Assembly: GCF_001687625.2 (NCBI RefSeq)
Contig: NZ_CP016538.2
Coordinates: 1,580,501-1,644,500 of the forward strand
Direction of reading: 5' to 3'
Origin: Planococcus maritimus
GTDB taxonomy: Bacteria > Bacillota > Bacilli > Bacillales_A > Planococcaceae
DNA: 64,000 nucleotides
Position 1 is the first letter of the stretch, and every line of letters starts with the position of its first letter. Positions 1 through 64,000 of this stretch are shown in pieces. The translations under genes were made by a program, and so were the position numbers. Below the pieces are notes generated by a model that saw nothing but the letters and a program-made list of their open reading frames with translations, had not been told where the DNA came from and made no database searches.

Positions 1-348
1 GTGCATAAAGCTCTGGAAGCAGCAGCAAAACTCGAAGAACAAGGCATCAGCGTCGAAGTGATCGACCCACGCACACTCGTGCCTTTAGATACGGAAACCA
101 TTATAGAGTCCGTGAAAAAAACGGGCCGTTTGGTCGTCGTGCACGAAGCGGTCAAACGCGGCGGATTTGGTGGAGAAATTGCCAGTACCATTGCCGAAAG
201 TGAAGCCTTCGATTACCTGGATGCGCCAATTATGCGCTTAGGCGGGAAAGCAGTGCCGATTCCGTACAACCCTGAGCTTGAAAAATCAGCCATTCCCGGC
301 GTCGACGATATTGTGGCAGCTGTAAAAGAAACCTTAAACCGACACTAG
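1..348 (+). CDS. 2-oxoacid dehydrogenase E1 component, beta subunit (3' part only)
   Basis: This is the C-terminal 115 residues of the thiamine-diphosphate-dependent E1 beta chain; the start lies outside the window. It matches the transketolase C-terminal domain, with the conserved stretch around [10 protein letters not shown] and a [14 protein letters not shown] segment. E1 decarboxylates a 2-oxoacid or acetoin and passes the acyl group to the lipoyl arm of E2. The E2 gene starts 18 bp downstream behind an AAAGGAGG site, so the genes form one operon. Whether the substrate is acetoin, pyruvate or branched-chain oxoacids cannot be told from this fragment. Confidence 0.9.
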
Positions 349-366
349 AAAGGAGGAACGGAGTCA

Positions 367-1728
367 ATGGCCAAAGAAATATTCATGCCAAAACTGAGCA
401 GCACGATGCAAGTGGGAACGCTTTTGCAATGGTATAAAAACGAAGGCGATTCCGTCGATGTAGGGGAACCGTTATTTGAAATCATGACGGATAAAATCAA
501 TATCGAAGTTGAATCTTACGAAGAAGGCATCTTATTGAAAAAATACTTTGCAGAAGATGAGGAAGTGCCGATCAATCATGTCGTGGGATATATCGGCGAA
601 GCAGGTGAGCCAGTACCGGATGCGCCACCGGGTGAATCTGGCGGTAGCCAAGAGGCAGATGATTTAAGTGATTCCCGCCAAGCTCAAGTAGAGGATTTAA
701 CCGAGCAAGGAATCAGTGAAACGTCCGCTCAACAAGAAACTGCTGACGCAAATGGCGAAAAACTTCGCGCAACTCCCGCAGCTAGACGGATAGCGAGAGA
801 AAAACACATCACCTTGTCAGAAGTGACAGGATCGGGACCGAACGGACGAATCCATCAGGCAGATGTAATGAGTTTCGCTTCATCTGAACAGCCGGTGAAG
901 GCGACACCGCTCGCACAAAAAGTAGCGATAGCGGAGGGTGTTGCCTTACAGGGAATAAAAGGCTCTGGCGAGAACGGAAAGATTAAGCGTGCTGATGTAG
1001 AAAATGCGATACAACCAAATGCTTCTCCTGCTACAACTTCGGGAAAACGCGTCAAAATGGAAGGCATCCGAAAAGTCGTGGCGCAACGTATGCTACAAAG
1101 CAAAACAACTGCGCCTCATGTGACATTAACGACAGAAGTGGACATGTCACAAGCCATCAGCCTGCGCAAACAATTGCTTGAGCCGATTGAACAACAAACA
1201 GGTTACCGTGTTTCTTATACCGAAATTATTATGAAAGCGGTCGCATTTTCCTTGAAGCAACATCCTCACATCAACGTTTCATTGGAAGGGAACGAAATTG
1301 TCTATAAAGACGAGATCAATCTCGGTCTGGCAGTGGCTGTCGATAACGGTCTAATCGTACCCGTGATCCAGCATGTTGACCAAAAAGGACTGTCAGCTCT
1401 GACTGCAGATTGCAAACGTCTCGGCAAAGCGGCACGTGATAATAAGATCAAGCCGCAAGAAATGTCAGGTGGCACTTTTACCGTCAGCAATTTAGGCATG
1501 TATGCCATCGATGCCTTCACGCCGGTCATCAACCAGCCAGAGTCCTCGATTCTTGGAGTGGGGCGCATCAATGAAAAACCAGTCGGCGTTAACGGTGCTA
1601 TCGAGCTTCGGCCGATGATGGTTTTAAGTTTGTCATTTGACCACCGGGTGATTGACGGGGCGCCGGCCGCAGCCTTCTTGACGGAACTAAAAGAAGTACT
1701 GGAACAGCCTATTAAATTATTGGTGTAA
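367..1728 (+). CDS. Dihydrolipoamide acyltransferase (E2) with two E3-binding domains
   Basis: This is the 453-aa core of a 2-oxoacid dehydrogenase complex. The N-terminal lipoyl domain (about residues 2-78) has the lipoylated lysine in MTDKINIEVES (K43). Two peripheral-subunit-binding domains follow, at about 132-170 and 177-215, both with the ATP..R/Q..A...G and GSG.NG.I..ADV pattern. The catalytic domain (about 228-453) ends with SFDHRVIDG (H426, D430), the CoA acyltransferase site. A single binding domain is usual, so the pair is notable. The start follows an AAAGGAGG site. The neighbours E1beta and E3 complete the complex; the TDKIN lipoyl motif and a dedicated E3 make an acetoin-type complex plausible but not proven. 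Confidence 0.93.
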   Translation: MAKEIFMPKLSSTMQVGTLLQWYKNEGDSVDVGEPLFEIMTDKINIEVESYEEGILLKKYFAEDEEVPINHVVGYIGEAGEPVPDAPPGESGGSQEADDLSDSRQAQVEDLTEQGISETSAQQETADANGEKLRATPAARRIAREKHITLSEVTGSGPNGRIHQADVMSFASSEQPVKATPLAQKVAIAEGVALQGIKGSGENGKIKRADVENAIQPNASPATTSGKRVKMEGIRKVVAQRMLQSKTTAPHVTLTTEVDMSQAISLRKQLLEPIEQQTGYRVSYTEIIMKAVAFSLKQHPHINVSLEGNEIVYKDEINLGLAVAVDNGLIVPVIQHVDQKGLSALTADCKRLGKAARDNKIKPQEMSGGTFTVSNLGMYAIDAFTPVINQPESSILGVGRINEKPVGVNGAIELRPMMVLSLSFDHRVIDGAPAAAFLTELKEVLEQPIKLLV

Positions 1729-1741
1729 GGAGTAGATGCTA

Positions 1742-3124
1742 GTGAATAGTTATGATGTGGTGGTACTTGGCGGCGGCCCTGGAGGCTATGTGGCCGCAAT
1801 CCGTGCCGCGAAACTTGGGCAAACCGTTGCCTTGATCGAAGCGCAAGACCTCGGGGGCACATGTTTGAATCGAGGCTGTATTCCCTCTAAAACATTGCTG
1901 CGGCATGCGGAAGTGATTGAAACAATTGAAAAAGCTAAAAGCTGGGGCATTGAAACTGGGGAAATGACATTATCGCTTTCCAAGATGATGGCCCGTAAAG
2001 ATGCAATCATTCAACAATTAAGAAATGGCATTTCTCATTTATTGAAGCAAGGCAAAATTGACGTCTTCAACGGCTTAGGGGAAGTACAGGAAGCTGGCAA
2101 AATCACGATTCAATCTGCGGGCCAAGAAGAAGTTATCCGCGGGAATAACCTGATCTTGGCTACTGGTTCGCGTCCGCTCGTCCCACCGATTGAAGGCATC
2201 GAAGGCGCAAGCTATTACACCAGCGATACTATTTTCGATATTGAAAAAATTCCGCAATCGATGGTGATTGTTGGAGGCGGCATCATCGGCGTGGAACTCG
2301 CTTGTATTTTCGCCAGCTTAAATGTACCGGTCAGCATTATCGAAATGAGCGACCGAATCGTTCCGAGTGAAGAACCGGAAGCGTCCAAAGCACTTGCAAG
2401 AGCCTTGAAAAAGAAACGGATTTCTATTTCGACGAGTACAAAAGTAATGAACATTGAACAGCAAGGTGACCATCAGCTCGTCCATGTGACAGCCGAGAAT
2501 GGCAAAGCTACGACGCTCGAGACCGATGCGCTATTGATGGCTGTTGGCAGAGTCCCTAATACAGCTGCCTTTTCGAAATTAGCCCTAGAAATGAACGGCG
2601 CATTTGTCAAAGTAAATGAGGAGATGCGTACGAGTGACCCTGCCGTTTATGCAGTAGGAGATGTCACCGGTGGCTGGCAGCTTGCCCATGTCGCTAGTGC
2701 AGAAGGGGTCGTTGCAGCGGCCAATGCAGCAGGCGGAAGTGAGACCATAGACTACCGGGTGGTCCCGCGCTGTGTATACACCAGCCCGGAAATTGCCAGT
2801 GTTGGCTTGACGGAAAAAGAAGCAAGCGAACAAGGGATCGACTACAAAGTCGTCAAAGTCGACCATGCAGGAAACGGCCGGGCTTTGGCGCAGGATGAGA
2901 AGGAAGGATTTACTAAATTAATTGCGGGCACTGAGTATGGAGAAATTCTTGGAGTGTTGATGGTCGGGACACATGTAACGGAAATGATCGCGGAACCTTC
3001 CGCCTTTATTCATTTAGAGGGGACTGTCGATGAACTGGCTTCGATGATTCATGCCCACCCCACTATCACTGAAAGCTTGTATGAAGCCGCCGCCGCGTGG
3101 GCTGGAAAAGGTGTCCACCATTAA
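1742..3124 (+). CDS. lpdA: Dihydrolipoamide dehydrogenase (E3)
   Basis: This FAD-dependent pyridine nucleotide-disulfide oxidoreductase reoxidises the dihydrolipoyl arm of E2 with NAD+. Visible are the N-terminal FAD-binding GGGPGGYVAA, the redox disulfide GGTCLNRGCIPSK, the NAD-binding GGGIIGVELA, the second FAD motif YAVGDVTGG and the C-terminal catalytic HAHPTITE. The AAGGAG at 1727-1732 is only 3 nt from ATG 1736 but 9 nt from GTG 1742, so I take GTG 1742 (460 aa). The Shine-Dalgarno overlaps the E2 stop codon, which implies translational coupling within the E1-E2-E3 operon. Confidence 0.93.
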   Translation: MNSYDVVVLGGGPGGYVAAIRAAKLGQTVALIEAQDLGGTCLNRGCIPSKTLLRHAEVIETIEKAKSWGIETGEMTLSLSKMMARKDAIIQQLRNGISHLLKQGKIDVFNGLGEVQEAGKITIQSAGQEEVIRGNNLILATGSRPLVPPIEGIEGASYYTSDTIFDIEKIPQSMVIVGGGIIGVELACIFASLNVPVSIIEMSDRIVPSEEPEASKALARALKKKRISISTSTKVMNIEQQGDHQLVHVTAENGKATTLETDALLMAVGRVPNTAAFSKLALEMNGAFVKVNEEMRTSDPAVYAVGDVTGGWQLAHVASAEGVVAAANAAGGSETIDYRVVPRCVYTSPEIASVGLTEKEASEQGIDYKVVKVDHAGNGRALAQDEKEGFTKLIAGTEYGEILGVLMVGTHVTEMIAEPSAFIHLEGTVDELASMIHAHPTITESLYEAAAAWAGKGVHH

Positions 3125-3304
3125 CGGCATTACAGATAGAAAAAATTGGAGATTGTCCAATAATCGAACGACAACAGGCGAACACATGTAGTATAGTTAT
3201 TCATAAGAAGAACCGGCCTGAAAGCAGTAAGTGCAAACAAATGAAAGCGGTTAACTCTCCGCATTCATAAGGTTCAAGTTTATGAAAAAGTAGGTGCAGT
3301 GCGG

Positions 3305-4240
3305 ATGAATTGGGATGAACGCAGGCAAATAGTAAAAGTGGCAACATTGTATTATTTTGAAGGACTGACACAAGCAGAGATTGCCAAAAAAATTGGCGTG
3401 TCCCGTCCTTTAGTTTCCAAATTGCTGAACAAAGCAAAAGAGCATGGAATCGTCGAGATTTATATCAGAGATGAAAATGCGCACACAGTTGAATTGGAAC
3501 ATCAGCTTGAAAGAAAGTACGGTCTAAAAGAAGCGATCGTCATTCCAACAGCGGGCAGAAATTCGGATATGATCAAACATTCCTTGGGCAAAGCGGCTTC
3601 TTTCTATGTGTCTAAAAACATAGAAGGGGCCAAGAAACTGGGCATCTCTTGGGGAAGTACATTAGAAAAATTCGTTCAGGAGTATCCTTATGAACAGCAC
3701 CAGCAACTGAAAATCATCCCCTTGGTTGGCGGAATGGGCAGTAAATTGGTGGAAATTCACTCTAATCTGCTCGCCTATCAGCTAGCTCAGAAAATGAATG
3801 CGACTTGCTCCTATTTATACGCTCCCGCTATGGTAGAAAGCGAAGAGTTGAAAAAGCGCCTGATTCAATCGGAAGATATCGCCTTGGTTCTTGAAGAAGG
3901 GCGAAATGTCGACATGGCAGTGGTTGGGCTTGGGACTCCATTTGAAGAATCCACGATGACGACAATGGATTATTTGAAAGATGAAAATTTGAAGTCTTTG
4001 AAAGATGCCGGAGCAGTAGGAGACATTGGTTCGCGGTTTTACGACCATGAAGGCAAGCAAATTGTACATCCTTTAAATGATTTGGTCATCGGTCTTGATA
4101 TTGAAGAATACAAGCGCATACCTGAAGTCATTGGAATCGTTGAAGGTGTCCATAAAGCAGAAAGCATCAAAGCGGCTTTGAAAGGCGGCTTTTTGGATGT
4201 GTTGGTAGTTGATGATACGATGGCGGCCTTGCTCTTATAA
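3305..4240 (+). CDS. SorC/DeoR-family sugar-binding transcriptional regulator
   Basis: This protein of about 311 aa has an N-terminal helix-turn-helix (LTQAEIAKKIGVSRPLVSKLL) and a long C-terminal SorC-type effector domain that normally binds a phosphorylated sugar. AGGTG at 3292-3296 is 2 nt from GTG 3299 and 8 nt from ATG 3305, favouring ATG 3305. It sits 180 bp after the dehydrogenase operon and has its own strong terminator. It may control that operon, although SorC regulators usually govern sugar or deoxynucleoside catabolism; that link is only positional. Confidence 0.85.
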   Translation: MNWDERRQIVKVATLYYFEGLTQAEIAKKIGVSRPLVSKLLNKAKEHGIVEIYIRDENAHTVELEHQLERKYGLKEAIVIPTAGRNSDMIKHSLGKAASFYVSKNIEGAKKLGISWGSTLEKFVQEYPYEQHQQLKIIPLVGGMGSKLVEIHSNLLAYQLAQKMNATCSYLYAPAMVESEELKKRLIQSEDIALVLEEGRNVDMAVVGLGTPFEESTMTTMDYLKDENLKSLKDAGAVGDIGSRFYDHEGKQIVHPLNDLVIGLDIEEYKRIPEVIGIVEGVHKAESIKAALKGGFLDVLVVDDTMAALLL

Positions 4241-4245
4241 GCAAG

Positions 4246-4290
4246 AAGCTGCCGAAGCGGGGAAAAATTTCCGTTTCGGCAGCTTTTTTA
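4246..4290 (+). terminator. Rho-independent terminator after the SorC regulator
   Basis: A 15-bp stem (AAGCTGCCGAAGCGG / CCGTTTCGGCAGCTT, one G-U pair) encloses an A-rich loop and is followed by TTTTTT. Confidence 0.92.
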
Positions 4291-4405
4291 CGTCTATCCG
4301 CAATCCGCAAAAATTTGAACAAATCAGACCTTTGATTGAACCAAAATTGAAAATTTTAGGATATACTAATTTTCAGTAAATACTTGTAAATGAGGAGAAT
4401 TGAAA

Positions 4406-5230
4406 ATGGAAGAACTTGTTTGCACCACATGCGGCGTACAAATAGAAAGCACAGAAACGGTGCCAGCGCAGTGTCCGATCTGTACCGAACACCGACAATA
4501 TGTTAGTCCTAAAGGGCAAACGTGGACAACACTGGAGGAGATGGTGCAGTCGAATACTTATCAGAATGAAGTTTCCCAAGAAGAACAAGGGCTCTCAAGT
4601 ATAAAGACGGTACCGAGTTTTGCGATTGGGCAAACGGCTTATATGGTTCAAGGCAGGAACTTCAATGTATTATGGGACTGCATCACCTACCTGGACCCTC
4701 AGACCATTGAAACGATCAAGGCGATGGGGGGAATCGATGCGATTGCCTTGTCGCATCCCCATTATTACTCGACTCAAGTCGAGTGGGCAGACACCTTCGA
4801 TGCGAAGATCTATATTCATGAAGATGATAGACAATGGGTGACGAGACCGAGTGATCGAATGATTTTTTGGTCAGGTGAATCAATGGAAGTTGCTGAAGGG
4901 TTCATCCTGCACCGGGTAGGCGGCCACTTTAAAGGCGCAACTATTTTGGAGTGGGAAAATGGAAAAGGCGGAAAAGGCGTATTGCTGACAGGCGATATCG
5001 TTCGCGTCGTGGCAGACCGCGACTGGGTCAGTTTCATGTATAGCTATCCAAACTTCATCCCCTTGCCAGCAGCAACTGTCGAAAGAATAGCGGATCAGCT
5101 AAACGACATCCGCTTCGATCGTATATACGATGCGTTTCATCGAACCGTGCTAAATGACGCGGGTGAAGTGGTACAAAAATCGGCAAAAAGGTATGTGAAT
5201 GCGTTGAATGGCGTGCTTTTTAACACCTGA
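4406..5230 (+). CDS. MBL-fold metallo-hydrolase with N-terminal zinc ribbon
   Basis: This 274-aa protein begins with a small zinc-ribbon-like segment (CTTC near the start and CPIC about 17 residues later). A metallo-beta-lactamase-like domain follows. The first metal motif is degenerate (LSHPHYYST instead of HxHxDH), but a GHFKG segment and an LLTGDI segment occupy later metal-ligand positions. Substrate unknown; similar stand-alone proteins are annotated only as MBL hydrolases. GAGGAG at 4392-4397 is 8 nt from ATG 4406, so the TTG six bases upstream is not the start. Monocistronic between terminated neighbours. Confidence 0.8.
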   Translation: MEELVCTTCGVQIESTETVPAQCPICTEHRQYVSPKGQTWTTLEEMVQSNTYQNEVSQEEQGLSSIKTVPSFAIGQTAYMVQGRNFNVLWDCITYLDPQTIETIKAMGGIDAIALSHPHYYSTQVEWADTFDAKIYIHEDDRQWVTRPSDRMIFWSGESMEVAEGFILHRVGGHFKGATILEWENGKGGKGVLLTGDIVRVVADRDWVSFMYSYPNFIPLPAATVERIADQLNDIRFDRIYDAFHRTVLNDAGEVVQKSAKRYVNALNGVLFNT

Positions 5231-5361
5231 TGCACCACTGTTTTCAATATGGAACGGCTTGATTGTTAGCAGATGAAAAACAGGGTATGCCCAATATAGA
5301 GAATACAAAAATGGGATTCAAGAAAATTCCAGTCGGTGCCAACCGAAAAAGGAGGCGTATA

Positions 5362-5643
5362 ATGCCAAAAACAATACCAGGTAAGCTTTCTGTAGTCATG
5401 TTGCTAGTTCTCGTCATTCACCTCTTATCCATTGTCATCATGTTGTTTGAAAATGGCTTAGGCGCTATCATCATCGTCATGTATTTAATTGCGACTGCGC
5501 CGTTAGGGATGGTGTTTGGAATAATAGGGATTATAAAAGAAACTGGGAACAGCCTCCTCTTGCCGTGGGTCACAACGATTGTCAGTCTTTTATTACTTGT
5601 GCTGTTTTTCATTACACTTTTTGGTTACTCATTCGGTGGTTGA
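5362..5643 (+). CDS. Small membrane protein, three predicted helices
   Basis: This 93-aa protein is almost entirely hydrophobic, with three transmembrane stretches (about residues 9-29, 33-53 and 66-90). The start ATG 5362 is chosen because AAAAAGGAGG lies 6 nt upstream; an in-frame extension to 5263 lacks such a site. No family recognised. Upstream is the MBL hydrolase gene, downstream another single-helix protein. Confidence 0.75.
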   Translation: MPKTIPGKLSVVMLLVLVIHLLSIVIMLFENGLGAIIIVMYLIATAPLGMVFGIIGIIKETGNSLLLPWVTTIVSLLLLVLFFITLFGYSFGG

Positions 5644-5837
5644 AAGTTCAAGCTTGCTGGTTATTTAGTTGCGCTTCTTATAACTGAAGAAGGCCATTAT
5701 GGCTACGAATGAAATATTTACTAATAAATATTTACTTTCCAGATTCTAGTGGTAATCTATTAATAACTAAAACAGCAAATCAAAGCCTCCAACGAATTCA
5801 GTTTTTAGTTATAGTCCAGTTAAGGAGCGAAGGCCTG

Positions 5838-5975
5838 ATGTCTCGAGAAAGTACGAAATTGATTTTGTCTATCGCAATTATTCTTTTAGTTGTAGGGCTT
5901 GGCGTCTACCTGCAGGAAATTAATGCCCCGGTCTACGGCATTCCAGGCCTTTTAGAGCCATTTATTAAGAAATAA
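5838..5975 (+). CDS. Single-helix small membrane protein (45 aa)
   Basis: The protein starts MSRESTKLILSIAIILLVVG and has one transmembrane helix and a short hydrophilic tail ending PFIKK. AAGGAG at 5822-5827 is 10 nt before the ATG, and a hairpin terminator follows the stop. The longer in-frame opening from 5709 has no ribosome binding site and low-complexity content, so it is not used. Function unknown. Confidence 0.65.
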   Translation: MSRESTKLILSIAIILLVVGLGVYLQEINAPVYGIPGLLEPFIKK

Positions 5976-5988
5976 AGCAGTTAACTGC

Positions 5989-6038
5989 AAACTCATTCCA
6001 TTAGATTCTTTTTGCTGATGAAATGGGTTTTATTTTTT
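5989..6038 (+). terminator. Terminator after the 45-aa membrane protein gene
   Basis: A 13-bp stem (AAACTCATTCCAT / ATGAAATGGGTTT with two G-U pairs) is followed by TATTTTTT. Confidence 0.75.
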
Positions 6039-6046
6039 GAACCCAA

Positions 6047-6505
6047 ATGCCGCTTTTCATTCCACTTTTGAAATCAACTGGAAAGCTAAGTCATCAAGTT
6101 CAATTAAGCTATCTTGGGACTTCAGAAGAAGGCATGATAGATGAGTTTTTCATCATCTCGGTAACGGAGATGGATAAAAATCCTATCGGAGATTTTGAAA
6201 TGACAGATACAGTTGATTCAGTTGGAAATAGCTTTGAAAAAGAAACGTTAATCGGGGAAGATGTCATTTTTCAACAAATGCTGACGACCGATAGCACATT
6301 ATTGTACCGGTATTACGATTTCAATGAAACAGGAGAAAGAGTACCTGTAGTTGGCACCGCTACAAACGAATTTTATTCCTATCATGATGGCTTCGTCTAC
6401 CACGTTGGTTATCTAATCGACCGACAAAGGAACACGGAGCAAGTCCAAGATGACATGCTCAACTTGACGCGAAATCTTATTTTGGGAAAAGAACATTCAT
6501 CATAA
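6047..6505 (+). CDS. Hypothetical protein, probably 5'-truncated
   Basis: A 152-residue hydrophilic reading frame with no recognised family; it contains a YRYYDFNETGERVPVV stretch and acidic segments. There is no ribosome binding site at the ATG, and the frame opens 9 bp after a terminator hairpin. It therefore looks like a gene that has lost its 5' end, perhaps a secretion signal. It is 25 bp upstream of the next membrane protein gene, which has its own AAAGGA. Codon use looks like real coding sequence. Confidence 0.45.
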   Translation: MPLFIPLLKSTGKLSHQVQLSYLGTSEEGMIDEFFIISVTEMDKNPIGDFEMTDTVDSVGNSFEKETLIGEDVIFQQMLTTDSTLLYRYYDFNETGERVPVVGTATNEFYSYHDGFVYHVGYLIDRQRNTEQVQDDMLNLTRNLILGKEHSS

Positions 6506-6530
6506 AAAGGTAGTAGAAAGGATCAAGCCG

Positions 6531-7187
6531 ATGATAAAAAACAAAGCGGGATTTAGTGTTTCGTTTATTGTATTCGCTATATGCATGACCTTATTTTTTC
6601 CGTTCCCGAATGATGTATTGAATAATGCCAATTTCACCTTTATGTCGTTTCCGATACAAGATCAAGACGGCTATGTACTTTTAGGTGTATTTGGAGCTGT
6701 CTTATTTATCGGCGCAATCATTTTATTGTTTAACAGCCTGGAGAAATACCGATTTCGTACAGTGTTTGCAGTGGTCATAGTTTATATGGTTTTGCCAAGT
6801 CTATTGATCATTGCGTATCAGGAAACCTTAGCAACGGGCGTTTCAGCCATCTCGTATGATGGAAACGGGCAATGCAGCTTTGAAGCCATAACTGAAAATG
6901 AGGTGATGGGTGGTGAGTGCGATTTAGTCTTGCACAATCACAGCAATGAAGCTGTCACTGTTGAATTGGAATTCACGGATTCGCTTTTTAGAGAGGACGA
7001 TATGCGGATGACCTCGCTGATGAACTTGGCTGGTCCGTATCAAATTACGATAGACGCCAATAGCCAGCAATCCATTCATTTAGAAGAACTACTCGACATA
7101 TCGGATGTTTCCAACCATGTCCATTCAGGCGAGGCTTTCGGGATACATATTAAAGTGGTTGATAGCGAGAAATCGAGGGTTTTATAA
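6531..7187 (+). CDS. Membrane protein with extracytoplasmic C-terminal domain
   Basis: This 218-aa protein has three transmembrane helices (about residues 6-26, 48-68 and 76-97), then a domain of about 120 residues with two cysteines (NGQCSF and GGECDL), probably a disulfide outside the cell. The C-terminal domain looks like a beta-sandwich (alternating VTVELEF and QITIDANS). Family not recognised. GAAAGGA precedes ATG 6531. The gene ends at a strong bidirectional hairpin. Confidence 0.75.
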   Translation: MIKNKAGFSVSFIVFAICMTLFFPFPNDVLNNANFTFMSFPIQDQDGYVLLGVFGAVLFIGAIILLFNSLEKYRFRTVFAVVIVYMVLPSLLIIAYQETLATGVSAISYDGNGQCSFEAITENEVMGGECDLVLHNHSNEAVTVELEFTDSLFREDDMRMTSLMNLAGPYQITIDANSQQSIHLEELLDISDVSNHVHSGEAFGIHIKVVDSEKSRVL

Positions 7188-7222
7188 ACCAGTAAAAAGC
7201 TGGATGAACAATATACTTGGCT

Positions 7223-7561
7223 TTATAAAAAAAGGGAGAATGGATGCTTTAATAGCAGCGTCCATTCTCCCTTTTTATGTTCATCGCAGTCAGCGTTTGT
7301 GTGCAGGTTTTTATAGCCAATAAATAAAAAGACGAATCCTGTAATAGATGTGGCAAGCCCGAACAATAAGCCTGCAGCAGCTGCGCCCATTCCAGCTCCT
7401 GTTATAGAGCCTAAAACATTCAGAATAAGAAAGCCGATGACTAAGGGGAGAACAAAAGCGCTAAGAAACCCGGCATTGATCCACCTCTCCCGATTCTTCC
7501 CAGCGAACTTACGGACTGTAAAACTCAATAAAGCGATATAGGCGGCTAGTATTAGAGCCAT
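7223..7561 (-). CDS. Small multi-pass membrane protein (112 aa)
   Basis: Three hydrophobic segments (about residues 2-15, 30-53 and 57-81) carry a glycine/alanine-rich GAGMGAAAAGLLFGLA stretch; the tail is hydrophilic. CAGGAGG is 6 nt upstream of the ATG at 7561. The last 11 codons are encoded by the terminator hairpin, so the true C-terminus is unremarkable in function. Family not recognised. Confidence 0.7.
   Translation of the reverse strand: MALILAAYIALLSFTVRKFAGKNRERWINAGFLSAFVLPLVIGFLILNVLGSITGAGMGAAAAGLLFGLATSITGFVFLFIGYKNLHTNADCDEHKKGEWTLLLKHPFSLFL
7226..7278. terminator. Bidirectional terminator between convergent genes
   Basis: A long hairpin (AAAAAAAGGGAGAATGGA / TCCATTCTCCCTTTTT) with A and T tracts on the two sides can terminate both the + gene ending at 7187 and the - gene ending at 7223. 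It lies inside the last codons of the - strand gene. Confidence 0.9.
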
Positions 7562-7689
7562 GCGATTCCTCCTGTTTTGGTTTTTTAGATCTACAGTTCC
7601 TGTACATTCAGGAATAGAACAATTTCAGAAATTGAAGCGAAGAGAGATACATTAGTGAACCGATCTATATTGTTCAGAGTTCTGCTATT

Positions 7690-9096
7690 TTAGACTTCCG
7701 GAGGGCCAAAACCTGAGTATTCAACTTGTCTTTCCGTCCGCATGGTGAAAGCCTGTTCCACAAATTTCGGCTGGTTTGCGTAAAGCTGAATAACATCTTT
7801 GATTTCTTCGGCCATATAGACTTGGTTTCGATTTTCAGCTAGGTCCGGGAAGCCGGATCCTCGCTGCAGGTAATCAGAGCTGGCGACTTTGTACCACTGC
7901 TCATCTTGGAGGGGTTCACCGTCTATAAGGATCTCTTGGATACTGCAGCCATCATGGCTAATTGTGGCGCCTGAAATGTGCAGCCGGCCGACAAATTTTC
8001 CGCGGAATCCCGGTCCTCGGCCATCCGCTAGGCATGCTTGTGCATCCAAGGATTGGGTGAATGCTTTTTTCAGCTGCTTGCCTTGAATTTCAAAAGAAGT
8101 CGGATTGAGCGGAGATGGGCAAATTTCAATTAGTTTTTGACGTGATACATTGTGAAATAAACCTGCGTTGATGATGCCGCTATTGATTAGCCCGATATCG
8201 CATTGCAGCATGTCCCGTAAGCCGTCTGCTATCAAATTAGCCAACGGGTTTTCTTCAATCACATCATGCCAAAGAGGCTTCGGTAATTTGTATAGCGGCC
8301 TCCCTAAAGAAGCGAGGGCTTTAGCTTTATTATCCTTTAAAATGTCCAGCACTTCAGAATCCAGCTGAGCATCTTTTGTAGGATAGGTGGCTGAACGAAG
8401 AAGCTCGACTTTGCCATTCTGGACTTCAATCTCAATGAAGCCAATATGTTCAGCATAATTCCCTGCACTGTTCATTATAGTAGTGTCCACAAGCTTCGCC
8501 TCGGAATACAACTGATGGTCATGCGCGGAAATCACAATATCAATTTCAGGAATTAGTCGAGCCAGTTTTTCATCCGCGACCGTGCCAACATGGCTCAACA
8601 GGACACAAATATCATAGGAACCTGCGTGATTTGTGATCTCTTGTTGTGTCATGGCGACGTAATCTGAAACACCAATGCCAAGCCCGTCATTAAAAACACC
8701 CATATCAGGGGAAGACCCCGTCACCAATATACGCAAGCCGTTTTTATGTAGAATCACGCTTTTGGCAAGTCCTTGAATTGGATATCCGTCTTTCTTTTGG
8801 AGATTGTTGCTGATGAAAGGTAGGGGGCTTGCCGTAGCCATATGTTCTAAGGTATCCAGGCCATTAAACATTTCATTATTCCCGACCGTTAATGCATCAT
8901 AGCCGGTCGACTGAAGCAATTCGAGCGCTGCCACCCCGCGCGTGCCTTGCAATTCAATGCTTTTGAAATCTGCAAAATCACCTCCATCCAAGATGAGTGT
9001 ATTCTCGTCTTTTAGGCCGTTGATGATGCTTGCTGCCCGTGCAAAGTTCTCGTAATTGCTGTGAACATCGTTGGTATGGATAATTTTTAATTTCAT
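7690..9096 (-). CDS. 5'-nucleotidase / metallophosphoesterase family protein (YunD-like)
   Basis: This 468-aa protein has an N-terminal calcineurin-like phosphoesterase domain (TNDVHS at residue 8, GGDF near 40, SHVG and SAHDH later) and a C-terminal 5'-nucleotidase substrate domain from about residue 265. The usual GNHE catalytic motif reads GNNE, replacing the histidine, as I recall for the cytoplasmic YunD-like branch; activity may differ from UshA. There is no signal peptide, so it is probably cytoplasmic. AGGAGG precedes ATG 9096. It lies 62 bp downstream of the SgrR-like gene on the same strand. Confidence 0.88.
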   Translation of the reverse strand: MKLKIIHTNDVHSNYENFARAASIINGLKDENTLILDGGDFADFKSIELQGTRGVAALELLQSTGYDALTVGNNEMFNGLDTLEHMATASPLPFISNNLQKKDGYPIQGLAKSVILHKNGLRILVTGSSPDMGVFNDGLGIGVSDYVAMTQQEITNHAGSYDICVLLSHVGTVADEKLARLIPEIDIVISAHDHQLYSEAKLVDTTIMNSAGNYAEHIGFIEIEVQNGKVELLRSATYPTKDAQLDSEVLDILKDNKAKALASLGRPLYKLPKPLWHDVIEENPLANLIADGLRDMLQCDIGLINSGIINAGLFHNVSRQKLIEICPSPLNPTSFEIQGKQLKKAFTQSLDAQACLADGRGPGFRGKFVGRLHISGATISHDGCSIQEILIDGEPLQDEQWYKVASSDYLQRGSGFPDLAENRNQVYMAEEIKDVIQLYANQPKFVEQAFTMRTERQVEYSGFGPPEV

Positions 9097-9158
9097 ATGA
9101 GCCTCCTATTAATCATTTCATTGTGTAGTAAAAACAATTTCTCAGGTTTAAAGCCAGC

Positions 9159-10814
9159 TTATTCAATTCGCGGACGCACCCACAAATTAGAATAATCAAC
9201 ATACCCGAAATGGGTGATGGTAATATTCATTAAATCCGCAGAGAAGGGAACTTGCCGCTTTTCATAGTAGAGCGGAATCATGATTGAGGATTCAATCAAG
9301 GCTTTTTCCACTTGTAAGTTTAAGGCAGTCCATTCGCCAAAAGGGGTTAGTGGATACCGTTCAAGTAATGCGAGCACTTGTTGGTTTTTCGATATATTCG
9401 CTGCCAGCGGCGAATAGCTGTTTTTAAGGAAATAGAAAAATGAAAAGTTCTGGTTCATTTCGAGTACTTCTCCGTGTAAGAAAAGGTCCCCTTGTTGGTC
9501 GAGTCCGTGATCCAACAACTTTTCGGCAAATGACATCCACTGGATTTGTACAGGGATGCCTTCTTTTTCAAGTGCATCTTTTAACCAGATTGCGGATTTT
9601 TCATAATGCTTGACCGCTTTTAAGACTAGGGCTTGCGTAAAATGAGGGCGTTCCATTTTTTGCATGGTGTATTGCTGATCATAGCCGGCTAAGCAACTCT
9701 TAGCGTTTGGCAATGCCCGGGGATGATAATCGCTGATTGAATGCCGATGTTTCGCGATGGCATAGTGAACATAATCCCGTACTTCTTGCCGTTGGATGTC
9801 TGTTGGGCGAAACGCATTCATGACGACGATACCGAATCCTGCATCACTCTCCACTTGAAATGTGGCTTCATCTTTTGGGTGGTTTGCGGAGTGATAGGTG
9901 ATTTCAAAGTCTCTTGGAACTTGTACGAAGTCCACAACATCTAACAAAGGCCTTTTGAGAAAATAATCTCCAAAAGCTTTTAAAGATGTTTTGTCTTCGC
10001 TGTTTTCTGCTTCATAGAAGGGACCCGTGCCCCATACCTTGTCACCGCTTTCTTTATAAATGCTGGCGTTCATCATACCGAGCATCTGAAGACAATAGCT
10101 GCAACCTTTTGGAAAATAGAAATCCACAACGAATGTAGCGGCCGCTTTTACGCTAGTGACAGGCTCCCACAATGATTTGAAATAAGGATGGGCCCGTAAC
10201 CGGTTAAGGCACGCGACGACATCCCCGGCAGATAAAGTGGTGCCATCGTGAAATTTGACTCCTTTATGCAAATAAATTCGAAGCCGTGTCGCTTGAAGGT
10301 CCCAAGTATGGGCGATTTCAGGGGATACCACGCCGTTTTCGTCGACGGATACGAGGCGGTTGAAAACATTGGCGACCATATTGGCACTTTGCATGTCGAT
10401 GGCTTCTATGGGGTGCAAAGTCAGCAATTTGTGACGCCTTGGAACGATCAACTTATCGACTTCTCCAGCGTCTTGAAAGTAACCAAATCTCAACCGAAAT
10501 TGATTGAGCAGCCTCAATTTGCTCTCGCGCGACCAATCATACAACAAGTATTTACTGCTTTCTTCTACCGCTTGTTGATCGATGATCTCCATTAACTGTT
10601 CTTCGTAGATTGCTTCCACATCTTTCAGCCAAACCAATGCGGATAAATTGCCTCTGCCGCGTCCTGCTGTATAGTCAAACCAACCTTCAGCCATCCATTT
10701 TTTGATATAACGCGAGGTCTGTTTCGTACTGAAGTCCAAGGTCTTGGCGATTTCTTCATGTTTAACATTTCCTGAAGGTACTGCTTTCCACAATGCTAAT
10801 AAATGCTTATCCAT
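9159..10814 (-). CDS. SgrR-like transcriptional regulator with solute-binding domain
   Basis: This 551-aa protein, the same length as E. coli SgrR, has an N-terminal winged helix (about residues 1-100, with HEEIAKTLDFSTKQTSRYIKKW) fused to a family-5 extracellular solute-binding-type domain used here as a cytoplasmic ligand sensor (HDGTTLSAGDVV, GTGPFY). No signal peptide. AAAGGAG is 6 nt upstream of ATG 10814; the in-frame upstream extension is rejected. It is divergent from an MFS exporter, like sgrR next to setA in enterobacteria, so it probably regulates that transporter in response to a small ligand. Confidence 0.9.
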   Translation of the reverse strand: MDKHLLALWKAVPSGNVKHEEIAKTLDFSTKQTSRYIKKWMAEGWFDYTAGRGRGNLSALVWLKDVEAIYEEQLMEIIDQQAVEESSKYLLYDWSRESKLRLLNQFRLRFGYFQDAGEVDKLIVPRRHKLLTLHPIEAIDMQSANMVANVFNRLVSVDENGVVSPEIAHTWDLQATRLRIYLHKGVKFHDGTTLSAGDVVACLNRLRAHPYFKSLWEPVTSVKAAATFVVDFYFPKGCSYCLQMLGMMNASIYKESGDKVWGTGPFYEAENSEDKTSLKAFGDYFLKRPLLDVVDFVQVPRDFEITYHSANHPKDEATFQVESDAGFGIVVMNAFRPTDIQRQEVRDYVHYAIAKHRHSISDYHPRALPNAKSCLAGYDQQYTMQKMERPHFTQALVLKAVKHYEKSAIWLKDALEKEGIPVQIQWMSFAEKLLDHGLDQQGDLFLHGEVLEMNQNFSFFYFLKNSYSPLAANISKNQQVLALLERYPLTPFGEWTALNLQVEKALIESSIMIPLYYEKRQVPFSADLMNITITHFGYVDYSNLWVRPRIE

Positions 10815-10911
10815 TCCAAACTCCTTTAAAAGTGGACTTATTTTCAAAACTTGTCCATTTTTCTGTTATTTCGCTTGGTTTAATATACAGAATATGGAGG
10901 GGGAATTCAAG

Positions 10912-12165
10912 ATGAAATGGAAAGAATATCCACAAAATATTAAAGTACGCTTAATAACATCATTTTTCAATCGGGCGGTGGCCTCCGCAGTCATGCCATT
11001 TATGGCCTTGTTTTTTGCACAAGAAATTGGGAAAGTCGCGGCGGGCCTGTTTTTAATCTTCACGGTCATCATCGGTTTCGTGATTAATTTGGTGGGTGGC
11101 TATCTTTCCGATCGCCTGCCAAGAAAAAAGGTGTTGATCGCCACTTCCGCGCTAAGTGCCTTGTTTTTTGGTGTGATGACCGTCAGTTTAGTGCCGGTGT
11201 CGAATTGGATTTGGCTGTTTGCTTTTGCTTATATCGCTTTTATCATCACCAGCAGCCTAGGAAGACCCGCTATTCATGCCATTATTATCGATTCCACTAC
11301 ACCGGAAAACCGCAAAGCCGTCTATGCGATTGATTATTGGTTAGTCAATTTATCACTGGCTCTGGGTGCGGCAATGGGCGGGCTGTTGTACATGAATCAT
11401 CAAATCGAATTGTTTCTGTTGTTGTCCATTACCTCGTCTTGCTTGCCCGTCGCTTATGCGATTTGGCTAGAAGACTCACAAGCGAGCCGCTTGGAAAAAC
11501 AGCATGACAATGTCTTTCTCGATGTGATTCAAAATTACCAAGTGGCATTTCAAGACAAGCCTTTTGTAAAAGTGGTCATGGGATCGATGTTCATCTTCGC
11601 CGCTGAATTTTCGTTAAACAGCTATATCGGCGTACGCTTAGCAGAAAGCTTTCAGACGATTTCGATTGAAGGATTTGAAATTGGCGGGGTCCGGATGCTG
11701 AGTTTGCTCAATATCCAAAACATGCTGTTGGTCGTGTGCTTTACATTTCTCATCAGTAAGCTCACAGATCGCTTTGACAAAAAGAAAGTCCTTCTTTATG
11801 GACTAATCATTTATAGTGTCGGCTATATTGTCATGACTTCAGCCAACTCCTGGTATTTGTTGCTCTTGTTTAGTATCGTCGCGACTATTGGGGAATTGAT
11901 GTACTCACCTGTTCGAAACGCGGAACAAGCGAATATGATGCCGGCCAATAAAAGAGGCTCTTACTCCGCATTTTCCGGAATCTCCTTTAGCGGCGCGGAT
12001 TTGATTGCCCGCTCCACAATCATTCTCGGCGCATACTTGATACCGACGATGATGTCCGTATACATGGGGCTCATTTTGATGCTTGGCACATTGCTTGTAT
12101 ATACAGGATTATTTGGTAAAAAAGCTGAAACCGAAACATTCGCTGCGACCAAGGCGAGTTTATGA
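10912..12165 (+). CDS. MFS transporter (drug or sugar efflux type)
   Basis: A 417-aa, 12-helix major facilitator. The loop 2-3 signature reads GGYLSDRLPRKKVL, and helix 5 is rich in small residues. GGAGGGGG is 8-9 nt upstream of ATG 10912. The start is 97 bp from the divergent SgrR-like gene, so the shared intergenic region likely carries both promoters. The substrate is unknown; SetA-like sugar efflux is suggested only by the neighbouring regulator. Confidence 0.88.
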   Translation: MKWKEYPQNIKVRLITSFFNRAVASAVMPFMALFFAQEIGKVAAGLFLIFTVIIGFVINLVGGYLSDRLPRKKVLIATSALSALFFGVMTVSLVPVSNWIWLFAFAYIAFIITSSLGRPAIHAIIIDSTTPENRKAVYAIDYWLVNLSLALGAAMGGLLYMNHQIELFLLLSITSSCLPVAYAIWLEDSQASRLEKQHDNVFLDVIQNYQVAFQDKPFVKVVMGSMFIFAAEFSLNSYIGVRLAESFQTISIEGFEIGGVRMLSLLNIQNMLLVVCFTFLISKLTDRFDKKKVLLYGLIIYSVGYIVMTSANSWYLLLLFSIVATIGELMYSPVRNAEQANMMPANKRGSYSAFSGISFSGADLIARSTIILGAYLIPTMMSVYMGLILMLGTLLVYTGLFGKKAETETFAATKASL

Positions 12166-12248
12166 GCAGTCGTTAGAAAAGTTTAGTATTGATTGGAAGG
12201 TAAGTAAAAAGGCAATTCGATAAAATATAAGTTAGAGGAGGCTGAAAA

Positions 12249-12761
12249 ATGGAAGTATGGGATTTAGTAGATGCAACCAGAAAGCCGATGAACAAATTAC
12301 ACACACGCGGGGAAGAACTTTCACCGGAGGAATTTCATGTCGTGGTGGAAATTTATACGATCAATGCCGACGGCCGGATGTTAGTGACCAGACGCGCCGC
12401 CAACAAGACTTTCCCTTTGCTGTGGGAAAGCACAGGAGGTTCGGTGCATGCAGGAGAAAGCAGCTTAGAAGGGGCAGTGAGAGAACTTGCCGAAGAAACC
12501 GGGATAGTTGTCGTTGCCTCTGAGCTTCGATACTTAGGTGAGCGACCAAAGGGCAAATCGTTTTTGGACAGCTATTTGTTTAAAAGCACTACACCTATTG
12601 AGATTAACGAATTGACCCTGCAGCCAGGCGAAGTTTGCGATGCCAAATGGGTCTTCCTTGAAGAGCTGGAGGAGATGCATCGGTCTGGCCACATTGTGCC
12701 GCCAGTATGGGAGAGATATCAGGTAGTCTTGGAAGACTTGAAAGCTGTTGGTTTGAAGTAA
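12249..12761 (+). CDS. NUDIX hydrolase
   Basis: This 170-aa protein carries an intact Nudix box (GGSVHAGESSLEGAVRELAE followed by ETGI), the Mg-binding element for cleaving nucleoside diphosphates linked to another moiety. The N-terminus (WDLVDATRKP) resembles the isopentenyl-diphosphate-isomerase-like Nudix group, but the substrate is not predictable. GAGGAGG lies 7-8 nt before ATG 12249. It is followed by a phosphotransferase and a GNAT gene on the same strand. Confidence 0.9.
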   Translation: MEVWDLVDATRKPMNKLHTRGEELSPEEFHVVVEIYTINADGRMLVTRRAANKTFPLLWESTGGSVHAGESSLEGAVRELAEETGIVVVASELRYLGERPKGKSFLDSYLFKSTTPIEINELTLQPGEVCDAKWVFLEELEEMHRSGHIVPPVWERYQVVLEDLKAVGLK

Positions 12762-12847
12762 TGGCGCTTGGCCAATACGCCTGGGAATAGGAGTGAAAAA
12801 TTAATTATGAGCTTAGATACATAATTGAAATTCGGGGAGGTAAGCAA

Positions 12848-13636
12848 ATGCCCGCTAAGAGGGACAAAGAAAAGCTAAGGGGAGGCAATGTTTCCGCTGT
12901 GCATCGTATAGGAAACACAGTCCACCGTGATCTAAAACCCGAAAGTCTTCAAATTCATCGGCTCTTGCATCATCTAGAGAAAAAAGGATTTAAATACGCA
13001 CCGCAAATCGTGGGTATAGATCAGGGCAAAGAAATATTAACTTATTTGGATGGGGAAGCCGGCAATTATCCGCTTAAAGAATATATGTGGTCAGATGAAG
13101 CTCTGGCAGAGATAGCCAAAATATTGAGGCTTTACCATGATTCAGTAAGTGATTTTTCGTTTGATGAAAACTGGAAGCCGCTGGATCATACACCCCCTCC
13201 ATATGAGCTTATATGCCACAACGATTTCGCCGTATATAACATCATTTTTAAAAACGAGAAACCGATAGGCATAATCGATTTCGACAATGCTGCGCCCGGT
13301 CCTAGACTTTGGGATATTGTTTATGCGCTTTATACTTGCATCCCATTATCTAGGTACTACCTGTCACCTTTAAACGAACAAAAAGTCTATTATGATGCCA
13401 CTCAAGACGAACGGATAAAACAGCGGATAAATTTGTTTTTTCAAGCCTATGGACAGGAAGTGGCAGAAGACTTTTTGGAAATGGCGGTCCAGAGGCTAGA
13501 AGCTTTGTGCAAAACGATTCTCAGGAAAGCGGATGAAGAGGATATGGCCTTTGTGAGCATGATAAAAGAAGGGCATTTAGAGCATTACCAAAAGGATATG
13601 AACTTTATCCGGAAAAATGGACATAAATGGTCTTGA
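12848..13636 (+). CDS. Aminoglycoside-phosphotransferase-family kinase
   Basis: This 262-aa protein of the APH/choline-kinase fold has the catalytic loop HNDFAVYN (about residue 129) and the metal-binding IIDFDNAAPG (about residue 146). The N-terminal lobe has the short VHRIGNTVHRD strand pattern. Phosphoacceptor unknown; many members act on small hydroxylated metabolites rather than antibiotics. GGGGAGG precedes ATG 12848. A GNAT gene follows after 82 bp. Confidence 0.85.
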   Translation: MPAKRDKEKLRGGNVSAVHRIGNTVHRDLKPESLQIHRLLHHLEKKGFKYAPQIVGIDQGKEILTYLDGEAGNYPLKEYMWSDEALAEIAKILRLYHDSVSDFSFDENWKPLDHTPPPYELICHNDFAVYNIIFKNEKPIGIIDFDNAAPGPRLWDIVYALYTCIPLSRYYLSPLNEQKVYYDATQDERIKQRINLFFQAYGQEVAEDFLEMAVQRLEALCKTILRKADEEDMAFVSMIKEGHLEHYQKDMNFIRKNGHKWS

Positions 13637-13718
13637 ATCGAACTACACGGCGATTGAATGGTATCGCTTTAAAGAAGCGCTATCCATTAACAATAATTAG
13701 CCTCGAGGAGACAAGAGT

Positions 13719-14186
13719 ATGAAACTACAGTTTAAACCGATGTCAGAGGAAGAATTCAATCAGTATATGGAATTCTTGATCCCTGATTATGCGAAAGATG
13801 TATCGCAAAATTACATGATTCCATTGGATGCAGCAATGGAAGAATCCAAAGCCTTAATGACACAGCTGTTTTCGAATAAACAAGATACAGATGAACAGTC
13901 ATTGTATAATATTTATTCAATAGAAGAAGATACGGTAATGGGGGCGATTTGGTATCATATCCAATCCAGTACAAATAAAGCGTATATCTATCATATATTG
14001 ATTAGAGAGAAGCATAGAAGAAAGGGGATTGCAGCGGCCGCATTGAGGAAATTAGAAGAAGAAATGCGAAAATGCGGCATTACTTCCATGGGCCTTAATG
14101 TGTTCGGAACAAATCCCAATGCCTATGAATTGTATGAAAAGCTTGGTTACCGTGTGCAGTCGACGTCGATGGGGAAAAGACTATAG
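13719..14186 (+). CDS. GNAT-family N-acetyltransferase
   Basis: This 155-aa acetyl-CoA-dependent acetyltransferase has the acetyl-CoA-binding motif A around REKHRRKGIAAAAL (about residues 98-111) and a C-terminal YELYEKLGYRV motif B. Substrate unknown. GAGGAGA precedes the ATG. A bidirectional terminator follows directly. Confidence 0.88.
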   Translation: MKLQFKPMSEEEFNQYMEFLIPDYAKDVSQNYMIPLDAAMEESKALMTQLFSNKQDTDEQSLYNIYSIEEDTVMGAIWYHIQSSTNKAYIYHILIREKHRRKGIAAAALRKLEEEMRKCGITSMGLNVFGTNPNAYELYEKLGYRVQSTSMGKRL

Positions 14187-14234
14187 ATACAAAAAAGACA
14201 CGAAATTCACATTTGAATTTCGTGTCTTTGTATG
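14187..14234. terminator. Bidirectional terminator between convergent GNAT and DUF2268 genes
   Basis: Stem AAGACACGAAATTC / GAATTTCGTGTCTT, with A6 on the left and T-rich sequence on both reading directions. Confidence 0.88.
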
Positions 14235-14273
14235 GGTTAGGTACAATTAAAGAATCAGTTAGCTATTTGAAAA

Positions 14274-15068
14274 TTAAAGTAAAAAACTATCGCTAGGCAG
14301 TGAAGTCATCTCTTCTATGGTACTTCCCTGGTTTTTCTCTAAATACCACTTCACCAAATAGTAACCAATGGCATAACCACCCCAAAAAGGTAAGTTTTTC
14401 TCTTCACTGCCGAACATATAGGCATCCGTTTTAGCCCCTCTTTCATGACGGTATGGTCGATAAATAGTCTCCCATAGAAATAATGCCTGTTGTTCCGTCA
14501 GGGCATCTCTATAAGGGCCGAGGTAATCTTCACCTAATCGGATTTCCACAAAATGTTCAGCTAGGCCCTCTAATATTAACCTATCCAATAGTGTTTGATT
14601 TTCCTCTGTACTCGTTAAAGTATGCATCCGCCAATAATGATGGTACTCATGCGTAATGACTGACTTTAGATTGGAGTGAACTTGAGCGTTAGGCAAGACG
14701 GCGAAAAAAATTCCACCATTCCAATCAGTATACGCTGAAACGCCGCCAAGTTTTTCTCTAACAAAGTGGTCTTGATCGTCTAGGATGAATAATTCAAACT
14801 CCAAGGCTTTTAGTACAGGGAACTCTGTTTGCAGAAGAATTAGTTCATCCTTAATGAACTGTTCATAAGCTAGCGAGCGCATTTGTTGGAGTTGTTTCTT
14901 CAGGATTTCGATCTTATTTTCAAGGTTGAATATGCCGAAAAATGCCCTCGTTTGGAACTCCTCATCCGATACCTCGAATACATCCAGAAATAAATTTTTT
15001 CGAGCAATTTCTGAATTTGAAGCTATTGCTTCTAGAAAAGTCTCCATCTGCTTTAGTCGAGGAATCAC
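14274..15068 (-). CDS. DUF2268 (YjaZ-like) putative Zn-dependent protease
   Basis: This 264-aa protein has a clear HExxH zinc site (THEYHHYWR, about residue 140) and a downstream third-ligand segment EGLAEHF, the layout of the DUF2268 predicted proteases. No signal peptide is evident. The 5' end is uncertain: the GTG at 15068 has no good ribosome binding site, and the frame stays open eleven more codons upstream without a normal start. A GAAAGG plus GTG upstream is in a different frame. A small 5' frameshift or non-canonical start is possible. Its role is unknown. Confidence 0.8.
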   Translation of the reverse strand: MIPRLKQMETFLEAIASNSEIARKNLFLDVFEVSDEEFQTRAFFGIFNLENKIEILKKQLQQMRSLAYEQFIKDELILLQTEFPVLKALEFELFILDDQDHFVREKLGGVSAYTDWNGGIFFAVLPNAQVHSNLKSVITHEYHHYWRMHTLTSTEENQTLLDRLILEGLAEHFVEIRLGEDYLGPYRDALTEQQALFLWETIYRPYRHERGAKTDAYMFGSEEKNLPFWGGYAIGYYLVKWYLEKNQGSTIEEMTSLPSDSFLL

Positions 15069-15259
15069 GTGTATTGAGAATTTTTCTGTATTGATGTAGA
15101 TTCACGCCTTTCAACGTACCTATAAAAGGTAGGTGCTTAATTTCTTTTTATTTACAAAATAGTAATTATATATACCAATTAGCAGTAAGGTATTAGTATA
15201 ATGTAAAAAGTGTGAAAATTCAAAGCGGCTAGTAGTTAGCTGTCCAAAGGAGTGTTTAG

Positions 15260-16003
15260 GTGAAAACAATGAATAGAGTATTGATCAAGCTTAGTGGTGG
15301 GGCATTGGCAAGCGAAAGTGGAGATAGCTTTGATCATTTAAAGCTGGACCATATCGCGAATGAGATTCTATCTATTGCCGATATGGACATCGAAGTGGCA
15401 CTAGTAATTGGCGGTGGCAATATCTTTCGTGGCAGCTTGGCGGAACAATGGAATATCGATCGGGTTGAAGCGGATAACATTGGAACGCTCGGAACCATCA
15501 TGAATAGTTTAATGCTGAGAGGTGTTCTAAAGAGCAAAACTACTAAGGACGTCAGGGTTATGACTTCGATACCGGTACCGTCTGTAGCAGAACCGTATAT
15601 TCAGTTGCGAGCAAAAAGGCATTTGGAAAAAGGATCAATTGTTATCTTTGGCGGCGGTAACGGACAGCCGTTCGTGACGACTGATTACCCGAGCGTTCAG
15701 CGAGCAATCGAAACGAGTTGCGATGCCATCTTTGTTGCTAAACAAGGTGTCGACGGCGTGTTCAACCTGGACCCAAATCAACACACTGAAGCGAAAATGT
15801 ATCGGACATTGCATTTCGACGATATCTTAAAAGAGAATATTAAAGTTATGGATCAATCAGCGCTTCTTCTGGCAAAAGACTTCAATATTTCGGTGAATAT
15901 CTTTAACTTCGACAAGATAGGTGAAATGAAGAAAATCGTCGAAGGCAAGCAGACAGAAACCTTAGTGTCACAACAAACTTCAGAATTCTATATAACGGGC
16001 TAG
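15260..16003 (+). CDS. pyrH: UMP kinase (PyrH-like), stand-alone copy
   Basis: This 247-aa amino-acid-kinase-fold protein has IKLSGGAL at the start, IGGGNIFRG (about residues 50-58), DNIGTLGTIMNSL and GGGNGQPFVTTD, all typical of bacterial UMP kinase (UMP + ATP to UDP + ADP). GTG 15260 is chosen because AAAGGAG is 7 nt upstream; ATG 15269 would be 16 nt away. Canonical pyrH sits between tsf and frr; here there are no translation genes nearby, so this may be a second, diverged paralogue with another phosphoacceptor or a stress role. Confidence 0.88.
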   Translation: MKTMNRVLIKLSGGALASESGDSFDHLKLDHIANEILSIADMDIEVALVIGGGNIFRGSLAEQWNIDRVEADNIGTLGTIMNSLMLRGVLKSKTTKDVRVMTSIPVPSVAEPYIQLRAKRHLEKGSIVIFGGGNGQPFVTTDYPSVQRAIETSCDAIFVAKQGVDGVFNLDPNQHTEAKMYRTLHFDDILKENIKVMDQSALLLAKDFNISVNIFNFDKIGEMKKIVEGKQTETLVSQQTSEFYITG

Positions 16004-16323
16004 TCAGCTAGCGTTGCTTTTTGGATAAGAACTGTCAAACCCCCTTCTTAAAAGATGCCGCTGCCAATGGAAATAGCGGTGAGATCTATGAAATGATTAC
16101 TCCGATGATGGATTGTCATATAGAGTACAAGTCAATTCAAGTTTGACACAAGGAAAGCGATTAGGAGACTAGTTTTAAGTCATTTTCAAGCATATGCTTA
16201 TTATTGCAGTTAAGCCTGACTTCATTCGTAGCTGTACAGAGATTTTGTTAGCTATTAAAGTAAAGATTACTACTAAATGAATAGGTCAAAACCGCACAAC
16301 CTTTAAAGGAGAAGATATTAAAA
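16004..16323. other. Intergenic region with a 45-codon gene remnant
   Basis: Between the UMP kinase and the GNAT gene the + strand is open from 16012 to the stop at 16144-16146. It encodes a protein-like tail including KDAAANGNSGEIYEMITPMM but has no start or ribosome binding site, suggesting the C-terminal relic of a lost gene. I do not recognise the family. The remaining sequence to 16323 shows only a GGAG ribosome binding site for the next gene. Confidence 0.3.
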
Positions 16324-16764
16324 ATGAACATCCGAAAAGCAAATTCAAGTGATTTGAATACCATCCTTTCTTTGACCCCACAAGCTATTTATGATGGAAC
16401 CTTAGGCGAAGTAATGCCTTCTGAAGAAAAAGCCAGGAGCATGGTCAAAGCGTTGTTAGATAGAGGTGGCTTTTACCTGCTCGCTGTAGAACATGATGAA
16501 ATCTTAGGTTGGGTCCTGGCAGGTACTACAAAGGATCCGTTTACAGAGAAACCGCTTGGCTTTATATACGAGCTGTACATCCGCAAACCATACCGCGGCC
16601 AAGGGCACTCAAAGCCATTGATGAACGCGGCCATTGAGTATTTCCAACAGCAAGGGTTTATAGAAGTCCGCTTAAGTGCAAAAGCAAAAAATCCAGCTGT
16701 GCGCATGTATGAGGATATCGGATTTACGACAAAAACTGTCAGCATGAGCTTAAACCTCGAATAA
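16324..16764 (+). CDS. GNAT-family N-acetyltransferase
   Basis: This 146-aa acetyltransferase has the acetyl-CoA motif around IRKPYRGQGHSKPLM (about residues 90-104) and ends with the usual VRMYEDIGF element. AAAGGAGAAG precedes the ATG. A 60-aa membrane protein gene follows 43 bp later. Substrate unknown. Confidence 0.87.
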   Translation: MNIRKANSSDLNTILSLTPQAIYDGTLGEVMPSEEKARSMVKALLDRGGFYLLAVEHDEILGWVLAGTTKDPFTEKPLGFIYELYIRKPYRGQGHSKPLMNAAIEYFQQQGFIEVRLSAKAKNPAVRMYEDIGFTTKTVSMSLNLE

Positions 16765-16807
16765 AGCAATATGAATTACTTCATAGAAGTTAAAGGAGGG
16801 ATTGGCA

Positions 16808-16990
16808 ATGTCATCATATCCGTTAATTATTTGGATAGCGTTATCAGTGATTTGGTTTATTGTATTTCTATATACGGTGGACCGTATCCAAAAATCCAAA
16901 AGTAGCCAAACAGCCGAGATGGAAAAAAGAATCCGGTTTCTCGAAGAAGAGAACAGGAGACTTAAAGAACAAGAAAAAGATGAAGTATAG
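16808..16990 (+). CDS. Small membrane protein with coiled-coil tail (60 aa)
   Basis: One N-terminal transmembrane helix (about residues 4-24, PLIIWIALSVIWFIVF) is followed by a charged helix with heptad-like EMEKRIRFLEEENRRLKEQE, likely a short coiled coil. AAAGGAGGG lies 8 nt before ATG 16808. Resembles small LapA-like or phage-shock-like membrane proteins in architecture only; function unknown. Confidence 0.7.
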   Translation: MSSYPLIIWIALSVIWFIVFLYTVDRIQKSKSSQTAEMEKRIRFLEEENRRLKEQEKDEV

Positions 16991-17117
16991 TGCCGTTCGA
17001 TCGGAAAAGATGTAAACACAATATAGATCCGTATGCATTTTTTTACTAGTACGTTTTGAGTTAAAGGATAGTAGAAGATATAATCTTGTTCTACCCTGTA
17101 ATAAAAAATGTATTAGT

Positions 17118-17165
17118 CGACATACCAAAAAAACCAATCAAATGATTGGTTTTTTTGGTATGTCG
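17118..17165. terminator. Perfect 22-bp inverted repeat, bidirectional terminator-like
   Basis: Arms of 22 bp (CGACATACCAAAAAAACCAATC and its exact complement) flank the loop AAAT. The A7/T7 tracts sit within the stem rather than after it, so it is an atypical terminator; it separates the 60-aa gene from the phosphorylase operon. Confidence 0.65.
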
Positions 17166-17170
17166 AACAT

Positions 17171-17184
17171 TGAAAGCGCTTTTT
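17171..17184 (+). promoter_or_regulatory. Candidate CcpA (cre) site before the phosphorylase operon
   Basis: TGAAAGCGCTTTTT matches the cre consensus TGWAANCGNTNWCA at 12 of 14 positions and lies 50 bp before the first start codon. This fits carbon catabolite repression of a sugar-utilisation operon. Confidence 0.6.
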
Positions 17185-17233
17185 TACTTTGATAGGATTT
17201 TAATATTCAGATAAATCCGAAGGGGGAAACTAC

Positions 17234-18982
17234 ATGAGCATGAATCAACCAATCATGGACTCCATGAAGGAAAAATTGAAATTTGTTTATGGTGCAAACA
17301 CCGCCGACTATATTGCTGGCGATATCGAAGAGTTAATGAGCAATTACCGAGATCTTATTCCGCCTCAAGAAGATAAAGGGGACTTTGTTTCCGAGAAAGA
17401 CGTTTTATTGATTTCTTATGGGGATACGGTAAGTCAACCAGGCGAAGTTCCGTTGCAGAGCCTAAGGGAGTTCCTTAAAACCCATTTGAAAGATACTATC
17501 ACGGGCGTCCACGTCTTACCCTTTTATCCATTTAGTTCAGATGATGGGTTTTCGGTAATTGACTATTTCACGGTCAATCCGGAACTTGGGGAGTGGAAGG
17601 ACATTGAAGGGCTTGCCGAAGATTTTGATGTCATGTTCGATGCCGTTATTAACCACATTTCAGCCGGCAGCGAATGGTTTCAATCGTACTTGAAGGGCGA
17701 TGCCCAATACCAAGAATTTTTCACGGAAGCCGACCCGGAAGCTGATTATAGCCAAGTGACCCGTCCGCGGGCCTTGCCGCTATTAACGAAGTTCGAGACG
17801 GTAGAGGGGCCGAAGTTTATTTGGACGACCTTCAGTGAAGACCAAATCGATTTGAATTACCGCAATCCGAAGCTGTTTTTGAAAATGATCGAGTTATTGT
17901 TGTTCTACATCAGCAAAGGGGCCAAGCTGATCCGATTGGATGCGATCGGATTCATGTGGAAAGAATCAGGGACCAATTGCATCCACTTGGACGAAACTCA
18001 TAAACTGATCCAAGTGATGCGCGACATTGTGGATATGCTTGCGCCCGATACGATTCTCGTCACGGAAACAAATGTACCGCACAAAGACAATATCAGCTAT
18101 TTTGGGAACGGTTACAATGAAGCGCGGATGGTTTATCAATTCCCATTGCCGCCGCTTACGCTCCATACGTTTTTAACAGGCAACACTAAGCATATTCACC
18201 AATGGGCACATACCATGGAAGAGACGACTCCGTCCACGACATTTTTCAACTTCCTGGCGTCTCATGATGGAATCGGCATGCGTCCGGCAGAGGGAATTCT
18301 AGCAAATGAAGAAGTAAACTTCCTCGTTAGAAAAGCGGAGGAATTTGGGGGCAATGTCTCTTATAAAGACAATGGGGATGGCACTAAGAGTCCTTATGAA
18401 TTGAATATCAATTACTTCGATGCGCTTTCACATCCTGAAGATCCGGATGAGACCAAAGTGAAACGATTCATCGCAGCACAGTCTTTGCTATTGTCGATGG
18501 CAGGGGTTCCCGGCATTTATCTGCACAGTTTGCTAGGTTCTCGTAATTACACGGAAGGTGTCGAAAAAACCGGCCGTTTCCGTTCGATCAATCGTGAAAA
18601 GCTAAACCGAGAAAACTTGGAAGCTGAACTTGCAGACCCATCGTCTATCCGCCACCAAGTCTTATCCCAAATGAAACAAATGATCGAGTTGCGGAAAAGG
18701 GAAAGTGCTTTTCACCCGAATAGTTTGCAGGAAATATTGTTTTTGAAAGATGAAGTCTTTTCGATGGTACGGACAAATCGAATTCACGAGGAAGAAAAAA
18801 TAGTCGTCTTGATCAATGTGACCAACCATGCACAAGAACTTGAAGTCCCTATCGAACAAAATGCTCAAACCGTTCGGGATCTTGTGGCTGGCGATAGGCT
18901 GCCAATCATACAAAATAAAGTTAAGACCCGACTTAAGCCGTATCAAGTGATGTGGCTAAAACCCGGGGGTGGCCAAAAATGA
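17234..18982 (+). CDS. GH13_18 sugar phosphorylase, probably glucosylglycerate phosphorylase
   Basis: This 582-aa protein is of the sucrose-phosphorylase subfamily of GH13. Visible are the VLPFYPFSSDDGFSVIDY entry motif, the nucleophile segment LIRLDAIGFMWK, the acid/base segment TETNVPHKDN, and LASHDGIG. Sucrose phosphorylases are about 480-510 aa; at 582 aa this fits the longer group including glucosylglycerate phosphorylase (YcjM-like). Next to a glycerate kinase, the likely reaction is glucosylglycerate + phosphate to glucose 1-phosphate + D-glycerate. GAAGGGGG precedes the ATG; its stop overlaps the next start (ATGA). A sucrose or sucrose-6-phosphate substrate cannot be excluded. Confidence 0.85.
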   Translation: MSMNQPIMDSMKEKLKFVYGANTADYIAGDIEELMSNYRDLIPPQEDKGDFVSEKDVLLISYGDTVSQPGEVPLQSLREFLKTHLKDTITGVHVLPFYPFSSDDGFSVIDYFTVNPELGEWKDIEGLAEDFDVMFDAVINHISAGSEWFQSYLKGDAQYQEFFTEADPEADYSQVTRPRALPLLTKFETVEGPKFIWTTFSEDQIDLNYRNPKLFLKMIELLLFYISKGAKLIRLDAIGFMWKESGTNCIHLDETHKLIQVMRDIVDMLAPDTILVTETNVPHKDNISYFGNGYNEARMVYQFPLPPLTLHTFLTGNTKHIHQWAHTMEETTPSTTFFNFLASHDGIGMRPAEGILANEEVNFLVRKAEEFGGNVSYKDNGDGTKSPYELNINYFDALSHPEDPDETKVKRFIAAQSLLLSMAGVPGIYLHSLLGSRNYTEGVEKTGRFRSINREKLNRENLEAELADPSSIRHQVLSQMKQMIELRKRESAFHPNSLQEILFLKDEVFSMVRTNRIHEEEKIVVLINVTNHAQELEVPIEQNAQTVRDLVAGDRLPIIQNKVKTRLKPYQVMWLKPGGGQK

Positions 18983-20139
18983 AAATCATGATTGCTCCGG
19001 ATTCGTTTAAAGGCTCAGTTTCGAGTACACAAGCAGCACTGGCCATCGACCGGGGGATTCGGGAAGTAGACCCAGCCATCGAGACCGTTCTTTTGCCGAT
19101 GGCTGATGGTGGAGAAGGAACAGTTGACGCCATTCTTTGGAATCGTGGCGGCAAAAAAATAAGCTGTTCTGCAGAAGACCCCATTGGCCGGAATATCGAA
19201 GCTTATTATGGCTGGATAGCTGAAGAAAAAATGGCAATCATCGAAACGGCCGCTGCCTCGGGTTTGCCTTTATTGAAAAAGGAAGAATTGGACCCATACA
19301 AGGCGTCAAGTTTTGGCACGGGGCAGCTCATCGTCGATGCACTTGAACGAGGTGCTGAAACGATTGTTCTCGGTCTTGGCGGAAGCGCTACCGTGGATGC
19401 GGGAATCGGACTTTTTCAAGCACTTGGCCTCAAGTTTTTCGATGTCCAGCACAAAGAATTGCCTAGAATTGGCGGCCAGCTTTCTCGCGTGGCAAGTTTG
19501 GATGCTTCTGCGCTTCACCCGAAGCTGTCTTCTTTAAAGCTAATTGTCGCTTCTGATGTCACAAACCCATTGCTCGGGGAAAGTGGAGCGACCGCTATTT
19601 TCGGACCGCAAAAAGGGGTTTCTAATAACCAGCTAGCTTCAGTGGAACAAGGCATGGAGCAGTTTTCTCGTTTAGTTGTAAAGGCAACGGGTGAAGACCA
19701 TATACAAAAGCCGGGCAGTGGAGCGGCAGGAGGAATCGGCTTCATGCTGTATTCATTCCTACACGCGGAATTTCGAAATGGGCTGGAAATGATAGCGGAA
19801 ATATCTCAACTGGAAAAACGCTTACTAGAATGCGACCTAGTCCTGACAGGAGAAGGAAAAATCGATGGCCAATCGCTATATGGAAAAGTTCCTGTGGGCA
19901 TCGGCCGGGCCGCCTTGAAAAACAATATTCCTGTCATCGCTTTCGCTGGTGCAGTTGGGGAAGGCATCGAACGGCTTGAAGAAGAAGGCGTAACGGCCGT
20001 GATGGTGATAGGCGAACGGCCGATGCCTTTAGAAGAGGCGATGCTGCGGGGCGAGGAATTATTGTATGAATCCGCAAAACGTTTGATGAAACTGTTAAGC
20101 ATCGGCATAAAGTATGGAGGGGAAGCAAAAAATGAATAA
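18979..20139 (+). CDS. glxK: Glycerate kinase (GlxK/GarK family)
   Basis: This 386-aa type-1 glycerate kinase phosphorylates D-glycerate, usually to 2-phosphoglycerate. The start MKIMIAPDSFKGS, the MADGGEGTVDA motif, GLGGSATVDAGIG and DLVLTGEGKIDGQS are all diagnostic. ATG 18979 overlaps the phosphorylase stop (ATGA); an upstream in-frame extension lacks a ribosome binding site. The tight coupling to the phosphorylase indicates that glycerate is the released aglycone. Confidence 0.93.
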   Translation: MKIMIAPDSFKGSVSSTQAALAIDRGIREVDPAIETVLLPMADGGEGTVDAILWNRGGKKISCSAEDPIGRNIEAYYGWIAEEKMAIIETAAASGLPLLKKEELDPYKASSFGTGQLIVDALERGAETIVLGLGGSATVDAGIGLFQALGLKFFDVQHKELPRIGGQLSRVASLDASALHPKLSSLKLIVASDVTNPLLGESGATAIFGPQKGVSNNQLASVEQGMEQFSRLVVKATGEDHIQKPGSGAAGGIGFMLYSFLHAEFRNGLEMIAEISQLEKRLLECDLVLTGEGKIDGQSLYGKVPVGIGRAALKNNIPVIAFAGAVGEGIERLEEEGVTAVMVIGERPMPLEEAMLRGEELLYESAKRLMKLLSIGIKYGGEAKNE

Positions 20140-21754
20140 TTTTTCGACGATCGATTTTGTGGTCCTAATTGTATATATTATCGGCATTGCCATTTTCGGC
20201 GCGTTTTTCGGCAAAAACCAAAAGACCACAAAAGACTACTTTTTAGGTGGCAGAAGCATTCCTTGGTGGGCGATCGGTTTGTCCGTCATGGCGACGCAAG
20301 CCAGTGCCATTACGTTCATTGGTGCACCGGGCTGGGGCTACTCAGGCGGGTTGGAGCGGATCAATACGTATATTAACGTACCGCTCGTCATGGCATTTTT
20401 GATGGTCACCATTGTCCCATTCTTTTACCGTACGGAAGTGTACACGGCTTACGAATATTTAGAACGGCGCTTTGATGTCAAAACCCGTTCCTTGACGGCT
20501 GGGCTCTTTTTAATCGCCCGCGGATTGGCAACGGGCGTTGTATTATATGCACCAGCTTTAGTGTTATCGGTGGTAACGGGTTGGGATGTCAACCTTACGA
20601 TCATTTTCATGGCGGTTATCGCCGTAAGTTATACGGTGCTTGGGGGGATTTCGGCTGTTATCTGGACAGATGTCATTCAAATGTTTGTTCTCTGGCTGGG
20701 TGCAGCTCTCGCTATCTTCACCATCATCGGCAATATTCCCGGTGGCTTGTCCGGCGCAATCGATATCGGCGCAGAAGCCGGATTATTGCAATCCTTGGAT
20801 TTCAGCTTTGATTTATCAACAGAATACAGCATATGGGCCGGCGTGATCGGCGGGTTCTTCCTTCATGCTGCGTATTTTGGAGCTGACCAAAGCCAAATTC
20901 AACGGGTATTGACCAGTAAATCCTTAAAAGAAAGTAAAATGTCGTTAATCATTAGCGGGCTCTTCTTGTTTCCGCAAATGTTGTTATTCTTGTTCATCGG
21001 TGTTTTGCTATTCGCTTTCTATTCTGTTCAAGGTACACCAGATATTGAAAATTTAAACGAGTTGTTCCCATTGTTCGTCGTCAATCAATTGCCTGTAGGG
21101 ATTTCAGGATTGATCATTGCAGGGGTTTTCGCTGCGGCGATGTCGAGCTTGGATTCGGCTCTTAATTCATTATCGGCAGTCACCGTGCGTGACTTTTATG
21201 CCAAGTTCTTTAAGAAGGATGCTTCAGAAGGCCATTACTTAAAAGCATCGCGTTGGGCCACTGTCGCTTGGGGCATTTACGCGACAATCTTTGCCTTTTT
21301 CGCGGGCAATCTTGGGCCGGTTATTGAAACGGTCAATAAAATCGGCTCGTATTTCTACGGCGCCCTACTAGGTGTGTTCCTACTGGCGATCTTTGTCCGC
21401 CGTTCAAACGGCCATGGGGCATTCGCCGGTGTTATCGCCGGGATGGCTTCTGTCTGGGCAGTGGAAACTTTCGCAGATATTTCGTGGCTTTACAATAATG
21501 CCGTCGGGGCAATTGTAGCGGTCGTGATTGGGTACGGGGTTAGTTTGCTTTCAGCTGCTCCCGGAAAAGGCAAATTGGACGGCCTTGTCTATAGAGGCGA
21601 GGACACCGTACAAGATGAGCTGAGACGCCGGCAAACCGCTGCTGAAAGTGCCCAATTTGAAAAAGATGTGAAAACGATGAAAAAATGGCCTTTCTTATTA
21701 ATCGGGTACTTCTTCATCACCATAGTGATTTTGTTAGTCATTCAAACTTTGTAG
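20132..21754 (+). CDS. Sodium:solute symporter (SSS family)
   Basis: A 540-aa transporter with about 13-14 helices. SSS hallmarks are the N-terminal KTTKDYFLGGRSIPWWAIG and ATQASAITFIGAPG, with a central AAMSSLDSALNSL stretch lining the Na+ site. GGAGGGG is upstream of ATG 20132, which overlaps the glycerate kinase stop by 8 bp. In this operon it is the obvious uptake system for the glucoside consumed by the phosphorylase; substrate specificity is inferred from context only. Confidence 0.9.
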   Translation: MNNFSTIDFVVLIVYIIGIAIFGAFFGKNQKTTKDYFLGGRSIPWWAIGLSVMATQASAITFIGAPGWGYSGGLERINTYINVPLVMAFLMVTIVPFFYRTEVYTAYEYLERRFDVKTRSLTAGLFLIARGLATGVVLYAPALVLSVVTGWDVNLTIIFMAVIAVSYTVLGGISAVIWTDVIQMFVLWLGAALAIFTIIGNIPGGLSGAIDIGAEAGLLQSLDFSFDLSTEYSIWAGVIGGFFLHAAYFGADQSQIQRVLTSKSLKESKMSLIISGLFLFPQMLLFLFIGVLLFAFYSVQGTPDIENLNELFPLFVVNQLPVGISGLIIAGVFAAAMSSLDSALNSLSAVTVRDFYAKFFKKDASEGHYLKASRWATVAWGIYATIFAFFAGNLGPVIETVNKIGSYFYGALLGVFLLAIFVRRSNGHGAFAGVIAGMASVWAVETFADISWLYNNAVGAIVAVVIGYGVSLLSAAPGKGKLDGLVYRGEDTVQDELRRRQTAAESAQFEKDVKTMKKWPFLLIGYFFITIVILLVIQTL

Positions 21755-21763
21755 GTGGCGAGT

Positions 21764-22306
21764 ATGGAAAAATTGATGGTACAAGCAACGATATCGAAAG
21801 AGCAAGCAGCCAGCCATGTGTATCGCCATCGCAAAAACTTCATCATGCGATGGAGCCAGCTATTTGCGGAGCCTGAAGTGCCGGTGTCTATGGAATTGTT
21901 ATACTTGCCTTACTGGTGTTATGATTATCAATATCAAAGTGCCGAAATAAACAAGAAAATCAGTGGCAAGGTAGCTGTTGAAACCTGGAAACAGCACACG
22001 GCAATTCTTCCAGACAATGCACAGGTATTGCCATTGGCAGATGGATTTTCTCTATTGAAAGCTTCCGGTTCCCCGGACCCTGAATATGCCCGAAAACAGT
22101 TGTACTGGGAAGCTTTTGGCCGCGAGAAAAAAAGAAAAAGTATCCAGATTGAAATCACGGATACCAATCTATTGTATGCGCCGTACTGGATAGTTTACGT
22201 GGAGGGCAAGCAAGTCGACATTGTTGTCGTGGATGCGATGACAGGAAAAATTGATTTAGGAATGAAAGAGGCTGTGATGCACGCCATTATGGCTTCAAGA
22301 GAGTAG
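21764..22306 (+). CDS. Hypothetical protein in the glycerate-kinase operon
   Basis: A 180-aa soluble protein. It has two recurring PYW elements (LPYWCYDY near residue 47 and YAPYWIVYV near 143), which suggests an internal duplication of a beta-rich fold. I do not recognise the family. The start ATG 21764 follows AGGTGG; the upstream in-frame GTG is less well placed. It is directly downstream of the symporter (9 bp) and ends at a short hairpin, so it is probably co-transcribed and may modulate transport. Confidence 0.75.
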   Translation: MEKLMVQATISKEQAASHVYRHRKNFIMRWSQLFAEPEVPVSMELLYLPYWCYDYQYQSAEINKKISGKVAVETWKQHTAILPDNAQVLPLADGFSLLKASGSPDPEYARKQLYWEAFGREKKRKSIQIEITDTNLLYAPYWIVYVEGKQVDIVVVDAMTGKIDLGMKEAVMHAIMASRE

Positions 22307-22330
22307 GACTGTCTATTAGACAGTCCTTTC
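22306..22330 (+). terminator. Short hairpin after the operon's fourth gene
   Basis: GGACTGTC / GACAGTCC with a 5-nt loop and TTTCT; the weak T tract suggests partial readthrough into the CdaR gene. Confidence 0.6.
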
Positions 22331-22362
22331 TGCATTTATCCTGAAATTTAGAGGAGGATTCC

Positions 22363-23532
22363 ATGGCCAGTTTTTTAAAAAATATAGCAGAGCAAATTGT
22401 AGTGGAAATCGAAAAAATCATTGGGCGGCATGTGAACATCATGGATGAAGACGGCCAAATTATCGCAAGCACCGACGCCAGCCGGGTAGGGAGTTTTCAC
22501 GAAGGGGCTGTGACGGTCCTTAGGGAAGGAAAGCCGGTCCGCATCTATTCGGAACAAAGCCATCGCGGCGCTAAACAAGGGGTGAATATGCCGTTTTATT
22601 ACAAAGAAGAATTGCACGGCGTCATTGGAATAACCGGTGATCCGTCCGAGGTTGGGAACTATACAAAAATCATTCAGAAGATGACCGAAGTGATGGTCAA
22701 AGAAGCTTATGTAAGCCGTGAACTGGAATTGGAGCAGCGCTTTCAGGAATTATTTGTTCACGAGTGGTTATTGAAACAATGGTCATCAACCGATGATTTT
22801 GTGATCAGGGGCAAGACTTTATCCATTGACCTCGAAGCAAACAGGCAAGTGCTGATGTTCGAAGTGAAAGAACTGCGCGACAAACCAATGTCGCAAACCT
22901 TCAGGCAGGAAAAAATCAATGCAGTGATGGGGAAAGTCGGAGAAATGCTAGATATAAAAGAAAACGATTTGCTGGTACTGTGGCAGTCCCATCAATTTGT
23001 ACTGTTGAAATCCATGCAGGAAGATTCATTGCCCCTTAATGCAAATCAATTACAGCGGGTATTGGAAACTTATAATGAACACGAGTTAACGGTTCAATGC
23101 GGAATCGGCAGGAGCCACAACGGCTTGCTTGGGGCCGTTGAGTCTTTTGAGGACGCCAGGCAAGCCTTGATCTTCGCTCAAAAGAAAAAAGAAGCGGCTG
23201 TTTCTTTTTACGATCTGGGAATCGAGTCATTGGTTCACAAAATACCCGATGAATTAAAAGAAGATTTCATTGAACGGCTCTTTCCCATTTTCAATGAGCA
23301 AGAGCATCAGCAATTACTGGAAACGCTAAGGGCTTTCTTAGACCACGGACAAAGCATTTACAAGACCAGCGAGTCTCTCTTTATTCATAAAAACACCTTG
23401 CAATACCGCTTGCTGAAAATCAAAAAGCTCACAGGCTACGATCCGAGAACTTTCCAGGATGCCGTGCTTTGCTGGCTGGCCTTCAATTTTTATGACCATT
23501 TGAAGGACCAACAAGACAGCTCGGAAGATTGA
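22363..23532 (+). CDS. cdaR: CdaR-type sugar-diacid/glycerate transcriptional regulator
   Basis: This 389-aa protein has an N-terminal putative sugar-diacid-recognition domain (about 1-135), a central GGDEF-like CdaR domain and a C-terminal PucR-type helix-turn-helix (KTSESLFIHKNTLQYRLLKIKKLTG). E. coli CdaR responds to glycerate/glucarate-type acids. Here it closes the operon making glycerate, so a D-glycerate-induced circuit is likely. GAGGAGG precedes the ATG. Confidence 0.9.
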   Translation: MASFLKNIAEQIVVEIEKIIGRHVNIMDEDGQIIASTDASRVGSFHEGAVTVLREGKPVRIYSEQSHRGAKQGVNMPFYYKEELHGVIGITGDPSEVGNYTKIIQKMTEVMVKEAYVSRELELEQRFQELFVHEWLLKQWSSTDDFVIRGKTLSIDLEANRQVLMFEVKELRDKPMSQTFRQEKINAVMGKVGEMLDIKENDLLVLWQSHQFVLLKSMQEDSLPLNANQLQRVLETYNEHELTVQCGIGRSHNGLLGAVESFEDARQALIFAQKKKEAAVSFYDLGIESLVHKIPDELKEDFIERLFPIFNEQEHQQLLETLRAFLDHGQSIYKTSESLFIHKNTLQYRLLKIKKLTGYDPRTFQDAVLCWLAFNFYDHLKDQQDSSED

Positions 23533-23549
23533 AAGTTTGACTGCAAGGG

Positions 23550-23657
23550 CTAGCGGCGGATTTTGTTCACGAAAAACCGGACGATGAGAAGTACGACCAC
23601 AAAAAATACGAACGTGAAAATCACATCGGCCCAGTTAATAAATTCCATAGACTCCAT
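23550..23657 (-). CDS. Single-helix membrane microprotein (35 aa)
   Basis: Reading leftward from ATG 23657, it encodes a 35-residue peptide beginning MESMEFINWADVIFTF, one transmembrane helix rich in F and V, then a basic KIRR end. GAGGGGGAGA lies about 7 nt upstream. It is convergent with the CdaR gene. Function unknown; the strong ribosome binding site and clean helix make it credible. Confidence 0.6.
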   Translation of the reverse strand: MESMEFINWADVIFTFVFFVVVLLIVRFFVNKIRR

Positions 23658-23776
23658 TATTCTCTCCCCCTCAATCAATTCTATCTGTATGATTATACTA
23701 ATGGATCAGAAAAAGGTTCATCTTTTATGAAAAAAGTTCAAGAGTTCACTAAGCCATTATTGAAAAGAGGTTGACT

Positions 23777-24364
23777 ATGCATATCGAAACACACTTAAAG
23801 AACATGCCGACATTCGAAACCGATCGTCTTATCTTAAGGAAAGTGGCTGTACACGATTTAGATGATGTGTTCGAATTCTCATCGGACCCCGAAGTGGCAC
23901 ATCGCATGACGTGGGAGAAAAACGACTCAAAGGAAGAAACCTTATCCAATTTCCTACAGCCGACGGTGGATGGATATAAACAAGGGCAAAGCGGTGTATG
24001 GGCCATCGAGTATAAAGAAATCGAGAAAGTTATCGGTACTTGTTCGCTAGTCGCTTGGTCGAATGAACACGAAAAAGCTGAAATTGGATATGTCTTAAAT
24101 CGAAACTTCTGGGGAGATGGTATCGCGACAGAAGCACTCCAGGAAGTATTGACATACGCTTTTGGCACGCTTCAGTTGAATCGGATCGAAGGCGGCTGCG
24201 ATGTAGACAATACCGGTTCTGAAAGAGTCATGCTGAAAGCCGGCATGAGCTTTGAAGGGATTTTAAGAAAAAATGAACGCATCAAAGGAGAATTTCGGGA
24301 CACCAAAATTTTCTCGATCTTGAAAAGTGAATTTGATTCGGTGCGCACATCTTTTGCTAAGTAA
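23777..24364 (+). CDS. RimJ/RimL-type GNAT acetyltransferase
   Basis: This 195-aa protein has the family opening TFETDRLILRKV and the acetyl-CoA loop VLNRNFWGDGIATEAL, ending in a GMSFEGILRKNERIKG segment typical of protein-N-terminal or small-molecule acetylases of the RimJ/L group. AAGAGG is 6 nt before ATG 23777; the TTG two codons upstream is less well spaced. Substrate unknown. Confidence 0.88.
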   Translation: MHIETHLKNMPTFETDRLILRKVAVHDLDDVFEFSSDPEVAHRMTWEKNDSKEETLSNFLQPTVDGYKQGQSGVWAIEYKEIEKVIGTCSLVAWSNEHEKAEIGYVLNRNFWGDGIATEALQEVLTYAFGTLQLNRIEGGCDVDNTGSERVMLKAGMSFEGILRKNERIKGEFRDTKIFSILKSEFDSVRTSFAK

Positions 24365-24498
24365 AACCACTAATAGGATTGTCGCTTCTGGTAAAGGCAA
24401 GTGGACGGACATTGACCATATGAACAGATGAGCCAAACAGGTAAGGCGGTTCATATCGATTGTCGACAATGTTTGTAGAAAGTAAGAAAGGGGATTTA

Positions 24499-24582
24499 TT
24501 GAAAGAGAACCATTTCACTCTCGAAGATGCGGCAACTGGTTTTAGTGGCCGGACAAAGAGGAGATTGGAGGAATCCAAATGA
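24499..24582 (+). CDS. Possible leader peptide or gene remnant (27 aa)
   Basis: A TTG start 9 bp after AAAGGGG opens 27 codons (…ENHFTLEDAATGFSGRTKRR…) whose TGA overlaps the ATG of the following SDR gene. It could be a coupled leader peptide or the decayed tail of another gene. The rest of the gap (24365-24498) shows nothing else convincing. Confidence 0.3.
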   Translation: MKENHFTLEDAATGFSGRTKRRLEESK

Positions 24583-25349
24583 AAATATTGATCACGGGTG
24601 CGACCGACGGCATTGGTCTAGCGACAGCTAAAAAGTTAACGCAGCAAGGCCACCATGTTCTGCTTCATGGCCGCAATAAAGACAAGCTGGAGGCTGTAGC
24701 TAAAGAGCTTGGGGAAGACAAGACAGAACAATGGGTAGCTGATTTTTCAAAGCTTGCGGAAGTAAAAGAGCTTGCGGAAAAAATCGCGGCCAAACACAAA
24801 CACTTGGATGTCCTGATCAATAATGCAGGTGTCTTCAATGCAAACGATGCGGTGACGGAGGATGGATTGGATATCCGGTTTGCAGTCAATACAGTAGCTC
24901 CTTATCTATTAACTAAGTCGCTGCTGCCGTTGATGAATGAATCGGGCCGTATTATTAACTTGTCTTCTGTCGCACAACAGCCGTTGGACATGGAAGCGCT
25001 CATGGGACAAAAAAAGATAAGCGATGGCCAAGCCTATGCACAAAGCAAACTCGGTTTGACGATGTGGTCCATAAAGCTTGCTAAGCACGTAATACCAGTA
25101 GTTGTGGCGATTAACCCGAAATCGCTCCTTGGCACCAAAATGGTGAAAAAAGCGTTTGGCACAGAAGGGCACGACCTTACTATTGGGGCTGATCTTTTAT
25201 GCCGAGCTGCATTGACAGAAGAATTCGCCGATGCTGATGGAAAATATTACGACAACGATCAGGAAGCTTTCGGCGAACCCCATCCAGATGCAACAGATGC
25301 ACAAAAAGCCACTGAACTTATGAAACGTATGGACACACTCTTCGAGTAA
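24579..25349 (+). CDS. Short-chain dehydrogenase/reductase
   Basis: This 256-aa classical SDR has the Rossmann cofactor motif TGATDGIG (residues 6-13), NNAG near 86, and the catalytic S…YAQSK (Y and K about residues 155-159). The basic HGRNKDKL after strand 2 suggests NADP(H). GGAGG precedes the ATG. Single gene followed by its own terminator; substrate unknown. Confidence 0.88.
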   Translation: MKILITGATDGIGLATAKKLTQQGHHVLLHGRNKDKLEAVAKELGEDKTEQWVADFSKLAEVKELAEKIAAKHKHLDVLINNAGVFNANDAVTEDGLDIRFAVNTVAPYLLTKSLLPLMNESGRIINLSSVAQQPLDMEALMGQKKISDGQAYAQSKLGLTMWSIKLAKHVIPVVVAINPKSLLGTKMVKKAFGTEGHDLTIGADLLCRAALTEEFADADGKYYDNDQEAFGEPHPDATDAQKATELMKRMDTLFE

Positions 25350-25354
25350 AAGCC

Positions 25355-25382
25355 AAACCCGCCATCTGGTGGGTTTTTTTTT
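25355..25382 (+). terminator. Terminator after the SDR gene
   Basis: AACCCGCCA / TGGTGGGTT (one G-U pair) with a 2-nt loop core, then T8. Confidence 0.85.
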
Positions 25383-25571
25383 ATTTCTGTTCGAAAAAAC
25401 AGCTGATTTCTAATAAACGTCTTTAATTGTGAGAAAATTCATCATATTATACTGTACTTGAATTCAATAAATGGTAAAATAAGTATGTGTAAAGGTGCAA
25501 TATTATGAAAAATGACTGACTTGGACTTGGATTGCATTGCAAAGCTGAAAATATGAAAGGGGAGTGCTTGA

Positions 25572-25727
25572 GTGAACAGGCGAAAAAAGAAGGATACGAA
25601 TAAAAGTGATTTTTGGGATGTCATAATCTTTTGGTTTCCGGAACTGCTCTTTTTCCCAATAAGGGTGCTGTGGATGGCATTGAGGGGAATGGGCAAATTC
25701 GTGCGAGGATACTTTGACCTGGTCTAA
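25572..25727 (+). CDS. Small basic/hydrophobic protein (51 aa)
   Basis: GTG start after AAAGGGGAG. The peptide begins with a lysine-rich RRKKKDTNK stretch, then an aromatic amphipathic/hydrophobic segment (DVIIFWFPELLFFPIRVLWM) and ends YFDLV. Probably a membrane-associated microprotein of unknown role. The flanks 25385-25571 and 25728-25856 show no other gene. Confidence 0.5.
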   Translation: MNRRKKKDTNKSDFWDVIIFWFPELLFFPIRVLWMALRGMGKFVRGYFDLV

Positions 25728-25856
25728 CTGCCTGTCTTCAAATCATCTTACGGAGTTCTTGGGGTACTCAAATTCATGAGGGAGGAAATGAATCGGTTGC
25801 TTAAGATCTTGCACAATAGGATGTTCAACAAATATATAAAAGTGGAGGAATAGAAT

Positions 25857-26363
25857 TTGATGTGGTTACTGGAAATCATAACGGTTTTACTGATTATTTC
25901 GTGTTCGCTTTTCATACATGAAATGGGGCATGCAGTCGCGGCCGTCACAGCGAGTAAAAATTCCAAGGTTGAAGTGTTTCTTGGTTCATCCAGTAAAACG
26001 AATAAGCTACGACTACGGATCGGAAGGATTACTTGTTATTTGACGATTGCCTTATCGGGTTTTTGCGATTATCGCATAGCGAACAAATTCCCGCCCTTTA
26101 CATACAAGCAAAGAATTTTTTTCCTTTTAGGAGGGCCCATCGCATCACTGCTGATCTCAGCAGTCTTGTTCATTGTCTCTTTTTCTGTTTCTGGAGTAGC
26201 TGGGAATATTCTCATCAATAGCTCAGCAGCCAATCTTTTTCTCTTTATCACTTCAATGATTCCATGGACGTATCCGGCGTTTCTAGGAGGACTTCCAAGT
26301 GATGGTTTACAGGTGTTAAATTTGATGAAAACAAATCGGAAAGACCGAACGGTAACGTACTGA
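25857..26363 (+). CDS. M50-family (site-2-protease-like) membrane metalloprotease
   Basis: This protein of about 168 aa has HEMGH (HExxH, near residue 22) inside the first transmembrane helix and GGLPSDG near residue 146, matching the third metal ligand in the NPDG-type motif, with about four helices in total. This small architecture is like Bacillales M50/YwmF-type regulators of intramembrane proteolysis. GGAGG at 25844-25848 is 8 nt from TTG 25857 and 11 nt from ATG 25860; either may be used. Substrate unknown. Confidence 0.78.
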   Translation: MMWLLEIITVLLIISCSLFIHEMGHAVAAVTASKNSKVEVFLGSSSKTNKLRLRIGRITCYLTIALSGFCDYRIANKFPPFTYKQRIFFLLGGPIASLLISAVLFIVSFSVSGVAGNILINSSAANLFLFITSMIPWTYPAFLGGLPSDGLQVLNLMKTNRKDRTVTY

Positions 26364-26431
26364 AGCAAAGGATGCCTTTTACGCCAATAAAGAGTAATCC
26401 AGTGGGCCTGATGTATAAATGCATAAACGAT

Positions 26432-26473
26432 GAGAGGGGAAAGCTCATATTCGAGCTTTCCCCTCTCTTTTTA
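26432..26473. terminator. Strong bidirectional terminator
   Basis: Stem GAGAGGGGAAAGCTC / GAGCTTTCCCCTCTC followed by T5. It lies between convergent genes; the - strand gene stop codon is at its right edge. Confidence 0.9.
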
Positions 26474-26629
26474 TTCTTCGTTTTTACGATAATTCTCCTT
26501 CAAGGTGGTATTAATATTGATCAAAGCCATCAATATAAATCCAAGCATGATAAACGTGATGATTTCTCCAGTGATAATAGATACAATCCCTAATATCACA
26601 GCATATACTCCGTACCATCTATTATTCAT
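26471..26629 (-). CDS. Small membrane protein (52 aa)
   Basis: Starts MNNRWYGVYAVILGIVSIIT, with two closely spaced hydrophobic helices and a charged tail ending RKNEE. AAGGGAGAG precedes ATG 26629. Ends exactly at the shared terminator. Function unknown. Confidence 0.6.
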   Translation of the reverse strand: MNNRWYGVYAVILGIVSIITGEIITFIMLGFILMALININTTLKENYRKNEE

Positions 26630-26783
26630 ATGTCAGATCTCTCCCTTCACCCTCAGAATGGCATTTGCTTAATGATACCATAATACCCAATATTTCCAAT
26701 TTAAAAAGGGAAGTATAGCAGTTTCTGTTTTGGAGGGAGAAGCTTACTGTTCAAGCCGAATCGCCTGAGTTTAAGAAATAAAT

Positions 26784-26876
26784 TCAGTAACCGTGTGTAA
26801 AATAGTTGGCAGCTAGTTCAACTTCATTTTTCTCATAGGCAGTAGAAAGCTTAGTGACTCGGTCAGCATTCTTCAC
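26784..26876 (-). CDS. Possible coupled micro-ORF downstream of the hydrolase (30 aa)
   Basis: GTG 26876 overlaps the hydrolase stop in ATGTGA, and CAAGG lies 6 nt upstream. The 30-residue product is hydrophilic and helical (KLSTAYEKNEVELAANYF). It could be real or the end of a formerly longer gene. The gap 26630-26783 holds nothing recognisable. Confidence 0.3.
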   Translation of the reverse strand: MKNADRVTKLSTAYEKNEVELAANYFTHGY

Positions 26877-27631
26877 ATTGGACCTTGACGAGAGGGGTCG
26901 GTATTTTGCAGCCAGTCAACCATCAACTCGATGATGATCTCTTGTTGTTCACTGACGGTTATCTCGGCCTCATTGTCACCGGGCTGGCTTCCGTACACGC
27001 CAAAATAAGCATGATTTCCACCTGGAATTTCCATGAAGCTTGTTTTTGGAGGCAAGTTTGAACTGTTTTCCTCAATTTTTTCAGGCGTGCTTAACCCATC
27101 CTCTGAACCGCCGATCGATAAGACAGGTAAGTCGGATTCTTTTAAATGATCATTGCTGGCTGCGTAGGCTCCGAGTAGAATAAGCCCATTGACGCTATCT
27201 AAATGTTGATCGGCATACATAGCGGCTGCAGCACCGCCCATCGAATGGCCCGAAACATACCAGTCGATACTATCGTCGCTTTCTATGATTTCATCAGCTT
27301 TTGAAACATCCAAAATGGCTAGATTTAATCTAACGGAAGGGATAGCGACGGTGATGTTTTGCTTGGACAGCTCCTGTGCTAAATAGGCATATGCTTCAGG
27401 TTCTACTTTTGCGCCAGGGTAGAGGATTAAACCTTTATCAGCATTGGCTGCTCGATAGATATACCATCCATCTTCAGCTTGGACGGCATCCTCTATTTCA
27501 ATTTGATTAGCATCAATTGCTTCCAATGTATCTTGACTCCATATGAAAAAAAAAGAAAAACTCAGAATTACGACTATCCCTAAAGCAATACTGAACGTAA
27601 ATAATGTTTTTTTAGTTCGGAATTTTTTCAT
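26873..27631 (-). CDS. Alpha/beta hydrolase, membrane-anchored or secreted
   Basis: A 252-aa protein with an N-terminal basic/hydrophobic signal anchor (about residues 1-32). The nucleophile elbow is GHSMGG, the acid lies around SEDGLSTPEK, and the histidine lies in GGNHAYFG, making a dienelactone-hydrolase/PET-hydrolase-like serine hydrolase outside the membrane. ATG 27631 lacks a strong ribosome binding site; the in-frame TTG four codons upstream is no better. Substrate unknown. Confidence 0.85.
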   Translation of the reverse strand: MKKFRTKKTLFTFSIALGIVVILSFSFFFIWSQDTLEAIDANQIEIEDAVQAEDGWYIYRAANADKGLILYPGAKVEPEAYAYLAQELSKQNITVAIPSVRLNLAILDVSKADEIIESDDSIDWYVSGHSMGGAAAAMYADQHLDSVNGLILLGAYAASNDHLKESDLPVLSIGGSEDGLSTPEKIEENSSNLPPKTSFMEIPGGNHAYFGVYGSQPGDNEAEITVSEQQEIIIELMVDWLQNTDPSRQGPM

Positions 27632-27963
27632 TAGTACGACCAAACTATTTAAATTTCATACAAGCAGAAAGAATCGATCCACTAAACAAAAATTATAAAT
27701 AGCTCCCTTTCTAATTTTTTTAATGTCGATTACTTTTATTGTAACGTAAAATTTAATCTAACTTAAATTGAAGTAATAGAGAAGACCAGGATTGTAGCCT
27801 TTTGATGGAGAATGCAAAACATCTTGTGTAATGGATGGATGAACTGAGGAAGATTTTTTTCATGAAATTAAGTCATCACTATTAATAGAATGCCTTCAGA
27901 TGACCCAGATATCGCCGGCGTCATCTTTTTTATTTTCCGTAACTTATTTCACATACGAGACCC
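27632..27963. other. Gene-free region with an orphan hairpin
   Basis: AT-rich sequence. GATGAC…GTCATC followed by T6 at about 27897-27930 looks like a + strand terminator without an intact upstream gene, and it lies just beyond the decayed peptidase E 3' end. No reading frame is convincing. Confidence 0.4.
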
Positions 27964-28619
27964 CTAGAGCGTTTCCTCTAACTTCTGCATTTTTGAGTGG
28001 GAAAGCACGTATATATCACCAAAAACATCAATTTTATCTGCCTTTATGCGCAGTGCACAATCCTTATTCGATGCATACACTTTCATTTCTTCTGATAGGG
28101 AGGAGAGTTCGCTTTGAACTAGTGCCATGTTATTTTCAAGATTAAAGTGAGACAGAATAGAAAAATTGCCAAGATCATTCCGTTGTAGACAGCGTCTTCT
28201 TCAACTGAATAGCCGAAGCTTTTTGTACCTAGCCACTTAGCTGCCATATTGATCGCACCAGCGCTTGCCCCAATAACAACGGCATTGGTTTTTCGGATAC
28301 ACTCCGGCAATCCATAAGCCATCAAAAATTCGTTCTGTTTGAGCGTATCGCCACCCAGTAAAAAAATAACCGAAGCATGTTGAATAAGTGCATGGGCAGC
28401 ATCTTTCTCTACGCGATAATTGATCAAATGGTAATCAGCGAACGCAATACCGGCATGGTCAAGCCAGGAGCGTTCAGTAGCACCATCTGCTTCATTGTCT
28501 AAGGGAGTAGAGCTAATCATCACAAGCGATTTTCTATCCGTAATATCCTCCCGTAACACTTGGCTTAGGCGCTCGGGGAACATGTCGGTAAACCAGCCTA
28601 AATAATATTGAGTATTCAT
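27964..28619 (-). pseudogene. Peptidase E (S51 family) with a single-base frameshift
   Basis: From ATG 28619 the frame encodes a peptidase S51-type protein with FLLGGDTLKQNE and the nucleophile GASAGAINMA, then runs into unrelated hydrophobic residues after VYNG. Shifting frame at about 28177 restores family-like sequence (NDLGNFSILSHFN, containing the catalytic histidine) through to a stop at 27964-27966, giving about 217 aa, the normal length. One lost A in a GGAAATGAT-like run explains it. It is either a real inactivating mutation or a sequence error. GAGAGG precedes the ATG; it lies 12 bp downstream of the acetyltransferase. Confidence 0.8.
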
Positions 28620-28631
28620 GAATACCTCTCT

Positions 28632-29066
28632 TCACAATTCTTTTTTGAAACAAATAATACGATTAGCTTCAACAAATCCCAATTTCAAATGCATCGCCAG
28701 GCTTTGCTCATTTTCCAATTCACAGTCACTGGCAAATTCACGACATCCTTTTTCCTTGGACCAGTTCTCACAATCATCCACGAGTTTTTTTGCAAAGCCC
28801 TGCTTGCGAAATTCCTTTTTGACGAAAAGTCCCTCTAAATAACCAACAGGACTCGAACTGGTCCCTTCAACATAATCATACCGTAACTGACATTGAGCAA
28901 ATCCAATTGCTTCGTTATTTTGATAGGCTAGGAAAACATTGGAGTCGTCCTGAAGAATCAGTTGTCTCATCTCTTGAACAAATTCCTCTAGTGTGTGATC
29001 TGGCCAAAGTAATAAAGCGAGCTTTGCAGCCTCCGCTGCTTCCTGTAATGTTGCAGATTTCAGCAT
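28632..29066 (-). CDS. AAC(6')-like aminoglycoside N-acetyltransferase
   Basis: This 144-aa GNAT protein has strong AAC(6')-I signatures: LLLWPDH near residue 18, RYDYVEGTSSSPVGYLEG (about 62-79) and the acetyl-CoA loop KKEFRKQGFAKKLV, ending GFVEANRIICF. The family acetylates the 6'-amino group of aminoglycosides; chromosomal homologues often have another physiological role. CAGGAGG precedes ATG 29066. It forms a two-gene operon with the frameshifted peptidase E. Confidence 0.85.
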   Translation of the reverse strand: MLKSATLQEAAEAAKLALLLWPDHTLEEFVQEMRQLILQDDSNVFLAYQNNEAIGFAQCQLRYDYVEGTSSSPVGYLEGLFVKKEFRKQGFAKKLVDDCENWSKEKGCREFASDCELENEQSLAMHLKLGFVEANRIICFKKEL

Positions 29067-29130
29067 AGAAAAACCTCCTGTTTGGCATTTAGTTTATTTT
29101 GAACTCTAGTTTTTGAGAGGTACCCTCAAG

Positions 29131-29319
29131 CTATTTCTTTAAACCTCTGTCCAAATTGTGTTCATACTTAGTTTCAAGGAGGTGGAAAACGAAAAATGTT
29201 ATGAGGATAATGGTTGGAGTTGAGCTGTGCTTTATTATTCCGAAGTATGGCAAGATCATTGATAAAAGTATCAATATTGTTGTTACGCATCGAACAATAA
29301 TAAAATGTTTATGATCCAA
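29131..29319 (-). CDS. Small membrane protein (62 aa)
   Basis: Two transmembrane helices (about residues 8-28 and 34-50) and a charged tail. TTG 29319 is preceded by AGGAGGAAG with 7-nt spacing, which decides the unusual start. Function unknown; it is the last core-like gene before the AT-rich island. Confidence 0.6.
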   Translation of the reverse strand: MDHKHFIIVRCVTTILILLSMILPYFGIIKHSSTPTIILITFFVFHLLETKYEHNLDRGLKK

Positions 29320-29500
29320 TTAACTTCCTCCTTGTCTTTCTATAAATATACCATCTAAGTATAGAAATTAGAGGATTATCTTTACTAAAATCACGTTATA
29401 TAGAAAAATTTGAAATTTTATGATTTTAAAGGCACAATAATGAAGTAGAGATTATTTAACGGAATAATTTCATTATTTTATAAATTGAGGTGAGATATTT

Positions 29501-32089
29501 ATGTGGGCTGATGATGCTTCTAAAATTGATATGCTTGCGTATCGACCATATGCGGATTTAATTACTGAGATTGCTATTAGCGAGCGAATGAACCCATTAA
29601 CTATAGGGTTGTTCGGCAATTGGGGGAGTGGCAAATCGACTTTACTAAATTTAATAGAAGAACAGAGTGCTACTCAAGTAGATAAAAAAATTGCAGTAGT
29701 TAAAGTAAATGCCTGGATGTTTGAAGGTTATGAGGATGCAAAGACTGCTTTAATGGAAGCAATATTACAAAGTATGAAGGAAAATCAAACATTTTTTGAA
29801 GGTTCAACAGATAGAATCAAAGGTTTAATGGCAAGAGTTAATTGGATGGGCATAGGAAAAACAGCTTTAAAACAAGGCGTTCCATTGGCTATTAGTGGAA
29901 TGACAGGATTACCTCCCTTTATAATGCTGCCTAATGCAACGGATTTCGAGAGTCCAGAAAAAGTTCAAGAACAGATTGAAAAATCTAGAAAATTGACAGA
30001 TGAATACATGAAAACAAATCCCAAAGAAAATGTTGTTGAAAATATTAGAGGGTTCCGCGAAGATTTTAATACCTTAATTGAAGAATCTTCCGTAGATAAT
30101 CTGGTTATTCTAATAGATGATTTGGATAGATGTAACCCAGATAGAATTGTCGAAACACTTGAAGCAATAAAGTTATTTCTATCAGTACCAAGAACGACCT
30201 TTATAATTGCGATGGATGAAAATATAGTTTCTTATTCTATAAAAAGAAAGTATCCTCAGTTAGACAATGAAGGCATAGATGTTTCAGTTGATTACATAGA
30301 AAAAATTGTTCAACTTCCTATCAGGATTGCGGAATTAGCAGAAAGTGATGTCAAAAACTATATGTTGCTGCTTGTTGCAGAAATGTTTTTGGAAGCAGAC
30401 TCGTTAAATCAACTGATTGAAATACTTAAGGAGAAAGGTGTATTTGTTAAAGGAGAAATAATTTCTGGTTCAGAGATATTGACTATAGTGGAAGATCAAG
30501 TAAAAGTGAAAGGTTCAAAATTTAGAAGAGGTACGACTCAAGAAAATTTCGAACAACAAATGAATATATTTAATAGCATAGGTAGTATTGTTGCCTCCTC
30601 ATTAAAAGGAAATCCACGTCAAACTAAGAGATTTTTAAATACTTTTTACATCCGTAAGAGGCTAGCGGAAATTCAAAAAATAGACTTTAATTTATCGATA
30701 CTAGCTAAATTAATGGTATTAGAATATTTTGATGGTGACCTATTTAAAGAATTATTTCAATGGCAATTCGAACATAGTGGAACGCCATTACAGTTAAAAA
30801 TTCTTGAAGAAGAGATGTTGAAAGAAGAAGAGAGTGAAATTTTTAAACTCGACAAGATAACAAAAAATACAGCATGGTCGGGAGAAAAGGTGAAAAGATG
30901 GTTCGGAACTGAGCCAAAGTTAGCTGATGTTGATCTTTCACCTTATTTTTATTTAGCAAAAGATTCAGTTTCAGATAAAAGACTATTCTCTACTAACTTA
31001 AATCAGGAAGAAAGAAAGTATATTAATCAAATATGTAACCTTGAAACACACATAGCATTAAGGAGAAAGAAAATCGAGAAAATGCATGAGATGGATGAAG
31101 TATCAAGAAATGAAATTTTTAAAGGTGTATTAGAGAGATACCACCAAGATATCAAGCAAATAGACACATTAATTGAATTCTATAAAATCCTTCCCCAGTA
31201 TAAATCAAAAATCTTTGAAGAATTTAAAAGGATTAGCTCAAAAGATGTAACCGTGCCTATAATTATCACCCTCAATCAGCTTGATGAGGATTCGTTTCAG
31301 AAATTAAGAAAACATTATATTGAAGAGAAAAAAGTAGATAAGAAACTTTGGGATGTAGTGGGGGATAAAGTGGGAACATCAAAAGGTTATTTACCGCCAA
31401 CAGGATACTTATGGCCGGATGTAAAACGAGAAGTAACGAAAATGGTGAGAGACAACCTCTCTTCTGATTCAATAAACAAGGCTATATCTAGCTTCGCAAA
31501 AGCTTTAAACAACTCTACTAGTGTAGGTTCTAATACAGGAAAGGCTATACAATCAAGTGGTAAAGCAATTAGTTTTATTAATTCTGTGAAGAGATACGGG
31601 TTCTCTGAAACTTTGGATAGATTTGGTTTATCCTTTCTAAAAAATGAGAATCCCGATAATCTGCGAAAAGGACTCCTGAAATATTTTAGTGATGGCGGAA
31701 ATGAATTTTACGAAAACATCTCTAGTCAAAGTATGAATGAGCTTTTGAGAGAAATCTTTACAGGAGTAAATGAAGTTAATGAATACGAAGAAATATTGAA
31801 AAATATAGATACAGCAGATTTTATTAGAGAGTTTATAATTAAATTTATACAAAATTGTTTCTTTTCTAATTTCACGGAAAAACTTTTAGGCTTATTTGAT
31901 AACCTAAATAAATATGAGGTGGCTGAAAAAAGTATCAAAACACATATTAGAAATTCAATCGAAAAGAAATACTCATTAAAAAAAATTCAAGATATAGACT
32001 GGAACGGACAAGAAGGAAATGTAATATTAAATGACACGTATAGAAATTCCCTAGAAATTCTTTCTGCTTGGAGTGAATTAGGTGATTAA
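29501..32089 (+). CDS. qatA: QatA KAP-type P-loop ATPase fused in frame to QatB
   Basis: An 862-residue frame. Residues 1-623 form a KAP-family NTPase: Walker A GNWGSGKS (39-46), a hydrophobic insertion (about 127-143) and Walker B LVILIDDLDRC (201-211). From residue 624 the sequence turns into a QatB-like part beginning VGTSKGYLPPTGY, then GKAIQSSGKAISF and a helical region to the end. In the Qat anti-phage system QatA and QatB are normally separate genes. A GTG with a GGGGGA upstream sits exactly at the junction (31370). It is followed with overlap by QueC-like and TatD-like genes. Strongly AT-rich, indicating horizontal acquisition. Confidence 0.87.
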   Translation: MWADDASKIDMLAYRPYADLITEIAISERMNPLTIGLFGNWGSGKSTLLNLIEEQSATQVDKKIAVVKVNAWMFEGYEDAKTALMEAILQSMKENQTFFEGSTDRIKGLMARVNWMGIGKTALKQGVPLAISGMTGLPPFIMLPNATDFESPEKVQEQIEKSRKLTDEYMKTNPKENVVENIRGFREDFNTLIEESSVDNLVILIDDLDRCNPDRIVETLEAIKLFLSVPRTTFIIAMDENIVSYSIKRKYPQLDNEGIDVSVDYIEKIVQLPIRIAELAESDVKNYMLLLVAEMFLEADSLNQLIEILKEKGVFVKGEIISGSEILTIVEDQVKVKGSKFRRGTTQENFEQQMNIFNSIGSIVASSLKGNPRQTKRFLNTFYIRKRLAEIQKIDFNLSILAKLMVLEYFDGDLFKELFQWQFEHSGTPLQLKILEEEMLKEEESEIFKLDKITKNTAWSGEKVKRWFGTEPKLADVDLSPYFYLAKDSVSDKRLFSTNLNQEERKYINQICNLETHIALRRKKIEKMHEMDEVSRNEIFKGVLERYHQDIKQIDTLIEFYKILPQYKSKIFEEFKRISSKDVTVPIIITLNQLDEDSFQKLRKHYIEEKKVDKKLWDVVGDKVGTSKGYLPPTGYLWPDVKREVTKMVRDNLSSDSINKAISSFAKALNNSTSVGSNTGKAIQSSGKAISFINSVKRYGFSETLDRFGLSFLKNENPDNLRKGLLKYFSDGGNEFYENISSQSMNELLREIFTGVNEVNEYEEILKNIDTADFIREFIIKFIQNCFFSNFTEKLLGLFDNLNKYEVAEKSIKTHIRNSIEKKYSLKKIQDIDWNGQEGNVILNDTYRNSLEILSAWSELGD
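31370..32089 (+). CDS. qatB: QatB, possible separate product from an internal in-frame start
   Basis: GTG 31370 is codon 624 of the long frame; GGGGG at 31360-31364 lies 5 nt upstream and could serve as ribosome binding site. Initiation here gives a 239-aa protein starting MGTSKGYLPP, with a glycine exposed after methionine removal. As I remember the family, QatB proteins open with such a Gly-Thr-Ser sequence. Adding one G to the G5 run would close qatA at TAA (reading GGA TAA) and leave this GTG as the qatB start. So the fusion may be a one-base deletion, a sequence error, or a true nested gene. Confidence 0.55.
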   Translation: MGTSKGYLPPTGYLWPDVKREVTKMVRDNLSSDSINKAISSFAKALNNSTSVGSNTGKAIQSSGKAISFINSVKRYGFSETLDRFGLSFLKNENPDNLRKGLLKYFSDGGNEFYENISSQSMNELLREIFTGVNEVNEYEEILKNIDTADFIREFIIKFIQNCFFSNFTEKLLGLFDNLNKYEVAEKSIKTHIRNSIEKKYSLKKIQDIDWNGQEGNVILNDTYRNSLEILSAWSELGD

Positions 32090-33509
32090 TATATGGATTA
32101 ATAAAAACACAAATGATTTTAGTACAAACGACTCTCCAAAAGAGCAGTTTCTTCTATTTAACTTATACGATAAAAAGAATAAATCAAATGTTAAAACTGA
32201 TATGGAACAACTGTGGAGAAGGTTTGGTGAAGAAAGTTTATCGCTTATTAATGAAGATTTCCTCATAATTGCTGCAAGTATTTTTTGCGCCGATAAAAGA
32301 ATTCCACGAAAAAACTTTTCAGACAATTGGACAAGAAAAATGAAATTATCAATACCTGTATTTGAACTAGAAAAATGGGATTCTGTTAAAAAAGAACTTG
32401 AGTATACAATCGGATTTTTAAGTGGGGATGATTGGACTTTCGAATTTCGACATAGTAGTACAAGGTTCAGAACTGATAAACTGAATTCGCAAAATCTGAT
32501 TTCTAAGGACAAGTACGATTCAGTTAGTTTGTTTTCTGGAGGATTGGATTCTTTTTGCGGTGCGCTAACACTTTCTGAAGAAGAAAATAATACTTTGTAT
32601 CTTGGTTTTAGAGAATACAGCCTTTTAAAGAAGCGACAAACAGATTTATTTAATTCGATAAATAATGAATATCCTGATTTAAATAATGAATTGCTTCTAT
32701 TTAATGTAAATCCATTAGCCCCGGTTCAGAAGGGGGAAGAGTCAATAAAACTTTCTGTTGAAAGTACTAGTAGAAGTAGATCTTTGTTATTCATAGCAGG
32801 TGCAATTTCTGCGGCGTCAATTATAGGAAAGAAGACACCAGTATATATTCCTGAGAACGGTTTCATCGGCGTGAACGTTCCCCTTACTGATAGTAGAGCA
32901 GGAAGCTGCAGTACTAGAACTACACATCCTCTTTTTATAAGCAAGTTAAATAAGATTTTTGAAAAAGTCGGCATTGAAAATAGAGTTTCAAACTTTTATT
33001 GGAATAAATCAAAGGGAGAAATATTAGAAGAACACCAAGAAAATATCGTTTTTAAAAAATATGCACATCAAACTTTATCTTGCTCACATCCCTGTCTGTC
33101 ACGTTACGATAAAAAGAAGAGTGCAAGAGTTCAGACACCTTGCAATTGCGGTTATTGTTATCCCTGCCTAATTAGAAAGGCATCTTTCGCAAAAATAGGA
33201 GAAGATAGAACGTGTTACAATCCTTTATATGAATTGAGCAGAGACTTTATTTTAAATCATAATAATCTTCAAGGGAGAGCTAGTGATTTGAAAGCCGTTC
33301 TTTTTAGCTTAAAAAGGTATGTTAATCATAAAGAAGATCGAGAGTACATTAGAAGTCTTTTACTAAAACAAGGCCCTTTGACAAGTGAAGAATTGGATGG
33401 GTATGAAAGGGTATATCGTCAATCCATGGAAGAATTACTTAAGATGGTGGAGAGCAATGACAAAGGGTTAATGGAATATGCAGGTTTAGAGGAAGTCATA
33501 ATAAAATGA
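32082..33509 (+). CDS. qatC: QatC, QueC-like PP-loop enzyme
   Basis: A 475-aa protein. The PP-loop ATPase motif SGGLDS (152-157) and a cysteine cluster (C334, C338 and CNCGYCYPC at about 354-362) match QueC, the 7-cyano-7-deazaguanine synthase. QatC-type proteins carry an extra N-terminal region, here about 140 residues. GTG 32082 overlaps the QatB stop; TTGGAG is upstream. QueC-like enzymes in defence loci (Cap9 of type IV CBASS) attach a deazaguanine to a partner protein N-terminus; a similar role on QatB is an inference. Confidence 0.88.
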   Translation: MINIWINKNTNDFSTNDSPKEQFLLFNLYDKKNKSNVKTDMEQLWRRFGEESLSLINEDFLIIAASIFCADKRIPRKNFSDNWTRKMKLSIPVFELEKWDSVKKELEYTIGFLSGDDWTFEFRHSSTRFRTDKLNSQNLISKDKYDSVSLFSGGLDSFCGALTLSEEENNTLYLGFREYSLLKKRQTDLFNSINNEYPDLNNELLLFNVNPLAPVQKGEESIKLSVESTSRSRSLLFIAGAISAASIIGKKTPVYIPENGFIGVNVPLTDSRAGSCSTRTTHPLFISKLNKIFEKVGIENRVSNFYWNKSKGEILEEHQENIVFKKYAHQTLSCSHPCLSRYDKKKSARVQTPCNCGYCYPCLIRKASFAKIGEDRTCYNPLYELSRDFILNHNNLQGRASDLKAVLFSLKRYVNHKEDREYIRSLLLKQGPLTSEELDGYERVYRQSMEELLKMVESNDKGLMEYAGLEEVIIK

Positions 33510-34249
33510 GTAACTTATCTGATATGCATATCCATATAGATTACTTTAAAAATTATCAACAGTTCTATAATTCCTTTGAAAACAATAAAATCTACGCTTT
33601 GTTTGTTACTAACTTGCCAGAGATTTTTCGGAAATGTAATAATGAGTTTGCATATAGTAAATACGTTAAACTAAGCTTAGGTTATAACCCTCAGTTGGCT
33701 GGAAAATACAAATTTAATCAAGACCTATTTGATGAATTGCTTCCTCTAACAAAGTATGTCGGTGAAGTAGGATTAGACTACTCTAAGGGTTTTGTCCATT
33801 CTAAGATAGAACAACAAAAGGCGTTCGACTACATTTGTTCTAAGTCTGCACAAACAAAGAAAATAATGTCTATTCATTCCCGCGGTGCCGAAGAAGACGT
33901 GTTAGAGATTTTAAAAGACAATAAGGTTGAATACGCAGTATTTCATTGGTTTTCTGGAAATAAGAAAATTGCATACGACATTATAGATCAAGGTTATTAT
34001 TTTTCAGTGAACTATTCTATGTTAGTTTCAAAAAAAGGTTATGACATTGTTAAGTCTTTACCTTTAGATAGACTTTTATTAGAAACAGACGCGCCCTTTG
34101 CTAAAACAAGTATGAAAGGAAATTCATACAACTTAGCTGAAATTTATTCTGAATTCTCGAGGAAACTAAATATAGAAAAGTTTGAGGAGTTAATTTATAA
34201 AAACTTGATGGATCTATTGCTGAAGCAAAAAAATTCCTTTACTTCCTAG
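33506..34249 (+). CDS. qatD: QatD, TatD-family metal-dependent nuclease
   Basis: This 247-aa TIM-barrel hydrolase has TatD ligands: HIH at residues 8-10, EVGLDY, a central SIHSRGAEED histidine, FHWFSG and LLETDAPF. TatD proteins are DNA exonucleases/deoxyribonucleases. ATG 33506 overlaps the QatC stop (ATGA), completing a four-component Qat locus with overlapping genes. It is the likely nucleic-acid-degrading arm of the defence. Confidence 0.88.
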   Translation: MSNLSDMHIHIDYFKNYQQFYNSFENNKIYALFVTNLPEIFRKCNNEFAYSKYVKLSLGYNPQLAGKYKFNQDLFDELLPLTKYVGEVGLDYSKGFVHSKIEQQKAFDYICSKSAQTKKIMSIHSRGAEEDVLEILKDNKVEYAVFHWFSGNKKIAYDIIDQGYYFSVNYSMLVSKKGYDIVKSLPLDRLLLETDAPFAKTSMKGNSYNLAEIYSEFSRKLNIEKFEELIYKNLMDLLLKQKNSFTS

Positions 34250-34375
34250 TTTTATCAAATTTTTTGTGAGACTTTTTTATTCCGCAGATACCGAATTATT
34301 ATAAGATCTTTTAATAGAATACCCCTATCAAAAACGATGGTTTTTGAAGGGATCTGTAAGAGGGTGAAAACCTGC

Positions 34376-34543
34376 TGTAAATTCAAGCGTCATTATGCAT
34401 TGATTTCAAGTGTTAACTTGCATTTAACATCTCGTTGTTCACTCTTAAACCCTCAAGTAATGTAGATGTTAGGTTACCCTTACAGAAGAAAAACCCTTTT
34501 TCATTCAAAGAAAAGGAGTCGTTTGAAAAAATTCTTCTATATT
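34376..34543. repeat. 168-bp direct repeat, copy A
   Basis: About 80-85% identical by eye to 36643-36812. Shared blocks include TTGATTTCAAGTGTTAACTT and AATGTAGATGTTAGGTT and a hairpin CTTTTTC…GAAAAGGAG. Copy B is the 3' flank and terminator of the serine recombinase gene, so copy A looks like a leftover of a second such element. The gap 34250-34375 holds only a weak CAAAAAC/GTTTTTG hairpin after qatD. Confidence 0.8.
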
Positions 34544-34571
34544 CTACGCGAAAAAAATTGTAAAACTAAAA

Positions 34572-34597
34572 GCTTTGTATAGTTAACTATACAAAGC
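34572..34597. terminator. Perfect 26-bp palindrome, terminator of the leftward operon
   Basis: GCTTTGTATAGTT and its exact complement with no loop, AT-rich flanks; it lies 27 bp beyond the stop of the - strand gene at 34624. Confidence 0.65.
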
Positions 34598-34623
34598 CTT
34601 TAGAATATAGATAAAAATTTTAT

Positions 34624-35382
34624 TTAATTTGCATAATTGTCAATGGATTCGTCATATTTTTCAGTTATTTCTACATAAAAACTCAACTTTTTCTCAGCAC
34701 TGTGTTGAAGTTCTTCATGTTGTTCAGATTCCGTGTGCATCCCATCTTGTGTGTTTTTTAGCAAGTTGTCAAACTCTTCATCTAATTTTTCAACATCAAA
34801 TGTTTCTTCTAATAATAAAATGTCTTCTGGATCGCTCAAAGATTCTGAATTGATGGCTAAATCTCTATGGTCATTTCCATCAATATTAAATTTCCCGAGT
34901 TGATTTCCAATTAAGCTGTACTCACCAAACGTATTTTTCTTTAAGAAAAATATGTAGCCTGCTTCTTTATTTACACTCGTATATTCATCCATCACAAATT
35001 CAAAGCTTTCTCGTTCTTCTTCTATAACACTAGAAGGTTCAATGATGGATAAGAGATCACCTGAATGATAGTTACTTTGATCATTATTTAGAAGAACTTC
35101 GTGTATCTTAATTTCCGTATTAGAGTAAAAATCTTCAATGGACTCGTCTTCACCAGTTTTAATAATATGATCTCGATTGATGAAATCGGCTGTTGGTTCT
35201 CCAATTACTACTAGGTCTGCCATACCTTCTAAATCTTTCATTTCCTCATATGAAATCATGTCACCGTGAACAGAAATGCGTTTTAAGATCTGATCCTCTT
35301 TTGCAAAAGAAAAAGCTGCCACGATCGATGTTATAAGCACCATACTTAGAATAATTTTTGTTTTCTTCCATTTTTTTATCAT
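34624..35382 (-). CDS. Membrane-anchored extracytoplasmic protein next to a secreted protease
   Basis: A 252-aa protein with a basic N-terminus and one hydrophobic helix (about residues 8-24), then a large acidic domain (ADLVVIGEPT, TEIKIHEVLLN, YIFFLKKN) and a glutamate-rich C-terminal tail. AAGGAGGA precedes ATG 35382; the upstream TTG extension is rejected. It starts 17 bp after the metzincin gene stop, so they form an operon; it may be an inhibitor, chaperone or immunity-like partner of that protease. Family not recognised. Confidence 0.72.
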   Translation of the reverse strand: MIKKWKKTKIILSMVLITSIVAAFSFAKEDQILKRISVHGDMISYEEMKDLEGMADLVVIGEPTADFINRDHIIKTGEDESIEDFYSNTEIKIHEVLLNNDQSNYHSGDLLSIIEPSSVIEEERESFEFVMDEYTSVNKEAGYIFFLKKNTFGEYSLIGNQLGKFNIDGNDHRDLAINSESLSDPEDILLLEETFDVEKLDEEFDNLLKNTQDGMHTESEQHEELQHSAEKKLSFYVEITEKYDESIDNYAN

Positions 35383-35399
35383 GTTATGATTCCTCCTTC

Positions 35400-35969
35400 T
35401 TAATTGCCCCATTTAGCCTTTAACTGTCCTTTGTCATATATCGTTGGATACGTATTGGTCGTCCTTCCTTGCTTCATAATAGAGGTTGAACCTGATGAAG
35501 GAGTATGATCAAGTTTTAAGCTATGGCCAATTTCATGAACAGCAGTTGCCGTGCGATTTGTGCTAGTGTAATCGAATTTATCCATATTATTGTCATATAG
35601 ATAAATCCTTGTATAAGTCCATGTACAATCGAGGCAAACACTTCCTCTTGTACCCATTGGCTGCATAAATCCTGTTCGATCAGCGACGCTAGTAGTGCCA
35701 ACATAGTAAGTATCAGTAGTGTAAGAAGCACTCGCCTTTTTTACGCTTACTTTAGTAGAAATGCCATTCCACCGATTAATAGCATTGTTATAAATTGTTG
35801 TATAGCCATAGGTAGCTACAGAACTTGAATAATTAACTTTAGCATGTCCTCCAGTTGACGTTGTTCCGGAATGATAGTCAGCACTTGCAGAAGTAGAAAA
35901 TACAGAGAGAGTAACTAAAACAATTAGAAATATCCTAACTAAAAAAATTTTACCTATCCAATTACACAT
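35400..35969 (-). CDS. Secreted metzincin (M10/matrixin-like) metalloprotease
   Basis: A 189-aa protein. It has a signal peptide (about residues 1-32, ending FSTSASA-DY) and a compact zincin domain with HEIGHSLKLDH (HExxHxxxxxH) and a following SIMKQG methionine turn. A Cys pair (VCLDC) precedes the site. GGGAGG is 9 nt upstream of ATG 35969; the longer upstream opening is not used. Such small secreted matrixin-like proteases may act on host, competitor or matrix proteins. Operon with the anchored protein downstream; the pair lies between direct repeats A and B. Confidence 0.83.
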   Translation of the reverse strand: MCNWIGKIFLVRIFLIVLVTLSVFSTSASADYHSGTTSTGGHAKVNYSSSVATYGYTTIYNNAINRWNGISTKVSVKKASASYTTDTYYVGTTSVADRTGFMQPMGTRGSVCLDCTWTYTRIYLYDNNMDKFDYTSTNRTATAVHEIGHSLKLDHTPSSGSTSIMKQGRTTNTYPTIYDKGQLKAKWGN

Positions 35970-36124
35970 ATTACAAAACCTCCCATTTATTATTTGCATT
36001 AGAATTATAAAACTATTCTTAAAATAAGTAAATAGAAACTTTTTATTTTTTGAAACAAGGACTTTTATACTATTTATAAATTCTGTATTTATATTATATT
36101 TAATGTATTCAGGAGGTGAATCTG

Positions 36125-36535
36125 TTGAAACCATGGTATATACTATGTAGCTTGTTGGTATTAGTACTAATGGGATGCCAAAGCGAATCATTTACATTAA
36201 ACGAAGATATTACACAGATTGAAGTGATAGACCTAGGGGAAGTGTCTCCTTCACCAGAGGTTTATCAAAGTGGTCAAGGCGAAGTGATTAAAAAAATAAC
36301 AAATCAAAAAGAAATAGAAGAAATTATAAAAGAAATAGAAGGCGCAAAAGTAAGTAGCTTAAAAACTAGCAATATTAGTTTACCTATGTATAAAGTAAGA
36401 TTTATTCAAAATGATAATCTTATACTAACGTTAGGGTATTACCCAGCAGATGAAGAAAGAGAACAGAGCTCTTTAATTGATTTAGAAAAGGACTTGCTAT
36501 ATACGACAAAATCTCCTCTCATGCTAATTGAGTGA
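36125..36535 (+). CDS. Lipoprotein of unknown function
   Basis: 136 aa from TTG 36125, 8 nt after AGGAGG. The signal sequence has a lipobox LMGC at about residues 18-21, followed by an acidic domain with a KEIEEIIKEIEGAK helix. The 5' part lies opposite the upstream region of the metzincin gene. Family not recognised; probably divergently expressed with the protease pair inside the repeat-bounded cassette. Confidence 0.68.
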   Translation: MKPWYILCSLLVLVLMGCQSESFTLNEDITQIEVIDLGEVSPSPEVYQSGQGEVIKKITNQKEIEEIIKEIEGAKVSSLKTSNISLPMYKVRFIQNDNLILTLGYYPADEEREQSSLIDLEKDLLYTTKSPLMLIE

Positions 36536-36570
36536 ACGAATGAATAAAAGCATTCGTAAAAGAACGAATT

Positions 36571-36627
36571 AACAAAATAAGACGTTCGCAAAAATGGATA
36601 ACCACCTTGCGAACGTCTTATTTTGTT
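36571..36627. repeat. 21-bp perfect inverted repeat
   Basis: AACAAAATAAGACGTTCGCAA and its exact complement with a 15-nt spacer. The GTTCGCAA core resembles the GTTCGTAAA half-sites of the nearby res region. It follows the lipoprotein gene and may double as a terminator. Confidence 0.75.
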
Positions 36628-36642
36628 GAATCAAGGAGAAAT

Positions 36643-36812
36643 TGTAAATTCAAGTGTTATTGTGCATTGATTTCAAGTGTTAACTTGCACCTAAAATCTC
36701 ATTGTTCACTCTTAACCTCTCAATTAATGTAGATGTTAGGTTTCCTTTACAGAAAAAAACACCTCCTTTTTCAATCAAAGAAAAGGAGGCGTTTGAAATT
36801 TTTTTCTATTAT
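36643..36812. repeat. 168-bp direct repeat, copy B
   Basis: Partner of 34376-34543. Similarity stops at the stop codon of the recombinase gene, so the repeat unit is the recombinase 3' flank. Confidence 0.8.
36755..36790 (-). terminator. Terminator of the serine recombinase gene
   Basis: Read leftward: CCTCCTTTT / AAAAGGAGG stem followed by GTTTTTTT, 19 bp beyond the stop codon. Confidence 0.85.
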
Positions 36813-37426
36813 AATGTGTTAACTATCTCTTCTTCGAGCGCTTTTACCAATTTGTAAAAACTGGTCTTTTTAACTCCGGCTTCTTGCATAGCCTGAACTG
36901 CTGTTAATTCTTTGGCTTTCCATTTTCTATAAACCTCTTTGAATTCCTCTGAAATAAAAACGGTCGGTCTGCCAAACTGAATACCATTTTGAAGCGCTAA
37001 GTCGATTCCTTCACGCTGCCGTTTCCGGATGCGTTCCCGTTCCTCTTCTGCCATCCACGAAAGAATTTGCAAAACCAAGTCCGCAATAAATGTCCCCATA
37101 CTATCTTTATACTGGGTCGTATCCAATAGGGGCATATCCAGCACCACAATATCAGCTTCAATATTTTTCGTGAGGTCATTCCACTCCTGAAGGATTTCTT
37201 CTTTATTCCTTCCGAACCGATCCAGCGAATGGATATACAAAATGTCTCCTTTTCGAATAACCCTTTTGAGCAATTGGTAGTTCGCTCGTTCAAAATTTTT
37301 GCCACTTTGCTTGTCCAGATAAATATCCCGTTCATTGATGCCGATTTTTCTCATGGCTTCCAATTGACGGCCTTCATTTTGGTCTTTGCTGCTGACACGT
37401 ATGTAGCCAAATTTGCGATGTTCCAT
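36809..37426 (-). CDS. Small serine recombinase (resolvase/invertase family)
   Basis: This 205-aa protein has the resolvase catalytic domain: YIRVSSKDQNEGRQL with the nucleophile serine near residue 12, SLDRFGRN (about 67-74) and the arm helix with EEERERIRKRQREG. A C-terminal helix-turn-helix (TAVQAMQEAGVKKTSFYKL) follows. GAGGTG precedes ATG 37426. A res-like region with three subsites lies 47 bp upstream, which supports resolvase activity. No transposase is nearby, so it is probably a cassette-borne or plasmid-derived resolvase. Confidence 0.93.
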   Translation of the reverse strand: MEHRKFGYIRVSSKDQNEGRQLEAMRKIGINERDIYLDKQSGKNFERANYQLLKRVIRKGDILYIHSLDRFGRNKEEILQEWNDLTKNIEADIVVLDMPLLDTTQYKDSMGTFIADLVLQILSWMAEEERERIRKRQREGIDLALQNGIQFGRPTVFISEEFKEVYRKWKAKELTAVQAMQEAGVKKTSFYKLVKALEEEIVNTL

Positions 37427-37472
37427 AATTCACCTCTATAAACGATTGTTTCCTCTCATTATACCTGAAAAC

Positions 37473-37595
37473 CGTTCGTAAAAGTGTATGCAATTGAGCG
37501 AACGTTCGTAAAGTCATTTGACACGTTTACGAACACTCTTTTCGACCGTTTTAAGCCCTTTTGAAAGCGTTCGTAAAAGTGTACTTTTACGAACG
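37473..37595. other. Putative res site of the serine recombinase (three subsites)
   Basis: Three inverted pairs of CGTTCGTAAA-type half-sites occur: 37473-37504 (32 bp), 37503-37534 (32 bp) and 37568-37595 (28 bp). The last has 13-bp perfect arms (CGTTCGTAAAAGT) around a central GT, which is exactly the size and 2-bp overlap of a resolvase crossover site I; it is the gene-distal one, as in Tn3-type res sites. Confidence 0.82.
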
Positions 37596-37776
37596 GTTAT
37601 TCAATGTGAAATATTGTAGATTATATTAATTCTTCAAAATGTGTAATTTAATATTGTTATCAACCTAAAAATTACCTACTTAATTCATTCTTCCTTATCA
37701 AGATGTAATGATATAATGATTAAGCCTATTGGGCATATTAAACTAAAAATTCAAGACGCACTCAAAGGAGAATACG

Positions 37777-38391
37777 ATGCTAGAAATTTATATTACTCGT
37801 CATGGGGCAACTGAATGGAATATGGAAAATCGCCTGCAAGGATGGAAAAACTCTGAGTTGACACCTGAGGGTATAGAAAATGCTGTGCAACTAGGCAGGC
37901 GATTAGCGGATACGGAATTTGAAATTATCTACTCGAGCCCGAGCAAAAGAGCTTTGGAAACAGCAAAGCTTATTAAAGCCGAGAAAACGACACCTCTATT
38001 GATTATTGATGATTTCAAAGAAATCTCTTTTGGAGATTGGGAAGGAAAAACTCAAGAAGAAATTGAGATAGATTTCAAAAAGGAATATGAAAACTTTTGG
38101 AATAAACCCCACTTATATAATTCACAAGGCCATAATGCAGAGACGTTCGAAATCTTTAAAAAACGCCTAGGCGAAGCAATGAAACAAATAACCTTAAATC
38201 ATCCAACCGGGAAAATATTAATTGTTACACATGGTATTGTAATTAAAGCGCTTATGACATTATTTTGGAACATAACCACAGAAAAAATGTGGGATCCTCC
38301 GGAAATTCATGGAACAAGTCTGTCAATTGTAAATTATGATGGCACTGGCTTTAAGAAAGTTATGTTGGGAGATATTTCACATATTCAATAA
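37777..38391 (+). CDS. Histidine phosphatase family protein (cobC/GpmB-like)
   Basis: This 204-aa protein has the RHG catalytic motif (ITRHGATEWN, H at residue 8), the SSPSKRALETA segment, the general-acid EISFGDWEG and the second histidine in VTHGIVIK. It dephosphorylates small phosphoesters; the substrate is not predictable. AAAGGAG precedes ATG 37777. The gap 37596-37776 upstream contains the res edge and AT-rich sequence only. Confidence 0.88.
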   Translation: MLEIYITRHGATEWNMENRLQGWKNSELTPEGIENAVQLGRRLADTEFEIIYSSPSKRALETAKLIKAEKTTPLLIIDDFKEISFGDWEGKTQEEIEIDFKKEYENFWNKPHLYNSQGHNAETFEIFKKRLGEAMKQITLNHPTGKILIVTHGIVIKALMTLFWNITTEKMWDPPEIHGTSLSIVNYDGTGFKKVMLGDISHIQ

Positions 38392-38930
38392 AACTAACTC
38401 TCACAATTAAGTAGAGACAGCATTTCTTAACCAAGAGCAAATAGGAGAAAAAGAATTTCTTTTTCTCGGTCTGTTATTTTGATTTGAGAACGACTTCTAT
38501 AAAGATAGCAGGCGTCGAAATGAACAGCAGCCCTTATGGTTGAAGATAATAAAGAACTGTTCAGTTTGTAGAACAATTTTACCAAGTATATTAAAGTTTT
38601 ACTTTAAGACTAGAAGTATCGATTATAGAAGTGTTTTTTAAATAATCCTCTTGGAGAATTCCATATAGAACATTAAAGTTTACATATCATGAATTTATCG
38701 GAAGCTGCAGTAATACTAATCGCAAAATCCAAAAGGGAAAGGCAGTGCTGATCAGCATTGCTTTTCCCTTTTGCCCGTATAAGTGTGATTTTTCGAACAC
38801 CTAATTATTAAAAATACTAATTTAGTTTTCGTCAAATGAATGAATATAGAACCCGTTTCTAATATAGTTAAAATAAAACGAATTGACCTAAACAAGATAC
38901 TTATAATGAGACCAGACAGGTGGAATGAAT
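38392..38930. other. Gene-free region with decayed gene tail, hairpin and half-res-like end
   Basis: At 38678-38715 there is a relic of a KFTY…LSEA coding tail. A hairpin at 38730-38776 (AAAAGGGAAAGGCA / TTGCTTTTCCCTTTT) follows, then TTTTTCGAACAC. The same order recurs at 47.07 and 47.71 kb. Otherwise nothing coding was seen; a CAGGTGG ribosome binding site for the next gene is at its right end. Confidence 0.5.
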
Positions 38931-39527
38931 ATGATTTTACTTAATTTTGATTTTATTTACAGTGAATTGATGGAAAATACAATACATTATTTAATCAATG
39001 AGGAAGAAAAGAAGAGTCTGGTAAATGAAGGAGAACAACGGGGGTTTAATGGCAGAGGCTTTAAGAATAAAACAAGACTCTTAGAATATATGTACGAAAA
39101 GGGATTTTTGAATGAGAAAGAATTTATAAAAAAAATCGAGAGTTCCTCTCGAAGAACAAATCATGAAACAATAAAAAAATTGTACACTCTTTTTAAAAAG
39201 GACACGCCGCTTTTTATTGATACGGAAAAATTATATAGGTTAATGCTGTTAAGTAGTAATTTAATGTTTAAGCCAAATGACAAAATTTGCTTTACGATCA
39301 TACTTGCAAATCCTTATGAATATTGGACAGCGGAGCAAATTGTACAAAGTGCCAACCATAACAATACGTTACCACTCAGTAAGGGAAAGATAGAACAACG
39401 TTTAAATTGTTATGTTGACGGTGAGAATCCAATCATAATTAGTCAGAATAATACTGGTGAAATGCAATATGCGCTAAATATTACAAACTTTATTTATTAC
39501 ATCACACAATTTGATAAGAAAAAATAG
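38931..39527 (+). CDS. Hypothetical protein in island
   Basis: 198 aa, lysine/asparagine-rich, strongly AT-rich codons; helical N-terminus (LINEEEKKSLVNEGEQ) and no membrane segment. AGGTGG is 7 nt from ATG 38931, better than ATG 38925. I recognise no family. First of three consecutive unknown genes on the same strand, which may form one accessory cassette. Confidence 0.6.
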   Translation: MILLNFDFIYSELMENTIHYLINEEEKKSLVNEGEQRGFNGRGFKNKTRLLEYMYEKGFLNEKEFIKKIESSSRRTNHETIKKLYTLFKKDTPLFIDTEKLYRLMLLSSNLMFKPNDKICFTIILANPYEYWTAEQIVQSANHNNTLPLSKGKIEQRLNCYVDGENPIIISQNNTGEMQYALNITNFIYYITQFDKKK

Positions 39528-39635
39528 TCACAAAAAGTGGGAGTCAATGATGTCTCCACTATTTGATACTATATAACTTATCAAGATAATATCGAAATAA
39601 AACACAACAAAAATAAATTTGAAAGAAGGAATGAC

Positions 39636-40382
39636 ATGAATATTCCGCTATTTATAGCAAATAATAATTACCAGTATGATTTTAAAAATGAATCTCCTAA
39701 AGAAGAAGTCAAGCACGAGGAAAATCCAGTTAAGAAGTTTTTAAAATATAAGATTAGTGGTTCTTCTTTTGACTGTGATAGAAGTGAGTTAGCTAGAAGC
39801 TTATATAAAAAAATATGGAGGCTTTCTGATGAACAGCTTGCAAATTATGATTCTGATACTATGAATTCATTTTATCGTATTTATCGTCTACTATTATTGG
39901 CTTATGATATTGAACAGGGTAATTCATATTGGAAATCAAGTGGTATTTCCAGTTATAAGTTAAGATATAAATGGTTATTGAACGAATATGATTATTACAA
40001 GGAAATAAATGAACATAAAGAAGTACAAAAATTCGCAGCGTTAACACATTCAATCGGAAATTTTACATTAGTTCCGAAAGGCTTCAATACTAAACGAAAT
40101 ACATTATTTGATGATTATTGGGATATAACGCTAGAATACTTTTTAAAAGAGTTTAGTGAAGATACTTTTCTGCAGCATTGCCAAAAGTTTAAATACATAG
40201 GAGCATATCTAGATAATAGTGAAATTCAAATGTACTGGGATGGACATGCAATGAACAATAAAAAGTTGCCATCAAATTTTAATACAGTACAGATTCTTGA
40301 AGTAATCAAGAAAATAAACTGTTCCATTGAAATTCGTGGTAAAGAAATGCTTCAAGAGTTAACCAATATGAAAAACCAATAA
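39636..40382 (+). CDS. Hypothetical protein with HNH/DUF1524-like HSIGNFTLVP motif
   Basis: A 248-aa soluble protein. The central THSIGNFTLVPKGFN (about residues 137-151), followed by NTLFDDYW, resembles the IGNLTLL.K.LN segment found in DUF1524-type restriction nucleases, but the upstream HNH ligand set is not evident, so a nuclease role is only a weak inference. GAAGGAA precedes the ATG. 108 bp after the previous unknown gene. Confidence 0.6.
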   Translation: MNIPLFIANNNYQYDFKNESPKEEVKHEENPVKKFLKYKISGSSFDCDRSELARSLYKKIWRLSDEQLANYDSDTMNSFYRIYRLLLLAYDIEQGNSYWKSSGISSYKLRYKWLLNEYDYYKEINEHKEVQKFAALTHSIGNFTLVPKGFNTKRNTLFDDYWDITLEYFLKEFSEDTFLQHCQKFKYIGAYLDNSEIQMYWDGHAMNNKKLPSNFNTVQILEVIKKINCSIEIRGKEMLQELTNMKNQ

Positions 40383-40474
40383 GAAATGTAAATAAAAAAT
40401 ACTTATCACTAGTGTTTATGACTACTTTTTTCTAGTGGCTTAGGTTTTCAAATGTATAGATGGAGGTTTTCAAT

Positions 40475-41197
40475 ATGAAAGATACGATTAAGGCTTTACT
40501 ATTTGATTTTACTAAGGAAAACCTGGAGGCGCATGTTGCAGATAAAATAAATATGACTTCTGGAAATAATATATTAAATGATATCATTCAATTTGAAGAT
40601 GAAAAATTAATTGAAAATCCTTTTGCGAAATTAATAGATATAGATTACGAATCTAATCATGGCTACTGTGGCATTAGCAATGAACAAATGAGTAAGGTGC
40701 TTGAGATAGATAATAATAACGTTTGTCATTATGAGATTTATAAACGTAGTAGACTATTTTCCATGATTCAAAAGGTAGCGCTCGATCCTATAATTATCGT
40801 AAATAAAGAAATGTTTCAAGAAACTAATGTTCCTATATTTGAAATTAAATTTATTAAAGATGAAACAATCTCATGGCAAGCGATAGCAGGGAAGTTTATT
40901 CTTATTCATGGCAGTACACCTAGAGGGATTATAGGAATATATAATCCAATTCGTAAATTCTCCATAGAGGAATTTAAACAAGATTTTCAAATTCGATTTA
41001 GTGGTGTAACAATGAATAGATTAGACGAGTCAATGAAACATCCGCCCAGAATACACAAAGATCCTTTTAGTTCCGATGTATTAAAAATAATTGACCCAAG
41101 TACTTCTCAGATCCTATTTAATTCACAAATAACTAAATATAATTCAAGTGAAAAGAGTTATGAAATTTGGCAGAAATTCGATGAGCGATATAGATAA
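40475..41197 (+). CDS. Hypothetical protein in island
   Basis: 240 aa from ATG 40475, chosen for GGAGG 8 nt upstream. No signal peptide or transmembrane segment. It has mixed alpha/beta character with an ILIHGSTPRGIIGIYNP stretch in the middle. Family not recognised. Third gene of the unknown trio; the short gaps (92-108 bp) allow either separate promoters or one transcript. Confidence 0.6.
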   Translation: MKDTIKALLFDFTKENLEAHVADKINMTSGNNILNDIIQFEDEKLIENPFAKLIDIDYESNHGYCGISNEQMSKVLEIDNNNVCHYEIYKRSRLFSMIQKVALDPIIIVNKEMFQETNVPIFEIKFIKDETISWQAIAGKFILIHGSTPRGIIGIYNPIRKFSIEEFKQDFQIRFSGVTMNRLDESMKHPPRIHKDPFSSDVLKIIDPSTSQILFNSQITKYNSSEKSYEIWQKFDERYR

Positions 41198-41460
41198 TAA
41201 TTTCAAATTTCTGTCAGGTAATCGTTTAAGGGAAATTAAAATCCTTGATATGAAGAGCGTAGAATATCTTGTGTAAATGGAATAGAAGAGAGTTCTGATC
41301 AGGTACTCAGTTAACATATGACCCCTTATCGGAAGCCACTATGAATTTAATATTAGAAATGATCAATTCAAGTCAAACCAAGTATAAAATTTCGAGTCAA
41401 ATGGCCAGATTTGCTGTGATCAGGATGTTTTCTTGTGTGGTACGAGGGTGAAAAAGAAAG
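41198..41460. other. Gene-free stretch with a YDPLSEA coding relic
   Basis: At about 41315-41345 the sequence CATATGACCCCTTATCGGAA occurs, identical to 47081-47100. It encodes a TYDPLSEA tail that stays open for some 45 codons without a start. No intact gene. Confidence 0.4.
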
Positions 41461-41519
41461 AAGGGTAGTGCATTTAAAAGTTAGTATTCAAACTTAACTT
41501 TTAAATGCACTACCCTTTG
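41461..41519. terminator. Strong inverted repeat terminating the ica operon
   Basis: 21-bp perfect arms (GGGTAGTGCATTTAAAAGTTA and complement), loop of 11 nt, with T-rich sequence on the leftward side; it lies 19 bp after the icaB stop. Confidence 0.88.
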
Positions 41520-41537
41520 ATGGTCTTTTTTTGAACC

Positions 41538-42407
41538 TTATTGACTCTCAATGAAAGGGAGAACGATTTTGCTATGTGTAGCATCGTTAACTAGTACACG
41601 ATTGATGTAAAAATTATCATCTGTCGTTGCTATCGTTTGAGGTGCTAATATATATCCTGCTTCTAGCCCTTGATCCTGTAGTGCCTGAGCCGTAAACTCA
41701 TCAGTATCCCCGTATGGATAAGCGAAACTACGTACAGTTATTTCAAGCTCTTTTTCAATAACTTCAATACTTTTTTTCAAATCGCTTTTAAATTCCTCCC
41801 TATTTTCTGGCACCAGAAATATAGGGGTTTCGTTTTCAAATCGATGCATTTTATACGTGTGAGATCCAACGCTGGCAAGTCCACTGTTTTCCATTTCCCT
41901 TATTTGATCCCACGTAGCCATTTTTAAGTTGCTGAAGTCTTTATCTCCTACACGCCCTGCAATAACAAACATGGTAAATGGAACATTTGCTTCTTTCAAA
42001 ATCGGAAAGGCATTTTGGTATACTGAGTTATCGATGTCGTCAAAAGAAATCCATACACATTTTGAAGGGAAGTTTCCTGATTCCTTTGCTTGCAGTAATT
42101 CGTCTTCTGACAAGAAAACAGCTCCTGCATCAGCTAATGACGCCAATTGTTCTTCAAACTCTGTAGTTAATACGCTGTACTTGACCAATTCATCAGAGTT
42201 TAATAGCCACCTGCTGATTCGATTGGGAACAGTATCTTCTAATACACGGTGATAGTTTAACCCCAAGCAACTCTCTTTTTTAAGTTCTTCTGGAAAAGAC
42301 ATTGCGGACTCATCTACTGTAAATACTTCTTCTCGAATATCATCTTTAAACAGAAAAAATGCATATATCAAAGCTAGAACAATGATTAGTTTAATGGCTT
42401 TCTTCAT
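41538..42407 (-). CDS. icaB: IcaB-like poly-N-acetylglucosamine deacetylase
   Basis: A 289-aa polysaccharide deacetylase (NodB fold), close to the 290 aa of staphylococcal IcaB. N-terminal signal anchor (about residues 4-20), metal/catalytic motifs NYHRV, WISFDDID and VGSHTYKMH, and a late SFAYPYGDTDEF. It removes acetyl groups from PNAG at the cell surface. AGAGGA precedes ATG 42407, and the start overlaps the icaD 3' end by 17 bp. Confidence 0.9.
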   Translation of the reverse strand: MKKAIKLIIVLALIYAFFLFKDDIREEVFTVDESAMSFPEELKKESCLGLNYHRVLEDTVPNRISRWLLNSDELVKYSVLTTEFEEQLASLADAGAVFLSEDELLQAKESGNFPSKCVWISFDDIDNSVYQNAFPILKEANVPFTMFVIAGRVGDKDFSNLKMATWDQIREMENSGLASVGSHTYKMHRFENETPIFLVPENREEFKSDLKKSIEVIEKELEITVRSFAYPYGDTDEFTAQALQDQGLEAGYILAPQTIATTDDNFYINRVLVNDATHSKIVLPFIESQ

Positions 42408-42858
42408 GCTGTTTTTCCTCTTCTAATGAAATTATTGGATTTCTTTCAAAAACCATATAGTTATTCTGAAGTTTTTCAATATTTTCGGCGCTCATTAATT
42501 GCAATGAGAGTAAATCATGCTCAGTTACCGTTTTGGGGTAAGTACGACGGGTCAGGTGGCCAAACCGTTTTTGATTGTAGAGATGATTGGTAAATAGCAG
42601 TAAATAAATCACAATAAATATAGTAAATCCAAACAAAATGACTGCTTGAACTTCGCTGTTTGTTGTTTTGAATGTCGTGTTCAGCGTTCTTGTTACACCA
42701 TTATTAATTCCAGTAGTAGCTGATAAAATGAAAATCATTACGATAATCGTATATCCCCAAAAAAATAACGTAATGAGCAGATCGCTAAGAAATCGAAGGT
42801 TTGTGCGATTTCCGCTTATAATCATGATTTCTTTAGACCTCGATCTGGACTTGACCAT
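42391..42858 (-). CDS. icaD: IcaD/PgaD-like PNAG synthase accessory protein
   Basis: A 155-aa membrane protein with two helices (about residues 26-48 and 71-91), a basic N-terminus and a hydrophilic C-terminal tail. Longer than the staphylococcal IcaD (about 100 aa) and nearer to PgaD in size. AAAGGAGG is 9 nt before ATG 42858, so the 37-bp overlap with icaA is genuine. It supports glycosyltransferase activity of IcaA. Confidence 0.82.
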   Translation of the reverse strand: MVKSRSRSKEIMIISGNRTNLRFLSDLLITLFFWGYTIIVMIFILSATTGINNGVTRTLNTTFKTTNSEVQAVILFGFTIFIVIYLLLFTNHLYNQKRFGHLTRRTYPKTVTEHDLLSLQLMSAENIEKLQNNYMVFERNPIISLEEEKQHEESH

Positions 42859-44066
42859 ACAGCGTAACCTCCTTTATAACGGGATTTTATGGCCCTTGGC
42901 AAAGCAACAACGACTACTAGTGTGTTTACCATCCAATAAATAGCTGGATACCATGCGGCCCACAAATAGTACTTCATCACACCGTTGTGTCTAGAATCAA
43001 TTACGAGAGAGATGAATAGTTGAATCATGCTGATAAATACAAGGAAAAAAGAAGTTAATGTCAACCAAAATAAGAGATCTTGGAAGGTATTAGCCGAAAA
43101 AATAAGGACCAACGTAATAAATAACCAACTAAAAGCCCAAATGGTACTGACACATTGCTCTAAAAAGATAAGCCACAGTCGTCTTTGTTTCCAGCTGAAA
43201 AGAATGCGCCAGTGGCGTAAGACGACTTCCTGTCCTCCTTGCGCCCAACGAATCCGCTGTTGCCAGATACCAGAAAGTGTTTCTGGTACAAGCATCCAAC
43301 AAATTGCTCGAGGTTCATAACGAACATCCCAAAATCGTTTTTGCAATTTCCAGCTGACCGCAATATCCTCTGTAATCATATCGCGGTCCCACAATCCAAC
43401 ATCTACTAATGCTTTTTTACGAAATGTCACAACGACTCCCGATACCGTCATTACTTTTCCTAATAGTCTTTGTGTGCGCTTGATCGCGCCAATAATAGAT
43501 GCATATTCAACCAATTGCATTCGACTCAACAGCGTATTTCGATTCCGAATGGATGGACTTCCTGTAACGGCGCCCACTCTTTCTCCACTTACAAAGAATT
43601 GATGAACCATATAGTAAGGGGCTGTATCTGCTAGAAGAGCATCTGCATCAACGCAGACTAAATACTCAGCTTTAGAAGCAAACAAGCCAACTTGTAAAGC
43701 ATTTGCTTTCCCTTGGTTTTGTTCGAGTTGAATTACTCTTACTTCACTGTGTTTTTTTGATAGTTCCTCTAAAAGGTAAGTGGTTTGATCGGTTGAGCCA
43801 TCATTTATTAAGATAATTTCCTTTTTGGGGTAGGATAGCCCAGTTAGGTTTTCTACTGTCTCCATAATCGTATCTTCTTCGTTGTAACAAGGAACGAGGA
43901 TACTGATCATCGGCCAATCAAATCCATCTATATCGATGTCATTTTGTTTATTTTCTTTCGTTCTTAAAAACAGAATAGATCCTGCCATCCAAAAAAGTGC
44001 CATTAGAAATGGATACCAGAAAACAAAACTTGCAACCACACCATATGGTCCTGAAAAGAAATTCAT
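42822..44066 (-). CDS. icaA: IcaA/PgaC poly-N-acetylglucosamine synthase
   Basis: A 414-aa processive GT2 glycosyltransferase, matching IcaA (412 aa). Transmembrane helix at the start; catalytic motifs ILVPCYNEED, NDGSTDQT, VCVDADALL (DxD), MITED and QQRIRWAQGG (QxxRW), then three to four C-terminal helices. It polymerises UDP-GlcNAc into beta-1,6-PNAG and exports it. Divergent from the GH20 gene across a 165-bp promoter region. icaC is not present next to it. Confidence 0.93.
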   Translation of the reverse strand: MNFFSGPYGVVASFVFWYPFLMALFWMAGSILFLRTKENKQNDIDIDGFDWPMISILVPCYNEEDTIMETVENLTGLSYPKKEIILINDGSTDQTTYLLEELSKKHSEVRVIQLEQNQGKANALQVGLFASKAEYLVCVDADALLADTAPYYMVHQFFVSGERVGAVTGSPSIRNRNTLLSRMQLVEYASIIGAIKRTQRLLGKVMTVSGVVVTFRKKALVDVGLWDRDMITEDIAVSWKLQKRFWDVRYEPRAICWMLVPETLSGIWQQRIRWAQGGQEVVLRHWRILFSWKQRRLWLIFLEQCVSTIWAFSWLFITLVLIFSANTFQDLLFWLTLTSFFLVFISMIQLFISLVIDSRHNGVMKYYLWAAWYPAIYWMVNTLVVVVALPRAIKSRYKGGYAVWSSPDRGLKKS

Positions 44067-44231
44067 TTCAATTTTCCTTCTTTCGTATATCTCTATTTAA
44101 AATACTCGGTTTCCAACTAAGTTTCCGAGGTTTCTTTGCGTCCGGAATTGTTGTTGGAAAAAATAAATGTATCCACTTTAGTAACTCCTTTATTGAAAGG
44201 TCACTACAATTGTAGATAGGAGGTTTTTATA

Positions 44232-45269
44232 TTGCCGAACCGTACCAAAAAAGAGCTCTTCCATTTACCGAAGCTTCTACATGGAGAAGACACTCGTTCT
44301 CGGTTAGTCAGCGGTGTCATATTAGATACTTCGAGACGTCACGTTTCATTGATGTTCTTAATGCGCATAATTGATGAGATTCAAACAGGTGGTGGAGATT
44401 ATCTTCAATTGCATTTTTCAGATGCAGAGGGATACCGATTATTCTCTGAAATTCTAGGTCAGACTTCGACGAAAACGAATGATCAATACCTTACTAAAAG
44501 CGAAATTTTAGAACTCATCACTTATGCAAACGATAGAGATGTGATGATCATTCCCGATTTTGATGTTCCAAGCCATTCAAAAGGGTGGTTGAATCTGGTG
44601 AAAGAAAGGTTCGATAAAAAATTTTATAAATCGATCGTGTCAGACTTCGATGACAATCTAGTTGACTACTTTGATAATCCCAGTGCAGCAACACATGTCA
44701 AACACCTGATTGAGGAAATAGCCTCGTTGTTTAAGCAAGATAAATATAGAGGACAGCTCATATTCTCAATAGGCGGTGACGAAGTACCAGGAACAATTAG
44801 CTTTCAGGATGAATATATAAGGTTTATGAACATAGTTTCTAACTATGTCGAGCAATGCGGCTACAAGCCGAGAATGTGGAACGATTCTTTGACCGAAGTC
44901 GGGTTGCATGCATTAAATTCAAATGTAGAGATCGTCTATTGGCAAGAAAGCATGTTGCCCCCCGAGGTTTTCATTTCAAACAATAGAACACTTCACAATT
45001 CGAATTTTTACACTCTAGTGTACAGTCCAAGTAACGACAATATAAATACAGAAGCTATCACTGAACAAATTAACTACGTAAAGGCGTTTCATAACTCATC
45101 TGTATTTTGTTGCAAAGATAATCCTTATCGCGAAGTTAATTCTCAAGACGCCCTTAAAGGTACTGCATATACGTTCTGGACTGAGCGCGGCATTGAACTA
45201 ACTGATGAACAATTATTAGCTCAAATTTTGCCTTTAATAAAAAACTATTTGAACATAAGCCAAAACTAA
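44232..45269 (+). CDS. GH20 beta-hexosaminidase, dispersin-B-like
   Basis: A 345-aa protein. GVILDTSRRH at the start of the barrel, LQLHFSDAEGYR, IPDFDVPSHSKGW, and the catalytic GGDE at residues 181-184 (D183, E184 by this numbering, the same numbers I recall for dispersin B). These are the GH20 single-domain layout that hydrolyses PNAG. TTG 44232 is 8 nt after AGGAGG. There is no signal peptide, so export or an intracellular role is unclear. Divergent from icaADB, so synthesis and degradation of the matrix are paired. icaR is not seen. Confidence 0.87.
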   Translation: MPNRTKKELFHLPKLLHGEDTRSRLVSGVILDTSRRHVSLMFLMRIIDEIQTGGGDYLQLHFSDAEGYRLFSEILGQTSTKTNDQYLTKSEILELITYANDRDVMIIPDFDVPSHSKGWLNLVKERFDKKFYKSIVSDFDDNLVDYFDNPSAATHVKHLIEEIASLFKQDKYRGQLIFSIGGDEVPGTISFQDEYIRFMNIVSNYVEQCGYKPRMWNDSLTEVGLHALNSNVEIVYWQESMLPPEVFISNNRTLHNSNFYTLVYSPSNDNINTEAITEQINYVKAFHNSSVFCCKDNPYREVNSQDALKGTAYTFWTERGIELTDEQLLAQILPLIKNYLNISQN

Positions 45270-45412
45270 CCATGCCTTGGGATATGTCGAACTGATGATT
45301 TTTTAAACCATGACAGTTGACTAAATGCTCTCGTCATTGACTATAGGAAAAACAGCAACTGCAGATGGTTTACGCTGCTAGAGTTGAGTAATGATATAAA
45401 ATGATAAACGTG

Positions 45413-46258
45413 TCATCGGACCTGATGTGAGTTTGAAATCCTTATATTTTTTTTGAAATCTAAAAACTTGGCCATATAAATTTCATTGCGCAGTTTATTA
45501 TTGGTTATTATTGAATTTTTGCGAATACCTTCCGATTCATACCCAATTTTCTCAAAAAGCTTCCGAGCTGGAGTGTTTTCGTCTGAAACAATCAGCTCAA
45601 GACGAGTGATGGCGTTTGTGGCAGCCCATTCTTCTGCTGTTTGAAGGAGGGAGGAAGCAATTCCTTTCCCTTGTGCATCAGCTTGAATCCCAAGGAGCAA
45701 GGCAGCACGATGACTAGCTCGCTTGGCCTCATTCCCTACGGCCATCAAATAACCGACATACTCCCCGTTTAAAATAGCAAGAAAGGCGATTGAATGACCG
45801 CTTTGATTCCACTCAATAATCTGCTTTTTCATTTTTTGTGTAGACAGTGCTCGTTCCTCTTTTCCGTACAACAGAAAGTCCGATTCTCCTTCAATTTGCT
45901 TCTGCAACTCTGCGAGAAAGCGCGCGTCGCTATGTCTAGCTTGGCGAATAAGCAAAATATCTTTATTTTCATAATCATTATTTCCGCCGTTTTTATCCAG
46001 AAGATCCATTCTTTCAAAACTGACAAAACGATTTGGTTTAAATTCCTTGACTCTGTAGCCGTGGTCGATCCAAGCATGAAAATACTTAGAGGGCGCTTTA
46101 GTCTTTTCCCACCAACTTTGATTTAAATAGGCACTGTTAGGTAGGTTCTGGCCAATAATCTTTTCAACTTCAGAAAGGTGTAGCGTCAGGAGTGGTTCTT
46201 TTGCCATGGAAAAATAGTTTGCTAATGGAATATATTTCTTTTCAAGCGCTTTAGTCAT
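45413..46258 (-). CDS. DUF7662-GNAT fusion protein, copy 1
   Basis: 281 aa. The N-terminal part (about residues 5-85) has the pattern LSEVEKIIGQNLPNSAYLNQ…WW, then HAWIDHGYRV, matching the DUF7662 domain. The C-terminal part (about 98-265) is a GNAT acetyltransferase (QADAQGKGIASSLL, ARKLFEKIGYESEGIRK). A paralogue with the same layout is at 52113. ATG 46258 is preceded by GAAAGGAA. The DUF7662 part may bind a nucleic acid or protein that the acetylase modifies; this is speculation. The gap 45270-45412 is empty. Confidence 0.82.
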   Translation of the reverse strand: MTKALEKKYIPLANYFSMAKEPLLTLHLSEVEKIIGQNLPNSAYLNQSWWEKTKAPSKYFHAWIDHGYRVKEFKPNRFVSFERMDLLDKNGGNNDYENKDILLIRQARHSDARFLAELQKQIEGESDFLLYGKEERALSTQKMKKQIIEWNQSGHSIAFLAILNGEYVGYLMAVGNEAKRASHRAALLLGIQADAQGKGIASSLLQTAEEWAATNAITRLELIVSDENTPARKLFEKIGYESEGIRKNSIITNNKLRNEIYMAKFLDFKKNIRISNSHQVR

Positions 46259-47408
46259 TAGTTTTAATTCCTTTCAATCTCAATCAATTTTAATTAGTTG
46301 AATTACAGCGTTCGGTAACGCCTTTTGTTTCAATACTATTTATGAAGACTCTTTCTTTAAAGTATCCTGTGTTAATTCTCTATTACACTCTTTAAAATGC
46401 TCGTATTTCTAAAGAAAACCTCCTGAATGATAACGAAATATAGAATCATTGGCTGAGGTGTTTCTAGCACCATCACTTCTACTTTGCATCACTTTTTATT
46501 TTTTTGTAAAAACTAACCGATGGCAGATCACTTGAGCCGAGTTCTGGTGTTCTATTTTGAAAGAAGAAGTTGCCAGAAGGGACTCTGTCTGTAGTGATGT
46601 CCTTTCCTTCTTCTCGTGGTTCTGGAACGTTGTGGAGGATCTAAAGAATGCAAAAGAAGTTTATTATTGCATTACCGAAAGAAACATACCGCTGAGACTG
46701 GATATTCACACATTCTTTCATTTTCCAATTTCAGTAGGACAACGTACTTTTAACTTGAAAAGATCTTTATTAGGTGAATATGAGCCTTAATGTTCATTGA
46801 AAGATGTGTACCACAGAACTTATATACCCATTAACATGAGGTATATTTATATTTTTTGAAATTAAATACATATTTTAGAACTATACATTTATATAAAAAA
46901 TTTAATATTAATAAATTGTAGATATAAAGTTATTTTTATTTGGGATATTAAGGTATTAATGAAGTGGTTATATTGGTATTTTCTGAAATAGAACATATAT
47001 TAGCAAAAAGCGGAGGGCGAAATTTTTTTATCTTAAAGCTGAAAAAGATCAATATTGCAGAGATGAATGAGCCGAAGGGGCATATGACCCCTTATCGGAA
47101 GCGAAGAAACTCTGATACGGGTTTCTTCTTTTTTTATCTGTAGAACTGTACTTATACGAACGCTATAAAAAATATATAACTTATTAAAAAGGATTTGGTA
47201 TAAGTCCGATGAATTACATAACTAATAAAGAGGCTATGAACTAAAGAAAAATTTAAAACAAAGAGAGCGAAGGAGGACAAAGAAAACAAGTGAACAGTTC
47301 GGTGACAATTTTTTGAGATAATCTATATTGAGGAATAATCGATAAAGCGAAGAGAATAGTAGACAAGAGAGAACCCTGGAATAAAACAATTGCTAGAGGA
47401 GGAAAACA
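46259..47408. other. 1.15-kb gene-poor stretch with gene remnants
   Basis: Very AT-rich. It holds an unconvincing open frame (46557-46790, no ribosome binding site) and a coding relic at about 46964-47115 ending in AEGAYDPLSEAKKL-stop. That relic is followed by the hairpin GAAGAAAC / GTTTCTTC plus T7 (47103-47135) and a CTTATACGAACG half-res-like sequence at about 47150. No intact gene seen. Confidence 0.5.
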
Positions 47409-47639
47409 ATGGATGGGCTGCTGATTTTGAAGGTTGTCACTATCATACTTGGCCTTGCAATATTAATAGGAGGAATATTTTACCGAAAAAAAGATCACTA
47501 GGGATTTAGCGAAGGGGCTTCACCAGGGGTGTACTCAGGTTCGTTTCTTGCTTATATAATTGTGCTTATTTTTAGTTTCTTGTTAAGTATAGGACCGTGG
47601 TGGCTAGCTAAAACAGTCATTATATTTTTGGTAACGTGA
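47409..47639 (+). pseudogene. Small two-helix membrane protein interrupted by an in-frame TAG
   Basis: ATG 47409 follows GAGGAGG and encodes 30 residues (one helix, MDGLLILKVVTIILGL…, ending YRKKDH) to TAG 47499-47501. The same frame continues for 45 codons as a second coherent hydrophobic segment (SFLAYIIVLIFSFLLS) to TGA 47637. The uninterrupted protein would be about 76 aa. Either a nonsense mutation or a short 30-aa product is made. Confidence 0.6.
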
Positions 47640-47754
47640 TAGATTGAAAATTAGCAGTCGATCTTCAAAAATTTGCGCTGAAGAAACCTTTAGAACTTTT
47701 AACTGAATATAAGTTTACATATTGATGGATTATCGGAAGCTCTTAATAATACTT

Positions 47755-47796
47755 AAGGAGAAAAGAGGCTGTACGCAGCATATCTTTTCTCCTTTT
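47755..47796 (+). terminator. Hairpin after a decayed gene tail
   Basis: AAGGAGAAAAGA / TCTTTTCTCCTT with an 18-nt loop and TTTT; it follows the KFTYDGLSEALNNT-like relic (about 47690-47754) and precedes a TTTTTCGAACAC sequence. Confidence 0.7.
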
Positions 47797-47962
47797 ACAT
47801 TTGCGGATAGTCATTTTTCGAACACGTTTAGTTACTTGGTATCTCAGAAATAAAATCAAATATATCTTAAAGTCTGATTATCATATAGTTCTCAATGGAT
47901 AAAATTGGTATAGTTGAGCTGGCTTAATTTTTTTAGATCCTCAACATAAGGGAGGCGTTTAA

Positions 47963-48412
47963 GTGAGTAAAACAGTGAAAGTATTTATTAGTTTGGCACT
48001 TATAGGACTTATTTTTTTCGGAGGTTTTATCGTCGGCAATATGAGTAAGGCAGAGATTATGAAAGAAATAAAAATTGGGTATCAGGACATTGAAAAATCA
48101 AGCAATGTGATATACGAAAAAGTTTTTACCGACATAGAAAATCCAACTATTATTGATAATTTCATTATGATTTACTTAAACGCCAAGGCAATTGATGATC
48201 CAAATATTGATTTGGAAAAACCTGATATGGACATTGAGTTAACTAATCCAAGTGCTTCTGTCAGTTTAATTGATTCAAAAGTATGGTTTGTAGGTGACGA
48301 CGCACTTATTGGAAGACGAGCAGGCGAGAGTTGGGATCAGATTGCTTTTTATAAAACTGATGAAAGTGATGCCAAATATATAAAAGAAATTGTTGGTTAC
48401 CAAGCAAAGTAA
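47963..48412 (+). CDS. Membrane-anchored hypothetical protein
   Basis: 149 aa from GTG 47963, with GGGAGG upstream. One N-terminal helix (about residues 6-25, ALIGLIFFGGFIVG), then an extracytoplasmic acidic domain (ENPTIIDNFIMIYLN, KVWFVGDDALIG). Family not recognised. It lies just after the 47.7-kb repeat element. Confidence 0.65.
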   Translation: MSKTVKVFISLALIGLIFFGGFIVGNMSKAEIMKEIKIGYQDIEKSSNVIYEKVFTDIENPTIIDNFIMIYLNAKAIDDPNIDLEKPDMDIELTNPSASVSLIDSKVWFVGDDALIGRRAGESWDQIAFYKTDESDAKYIKEIVGYQAK

Positions 48413-48490
48413 CAAGTTTGAACGAGGTTTTCAGAGGCTTAAAAATCAAGAAGGATCCTGCGGAAGGACTTTAATTTGTATTGCTAGTAG

Positions 48491-48867
48491 ATATGTACTT
48501 TTTCGCTTCATAACTCTGTACTTTTATTTTGCACTACACACATATTAACGGGGTGCTCTACTGAATCTCAAAAAGTTCGTACTGGGCAAGCTAATGTAGG
48601 GGAAGAAACCTCATATGCAGCAATTGTAAGAGTAAATGAATCGTTTCCGGTGGCAATGAAAACCAAGGCAAATATATTGTTCAGCTAGAGATTGGAGAAA
48701 TCAAAAAAAGAGTACCAGCAGAGGTTCTTCCGCAGGAACATCTTGTATCAAATTATTTAGATGAAGGGACAAGGATTTTTTCAGTGAGCGAAAATAGAAA
48801 TATCTTACTTGCCGAGAAAAAAGGTGAAAAAGAGCGGGAGATTTTCGAAAGACAAAATAATGAATAA
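48491..48867 (+). pseudogene. Frameshifted, 5'-decayed lipoprotein gene
   Basis: A lipobox-like ILTGCSTES at about 48545-48565 is followed by coding sequence (AIVRVNES) that shifts frame near 48645. It continues as GKYIVQLEIGEIKKRVPAEV and on to TAA 48865-48867. No start codon remains upstream of the signal-like VLLLF segment. It is a relic of a secreted lipoprotein. Confidence 0.6.
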
Positions 48868-48893
48868 ATCGGTTGGCAAAGCTGTACCTAGAT

Positions 48894-49088
48894 TTATTTG
48901 TTCTCTGATTTTTTGTTTGAATAAAAAATATAGGCAGCATTTAGAATGAACAAGACTATTGCAGATGTTAAAAAAGCAAGTATTGCAGTTAAGTTAGGCC
49001 CCGTTATTAAGTGGAAAATAGCAGCCAAAATAAATGCAGTAAAGCCAGCCATACTCATTTTCCATCGGGAATTTTCTATTTTCTCCAT
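48894..49088 (-). CDS. Small membrane protein (64 aa)
   Basis: Two transmembrane helices (about residues 13-33 and 36-56) between a charged N-terminus and an SNKKSENK tail. AGGAGG precedes ATG 49088. Convergent with the lipoprotein pseudogene. Function unknown. Confidence 0.68.
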   Translation of the reverse strand: MEKIENSRWKMSMAGFTAFILAAIFHLITGPNLTAILAFLTSAIVLFILNAAYIFYSNKKSENK

Positions 49089-49278
49089 TCTTTTGATCCT
49101 CCTATGTGATGAAATAGTAGTTGCCTTAAAAATAGCAGTTCTGATGCTTTAATTTGGATTACCTTAAAACGATTACTGTCTCTAGTATAATCTATGATAC
49201 ATAATATTCTCTTCAGCCGTTTTCTGTAACCCTTAATTCAACTTGACGTCTAAAAATGAAATAAGGGGGAGTCAGAAA

Positions 49279-49767
49279 ATGAAAACTAACTTATTATTAT
49301 ATATGCTGGCTATTTTTATAATCATTGGCTGTTCTCAAGAAATGGAAGTTATTAAGCATGGAAAAGGCAATCGTACTTCTGCAGAAAGCCCAAAGAATAC
49401 ATCTCAAAGACCCCCTAATTTGAAAATAAGTGTAAATGACAAAGAATTTGTTGCTGCTCTGAATGGCTATTCTTGGAGTTATTACGATGAAGCAGAAAAG
49501 GGCATGGCCGGTATAGAAGCTGAAGCTATATCTGTTTCTGACTTAATCGGGAATCGGGAAGCTCCTGTCGTCAATTCGGATACATCTATTGAACTGAAAT
49601 TTGAAGAAAAGCCAACTTTTTACGAAGTATATGTTTTGGGCTCTGTCCCTCTTAAGGGGGGAACTGACGTAATTTTAGATAGACAAGTCGGGAGAACAGT
49701 TTATGAAGTCAAAGCCACCTGGGAACAAGGGACTGGATACTACGTTTTTCCTTTAACGATTGAATAG
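49279..49767 (+). CDS. Lipoprotein of unknown function
   Basis: 162 aa from ATG 49279 (AAGGGGGA upstream). Signal peptide with lipobox IIGC (about residue 18), then a small beta-rich domain including NGYSWSYYDEAEKGMAG and ending TGYYVFPLTIE. This is the pattern of Bacillales lipoproteins with a C-terminal immunoglobulin-like part. Followed immediately by a fragment of another gene. Confidence 0.7.
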   Translation: MKTNLLLYMLAIFIIIGCSQEMEVIKHGKGNRTSAESPKNTSQRPPNLKISVNDKEFVAALNGYSWSYYDEAEKGMAGIEAEAISVSDLIGNREAPVVNSDTSIELKFEEKPTFYEVYVLGSVPLKGGTDVILDRQVGRTVYEVKATWEQGTGYYVFPLTIE

Positions 49768-49799
49768 ATTTTTCAACACCAATTCTGGCTAATTTTTGA

Positions 49800-49949
49800 A
49801 TACAACTTAAGTCCATTTTGATGACAAATGGTCAAAATTATACCGGCTATTTTGCAGAAGGTAACTATTCGTTCCTGGTGACAGGCGATGAAGACAGTAT
49901 AGGATTGGAACAAGTGGAGGAGATCCTGCAAGCCATTGAGTTGAAATAA
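49800..49949 (+). pseudogene. C-terminal fragment of a DUF4367-like protein
   Basis: 50 codons open to TAA 49947, reading …TGYFAEGNYSFLVTGDED… and ending EEILQAIELK, typical of the last repeat of DUF4367 (outer-surface, sporulation-type) proteins. No start or ribosome binding site; the 5' part is gone. Confidence 0.55.
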
Positions 49950-49964
49950 AATGCCGCATCTGAA

Positions 49965-50000
49965 AAGAAGAAACTCCAGCGTGAGTTTCTTCTTTTTTTG
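49965..50000 (+). terminator. Terminator after the DUF4367 fragment
   Basis: AAGAAGAAACTC / GAGTTTCTTCTT with a short loop and T7. Confidence 0.88.
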
Positions 50001-50116
50001 TATCACAGTACATCTATGAACGATTTCCTTCCCAATAGTTGAAAACGGATCCACCGTTAATCACAGTGAATCCTTTCAACAAGCGATCATTTCACACTTC
50101 TTTTATTTGTATTCGA

Positions 50117-51157
50117 TCATTCCCCAGGCAGCAAGACAATTTTCCCTAATTTCCCTGTTTTTTTAAAGTACACTTGAGCTTCTGGAGCTTGTTCGAGTGG
50201 GAAAGTCTTATCGATAACGGGTTCAATTGTGCCTTCTGAAATGGCTTGGAGCATACGTTTGAATTCTTCAATCGTGCCCAAAACAGAACCGTAAAACGTA
50301 AGATGTTTTAAGTACAAGGTTCTAAAGTCAAGGTCTGTGTGTTGTCCTCCTGCAGAGCCAGAGATACAGAATTTCCCGCCTTTTTTCAAGACTTGAAGAG
50401 AGGTGGAGAACAGGGCATCGCCTACAACGTCTAGAACAGAATCCACTGGGCCTCCATTTACCTCGAGTATGTCCTTGGCTAGGTGAGCTGATTTGTAAGA
50501 CAATACGTGTGTGGCCCCCAGCTTTTTTAATTTATCGGTTACAGCTAGGTCGCCAACGATCGCAATGACCTTAGCGCCAAATACCTTTGAGGCAATTTGT
50601 ACGTTTAACGATCCAACCCCTCCGTTTGCGCCAGTTACCACTATAGTCTCGCCAGAATGAGCTTGAATTTGTTCTGTCATATGCCAGGCCGTCATCCCAC
50701 TAACAGAAAATACAGCACTTTCCGTGTAGTTCGCGAGCGGCATATCAAAACAAAGTTCAGCCGGCCAAACTACGTATTCCGCATATCCACCATCATATTC
50801 CGAACCGATAAAAGACATATCCTCTGAGATGTGTTCCGTTCCTTCCTGGCCACTCGAAGTGAAGGGAAACAGCACAACATCTTTGCCGATCATGGATTTA
50901 TCTACACGGTTTCCAGCTTTTACGATGGTGCCTGCTATATCTGAACCGGGTGTCCTTGGGAAGTGAACACCTTCTGGGCGCCATCCGGACTTCGAGTCAG
51001 TGCCATAAGCGCCTTCTCTCATCCAAATTTCCGTATTATTGATGGCACAAGCTTTTACTTGGATAAGCACATCGTTTTCTCCTGGTTCCGGGATCGCTAG
51101 TTCCACAAGCTGGAGCTTGTCTACATCACCATATCCTGTCACTTGAATAGCTTTCAT
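50117..51157 (-). CDS. MDR-family NAD(P)H:quinone-oxidoreductase-like dehydrogenase
   Basis: A 346-aa medium-chain dehydrogenase/reductase. GroES-like N-terminal domain (about 1-130) without the catalytic zinc ligands; the cofactor motif VTGANGGVGS (about residues 173-182). It fits the zinc-independent quinone oxidoreductase/crotonyl-type group. AGAGGTGG precedes ATG 51157. Substrate unknown. Confidence 0.88.
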   Translation of the reverse strand: MKAIQVTGYGDVDKLQLVELAIPEPGENDVLIQVKACAINNTEIWMREGAYGTDSKSGWRPEGVHFPRTPGSDIAGTIVKAGNRVDKSMIGKDVVLFPFTSSGQEGTEHISEDMSFIGSEYDGGYAEYVVWPAELCFDMPLANYTESAVFSVSGMTAWHMTEQIQAHSGETIVVTGANGGVGSLNVQIASKVFGAKVIAIVGDLAVTDKLKKLGATHVLSYKSAHLAKDILEVNGGPVDSVLDVVGDALFSTSLQVLKKGGKFCISGSAGGQHTDLDFRTLYLKHLTFYGSVLGTIEEFKRMLQAISEGTIEPVIDKTFPLEQAPEAQVYFKKTGKLGKIVLLPGE

Positions 51158-52112
51158 CGAATGACCACCTCTTAAAGTTTGATTTTGTAGTACAGACTGC
51201 AGTTACACTTTTCGTTGATAGCTAATGCATCTTTGATCCTTTATTAAACTATGGGGGAGGTTATTGTCAGAGTCAATGTATGTATTCTTATAGGTTTTGG
51301 CGACTAGACTTGTAAATGGAAGCTCGAGCTGCATAGAAAAATAGGCTGTCGAATCAGTTAACTGGCAGCTTCACATGTGAATTAGAAAACTAGTCGATAC
51401 TATGAATGAAAAGAACTAACACCTATTTGATTGTACGGGCTATGGACCAGAACCTTATATTGTTCAAGGAAACTTTGTGGGAGTAAGTAACATGTAATAA
51501 ATAGTGCACGATAGGAAAGAGGGGATTTCTAGTTATTAGAAGTTCCCTCTTTTTCAATGCAAATGAGGTCGTTCCAGCGATAATTTTAAAGTGTAGCGAA
51601 TGTTCAAGTTAGAATAGACGATCCAAAACGCTATTGTGTCCTCTAATAAAACGCCAACTTTCACGATTTCCGACCAGAAAACCCAGGCGAATTGCTTATA
51701 TTTTCATTTGGATCATTACTTTTATAAGGGGTTTCCATTTTAAAAGGTTTAGTTTTCTATTTTAATGGGTATTTATATATATGGAGGGATGCTAAATGAC
51801 TACCCTCTAGAAAATACGCTAAAAAATAGGTTGCATGTATAAAGAGATATGTCTAGTGAGCTTACTCTCTTTATATGCGGATTCGATCACTTAGAGATTC
51901 AAGTCGCATAAATTGATACAAATTTTGGTTCTTATAAGCAATTTGCAAAACAGAAAATTAGCACCTCAATTTGATGATTTAAACAGGTAAAATGCTTTAG
52001 ACTACAGCGCTATAAGCAAAGCCGCAAAGAATCTATAGATTCTTTGCGGCGTTTTTTCTAAGGCTCTCATGAAGGGGCTATCAAATTACGATTTTCGAAA
52101 GGAAGTAATTGA
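51158..52112. other. 0.95-kb stretch without intact genes, containing orphan terminators
   Basis: Hairpins at about 51519-51556 (AAAGAGGG…CCCTCTTT plus T), 51837-51876 (TATAAAGAG / CTCTTTATA) and 52021-52056 have no intact gene in front of them. A short protein-like tail (YGPEPYIVQGNFVG) ends just before the first hairpin. I read the region as a graveyard of deleted genes. Confidence 0.45.
52021..52056 (+). terminator. Perfect 30-bp palindrome plus T6
   Basis: GCCGCAAAGAATCTA and its exact complement, then GTTTTTT. No upstream gene remains. Confidence 0.85.
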
Positions 52113-52901
52113 ATGGAACTGGCATTGGAAAAGAAGTATCGTTCGTTGGCTGCGTACTTTTCAGAATCGGCTAATCAAACGATTACATTGAAGTTTGAGG
52201 AAATTGAAAAGATTATGGGATACAGTCTTCCTAGCAGCGCCTATTTGAATTACAGTTGGTGGAAAAAAACAAAAGCCCCTGCGAGACATTATCAGGCATG
52301 GACAGCTGCAGGCTATTTTGTGAAATATGTACAGCCTAATCAATATGTCGTGTTCGAGAAAACGGAAGCTGTGCCGGAAAATGAGGGACACCAGGATGTC
52401 CTGATCATCCGTCCGGCTTTGCATGGAGATGCCCGTTTTCTGTCAGTCTTGTATAAAAAATCGAAGATGGAATCGAAGTTTCTCGTATATGGACAAGAAC
52501 AACAGGAAGCATCGGCGAAAAAAATCAGACAGCAAATTATCGAGTGGAACCAAAGTGGGCGATCAGTCATCTTGCTGGCTATTTTAAACGGCGAGCATGT
52601 TGGATACATGAAGATTGCGGGGAATGATTCGAAACGAGCTGCTCACCGGGCAGAAGTCGATCTGGTGGTTCAAGCCCATAACAATGATATGAATATCCTT
52701 TCTGCCTTGATCCAAAAATCAGAGGAGTGGGCGGCAGAAAAAGGCATCAAACGTTTTGAAATCACGATATTGGAAGAAAACGCGCAGGCCCGTAAGTTGT
52801 TTGAGCAGAATGCTTATCAAGTAGAGGGCATTCGAAAAAGCTCAGTCTCGGTTCACGATACGCTGCAAAACGAAGTCTATATGGGCAAAGTTTTCAAATA
52901 A
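52113..52901 (+). CDS. DUF7662-GNAT fusion protein, copy 2
   Basis: 262 aa, with the same two-part layout as 45413-46258. DUF7662-like N-terminus (FEEIEKIMGYSLPSSAYLNY, WW, QAWTAAGYFV) and a GNAT domain (LVVQAHNNDMNILSALI, ARKLFEQNAYQVEGIRK). The acetyl-CoA loop is less canonical (HNNDMN instead of QGKG), so catalysis may be altered. GAAAGGAAG precedes the ATG; a terminator follows. Confidence 0.82.
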   Translation: MELALEKKYRSLAAYFSESANQTITLKFEEIEKIMGYSLPSSAYLNYSWWKKTKAPARHYQAWTAAGYFVKYVQPNQYVVFEKTEAVPENEGHQDVLIIRPALHGDARFLSVLYKKSKMESKFLVYGQEQQEASAKKIRQQIIEWNQSGRSVILLAILNGEHVGYMKIAGNDSKRAAHRAEVDLVVQAHNNDMNILSALIQKSEEWAAEKGIKRFEITILEENAQARKLFEQNAYQVEGIRKSSVSVHDTLQNEVYMGKVFK

Positions 52902-52924
52902 AAGCGAGAAAAAATATACTATAG

Positions 52925-52964
52925 AAAAGACTAGGAAGTGGCAAAGCCCATTCCTAGTCTTTTT
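52925..52964 (+). terminator. Terminator after DUF7662-GNAT copy 2
   Basis: AAAAGACTAGGAA / TTCCTAGTCTTTT with a 13-nt loop; also usable leftward for the - strand gene at 52977. Confidence 0.88.
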
Positions 52965-52976
52965 CAGTCTGTGCTT

Positions 52977-53195
52977 CTAATCTGAAATCCTTCTTGCTTC
53001 AGAGCGCTTTTTACTGCTTAGATTCTTGATTCTCCAAAGGAAAAATAGTGTTGCCAACACGTAAAACACTGTAGTTAAAATAATGAAGATTTGGTCATCA
53101 GCAAAGGAAAAACGGCCATTTGAAAATACCAGCAAGTAGATAGTCCAGATTCCAACAAACTTGAGCAGCTGATTCACCAGATTTGATTTGAGCAT
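52977..53195 (-). CDS. Small membrane protein (72 aa)
   Basis: Starts MLKSNLVNQLLKFVGIWTIY; two helices (about residues 10-26 and 36-56) and a basic SSKKRSEARR tail. AAAGGAA is about 7 nt upstream of ATG 53195; the upstream extension is rejected. Convergent with the DUF7662-GNAT gene. Function unknown. Confidence 0.65.
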   Translation of the reverse strand: MLKSNLVNQLLKFVGIWTIYLLVFSNGRFSFADDQIFIILTTVFYVLATLFFLWRIKNLSSKKRSEARRISD

Positions 53196-53275
53196 GCCAC
53201 CATTCCTTTCGCTAACTCGACTTCCATCACTTGATCGATAGAAAAAGGTATATTTTCTTAACAAGGGATTTATGA

Positions 53276-53365
53276 CTAAGTTAAATCTCGAATAACTTTA
53301 AACATTTCGTAATAAAGCCCTTTAACTGTTTCTGTATAATCCTCTTCAGTCAGATCTTTTGCCAT
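53276..53365 (-). CDS. Possible micro-ORF or gene remnant (29 aa)
   Basis: ATG 53365 opens a hydrophilic helical peptide (AKDLTEEDYTETVKGLYYEM…) to TAG 53276. The ribosome binding site is weak. It may be a truncated relic. The rest of 53366-53601 shows a direct repeat of AAGTGCAACTT (about 53431 and 53482) and no other gene. Confidence 0.35.
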   Translation of the reverse strand: MAKDLTEEDYTETVKGLYYEMFKVIRDLT

Positions 53366-53601
53366 TATATGATTTCCATATTTTTACCTTATCATACTTT
53401 TAAGTCTAGTTGTACGGAAGACAAGTCGTGAGAGTTCAAGTGCAACTTATGTGTCGATTCGCCATCATACACTTGATAAAAATAAGTGCAACTTCTTATC
53501 TACATGCTATTCCATTCATCAGTTTAAATGGTAAAATTTATAATAAAGAGTCTGAAAATTCTTTATACGATCATTCCATTTAATGAAAAGGTGCTGGCAA
53601 A

Positions 53602-54462
53602 ATGCATAATTACAACGTATTAGAGAGTGTATTGTTTTTACCTTCTCCCATTTGTTTTGAAAAGCTGAAAAAACAAGTGGACGGCAAGACGATCCTAATT
53701 ACTGGAGCGAGTTCAGGAATCGGGAAGGAATTGGCTTTTTTATTTGCGCAGACCACTGCGCATTTGATTCTCGTGGCTCGCAGAGAAGACCTCATGAATG
53801 CGATGAAGACCGAAATCGAAAAGTCTTCTGCTAAAGTTACGGTATTTCAAGCAGATCTACGCAATGACGTAGACTTAAACGAATTGCTGGCATTTCTTCA
53901 CCTTTTAGAAGGCGGAGTGGACATCGTCGTGAGCAATGCGGGCCTTTCGATCAATCGACCAATTGTTCAATCACTAGATCGTTACCACGATTTCACGCGG
54001 ACGATGGCACTCAATTATTTTGCGCCGGTCCAGTTGTTGCTATCACTCATCCCGCTGCTTGAACAAAATAAAGGGCATATCGTGAACGTTTCCACTATCA
54101 ACGCGTTGTTGCTTCCTGTGCCGTATTGGGCTGCGTACCAAGCGTCAAAAATTGCTTTTGATACGTGGCTGCGGTCGGCCGAGCCGGAATTGAGATCCCG
54201 AAACATTTCTACGACGTCTATTTATTTGCCGCTGGTGAAAACACCGATGATTGAACCAACCAGGGCTTATCGAAATTCACCGGCTATGTCTCCCGTGCAT
54301 GTGGCTGAAATTATCGGACACGCGTTGTATTCCAAAAGACAAATCTACAAGCCTTGGTGGCTAATCTTTGGACAATGGGCTTCGCTGATCTTTAGAGCTC
54401 CATTGGCATTTATCGTTCCCAAATTGCTATCGAAAAAGGAGCGTGCACGAGGGAATGCTTAA
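53602..54462 (+). CDS. Short-chain dehydrogenase/reductase
   Basis: 286 aa. Cofactor motif TGASSGIG (about 35-42) with a following ARRED, NAG near 113, and catalytic S…YQASK (about 175-179). A C-terminal hydrophobic region (WWLIFGQWASLIF) suggests membrane association. It overlaps the following acyl-CoA-synthetase-like gene by 8 bp, so the two probably act on the same lipid-like substrate. Confidence 0.87.
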   Translation: MHNYNVLESVLFLPSPICFEKLKKQVDGKTILITGASSGIGKELAFLFAQTTAHLILVARREDLMNAMKTEIEKSSAKVTVFQADLRNDVDLNELLAFLHLLEGGVDIVVSNAGLSINRPIVQSLDRYHDFTRTMALNYFAPVQLLLSLIPLLEQNKGHIVNVSTINALLLPVPYWAAYQASKIAFDTWLRSAEPELRSRNISTTSIYLPLVKTPMIEPTRAYRNSPAMSPVHVAEIIGHALYSKRQIYKPWWLIFGQWASLIFRAPLAFIVPKLLSKKERARGNA

Positions 54463-56011
54463 GTTGATGAAGATTTTGTCGCTGCTCCATTTGCTTTCGC
54501 CGCCCAAATTAGCCCGCCTAGCATTCGCCATTCGTCAGAACGGGATTAACCTGATGCTAATATTTGCACTGACGGACCAAACGAACAAAAAGAAAACGGC
54601 TTTAGTCGATAGCCGTGAATCGATCAGCTATCAGGAACTGCAGGAGCGGAGTGAAAGTCTGGCTTATCTGTTAGCGGAAAAATATAGGCTAGGCAAAAAT
54701 CAACGAGTGGCCTTTTTATGTCAAAATCACGCATCCCTCGTACAAGGCATTTTTGCTGTTTCGCGCTTAGGAGCGGATGTGTACCTGCTTAATCATACGA
54801 TGAGCCAATTGCAATTTGATCAGAGAGTGGAAGAATACAACTACGATTTGTTGATTTACGATAATGAATTTAGTGGATTGATCAATAACTCAGCTTACAG
54901 AAACCCTAGAATCGTCAGTGATTATAACAAAAACGAACCCCTCAATACATGGCCTGACTTGTCTCTACATCCAAATCCAAAACTCAATGCTTCTTCAAGC
55001 GGGAAGATCGTATTGCTGACAGGCGGGACGACCGGCAAGCCGAAACGAGTGGTCCATCGTCCATCGCTCGTAAATTTTCTTGATCCTTTTGCAGCATTGC
55101 TGGACCGTTTGCGATTGTCGCAATATAGCACTGCCTATATTGCGACACCAATTTACCATGGCTATGGGATTGCAGTATTGTTGGCATTTTTTGCTCTCGG
55201 AAAGAAAGTGATTATCCAGGACAGCTTTGAGGCGAAACAAGCGTGCGCCTTGGTACGGCATCATCAGGTAGAAGCTATAACGGTAGTTCCGCTTATGCTT
55301 CATAAGATGATGACGCACGACCAAGTGGCTCTCGGTTCTCTTCGCTGCATTGCCTCTGGAGGCGCGAAGCTGAATCCCGCTTTAGTGAAGGAAGTGAACA
55401 ATCGACTGGGAAATGTCCTATACAATTTATACGGAACGTCGGAAGCGGGATTGAATATCATTGCCGTACCTGAAGATTTAAACTATCATGCCAACACGAT
55501 TGGAAAAGCGATCAAGGGAGGGCGATTACGGGTAACGCGTGAAGGGAAGGAAGTTGGGCAAGGCAATATCGGTCAATTATGCATTCGCAATAAGTGGTCG
55601 ATGACGAACAGTCCGACCCGCTGGATTCAAACAGGTGACACCGGATATCAAGACGCGAACGGCTATTTTTTCCTGTGCGGGCGAACGGATGATTTAATCA
55701 TTTCAGCTGGCAATAATATCTATCCGTTAGAAATTGAAGCCATACTGACCGATCACCCAAGTGTAAAAGACGCTGCCGTCATTGGCGTAGAAGATCATTA
55801 CAGCGGACAGAGGTTAAAAGCTTACGTTCAGTTGCATAGCGGAAAAACCTTGGCGAATGAGGAACTATTAGGGTGGCTGGAGACGCAGTTGGCAAAATTC
55901 CAAATCCCTAGAGAAATTGTTTTCGTGGATGGCTTGCCTTATACAGCGCTTGGGAAACTGGATAGAAAGCAGGTTGAAACACTTACAAATCATCAGGAGA
56001 TGACAATTTAA
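54455..56011 (+). CDS. AMP-dependent acyl-CoA synthetase-like enzyme
   Basis: About 518 aa of the adenylate-forming superfamily. P-loop-like LLTGGTTGKPKRV (about 187-199), YGTSEAG, the TGDTGYQDANGY core motif, GRTDDLIISAGNNIYP and the C-terminal catalytic lysine in LGKLDRK. It activates a carboxylic acid as acyl-AMP, then probably as a thioester. The start is uncertain: ATG 54455 inside the SDR 3' end is preferred; GTG 54443 and ATG 54467 are alternatives. Coupled to the SDR; pathway unknown. Confidence 0.87.
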   Translation: MLKLMKILSLLHLLSPPKLARLAFAIRQNGINLMLIFALTDQTNKKKTALVDSRESISYQELQERSESLAYLLAEKYRLGKNQRVAFLCQNHASLVQGIFAVSRLGADVYLLNHTMSQLQFDQRVEEYNYDLLIYDNEFSGLINNSAYRNPRIVSDYNKNEPLNTWPDLSLHPNPKLNASSSGKIVLLTGGTTGKPKRVVHRPSLVNFLDPFAALLDRLRLSQYSTAYIATPIYHGYGIAVLLAFFALGKKVIIQDSFEAKQACALVRHHQVEAITVVPLMLHKMMTHDQVALGSLRCIASGGAKLNPALVKEVNNRLGNVLYNLYGTSEAGLNIIAVPEDLNYHANTIGKAIKGGRLRVTREGKEVGQGNIGQLCIRNKWSMTNSPTRWIQTGDTGYQDANGYFFLCGRTDDLIISAGNNIYPLEIEAILTDHPSVKDAAVIGVEDHYSGQRLKAYVQLHSGKTLANEELLGWLETQLAKFQIPREIVFVDGLPYTALGKLDRKQVETLTNHQEMTI

Positions 56012-56091
56012 AAGTGAAATGATGAAAGCGACCCAAGACTTCGATTGGGATTTCTTGAAGTAAACAGCCTAACGGTGAAAAGCTTGAAAAT

Positions 56092-56133
56092 GGAGAGAAG
56101 AGGCAGTTCAAATGCCTTTTCTTTCCTTTTTTT
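56092..56133. terminator. Terminator after the acyl-CoA synthetase-like gene
   Basis: GGAGAGAAGAGGCA / TGCCTTTTCTTTCC (two G-U pairs), 7-nt loop, then T7. Confidence 0.85.
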
Positions 56134-56156
56134 ATTGAACTTGTGCAGAAACCCAG

Positions 56157-57119
56157 CTAGACGGTTTGTCGCTCAATCAGCTTCACGGCGATTTCTTCTT
56201 GGGAACTGATGCCCTCCTCTATGGCTTGGGCGAATAGTTTCCTTCCGATTTCGACCAACGGTATTTCAAGTGTTGTGATGTTCATAATTTTGGCGATCGG
56301 TTGATTGTCAAAGCCTAGTAAAGCAAGCTGATCCGGCACTACAATGCCTTGTTCTTTGCAGCAAGTTAATATGCCGGCAGCCACTTGGTCACTGGAGATG
56401 AGTAGCGCAGCAGGCGGGCTTTTCATCTCCGTAATGCGGTTTAAGACGTGTTCCCCGTCCTCGAAATTAAAGCAATTGTAGAAGACATAGTTTGGATTGA
56501 ATGCCAGCTTGTATTTTTGCAGAAAGTCCTGATAGGCGGTTCTTCTTAAATCGCTATTGGCTCCCATTTCTCTGCCAAGGCAGTAGCCGATTTTCCGATA
56601 GCCTTTGCTGTGCAAATACTCCAGGGCCAGAAAAAAGCTTCCGTAATGGTCGACAAAGGTTGAGGATACGTTCGTTCCCCTCGTGTTTTCGCATACTACG
56701 ATGGGCCCGTAAGATAAGTATTCCTCAATCAGATGCCACGGGCTGATTCTCGAACAAATAATCAATGCGTCGATTTGCTTGTCCTTCAACATTGCCAAAG
56801 CTTCAAGCTCTCTTTCTGTCTCGTAATTGGTTTGAAACAAGACCAACTTGTAGTTCTGTTTCAACGCTTCGTTGGCGATTCCTTCGATCAACAGGCCGAA
56901 ATAAGGATGGTTTGAAAAAGGCACCACGACGCCTATTAAATTCGTTTGTCCCTTGCTTAAATGAACCGCATTTATGTTCCGGTTGTAATTCACTTGTTCC
57001 ATCGCCCGTAACACGGCGGCCTTTTTATCCTCGCTAACATAGGGATGATGATTTAACACTCGAGAGACAGTCGCGACGGATACTCCGGCCATATGGGCGA
57101 CATCTTTTATGTTTGCCAT
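56157..57119 (-). CDS. LacI-family transcriptional repressor
   Basis: 320 aa. The N-terminal helix-turn-helix and hinge are classic (IKDVAHMAGVSVATVSRVLN, then AVHLSKG), followed by a periplasmic-binding-protein-like sensor domain (GVVVPFSNHPYF). AAAAGG is 8 nt before ATG 57119, preferred over the in-frame GTG 57128. No sugar genes are adjacent, so its regulon is elsewhere; the palindrome just upstream suggests autoregulation. Confidence 0.9.
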   Translation of the reverse strand: MANIKDVAHMAGVSVATVSRVLNHHPYVSEDKKAAVLRAMEQVNYNRNINAVHLSKGQTNLIGVVVPFSNHPYFGLLIEGIANEALKQNYKLVLFQTNYETERELEALAMLKDKQIDALIICSRISPWHLIEEYLSYGPIVVCENTRGTNVSSTFVDHYGSFFLALEYLHSKGYRKIGYCLGREMGANSDLRRTAYQDFLQKYKLAFNPNYVFYNCFNFEDGEHVLNRITEMKSPPAALLISSDQVAAGILTCCKEQGIVVPDQLALLGFDNQPIAKIMNITTLEIPLVEIGRKLFAQAIEEGISSQEEIAVKLIERQTV

Positions 57120-57153
57120 GTTTTTCACCTTTTCTTAAAAGATTTTCTTGCTC

Positions 57154-57167
57154 TGAAACGCGTTTCA
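57154..57167. promoter_or_regulatory. Perfect LacI-type operator palindrome
   Basis: TGAAACGCGTTTCA, a 14-bp perfect palindrome with central CG, typical of LacI/GalR operators, 35 bp before the regulator start and 40 bp before the divergent small gene. Confidence 0.72.
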
Positions 57168-57206
57168 TAAACTAAGCTTGGCTTATAACCAAAGGAGGAA
57201 TCTTAT

Positions 57207-57359
57207 ATGGCAATTATCGTAGGGATTGGCTGGCTACTAGTATTGTGCGCTTTGATTGTATTCCTTGCAGCAGGAGCTATTTCGCAACACACAAAAAAAG
57301 GACTCACACAAGACAAGAAGGACCCGTACGACTATTTATTCGATGTTTACAATAAGTAA
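57207..57359 (+). CDS. Small membrane protein divergent from the LacI regulator (50 aa)
   Basis: Starts MAIIVGIGWLLVLCALIVFL; one helix, then a hydrophilic tail DKKDPYDYLFDVYNK. AAAGGAGG lies 9 nt upstream. It shares the operator region with the LacI-family gene and may belong to its regulon. Function unknown. The gap 57360-57558 is otherwise empty. Confidence 0.68.
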   Translation: MAIIVGIGWLLVLCALIVFLAAGAISQHTKKGLTQDKKDPYDYLFDVYNK

Positions 57360-57558
57360 GAAGTAAGTGAGCTGATTATCAAGAGCGATCTTCTCTATGT
57401 CGAGTATAGGATATCATAGCCGTTTTAACATGCATCAATTAAAGCCGGAATATATTTTAAGTCAAAAAAAGGGGAGTATTTGGTAAACTAGAAGTAATGA
57501 GATGGCGATCAATAGCGGCTAATGTATGAACCAGAACTAACACAAGAGGAGGTTTTCT

Positions 57559-57840
57559 ATGAAGAGCTTAGCCCTGGGAACCTTGATTTTCGTTTTTGTT
57601 GTTGCTTACTTTTGGATGCAGAATAATATTGATCTTGCGATGAACATCACGGGAATTGTTGGCATTGGAGGTGTTTTAATCGGTGGCTTTTTGAAAACTG
57701 GATTTTTCAGTTCCTCTGCGCCTGTGCTCGGTAACCTGGCAATTATCAACTTGGATAAAACGATGAACTTGTCGAATAGAATGTTGTTGATAGCTTTACC
57801 TAACGCAATCGGGTCTTTGCTGCTGTATTTGATAAAGTGA
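57559..57840 (+). CDS. DUF5316-like membrane protein
   Basis: 93 aa, three hydrophobic helices. The central ITGIVGIGGVLIGGFLKTGF and the C-terminal ALPNAIGSLLLYLI resemble DUF5316 proteins of Bacillales. GAGGAGG precedes the ATG. Upstream of a GNAT gene by 37 bp. Confidence 0.7.
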   Translation: MKSLALGTLIFVFVVAYFWMQNNIDLAMNITGIVGIGGVLIGGFLKTGFFSSSAPVLGNLAIINLDKTMNLSNRMLLIALPNAIGSLLLYLIK

Positions 57841-57877
57841 AAGACGATTTTTATATACGGTGATACGGGGGATAAGC

Positions 57878-58414
57878 ATGAAATTAATTGATGAACGAAT
57901 CTACTTGAGACCAGTGCAACTAGCAGATGCACCGCTGTTTTTGAAGCATACGGAAGATGAGGAAATCCGCTATATGACAGGAACAAAAGCTAGGTTTTCA
58001 GTCGAGCAGATCGAGCGCCATATCGAACGGATTCAACAAGACGATACGCGTTATGATTTTGCGATTTGCTTGAACGTAACGGATCAATTGGTCGGCGAAC
58101 TGTCGGTGCTTGATATTGATCCAGATAACCAAAGTGCGGGATTCAGGATTACGATGAATGCGATGGAATTGACGGGAAAAGGCTATGGGACAGAAGCGAT
58201 AGAACTGATCTTAGCTTTTGTATTTCAGGAATTGAAGCTGAACCGCCTGCAATTGGAAGTTTATAGCCATAACGAGCGAGGCTTGCGGGCTTATGAAAAA
58301 AATGGGTTTAAAAGGGAAGGGGTCTTACGGGAAGCACTTTATTTGAACGGAACGTTCTCAGACGAGATCATCATGGCGGTCATCCGGAGCGACTACTTAA
58401 AAGCACGATCATGA
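57878..58414 (+). CDS. RimJ/RimL-type GNAT acetyltransferase
   Basis: 178 aa from ATG 57878. IYLRPVQLADAPLF opening, MNAMELTGKGYGTEAIELI acetyl-CoA loop, then NERGLRAYEKNGFKREGVLR. This is the spermidine/ribosomal-protein-type acetyltransferase group; substrate unknown. Followed by a terminator. Confidence 0.88.
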   Translation: MKLIDERIYLRPVQLADAPLFLKHTEDEEIRYMTGTKARFSVEQIERHIERIQQDDTRYDFAICLNVTDQLVGELSVLDIDPDNQSAGFRITMNAMELTGKGYGTEAIELILAFVFQELKLNRLQLEVYSHNERGLRAYEKNGFKREGVLREALYLNGTFSDEIIMAVIRSDYLKARS

Positions 58415-58438
58415 AAGGCTATAGGCCTTTCTTTTTTT
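58413..58438 (+). terminator. Terminator after the GNAT gene
   Basis: GAAAGGC / GCCTTTC with a 5-nt loop and T7, overlapping the stop codon region. Confidence 0.85.
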
Positions 58439-58514
58439 ATGGTTTAAAATCGGACTGAAACTTTATGGTTGCATTTTGAATCAAACGGGTTTATATTAAG
58501 TGAGGCATCAATGA

Positions 58515-58535
58515 ATGAGGGGTCAATTAATAACC
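58515..58535. promoter_or_regulatory. Candidate MarR-type operator, nitroreductase promoter
   Basis: GGTCAATTAATAACC lies in an imperfect inverted repeat (GAGGGGT…AACCTCTC). The related GGTCAATGAATAGTG occurs at about 59264 in front of the marR-like gene, so both may bind that regulator. Confidence 0.35.
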
Positions 58536-58572
58536 TCTCCATACTTTATAACAGAAAAAGGAGCAATTAATC

Positions 58573-59217
58573 ATGAACACAGTACAAAAACAACAAACAA
58601 ATGACTTTAACGAAATCGTCAATGGGCGTCGTTCCATTAAACAATACGATCCGACAGTGAAAATCAGCCGCGAGGAAATGACGGAAATGCTAGAACAAGC
58701 ATCAAAAGCGCCATCTTCTATCAATATGCAGCCTTGGCGCTTTGTCGTCATCGATAGCGAAGAAGGAAAAGAAAAGCTTGCGCCTTTGGCATCTTTCAAT
58801 TTGGATAAAGTGATGAGCGCATCAGCTGTAATCGCCGTATTCGGTGACCGCAACAATATCGAATATGCAGAAGAAATTTACGGAAAATCTGTCGAGCTTG
58901 GCTATATGCCAGAAGATGTGAAAAATTTCCAACTGGGATACTTCAAGCCTTTATATGAAGGCATGTCCGATGAGCAAATGAAAGATATCGTCATGTTGGA
59001 CTCAGGTCTTGTGTCGATGCAATTGATGCTAGTTGCACGTGCATATGGCTATGACACAAACCCAATCGGCGGATACGATAAAGAAAAAATCGCTGAAACA
59101 TTCGGATTGGACAAAGAACGTTATTTGCCAGTTATGCTTCTAACAATCGGCAAAGCCGCAAACGAAGGCTTCCAGTCTTACCGCTTGCCAGTCGATACGA
59201 TCACAACTTGGAGCTAA
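58573..59217 (+). CDS. Nitroreductase family FMN oxidoreductase
   Basis: 214 aa. NGRRSIKQYD and ASKAPSSINMQPWRFVV at the N-terminus bind FMN; SGLVSMQLMLVARAYGYDTNPIGGY forms the dimer/flavin face. Such enzymes reduce quinones or nitro compounds with NAD(P)H. AAAAGGAG precedes the ATG. It is followed by MarR and ABM-monooxygenase genes, as in quinone/electrophile-stress modules. Confidence 0.9.
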   Translation: MNTVQKQQTNDFNEIVNGRRSIKQYDPTVKISREEMTEMLEQASKAPSSINMQPWRFVVIDSEEGKEKLAPLASFNLDKVMSASAVIAVFGDRNNIEYAEEIYGKSVELGYMPEDVKNFQLGYFKPLYEGMSDEQMKDIVMLDSGLVSMQLMLVARAYGYDTNPIGGYDKEKIAETFGLDKERYLPVMLLTIGKAANEGFQSYRLPVDTITTWS

Positions 59218-59324
59218 TCCAGTCCTATCTTGAGTCTTATGCAGTTATGTATTATATTTGATTGGTCAATGAATAGTGGGCACAGCTATCAATTGACTTC
59301 ATCTATTACTTAGGAGGTCTTTCT

Positions 59325-59753
59325 ATGCCGTGTTCATTTTCGAAGCAAGAACAAGTATTGCAGCAGTTCAAGGGCCTGACCAATCAAATCAGCCCGAAGT
59401 TCGAACGATGCACGGGCATTAGTTCATCACGCTATGAATTATTGTCCCAACTTTACAAAGTCGATGAAATCAACCAGTCGACGTTGCAAAAATTGGTCAA
59501 TATCGATGGCGCTGCAATAACGCGTCACTTAAAACAACTTGAAGCGAGCGGCATGGTCACCAAACGCAGAAATCCAGAGGACAACCGCGTGATTTTTGTC
59601 AGCCTTACCGACGATGGCCGCGAGCGCATCATCGAATACCGAAAAGAAAACACAGGATTCGTTAAGCAAATGCTTCACGATTTCACCACTGAAGAAGTCG
59701 ATGCGCTGAGTGATATGCTCCAGCGTATGCAAGACAATATCGTTGATTATTAA
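59325..59753 (+). CDS. MarR-family transcriptional regulator
   Basis: 142 aa winged helix: DEINQSTLQKLVNIDGAAIT recognition region and the wing KRRNPEDNRVIF. Cysteines at residue 3 and near 27 (FERCTG) could sense thiol-reactive electrophiles. AGGAGG precedes the ATG. Probably represses the flanking nitroreductase and monooxygenase genes. Confidence 0.9.
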   Translation: MPCSFSKQEQVLQQFKGLTNQISPKFERCTGISSSRYELLSQLYKVDEINQSTLQKLVNIDGAAITRHLKQLEASGMVTKRRNPEDNRVIFVSLTDDGRERIIEYRKENTGFVKQMLHDFTTEEVDALSDMLQRMQDNIVDY

Positions 59754-59782
59754 CAATACAAATTAAAGGATGGCGAAACCAA

Positions 59783-60079
59783 ATGATGATTATCCATGCA
59801 CATTTACAAGTAAAACCTGACCAAGAACAAGCGTTTTTAGATGAAGGCAAAACGCTTATTGAAGCGTCGCGCCAAGAACCGGGAAATGTTCAATACGATT
59901 TGATGAAATCAGTTGAAAAAGAAGGCCATTACACAATGGTCGAAGTGTGGAAAGATGCACAAGCAATCGAAGCTCACAACACGAGCGAGCATTTCGTGGC
60001 ATTTTCTAAAAAAGCGGCTGGATTCATGAGCGCGCCAATGGAATTGAAAGTTTATAGCGGCGAAGCTGTCCCAATGTAA
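59783..60079 (+). CDS. Antibiotic-biosynthesis-monooxygenase (ABM) domain protein
   Basis: 98 aa, single ferredoxin-like ABM fold: IIHAHLQVKPDQEQAFLDEG at the start and HYTMVEVWKDAQAIEAHNTS with the conserved EVW. This is the YgiN/quinol-monooxygenase type, which turns over quinols. 29 bp after marR, likely the same transcript (AAAGGATGG upstream). Confidence 0.9.
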   Translation: MMIIHAHLQVKPDQEQAFLDEGKTLIEASRQEPGNVQYDLMKSVEKEGHYTMVEVWKDAQAIEAHNTSEHFVAFSKKAAGFMSAPMELKVYSGEAVPM

Positions 60080-60184
60080 GAATGTCTTGTTCGTTTGGTC
60101 ATGATGCCGGATAGGGCTTGAACAAATCAGGCACTTGTGACAAGATAGAGCTTGAAAGACAACTATTAATTTCATAAAACACAT

Positions 60185-60275
60185 GTGGGGGAATCGGTGT
60201 TGCCGATTGAGAGAATATCCGTGAGGTATTGACCCTTGGAACCTGAACTGGCTAATACCAGCGGAGGGAACATAT
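60185..60275 (+). ncRNA. TPP riboswitch (THI element)
   Basis: Conserved core in order: GGGGAATCGGTG, GAGAG, ACCCTTGGAACCTGAACTGG, then GCTAATACCAGCGGAGGGAA. A terminator hairpin follows 27 bp downstream, before the thiamine-transport operon, so high TPP should stop transcription. Confidence 0.96.
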
Positions 60276-60302
60276 TCAAATCGATCTATTCTGCGATGAT
60301 AT

Positions 60303-60336
60303 GCGCCCAAGGTTTCTAAACCTTGGGCGCTTTTTT
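60303..60336 (+). terminator. Riboswitch-controlled terminator
   Basis: GCGCCCAAGGTT / AACCTTGGGCGC with a 4-nt loop and T6, directly after the TPP aptamer. Confidence 0.93.
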
Positions 60337-60413
60337 ATATCCGCAATTGGATATGTCCCCTGACTCAGCTCCTGAAATCATCTTTTATGAGTAAACTAGA
60401 GGGGGAAAACAAC

Positions 60414-61421
60414 ATGAAGAAATGGACAATTGCCATCGCGCCGGTATTGCTGATGGCCGCCTGCGCAGACGAAGGCGAAAATACAGGCAGCGATGTGTCG
60501 AATGAACAGCAAGAACTAAAAGAAATAACGATGGTCTTGGATTGGACGCCAAATACCAACCATACCGGATTGTATGTAGCCCAGGAAAAAGGCTATTTTG
60601 AAGAGCAGGGGCTTGATGTGGAAATCATTTTGCCCGGCGAAGCAGGCGCCAATCAATTGGTCGCCTCCAATCAGGCGGAATTCGGCATTGGGGCACAGGA
60701 AAGTTTAACTGAAGCGAGAGTCCAGGACATTCCGATTGTCTCGATCGCCGCGCTCATCCAGCACAATACTTCCGGCTTTGCCTCACCAGTAGATAAAGGC
60801 ATCGAGTCCCCGGGCGATTACGAAGGGAAAACCTACGGCGGATGGGGAGCGCCAGTCGAAAAGGCTGTACTTGGATCCATCATGGAGCAGGAAGGGGCCG
60901 ATGTGGAAAAAGTCGACATCGTCAATATCGGCAATAGCGACTTTTTCACGGCAGTCGAACGCGACATCGATTTTGCGTGGATCTATTATGGCTGGACAGG
61001 CATTGAAGCCGAACTTCGCGGCGATGAACTGAACATGCAGTATTTAACGGATTACTCGGACAAACTGGATTATTATACCCCAATCCTAATGACGAACGAA
61101 AACATGATCGCAGAAGATCCGGAAACGGTTCGGGCATTCACGGAAGCAGTGTCTCAAGGCTATGAATTCGCCATCGATGAGCCAGAACAAGCAGCGGACA
61201 TCTTAATCGAAGCGGTTCCGGATTTGGACCCGGAATTGGTCAAGGCGAGCCAGGAATGGCTTTCACCAAAATATCAGGATGATTCCCCGCAATTCGGCCA
61301 GCAACAAGAACAAGTATGGGCAGACTATGCTGATTGGATGTTCGATAATGGCTTACTGGATGAAAAATTAGACGTCGAACAAGCTTTCACCAATGAATTT
61401 TTACCTGAGGAGGAAAACTGA
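60414..61421 (+). CDS. thiY: ThiY-like thiamine-precursor ABC transporter lipoprotein
   Basis: 335 aa. Lipoprotein signal (lipobox MAAC at about residue 19), then an NMT1/THI5-like solute-binding domain: TMVLDWTPNTNHTGLYVAQE, YFEEQGLDVEI, GEAGANQLVAS. It captures a pyrimidine thiamine precursor such as formylaminopyrimidine. GAGGGGG precedes ATG 60414. First gene behind the TPP riboswitch; its stop overlaps the next ATG. Confidence 0.92.
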   Translation: MKKWTIAIAPVLLMAACADEGENTGSDVSNEQQELKEITMVLDWTPNTNHTGLYVAQEKGYFEEQGLDVEIILPGEAGANQLVASNQAEFGIGAQESLTEARVQDIPIVSIAALIQHNTSGFASPVDKGIESPGDYEGKTYGGWGAPVEKAVLGSIMEQEGADVEKVDIVNIGNSDFFTAVERDIDFAWIYYGWTGIEAELRGDELNMQYLTDYSDKLDYYTPILMTNENMIAEDPETVRAFTEAVSQGYEFAIDEPEQAADILIEAVPDLDPELVKASQEWLSPKYQDDSPQFGQQQEQVWADYADWMFDNGLLDEKLDVEQAFTNEFLPEEEN

Positions 61422-61714
61422 TGGGCAACGCACTACTAAGCATTCAAATCATTCCAAAAACGAAAAATGGGGAAGACGTTATTCCTTATGTGGATAAAGC
61501 GATCGCCGTTATTGAAAAATCAGGCGTCCCTTACCAAGTCAATCCACTCGAGACAACAATGGAAGGCGATTTGGCCCATTTGTTTTCAATCGTCGAAGAA
61601 ATGAATCAAGTGATGATCGAAAACGGCAGCCCGAACGTCATCTCCCAGATCAAAGTGCTGTATCAACCGAGCGGTGCATCGATGGATAAATTGACGGAGA
61701 AGTACCGGCCGTGA
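61421..61714 (+). CDS. Thiamine-binding protein, MTH1187/YkoF-like
   Basis: 97 aa ferredoxin-like fold: LLSIQIIPKTKNGED, SGVPYQVNPLETTMEGDL (binding loop) and a C-terminal SPNVISQIKVLYQP. Members of this family bind thiamine or HMP in the cytoplasm and often occur in TPP-regulated operons. ATG 61421 overlaps the preceding TGA by 1 bp; a GAGGAG site lies inside the upstream gene. Confidence 0.9.
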   Translation: MGNALLSIQIIPKTKNGEDVIPYVDKAIAVIEKSGVPYQVNPLETTMEGDLAHLFSIVEEMNQVMIENGSPNVISQIKVLYQPSGASMDKLTEKYRP

Positions 61715-62481
61715 TGATAGTGAAAAAAGGATGGAGACCGGTTCTGGTCCTCATCCTTTTGTTGATCATTTGGCAAGTGCTGGTTCCGCTTTTTGAAGTG
61801 CCGGCTTGGCTATTGCCGACGCCTGGCCAAATCGGGCTCGAAGCAGTGAACAGCTGGCCCAATTACAGCGGCCATTTAGCTGCGACGATCCGTTTGTCTA
61901 TACTCGGTTTGATTATTGGATCGGCGGTAGGACTTGGCGTCGCGATGGTTCTCCATTTAGTTCCGAAACTAAGGGAGACTTTTTATCCTTTATTGATTTT
62001 ATCGCAAAACATTCCAATCATCGTGTTGGCGCCGCTGTTGGTCATTTGGTTCGGTTTCGGCGTCATGCCAAAATTGATCATTATTATACTCGTATGCTTT
62101 TTTCCGATCACCATTGCCGCACTTGATGGATTTCGGCAGACGAGCAGTGAATTGCTGCATTATATGAAGATGGCTGGTGCTGATAGACGGCAGATTTTTT
62201 GGAAACTGGAATGGCCGCATGCGATGCCGTCTATTTTTTCTGGCTTGAAAATTGCAGCGACCTACAGCGTTATGGGCGCTGTCATTTCCGAATGGCTTGG
62301 GGCGCAAGAAGGCATTGGCGTTTATATGACGCTTGCCTCCTCGTCGTTTCGGACCACACAAGTATTTGTCGCGATCTTCTTGATTATGTGTTTGAGCATG
62401 GTGTTTTTCGCAGCGATCGTGTTGCTCGAAAAGCGGTTCATCCGCTGGAACACGAACAGGGGAGGAGATTCGAATGGCTGA
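61714..62481 (+). CDS. thiX: ThiX-like ABC transporter permease
   Basis: 255 aa from ATG 61714 (GTG 61711 also possible). About six helices, BPD-transport inner-membrane domain with the EAA loop MKMAGADRRQIFWKLEWPHA coupling to the ATPase. Starts overlapping the preceding stop and overlaps the ATPase gene by 8 bp. Together with the SBP and ATPase it forms the precursor importer. Confidence 0.92.
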   Translation: MIVKKGWRPVLVLILLLIIWQVLVPLFEVPAWLLPTPGQIGLEAVNSWPNYSGHLAATIRLSILGLIIGSAVGLGVAMVLHLVPKLRETFYPLLILSQNIPIIVLAPLLVIWFGFGVMPKLIIIILVCFFPITIAALDGFRQTSSELLHYMKMAGADRRQIFWKLEWPHAMPSIFSGLKIAATYSVMGAVISEWLGAQEGIGVYMTLASSSFRTTQVFVAIFLIMCLSMVFFAAIVLLEKRFIRWNTNRGGDSNG

Positions 62482-63217
62482 ACTGATGATCGAACAATTG
62501 ACGAAAAGCTTTGACGGGGCCGAAGTGCTCAAAGAGCTGTCGCTACACATCCAAGAAGATGAATTTGTCGCTGTGCTCGGTCCTTCCGGCAGCGGGAAAA
62601 GCACTTTGTTCCATTTGATCGGCGGACTTTACGAACCGGATGAGGGAACGATTGCACTCGGTGGCGACAAGATCAACGGCCAAAAAGGGTCAGTCAGCTA
62701 CATGCCTCAAAGCCCGTCCTTACTCCCGTGGCGGAGCATATTGGACAATGTCCTCTTGGGGGCGGAACTGGCGGGACGTAAAGATAAGGAAGCCGCCTTG
62801 GAAATGATGGATAAAGCAGGGCTGTCTGGATACGAGCGGGCATACCCCCATCAATTATCGGGCGGGATGAAACAACGCGCTGCCTTTATCCGCAGTTTGT
62901 TGAGCCCGCAGCCGCTCATTTTGCTGGACGAGCCGTTTTCGGCGCTGGATGAATTCACCCGCTCGGAAATGCAAAAATGGCTGCTTGATATTTGGCAAAG
63001 CAATAAACGATCGATTCTTTTTGTCACGCATAATATAGAAGAAGCTTTGTTTCTTGCAGACCGCATCCTGGTATTGTCGGAAAAACCTGCACGGGTCGTC
63101 GCCGAATTCCAGGTCGAATTCACGCGGCCAAGGGCAGAGGATATTACCTTGACTGAAGAGTTTCTGCAACACAAGAAGGAAATCTACAAAGTATTGAAGA
63201 AAGGGACAGGAGAATAA
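62474..63217 (+). CDS. thiZ: ThiZ-like ABC transporter ATPase
   Basis: 247 aa ABC ATPase of the nitrate/taurine type. Walker A GPSGSGKST (about 37-45), Q-loop SYMPQSP, signature LSGGMKQR, Walker B LILLDEPFSALD and the H-loop VTHNIEEA. GGGGAGGAG precedes ATG 62474. Last gene of the TPP-riboswitch operon. Confidence 0.93.
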   Translation: MAELMIEQLTKSFDGAEVLKELSLHIQEDEFVAVLGPSGSGKSTLFHLIGGLYEPDEGTIALGGDKINGQKGSVSYMPQSPSLLPWRSILDNVLLGAELAGRKDKEAALEMMDKAGLSGYERAYPHQLSGGMKQRAAFIRSLLSPQPLILLDEPFSALDEFTRSEMQKWLLDIWQSNKRSILFVTHNIEEALFLADRILVLSEKPARVVAEFQVEFTRPRAEDITLTEEFLQHKKEIYKVLKKGTGE

Positions 63218-63269
63218 AACGATAAGCGTGCATAGCAATGATTTTTTGGATACAGGGGGAGGGCAAGTG

Positions 63270-64000
63270 ATGGAAACTTGGTTTGGTGCAAGATCCGATT
63301 ATCCGTTCACGCTTTTTTCCTCCAGCCATCTGATCGTTTTGGCCATCGCTTTGTGCGGATTTCTATTCGTGATTCTTTTCAAAAACACGCTATCCGCTAC
63401 AGGTGCCTTGTTTCAGCTATTGCGCTGGCTATTGTTCAGTGTCCTGATCCTCTCCGAAGTGTCTTATCAATACTGGGCGATCACCCACGGATTCTGGAGT
63501 TTTAACCGCTATATGCCACTCCATTTATGTGGAGTTGCTTCGGTCACTGCCATGATCGGCTTATGGACTTTGCGCCCATTCTGGATCCGCCTGTCCTTTT
63601 TTATCGGCTTCGCACCCGCCGCTTTAGCCCTCGTGACACCCGATATGCCTTATGATTATCAACACTTTCGCTTTTGGAAGTTTTTTGTCCATCACACGGT
63701 TATTGCCTGGGCTAGTTTGTTTTTGGCCGTGGCTTTTCCGAAATCCATCACGTGGCGTTCGGTTTTCACTGTCTATGGCCTGTTGCTGGCTTACGCTGCA
63801 CTCATCGGCTTCTGGGTTAATCCTTGGACGGAATCGAACTATCTTTACTTGTCGCAAAGGCCCACTAACGTCTCGCCGTTAGATTTTTTCGGTGACGGCC
63901 TGTGGTATTATTTGAATCTATGTCTAACTGCCTTATTATTGTTTGCGGCACAATACGGAATTTTTCACTGCTTAGTCCACAAAAAGCGAAATGCCACTAA
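63270..64000 (+). CDS. YwaF-family integral membrane protein (TIGR02206), 3' end outside window
   Basis: 243 complete codons to the window edge, no stop reached. Starts METWFGARSDYPFTLFSSSH and has about six to seven helices; RYMPLHLCGVAS and YLYLSQRPTNVSPLDFFGD are typical YwaF-like motifs. GGGGGAGGG lies upstream of ATG 63270. It is 52 bp after the ATPase gene and may be read with the thiamine operon, although no functional link is known. Confidence 0.85.
   Translation, partial: METWFGARSDYPFTLFSSSHLIVLAIALCGFLFVILFKNTLSATGALFQLLRWLLFSVLILSEVSYQYWAITHGFWSFNRYMPLHLCGVASVTAMIGLWTLRPFWIRLSFFIGFAPAALALVTPDMPYDYQHFRFWKFFVHHTVIAWASLFLAVAFPKSITWRSVFTVYGLLLAYAALIGFWVNPWTESNYLYLSQRPTNVSPLDFFGDGLWYYLNLCLTALLLFAAQYGIFHCLVHKKRNAT

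What the first reader, a model, noticed from the sequence alone, without database searches (positions are those of the whole stretch)
29501..32089. qatA and qatB read as a single frame, with a GTG start exactly at the domain junction
The KAP-ATPase frame runs without a stop into a QatB-like segment starting V-G-T-S-K. The valine codon is GTG at 31370 with GGGGG 5 nt upstream. If the G5 run (31360-31364) were G6, qatA would end at TAA and qatB would start at this GTG, the usual overlapping layout. So this is a natural fusion, a nested gene giving two products, or a one-base indel. It matters because a free QatB N-terminal glycine may be the substrate of the QueC-like QatC, by analogy with Cap9 in type IV CBASS.
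Basis: partly seen in the sequence, partly recalled or inferred. Interest (0 to 1): 0.82.

Follow-up and report, generated by a model that had tools for sequence, protein, structure and literature searches.

The report
One-base gap fuses two defence genes
Two neighbouring genes of a known bacterial anti-phage system read as one here because a single G is missing from a run of Gs where they meet; the nearest relative has the extra G and two separate genes, and the missing letter is most probably a sequencing slip rather than a new kind of protein.

Summary
In detail: window 29501-32089 is one 862-codon frame, QatA (residues 1-623) running into QatB (624-862). GTG 31370 starts V-G-T-S-K, five bases after the G5 run 31360-31364. 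The operon is a complete qatABCD. QatB is identical (11 synonymous codon changes, no others). Of 47 distinct qat loci examined, only the window's QatB runs on from the gene before it. The fusion is thus a one-base loss, not an evolved architecture. Sequencing or assembly error is favoured: among 475 ORFs of a sister species found in this genome, four are frameshifted here by one-base losses, three in or beside G runs; the reverse look-up of 482 ORFs showed none by my reading. Two of the four genes lie in one frame in all 45 other species of the genus searched. A real mutation is not excluded; QatB could then still start at the internal GTG. The essential MGTS glycine is already published (PMC13279940).

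The parts
29501..31369 (+). qatA part of the fused frame (KAP-family P-loop ATPase, residues 1-623)
   Evidence: PADLOC QatA E 3.8e-102 over residues 3-592; Pfam KAP_NTPase E 1.1e-51; NCBIfam QatA E 1.3e-121, 407 bits, below its 600-bit cut-off; 622-aa separate gene in XJ11
31360..31364 (+). G5 run; G6 in the XJ11 plasmid; also the Shine-Dalgarno-like element of qatB
   Evidence: duplex energy -8.4 kcal/mol with a recalled 16S tail
31370..32089 (+). qatB (239 codons plus stop), GTG start, MGTS motif
   Evidence: PADLOC QatB E 4.1e-10; 100% identical to the separately annotated XJ11 protein WP_068465681.1; profile of 17 relatives matches the solved QatB 9zee_A at E 3.1e-16
32082..33509 (+). qatC (QueC-like), overlaps the end of qatB by 8 bases
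   Evidence: PADLOC QatC E 1.8e-101; NCBIfam QatC 354.8 bits, cut-off 280; PDB QatC 9zee_B E 1.1e-55
33506..34249 (+). qatD (TatD-family nuclease)
   Evidence: PADLOC QatD E 1.8e-56; Pfam TatD_DNase E 2.6e-40
29360..34376 (+). whole unit shared with the XJ11 plasmid (96.7%); ends where a direct repeat begins

Best explanation
This is an ordinary qatABCD anti-phage operon. The joined qatA-qatB frame is the result of one missing G in a G6 run that overlaps the last codons of qatA, and the missing G is most probably a sequencing or assembly error. In the living strain QatA (about 622 aa) would then end at TAA, and one base later QatB would start at GTG, using the same G run as its ribosome-binding site, probably coupled to termination of qatA. 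Removal of the start methionine would expose the glycine that QatC is thought to modify. Shown: the G5 frame, the G6 relative, the absence of a fusion in the other loci examined, and frameshifts by one-base loss in other genes of this assembly. Inferred: that the strain itself carries G6, the translational coupling, and the modification.
For: (1) XJ11 plasmid NZ_CP059541.1: 97.3% over the full 4749 nt; the only gap within the operon is one G at this run, and the record annotates two genes there. (2) Of 47 distinct loci with an MGTS-type QatB start before a QatC-like frame, the window alone is fused; a second one flagged by the script, L126, has its annotated qatA in another frame than qatB. 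(3) A same-genus system (L004) has the TAA-A-GTG layout with a GTG start. (4) qatB is 100% identical to XJ11's with 11 synonymous changes and dN 0. (5) Of 475 sister-species ORFs found in this genome, four are frameshifted here by one-base losses; one loss is G5 to G4, two lie in or beside runs of four or five G (the identity of the missing base is not known there), one is not in a G run. Of 482 ORFs looked up the other way, four showed a frame change: two are the same losses in this genome and two lie in 5' extensions by my reading. (6) The DHH/DHHA1 gene and the methyltransferase gene are each one continuous match in 45 of 45 other species of the genus and split in this genome alone. In the 14 and 5 of those species where the match holds a stop, all stops lie in the first 21 residues, before the conserved start. 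(7) The methyltransferase break is also a G5 before ATA. (8) Isolated one-base G/C gaps: 47 lacking here, 28 lacking in the sister, two-sided p 0.037.
Against: No reads and no second strain of the species are held. The assembly is a single contig scored 100% complete with 0.08 contamination. GGGGGGATA stands as G6 at five places in this genome, and G6/C6 runs occur 13 times in 264 kb, so G6 is not lost wholesale. A/T one-base gaps show no excess (62 here, 75 in the sister). Four frameshifts against none is one-sided p 0.06 if both genomes were alike, and one of the four (in the window) was noticed before the count. The four could be true mutations. XJ11 is another strain, so a true G5 here is possible.
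Confidence: 0.77

Rival explanations
1. Real, recent one-base deletion. The strain makes an 862-aa QatA-QatB fusion, and also some free QatB by initiation at the internal GTG with its GGGGG ribosome-binding site. Only the free form can present the N-terminal glycine to QatC.
For: The GTG keeps the MGTS motif and an SD duplex of -8.4 kcal/mol; 57.5% of 426 ORF first starts are as strong or stronger, but only 3.7% of 2665 internal in-frame GTGs. QatA loses nothing but its last residue and stop. Nested in-frame starts serve another defence system: Cas11 from within cas8/cas10 (PMC11899642, passages).
Against: No other of 47 loci is fused. The same assembly lacks single bases in other conserved genes. 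Without a stop before GTG, translating ribosomes would cover the start site (inference).
Confidence: 0.16
2. The deletion is real and inactivates or weakens the system: a fused QatB with no free N-terminus cannot be modified, so the operon is decaying.
For: The QatB N-terminal glycine is essential in P. aeruginosa Qat (PMC13279940).
Against: qatC and qatD are open, and qatB has dN 0 against XJ11. The internal start is intact.
Confidence: 0.05
3. Slippage switch: the G run varies between G5 and G6, or the ribosome slips at it, so cells alternate between separate and fused proteins.
For: G5 and G6 are both on record; in the G6 form a +1 slip would give the window's frame (read from the sequence).
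Against: The run is not conserved: L008, L009, L010, L024 and L036 have other sequence there. G6 is short for phase variation (general knowledge).
Confidence: 0.02

Closest known systems
qatABCD anti-phage system (solved QatB/QatC entries 9zee, 9zef, 9vlk, 9vll)
   Same: Gene order A-B-C-D, KAP ATPase, MGTS-start QatB, QueC-like QatC with SGGLDS, the TRTTHP stretch and aligned cysteines, TatD-family QatD
   Different: qatA and qatB are in one frame in this assembly; QatB scores far below the NCBIfam cut-off (33 of 100 bits), QatA and QatD also below theirs, so this is a divergent branch
Planococcus maritimus XJ11 plasmid qat operon (NZ_CP059541.1)
   Same: 97.3% identical operon, identical QatB
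   Different: G6 instead of G5; two genes
Type IV CBASS Cap9 / CD-NTase deazaguanylation
   Same: QueC-like enzyme with a partner that has a free N-terminal glycine (PMC13279940)
   Different: QatC replaces the nucleobase-binding Tyr/Asp by Thr/Thr, and its product is unknown (PMC13279940)
Nested small subunits of CRISPR type I (Cas11 within cas8/cas10)
   Same: A second product from an in-frame internal start with an SD-like site
   Different: There supported by mutation and mass spectrometry (PMC11899642, passages); here hypothetical

Membership tests
qatABCD system | qatA: KAP-family P-loop ATPase | tested here: met
   PADLOC QatA 3.8e-102, Pfam KAP_NTPase 1.1e-51; NCBIfam equivalog below its cut-off (407 of 600 bits)
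qatABCD system | qatB: MGTS N-terminus plus helical domain | tested here: met
   M1 G2 T3 S4 invariant in 17 aligned sequences, the window's GTG read as M; their profile matches solved QatB, E 3.1e-16; NCBIfam QatB below its cut-off
qatABCD system | qatC: QueC-like enzyme with ATP loop and Thr/Thr | tested here: met
   SGGLDS and CSTRTTHP align with 9zee_B; NCBIfam QatC above its cut-off
qatABCD system | qatD: TatD-family nuclease | tested here: met
   NCBIfam QatD 207.8 bits, below its 230 cut-off
qatABCD system | qatA and qatB as separate genes (layout in relatives) | tested here: not met
   One frame in this assembly; not fused in any of the 46 other distinct loci
qatABCD system | Anti-phage activity | not testable with these tools
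   Needs a plaque assay
Natural QatA-QatB fusion family | Fused frame conserved in relatives | tested here: not met
   None of 46 other distinct loci; nearest relative is two genes
Nested-gene (Cas11-like) arrangement | Internal start with ribosome-binding site | tested here: inconclusive
   GTG with GGGGG, -8.4 kcal/mol; use of the start not testable

The most novel reading that the evidence does not exclude
The G5 frame is real. This strain carries a natural QatA-QatB fusion with qatB nested inside it, so one message yields a full-length fusion that tethers the ATPase to QatB with a buried N-terminus, and free QatB with the glycine that QatC modifies. The ratio of the two would set how much QatB can be activated.
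Probability: 0.14. Interest if true: 0.55.

Novelty: not a real feature. Interest (0 to 1): 0.2.

Why it matters
Taken at face value, the 862-aa protein would enter databases as a QatAB fusion and mislead work on whether QatB needs a free N-terminus, a central open question for Qat. That the nearest relative keeps the two genes apart with the same GTG fits the published view that a free MGTS terminus is required. It also flags other probably broken frames in this assembly. If the fusion were real, it would be a natural test of that requirement.

Tried and rejected
Rejected: a conserved fusion (no second case among 47 distinct loci). Rejected: wholesale loss of G6 in this assembly (G6 runs and GGGGGGATA are present), so the error argument rests on frameshifts in conserved genes.

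Rows set aside in the frameshift count (frame changes only): the 234-aa ORF (a C6 to C5 loss in what I read as a 5' extension), the 495-aa and 343-aa ORFs (5' extensions; here too this genome is the shorter one), and the 558-aa ORF (a 2-base gap in the sister near the 5' end). These judgements are by eye. The script left out ORFs under 120 aa, matches under 80% identity or 80% coverage, and frame changes spread over more than the ORF length plus 300 nt (number not printed). Premature stops were counted only (315 and 318 ORFs): four stop rows in this genome and three in the sister, one of them window ORF 4400-5230. Of these I looked at one, which reads like a spurious ORF; the rest were not examined.

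Led nowhere: viral contigs (6 pattern matches, no relative); phages (QatB none; QatC two partial Listeria phage hits, 27.6% over 66%, not followed). A 21.8% Aliarcobacter plasmid QatB hit was not followed. The promoter and terminator scan gave no more than shuffles. No structure prediction was run, since it would not decide between G5 and G6. Literature: searches list no title or abstract start that speaks of a QatA-QatB fusion; in the text held, 'fusion' and 'fused' are absent from PMC13279940, and the one 'fusion' in PMC13329287 concerns another QueC relative. The library lacks most subscription papers.

Survey bookkeeping: 54 sources given, 5 without an MGTS-type start (L037, L041, L042, L043, L123), 2 duplicates (L012, L013), leaving 47 including the window. 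L005 and L020 were not given (L005 is the other piece of a split locus with L007; L020 holds only the start of qatA). The script tested whether the QatB frame runs on upstream; it did not check that a qatA lies upstream in each. Of 122 plasmid records with a QatC match, 14 were fetched.

Full report
What is there. The frame 29501-32089 is open for 862 codons. The G run 31360-31364 is five Gs, then ATAAA, then GTG at 31370. PADLOC places QatA on residues 3-592 and QatB on the part after the GTG; qatC (32082-33509) and qatD (33506-34249) follow. The operon is therefore a complete qatABCD system with qatA and qatB in one frame. Pfam supports A and D and gives QueC just under its cut-off for C (20.7 of 22 bits); NCBIfam names all four, but only QatC passes its cut-off, QatB scoring 33 of 100 bits. 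A profile of 17 relatives finds the solved QatB chain 9zee_A (E 3.1e-16) and chain 9vll_A, deposited under another name (E 8.2e-14).

The nearest relative. A plasmid of Planococcus maritimus XJ11 carries the operon at 97.3% identity over all 4749 nt. In a global alignment the only gap inside the operon is one G at the junction: GTAATGGGGGGATAAAGTG there, GTAGTGGGGGATAAAGTG here. The record's genes are qatA 12001-13869 and qatB 13871-14590 of locus L044, the latter from the same GTG. QatB is 100% identical with 11 synonymous changes; dN/dS is 0.18 for qatA, 0 for qatB, 0.04 for qatC and 0.15 for qatD.

Survey. I collected loci by protein search in genome contigs, by the QatC profile in 60, 261, 398 and 398 genomes, with overlap, and by QatC in plasmids, 14 records fetched of 122. 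Of 54 sources examined, 47 are distinct and have an MGTS-type start followed by a QatC-like frame; the start codon is ATG in 40, GTG in 5 and TTG in 2. Only the window is fused. A second locus, L126 of Delftia, has 101 open codons upstream, but its annotated qatA ends in another frame. The homologues L008, L009 and L010 have a stop just before the ATG. A same-genus but distant system, L004, has TAA, A, GTG, the layout of XJ11.

Error or mutation. I compared the window's genome with G147, a sister species (95% identical over 17234-23532), in which no qatAB match was found (the tool notes that an empty answer alone shows nothing). In 475 G147 ORFs found in this genome, four are broken within their coding part here: a DHH/DHHA1 gene in its GGGGH motif, a methyltransferase, the S51 peptidase at window 28119-28619, and a 903-aa protein that I take from recall to be a class A penicillin-binding protein. 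All four are one-base losses in this genome. One is G5 to G4; the DHH and methyltransferase breaks lie in or beside runs of four or five G, where the missing letter itself is not known; the S51 break is not in a G run. The methyltransferase break, like the qat junction, reads G5 before ATA. Of 482 ORFs looked up the other way, four showed a frame change: two are the S51 and 903-aa losses again and two lie in 5' extensions by my reading, so none is a coding frameshift in G147. The DHH gene and the methyltransferase gene are each one continuous match in 45 of 45 other species of the genus and split only here; the stops inside 14 and 5 of those matches all lie in the first 21 residues, ahead of the conserved start. 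Isolated one-base G/C gaps are 47 here against 28 in G147 (p 0.037), A/T gaps 62 against 75. Against this, G6 stands elsewhere in the genome, the assembly is one complete contig, and four against none is only p 0.06. I weigh error at about 0.77 and a real deletion, in all its forms, at about 0.23.

If the deletion is real. QatA loses only its last residue and stop. The GTG retains a Shine-Dalgarno-like GGGGG: duplex energy -8.4 kcal/mol with a recalled 16S tail, reached by 98 of 2665 internal in-frame GTGs and by 57.5% of 426 ORF first starts in the same 664 kb; the XJ11 site gives -9.3. Free QatB could thus still be made, as Cas11 is from within cas8 (PMC11899642, passages seen), though without the nearby stop that allows coupling.

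What is known. PMC13279940 (parts 1-3 of 6 read; passages) shows that QatB and QatC form the minimal defence unit, that QatB has a disordered tail with a conserved MGTS start, that G2D abolishes defence, and that the QatC reaction could not be reconstituted. PMC13329287 (passages) describes QatC as a divergent QueC. The type IV CBASS deazaguanylation paper was seen as a search listing only (PMC11996544). The window's QatC keeps SGGLDS and the TRTTHP stretch aligned with 9zee_B.

Setting. Similarity to XJ11 covers 29360-34376, starting about where similarity to G147 stops (29375) and ending exactly at the first copy of a 153-156 nt direct repeat (34376-34528 and 36643-36798, 88%), so the operon looks like a transferable unit in a variable spot.

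Noticed in passing
28119-28619: S51-family peptidase frameshifted by one base against the sister species, ending it at 166 instead of 218 aa.
   Followed up: yes
G000 1291776-1292791, 1452728-1453473 and 1816460-1819194 (outside the window): DHH/DHHA1 gene, methyltransferase gene and a 903-aa probable penicillin-binding protein (name from recall), each broken by a one-base loss in or beside a G run; the first two are one continuous match in all 45 other species searched.
   Followed up: partly
34376-34528 and 36643-36798: Direct repeat of about 155 nt (88%) flanking 2.1 kb with a matrixin-like ORF (35400-36191, just under the Pfam cut-off), beside a resolvase gene (36809-37426). The first copy starts exactly where similarity to the XJ11 plasmid ends.
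   Followed up: partly
29360-29375: Switch point: left of it the chromosome matches sister species G147 (97%), right of it the operon matches the XJ11 plasmid; G147 contig C4 has about 1.6 kb without a match there before a 78% match to 37331-37612.
   Followed up: partly
4400-5230: A 276-aa ORF of the window shows a premature stop in sister species G147.
   Followed up: no
L005 and L007 (G036): A qat operon in another Bacilli genome has its qatC match in two pieces about 3 kb apart, with an ORF between that looks like a transposase-type protein by eye.
   Followed up: no
31447-31461: The only terminator-like hairpin found in 29100-34700 lies in early qatB, but the count is below the shuffled mean.
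   Followed up: no
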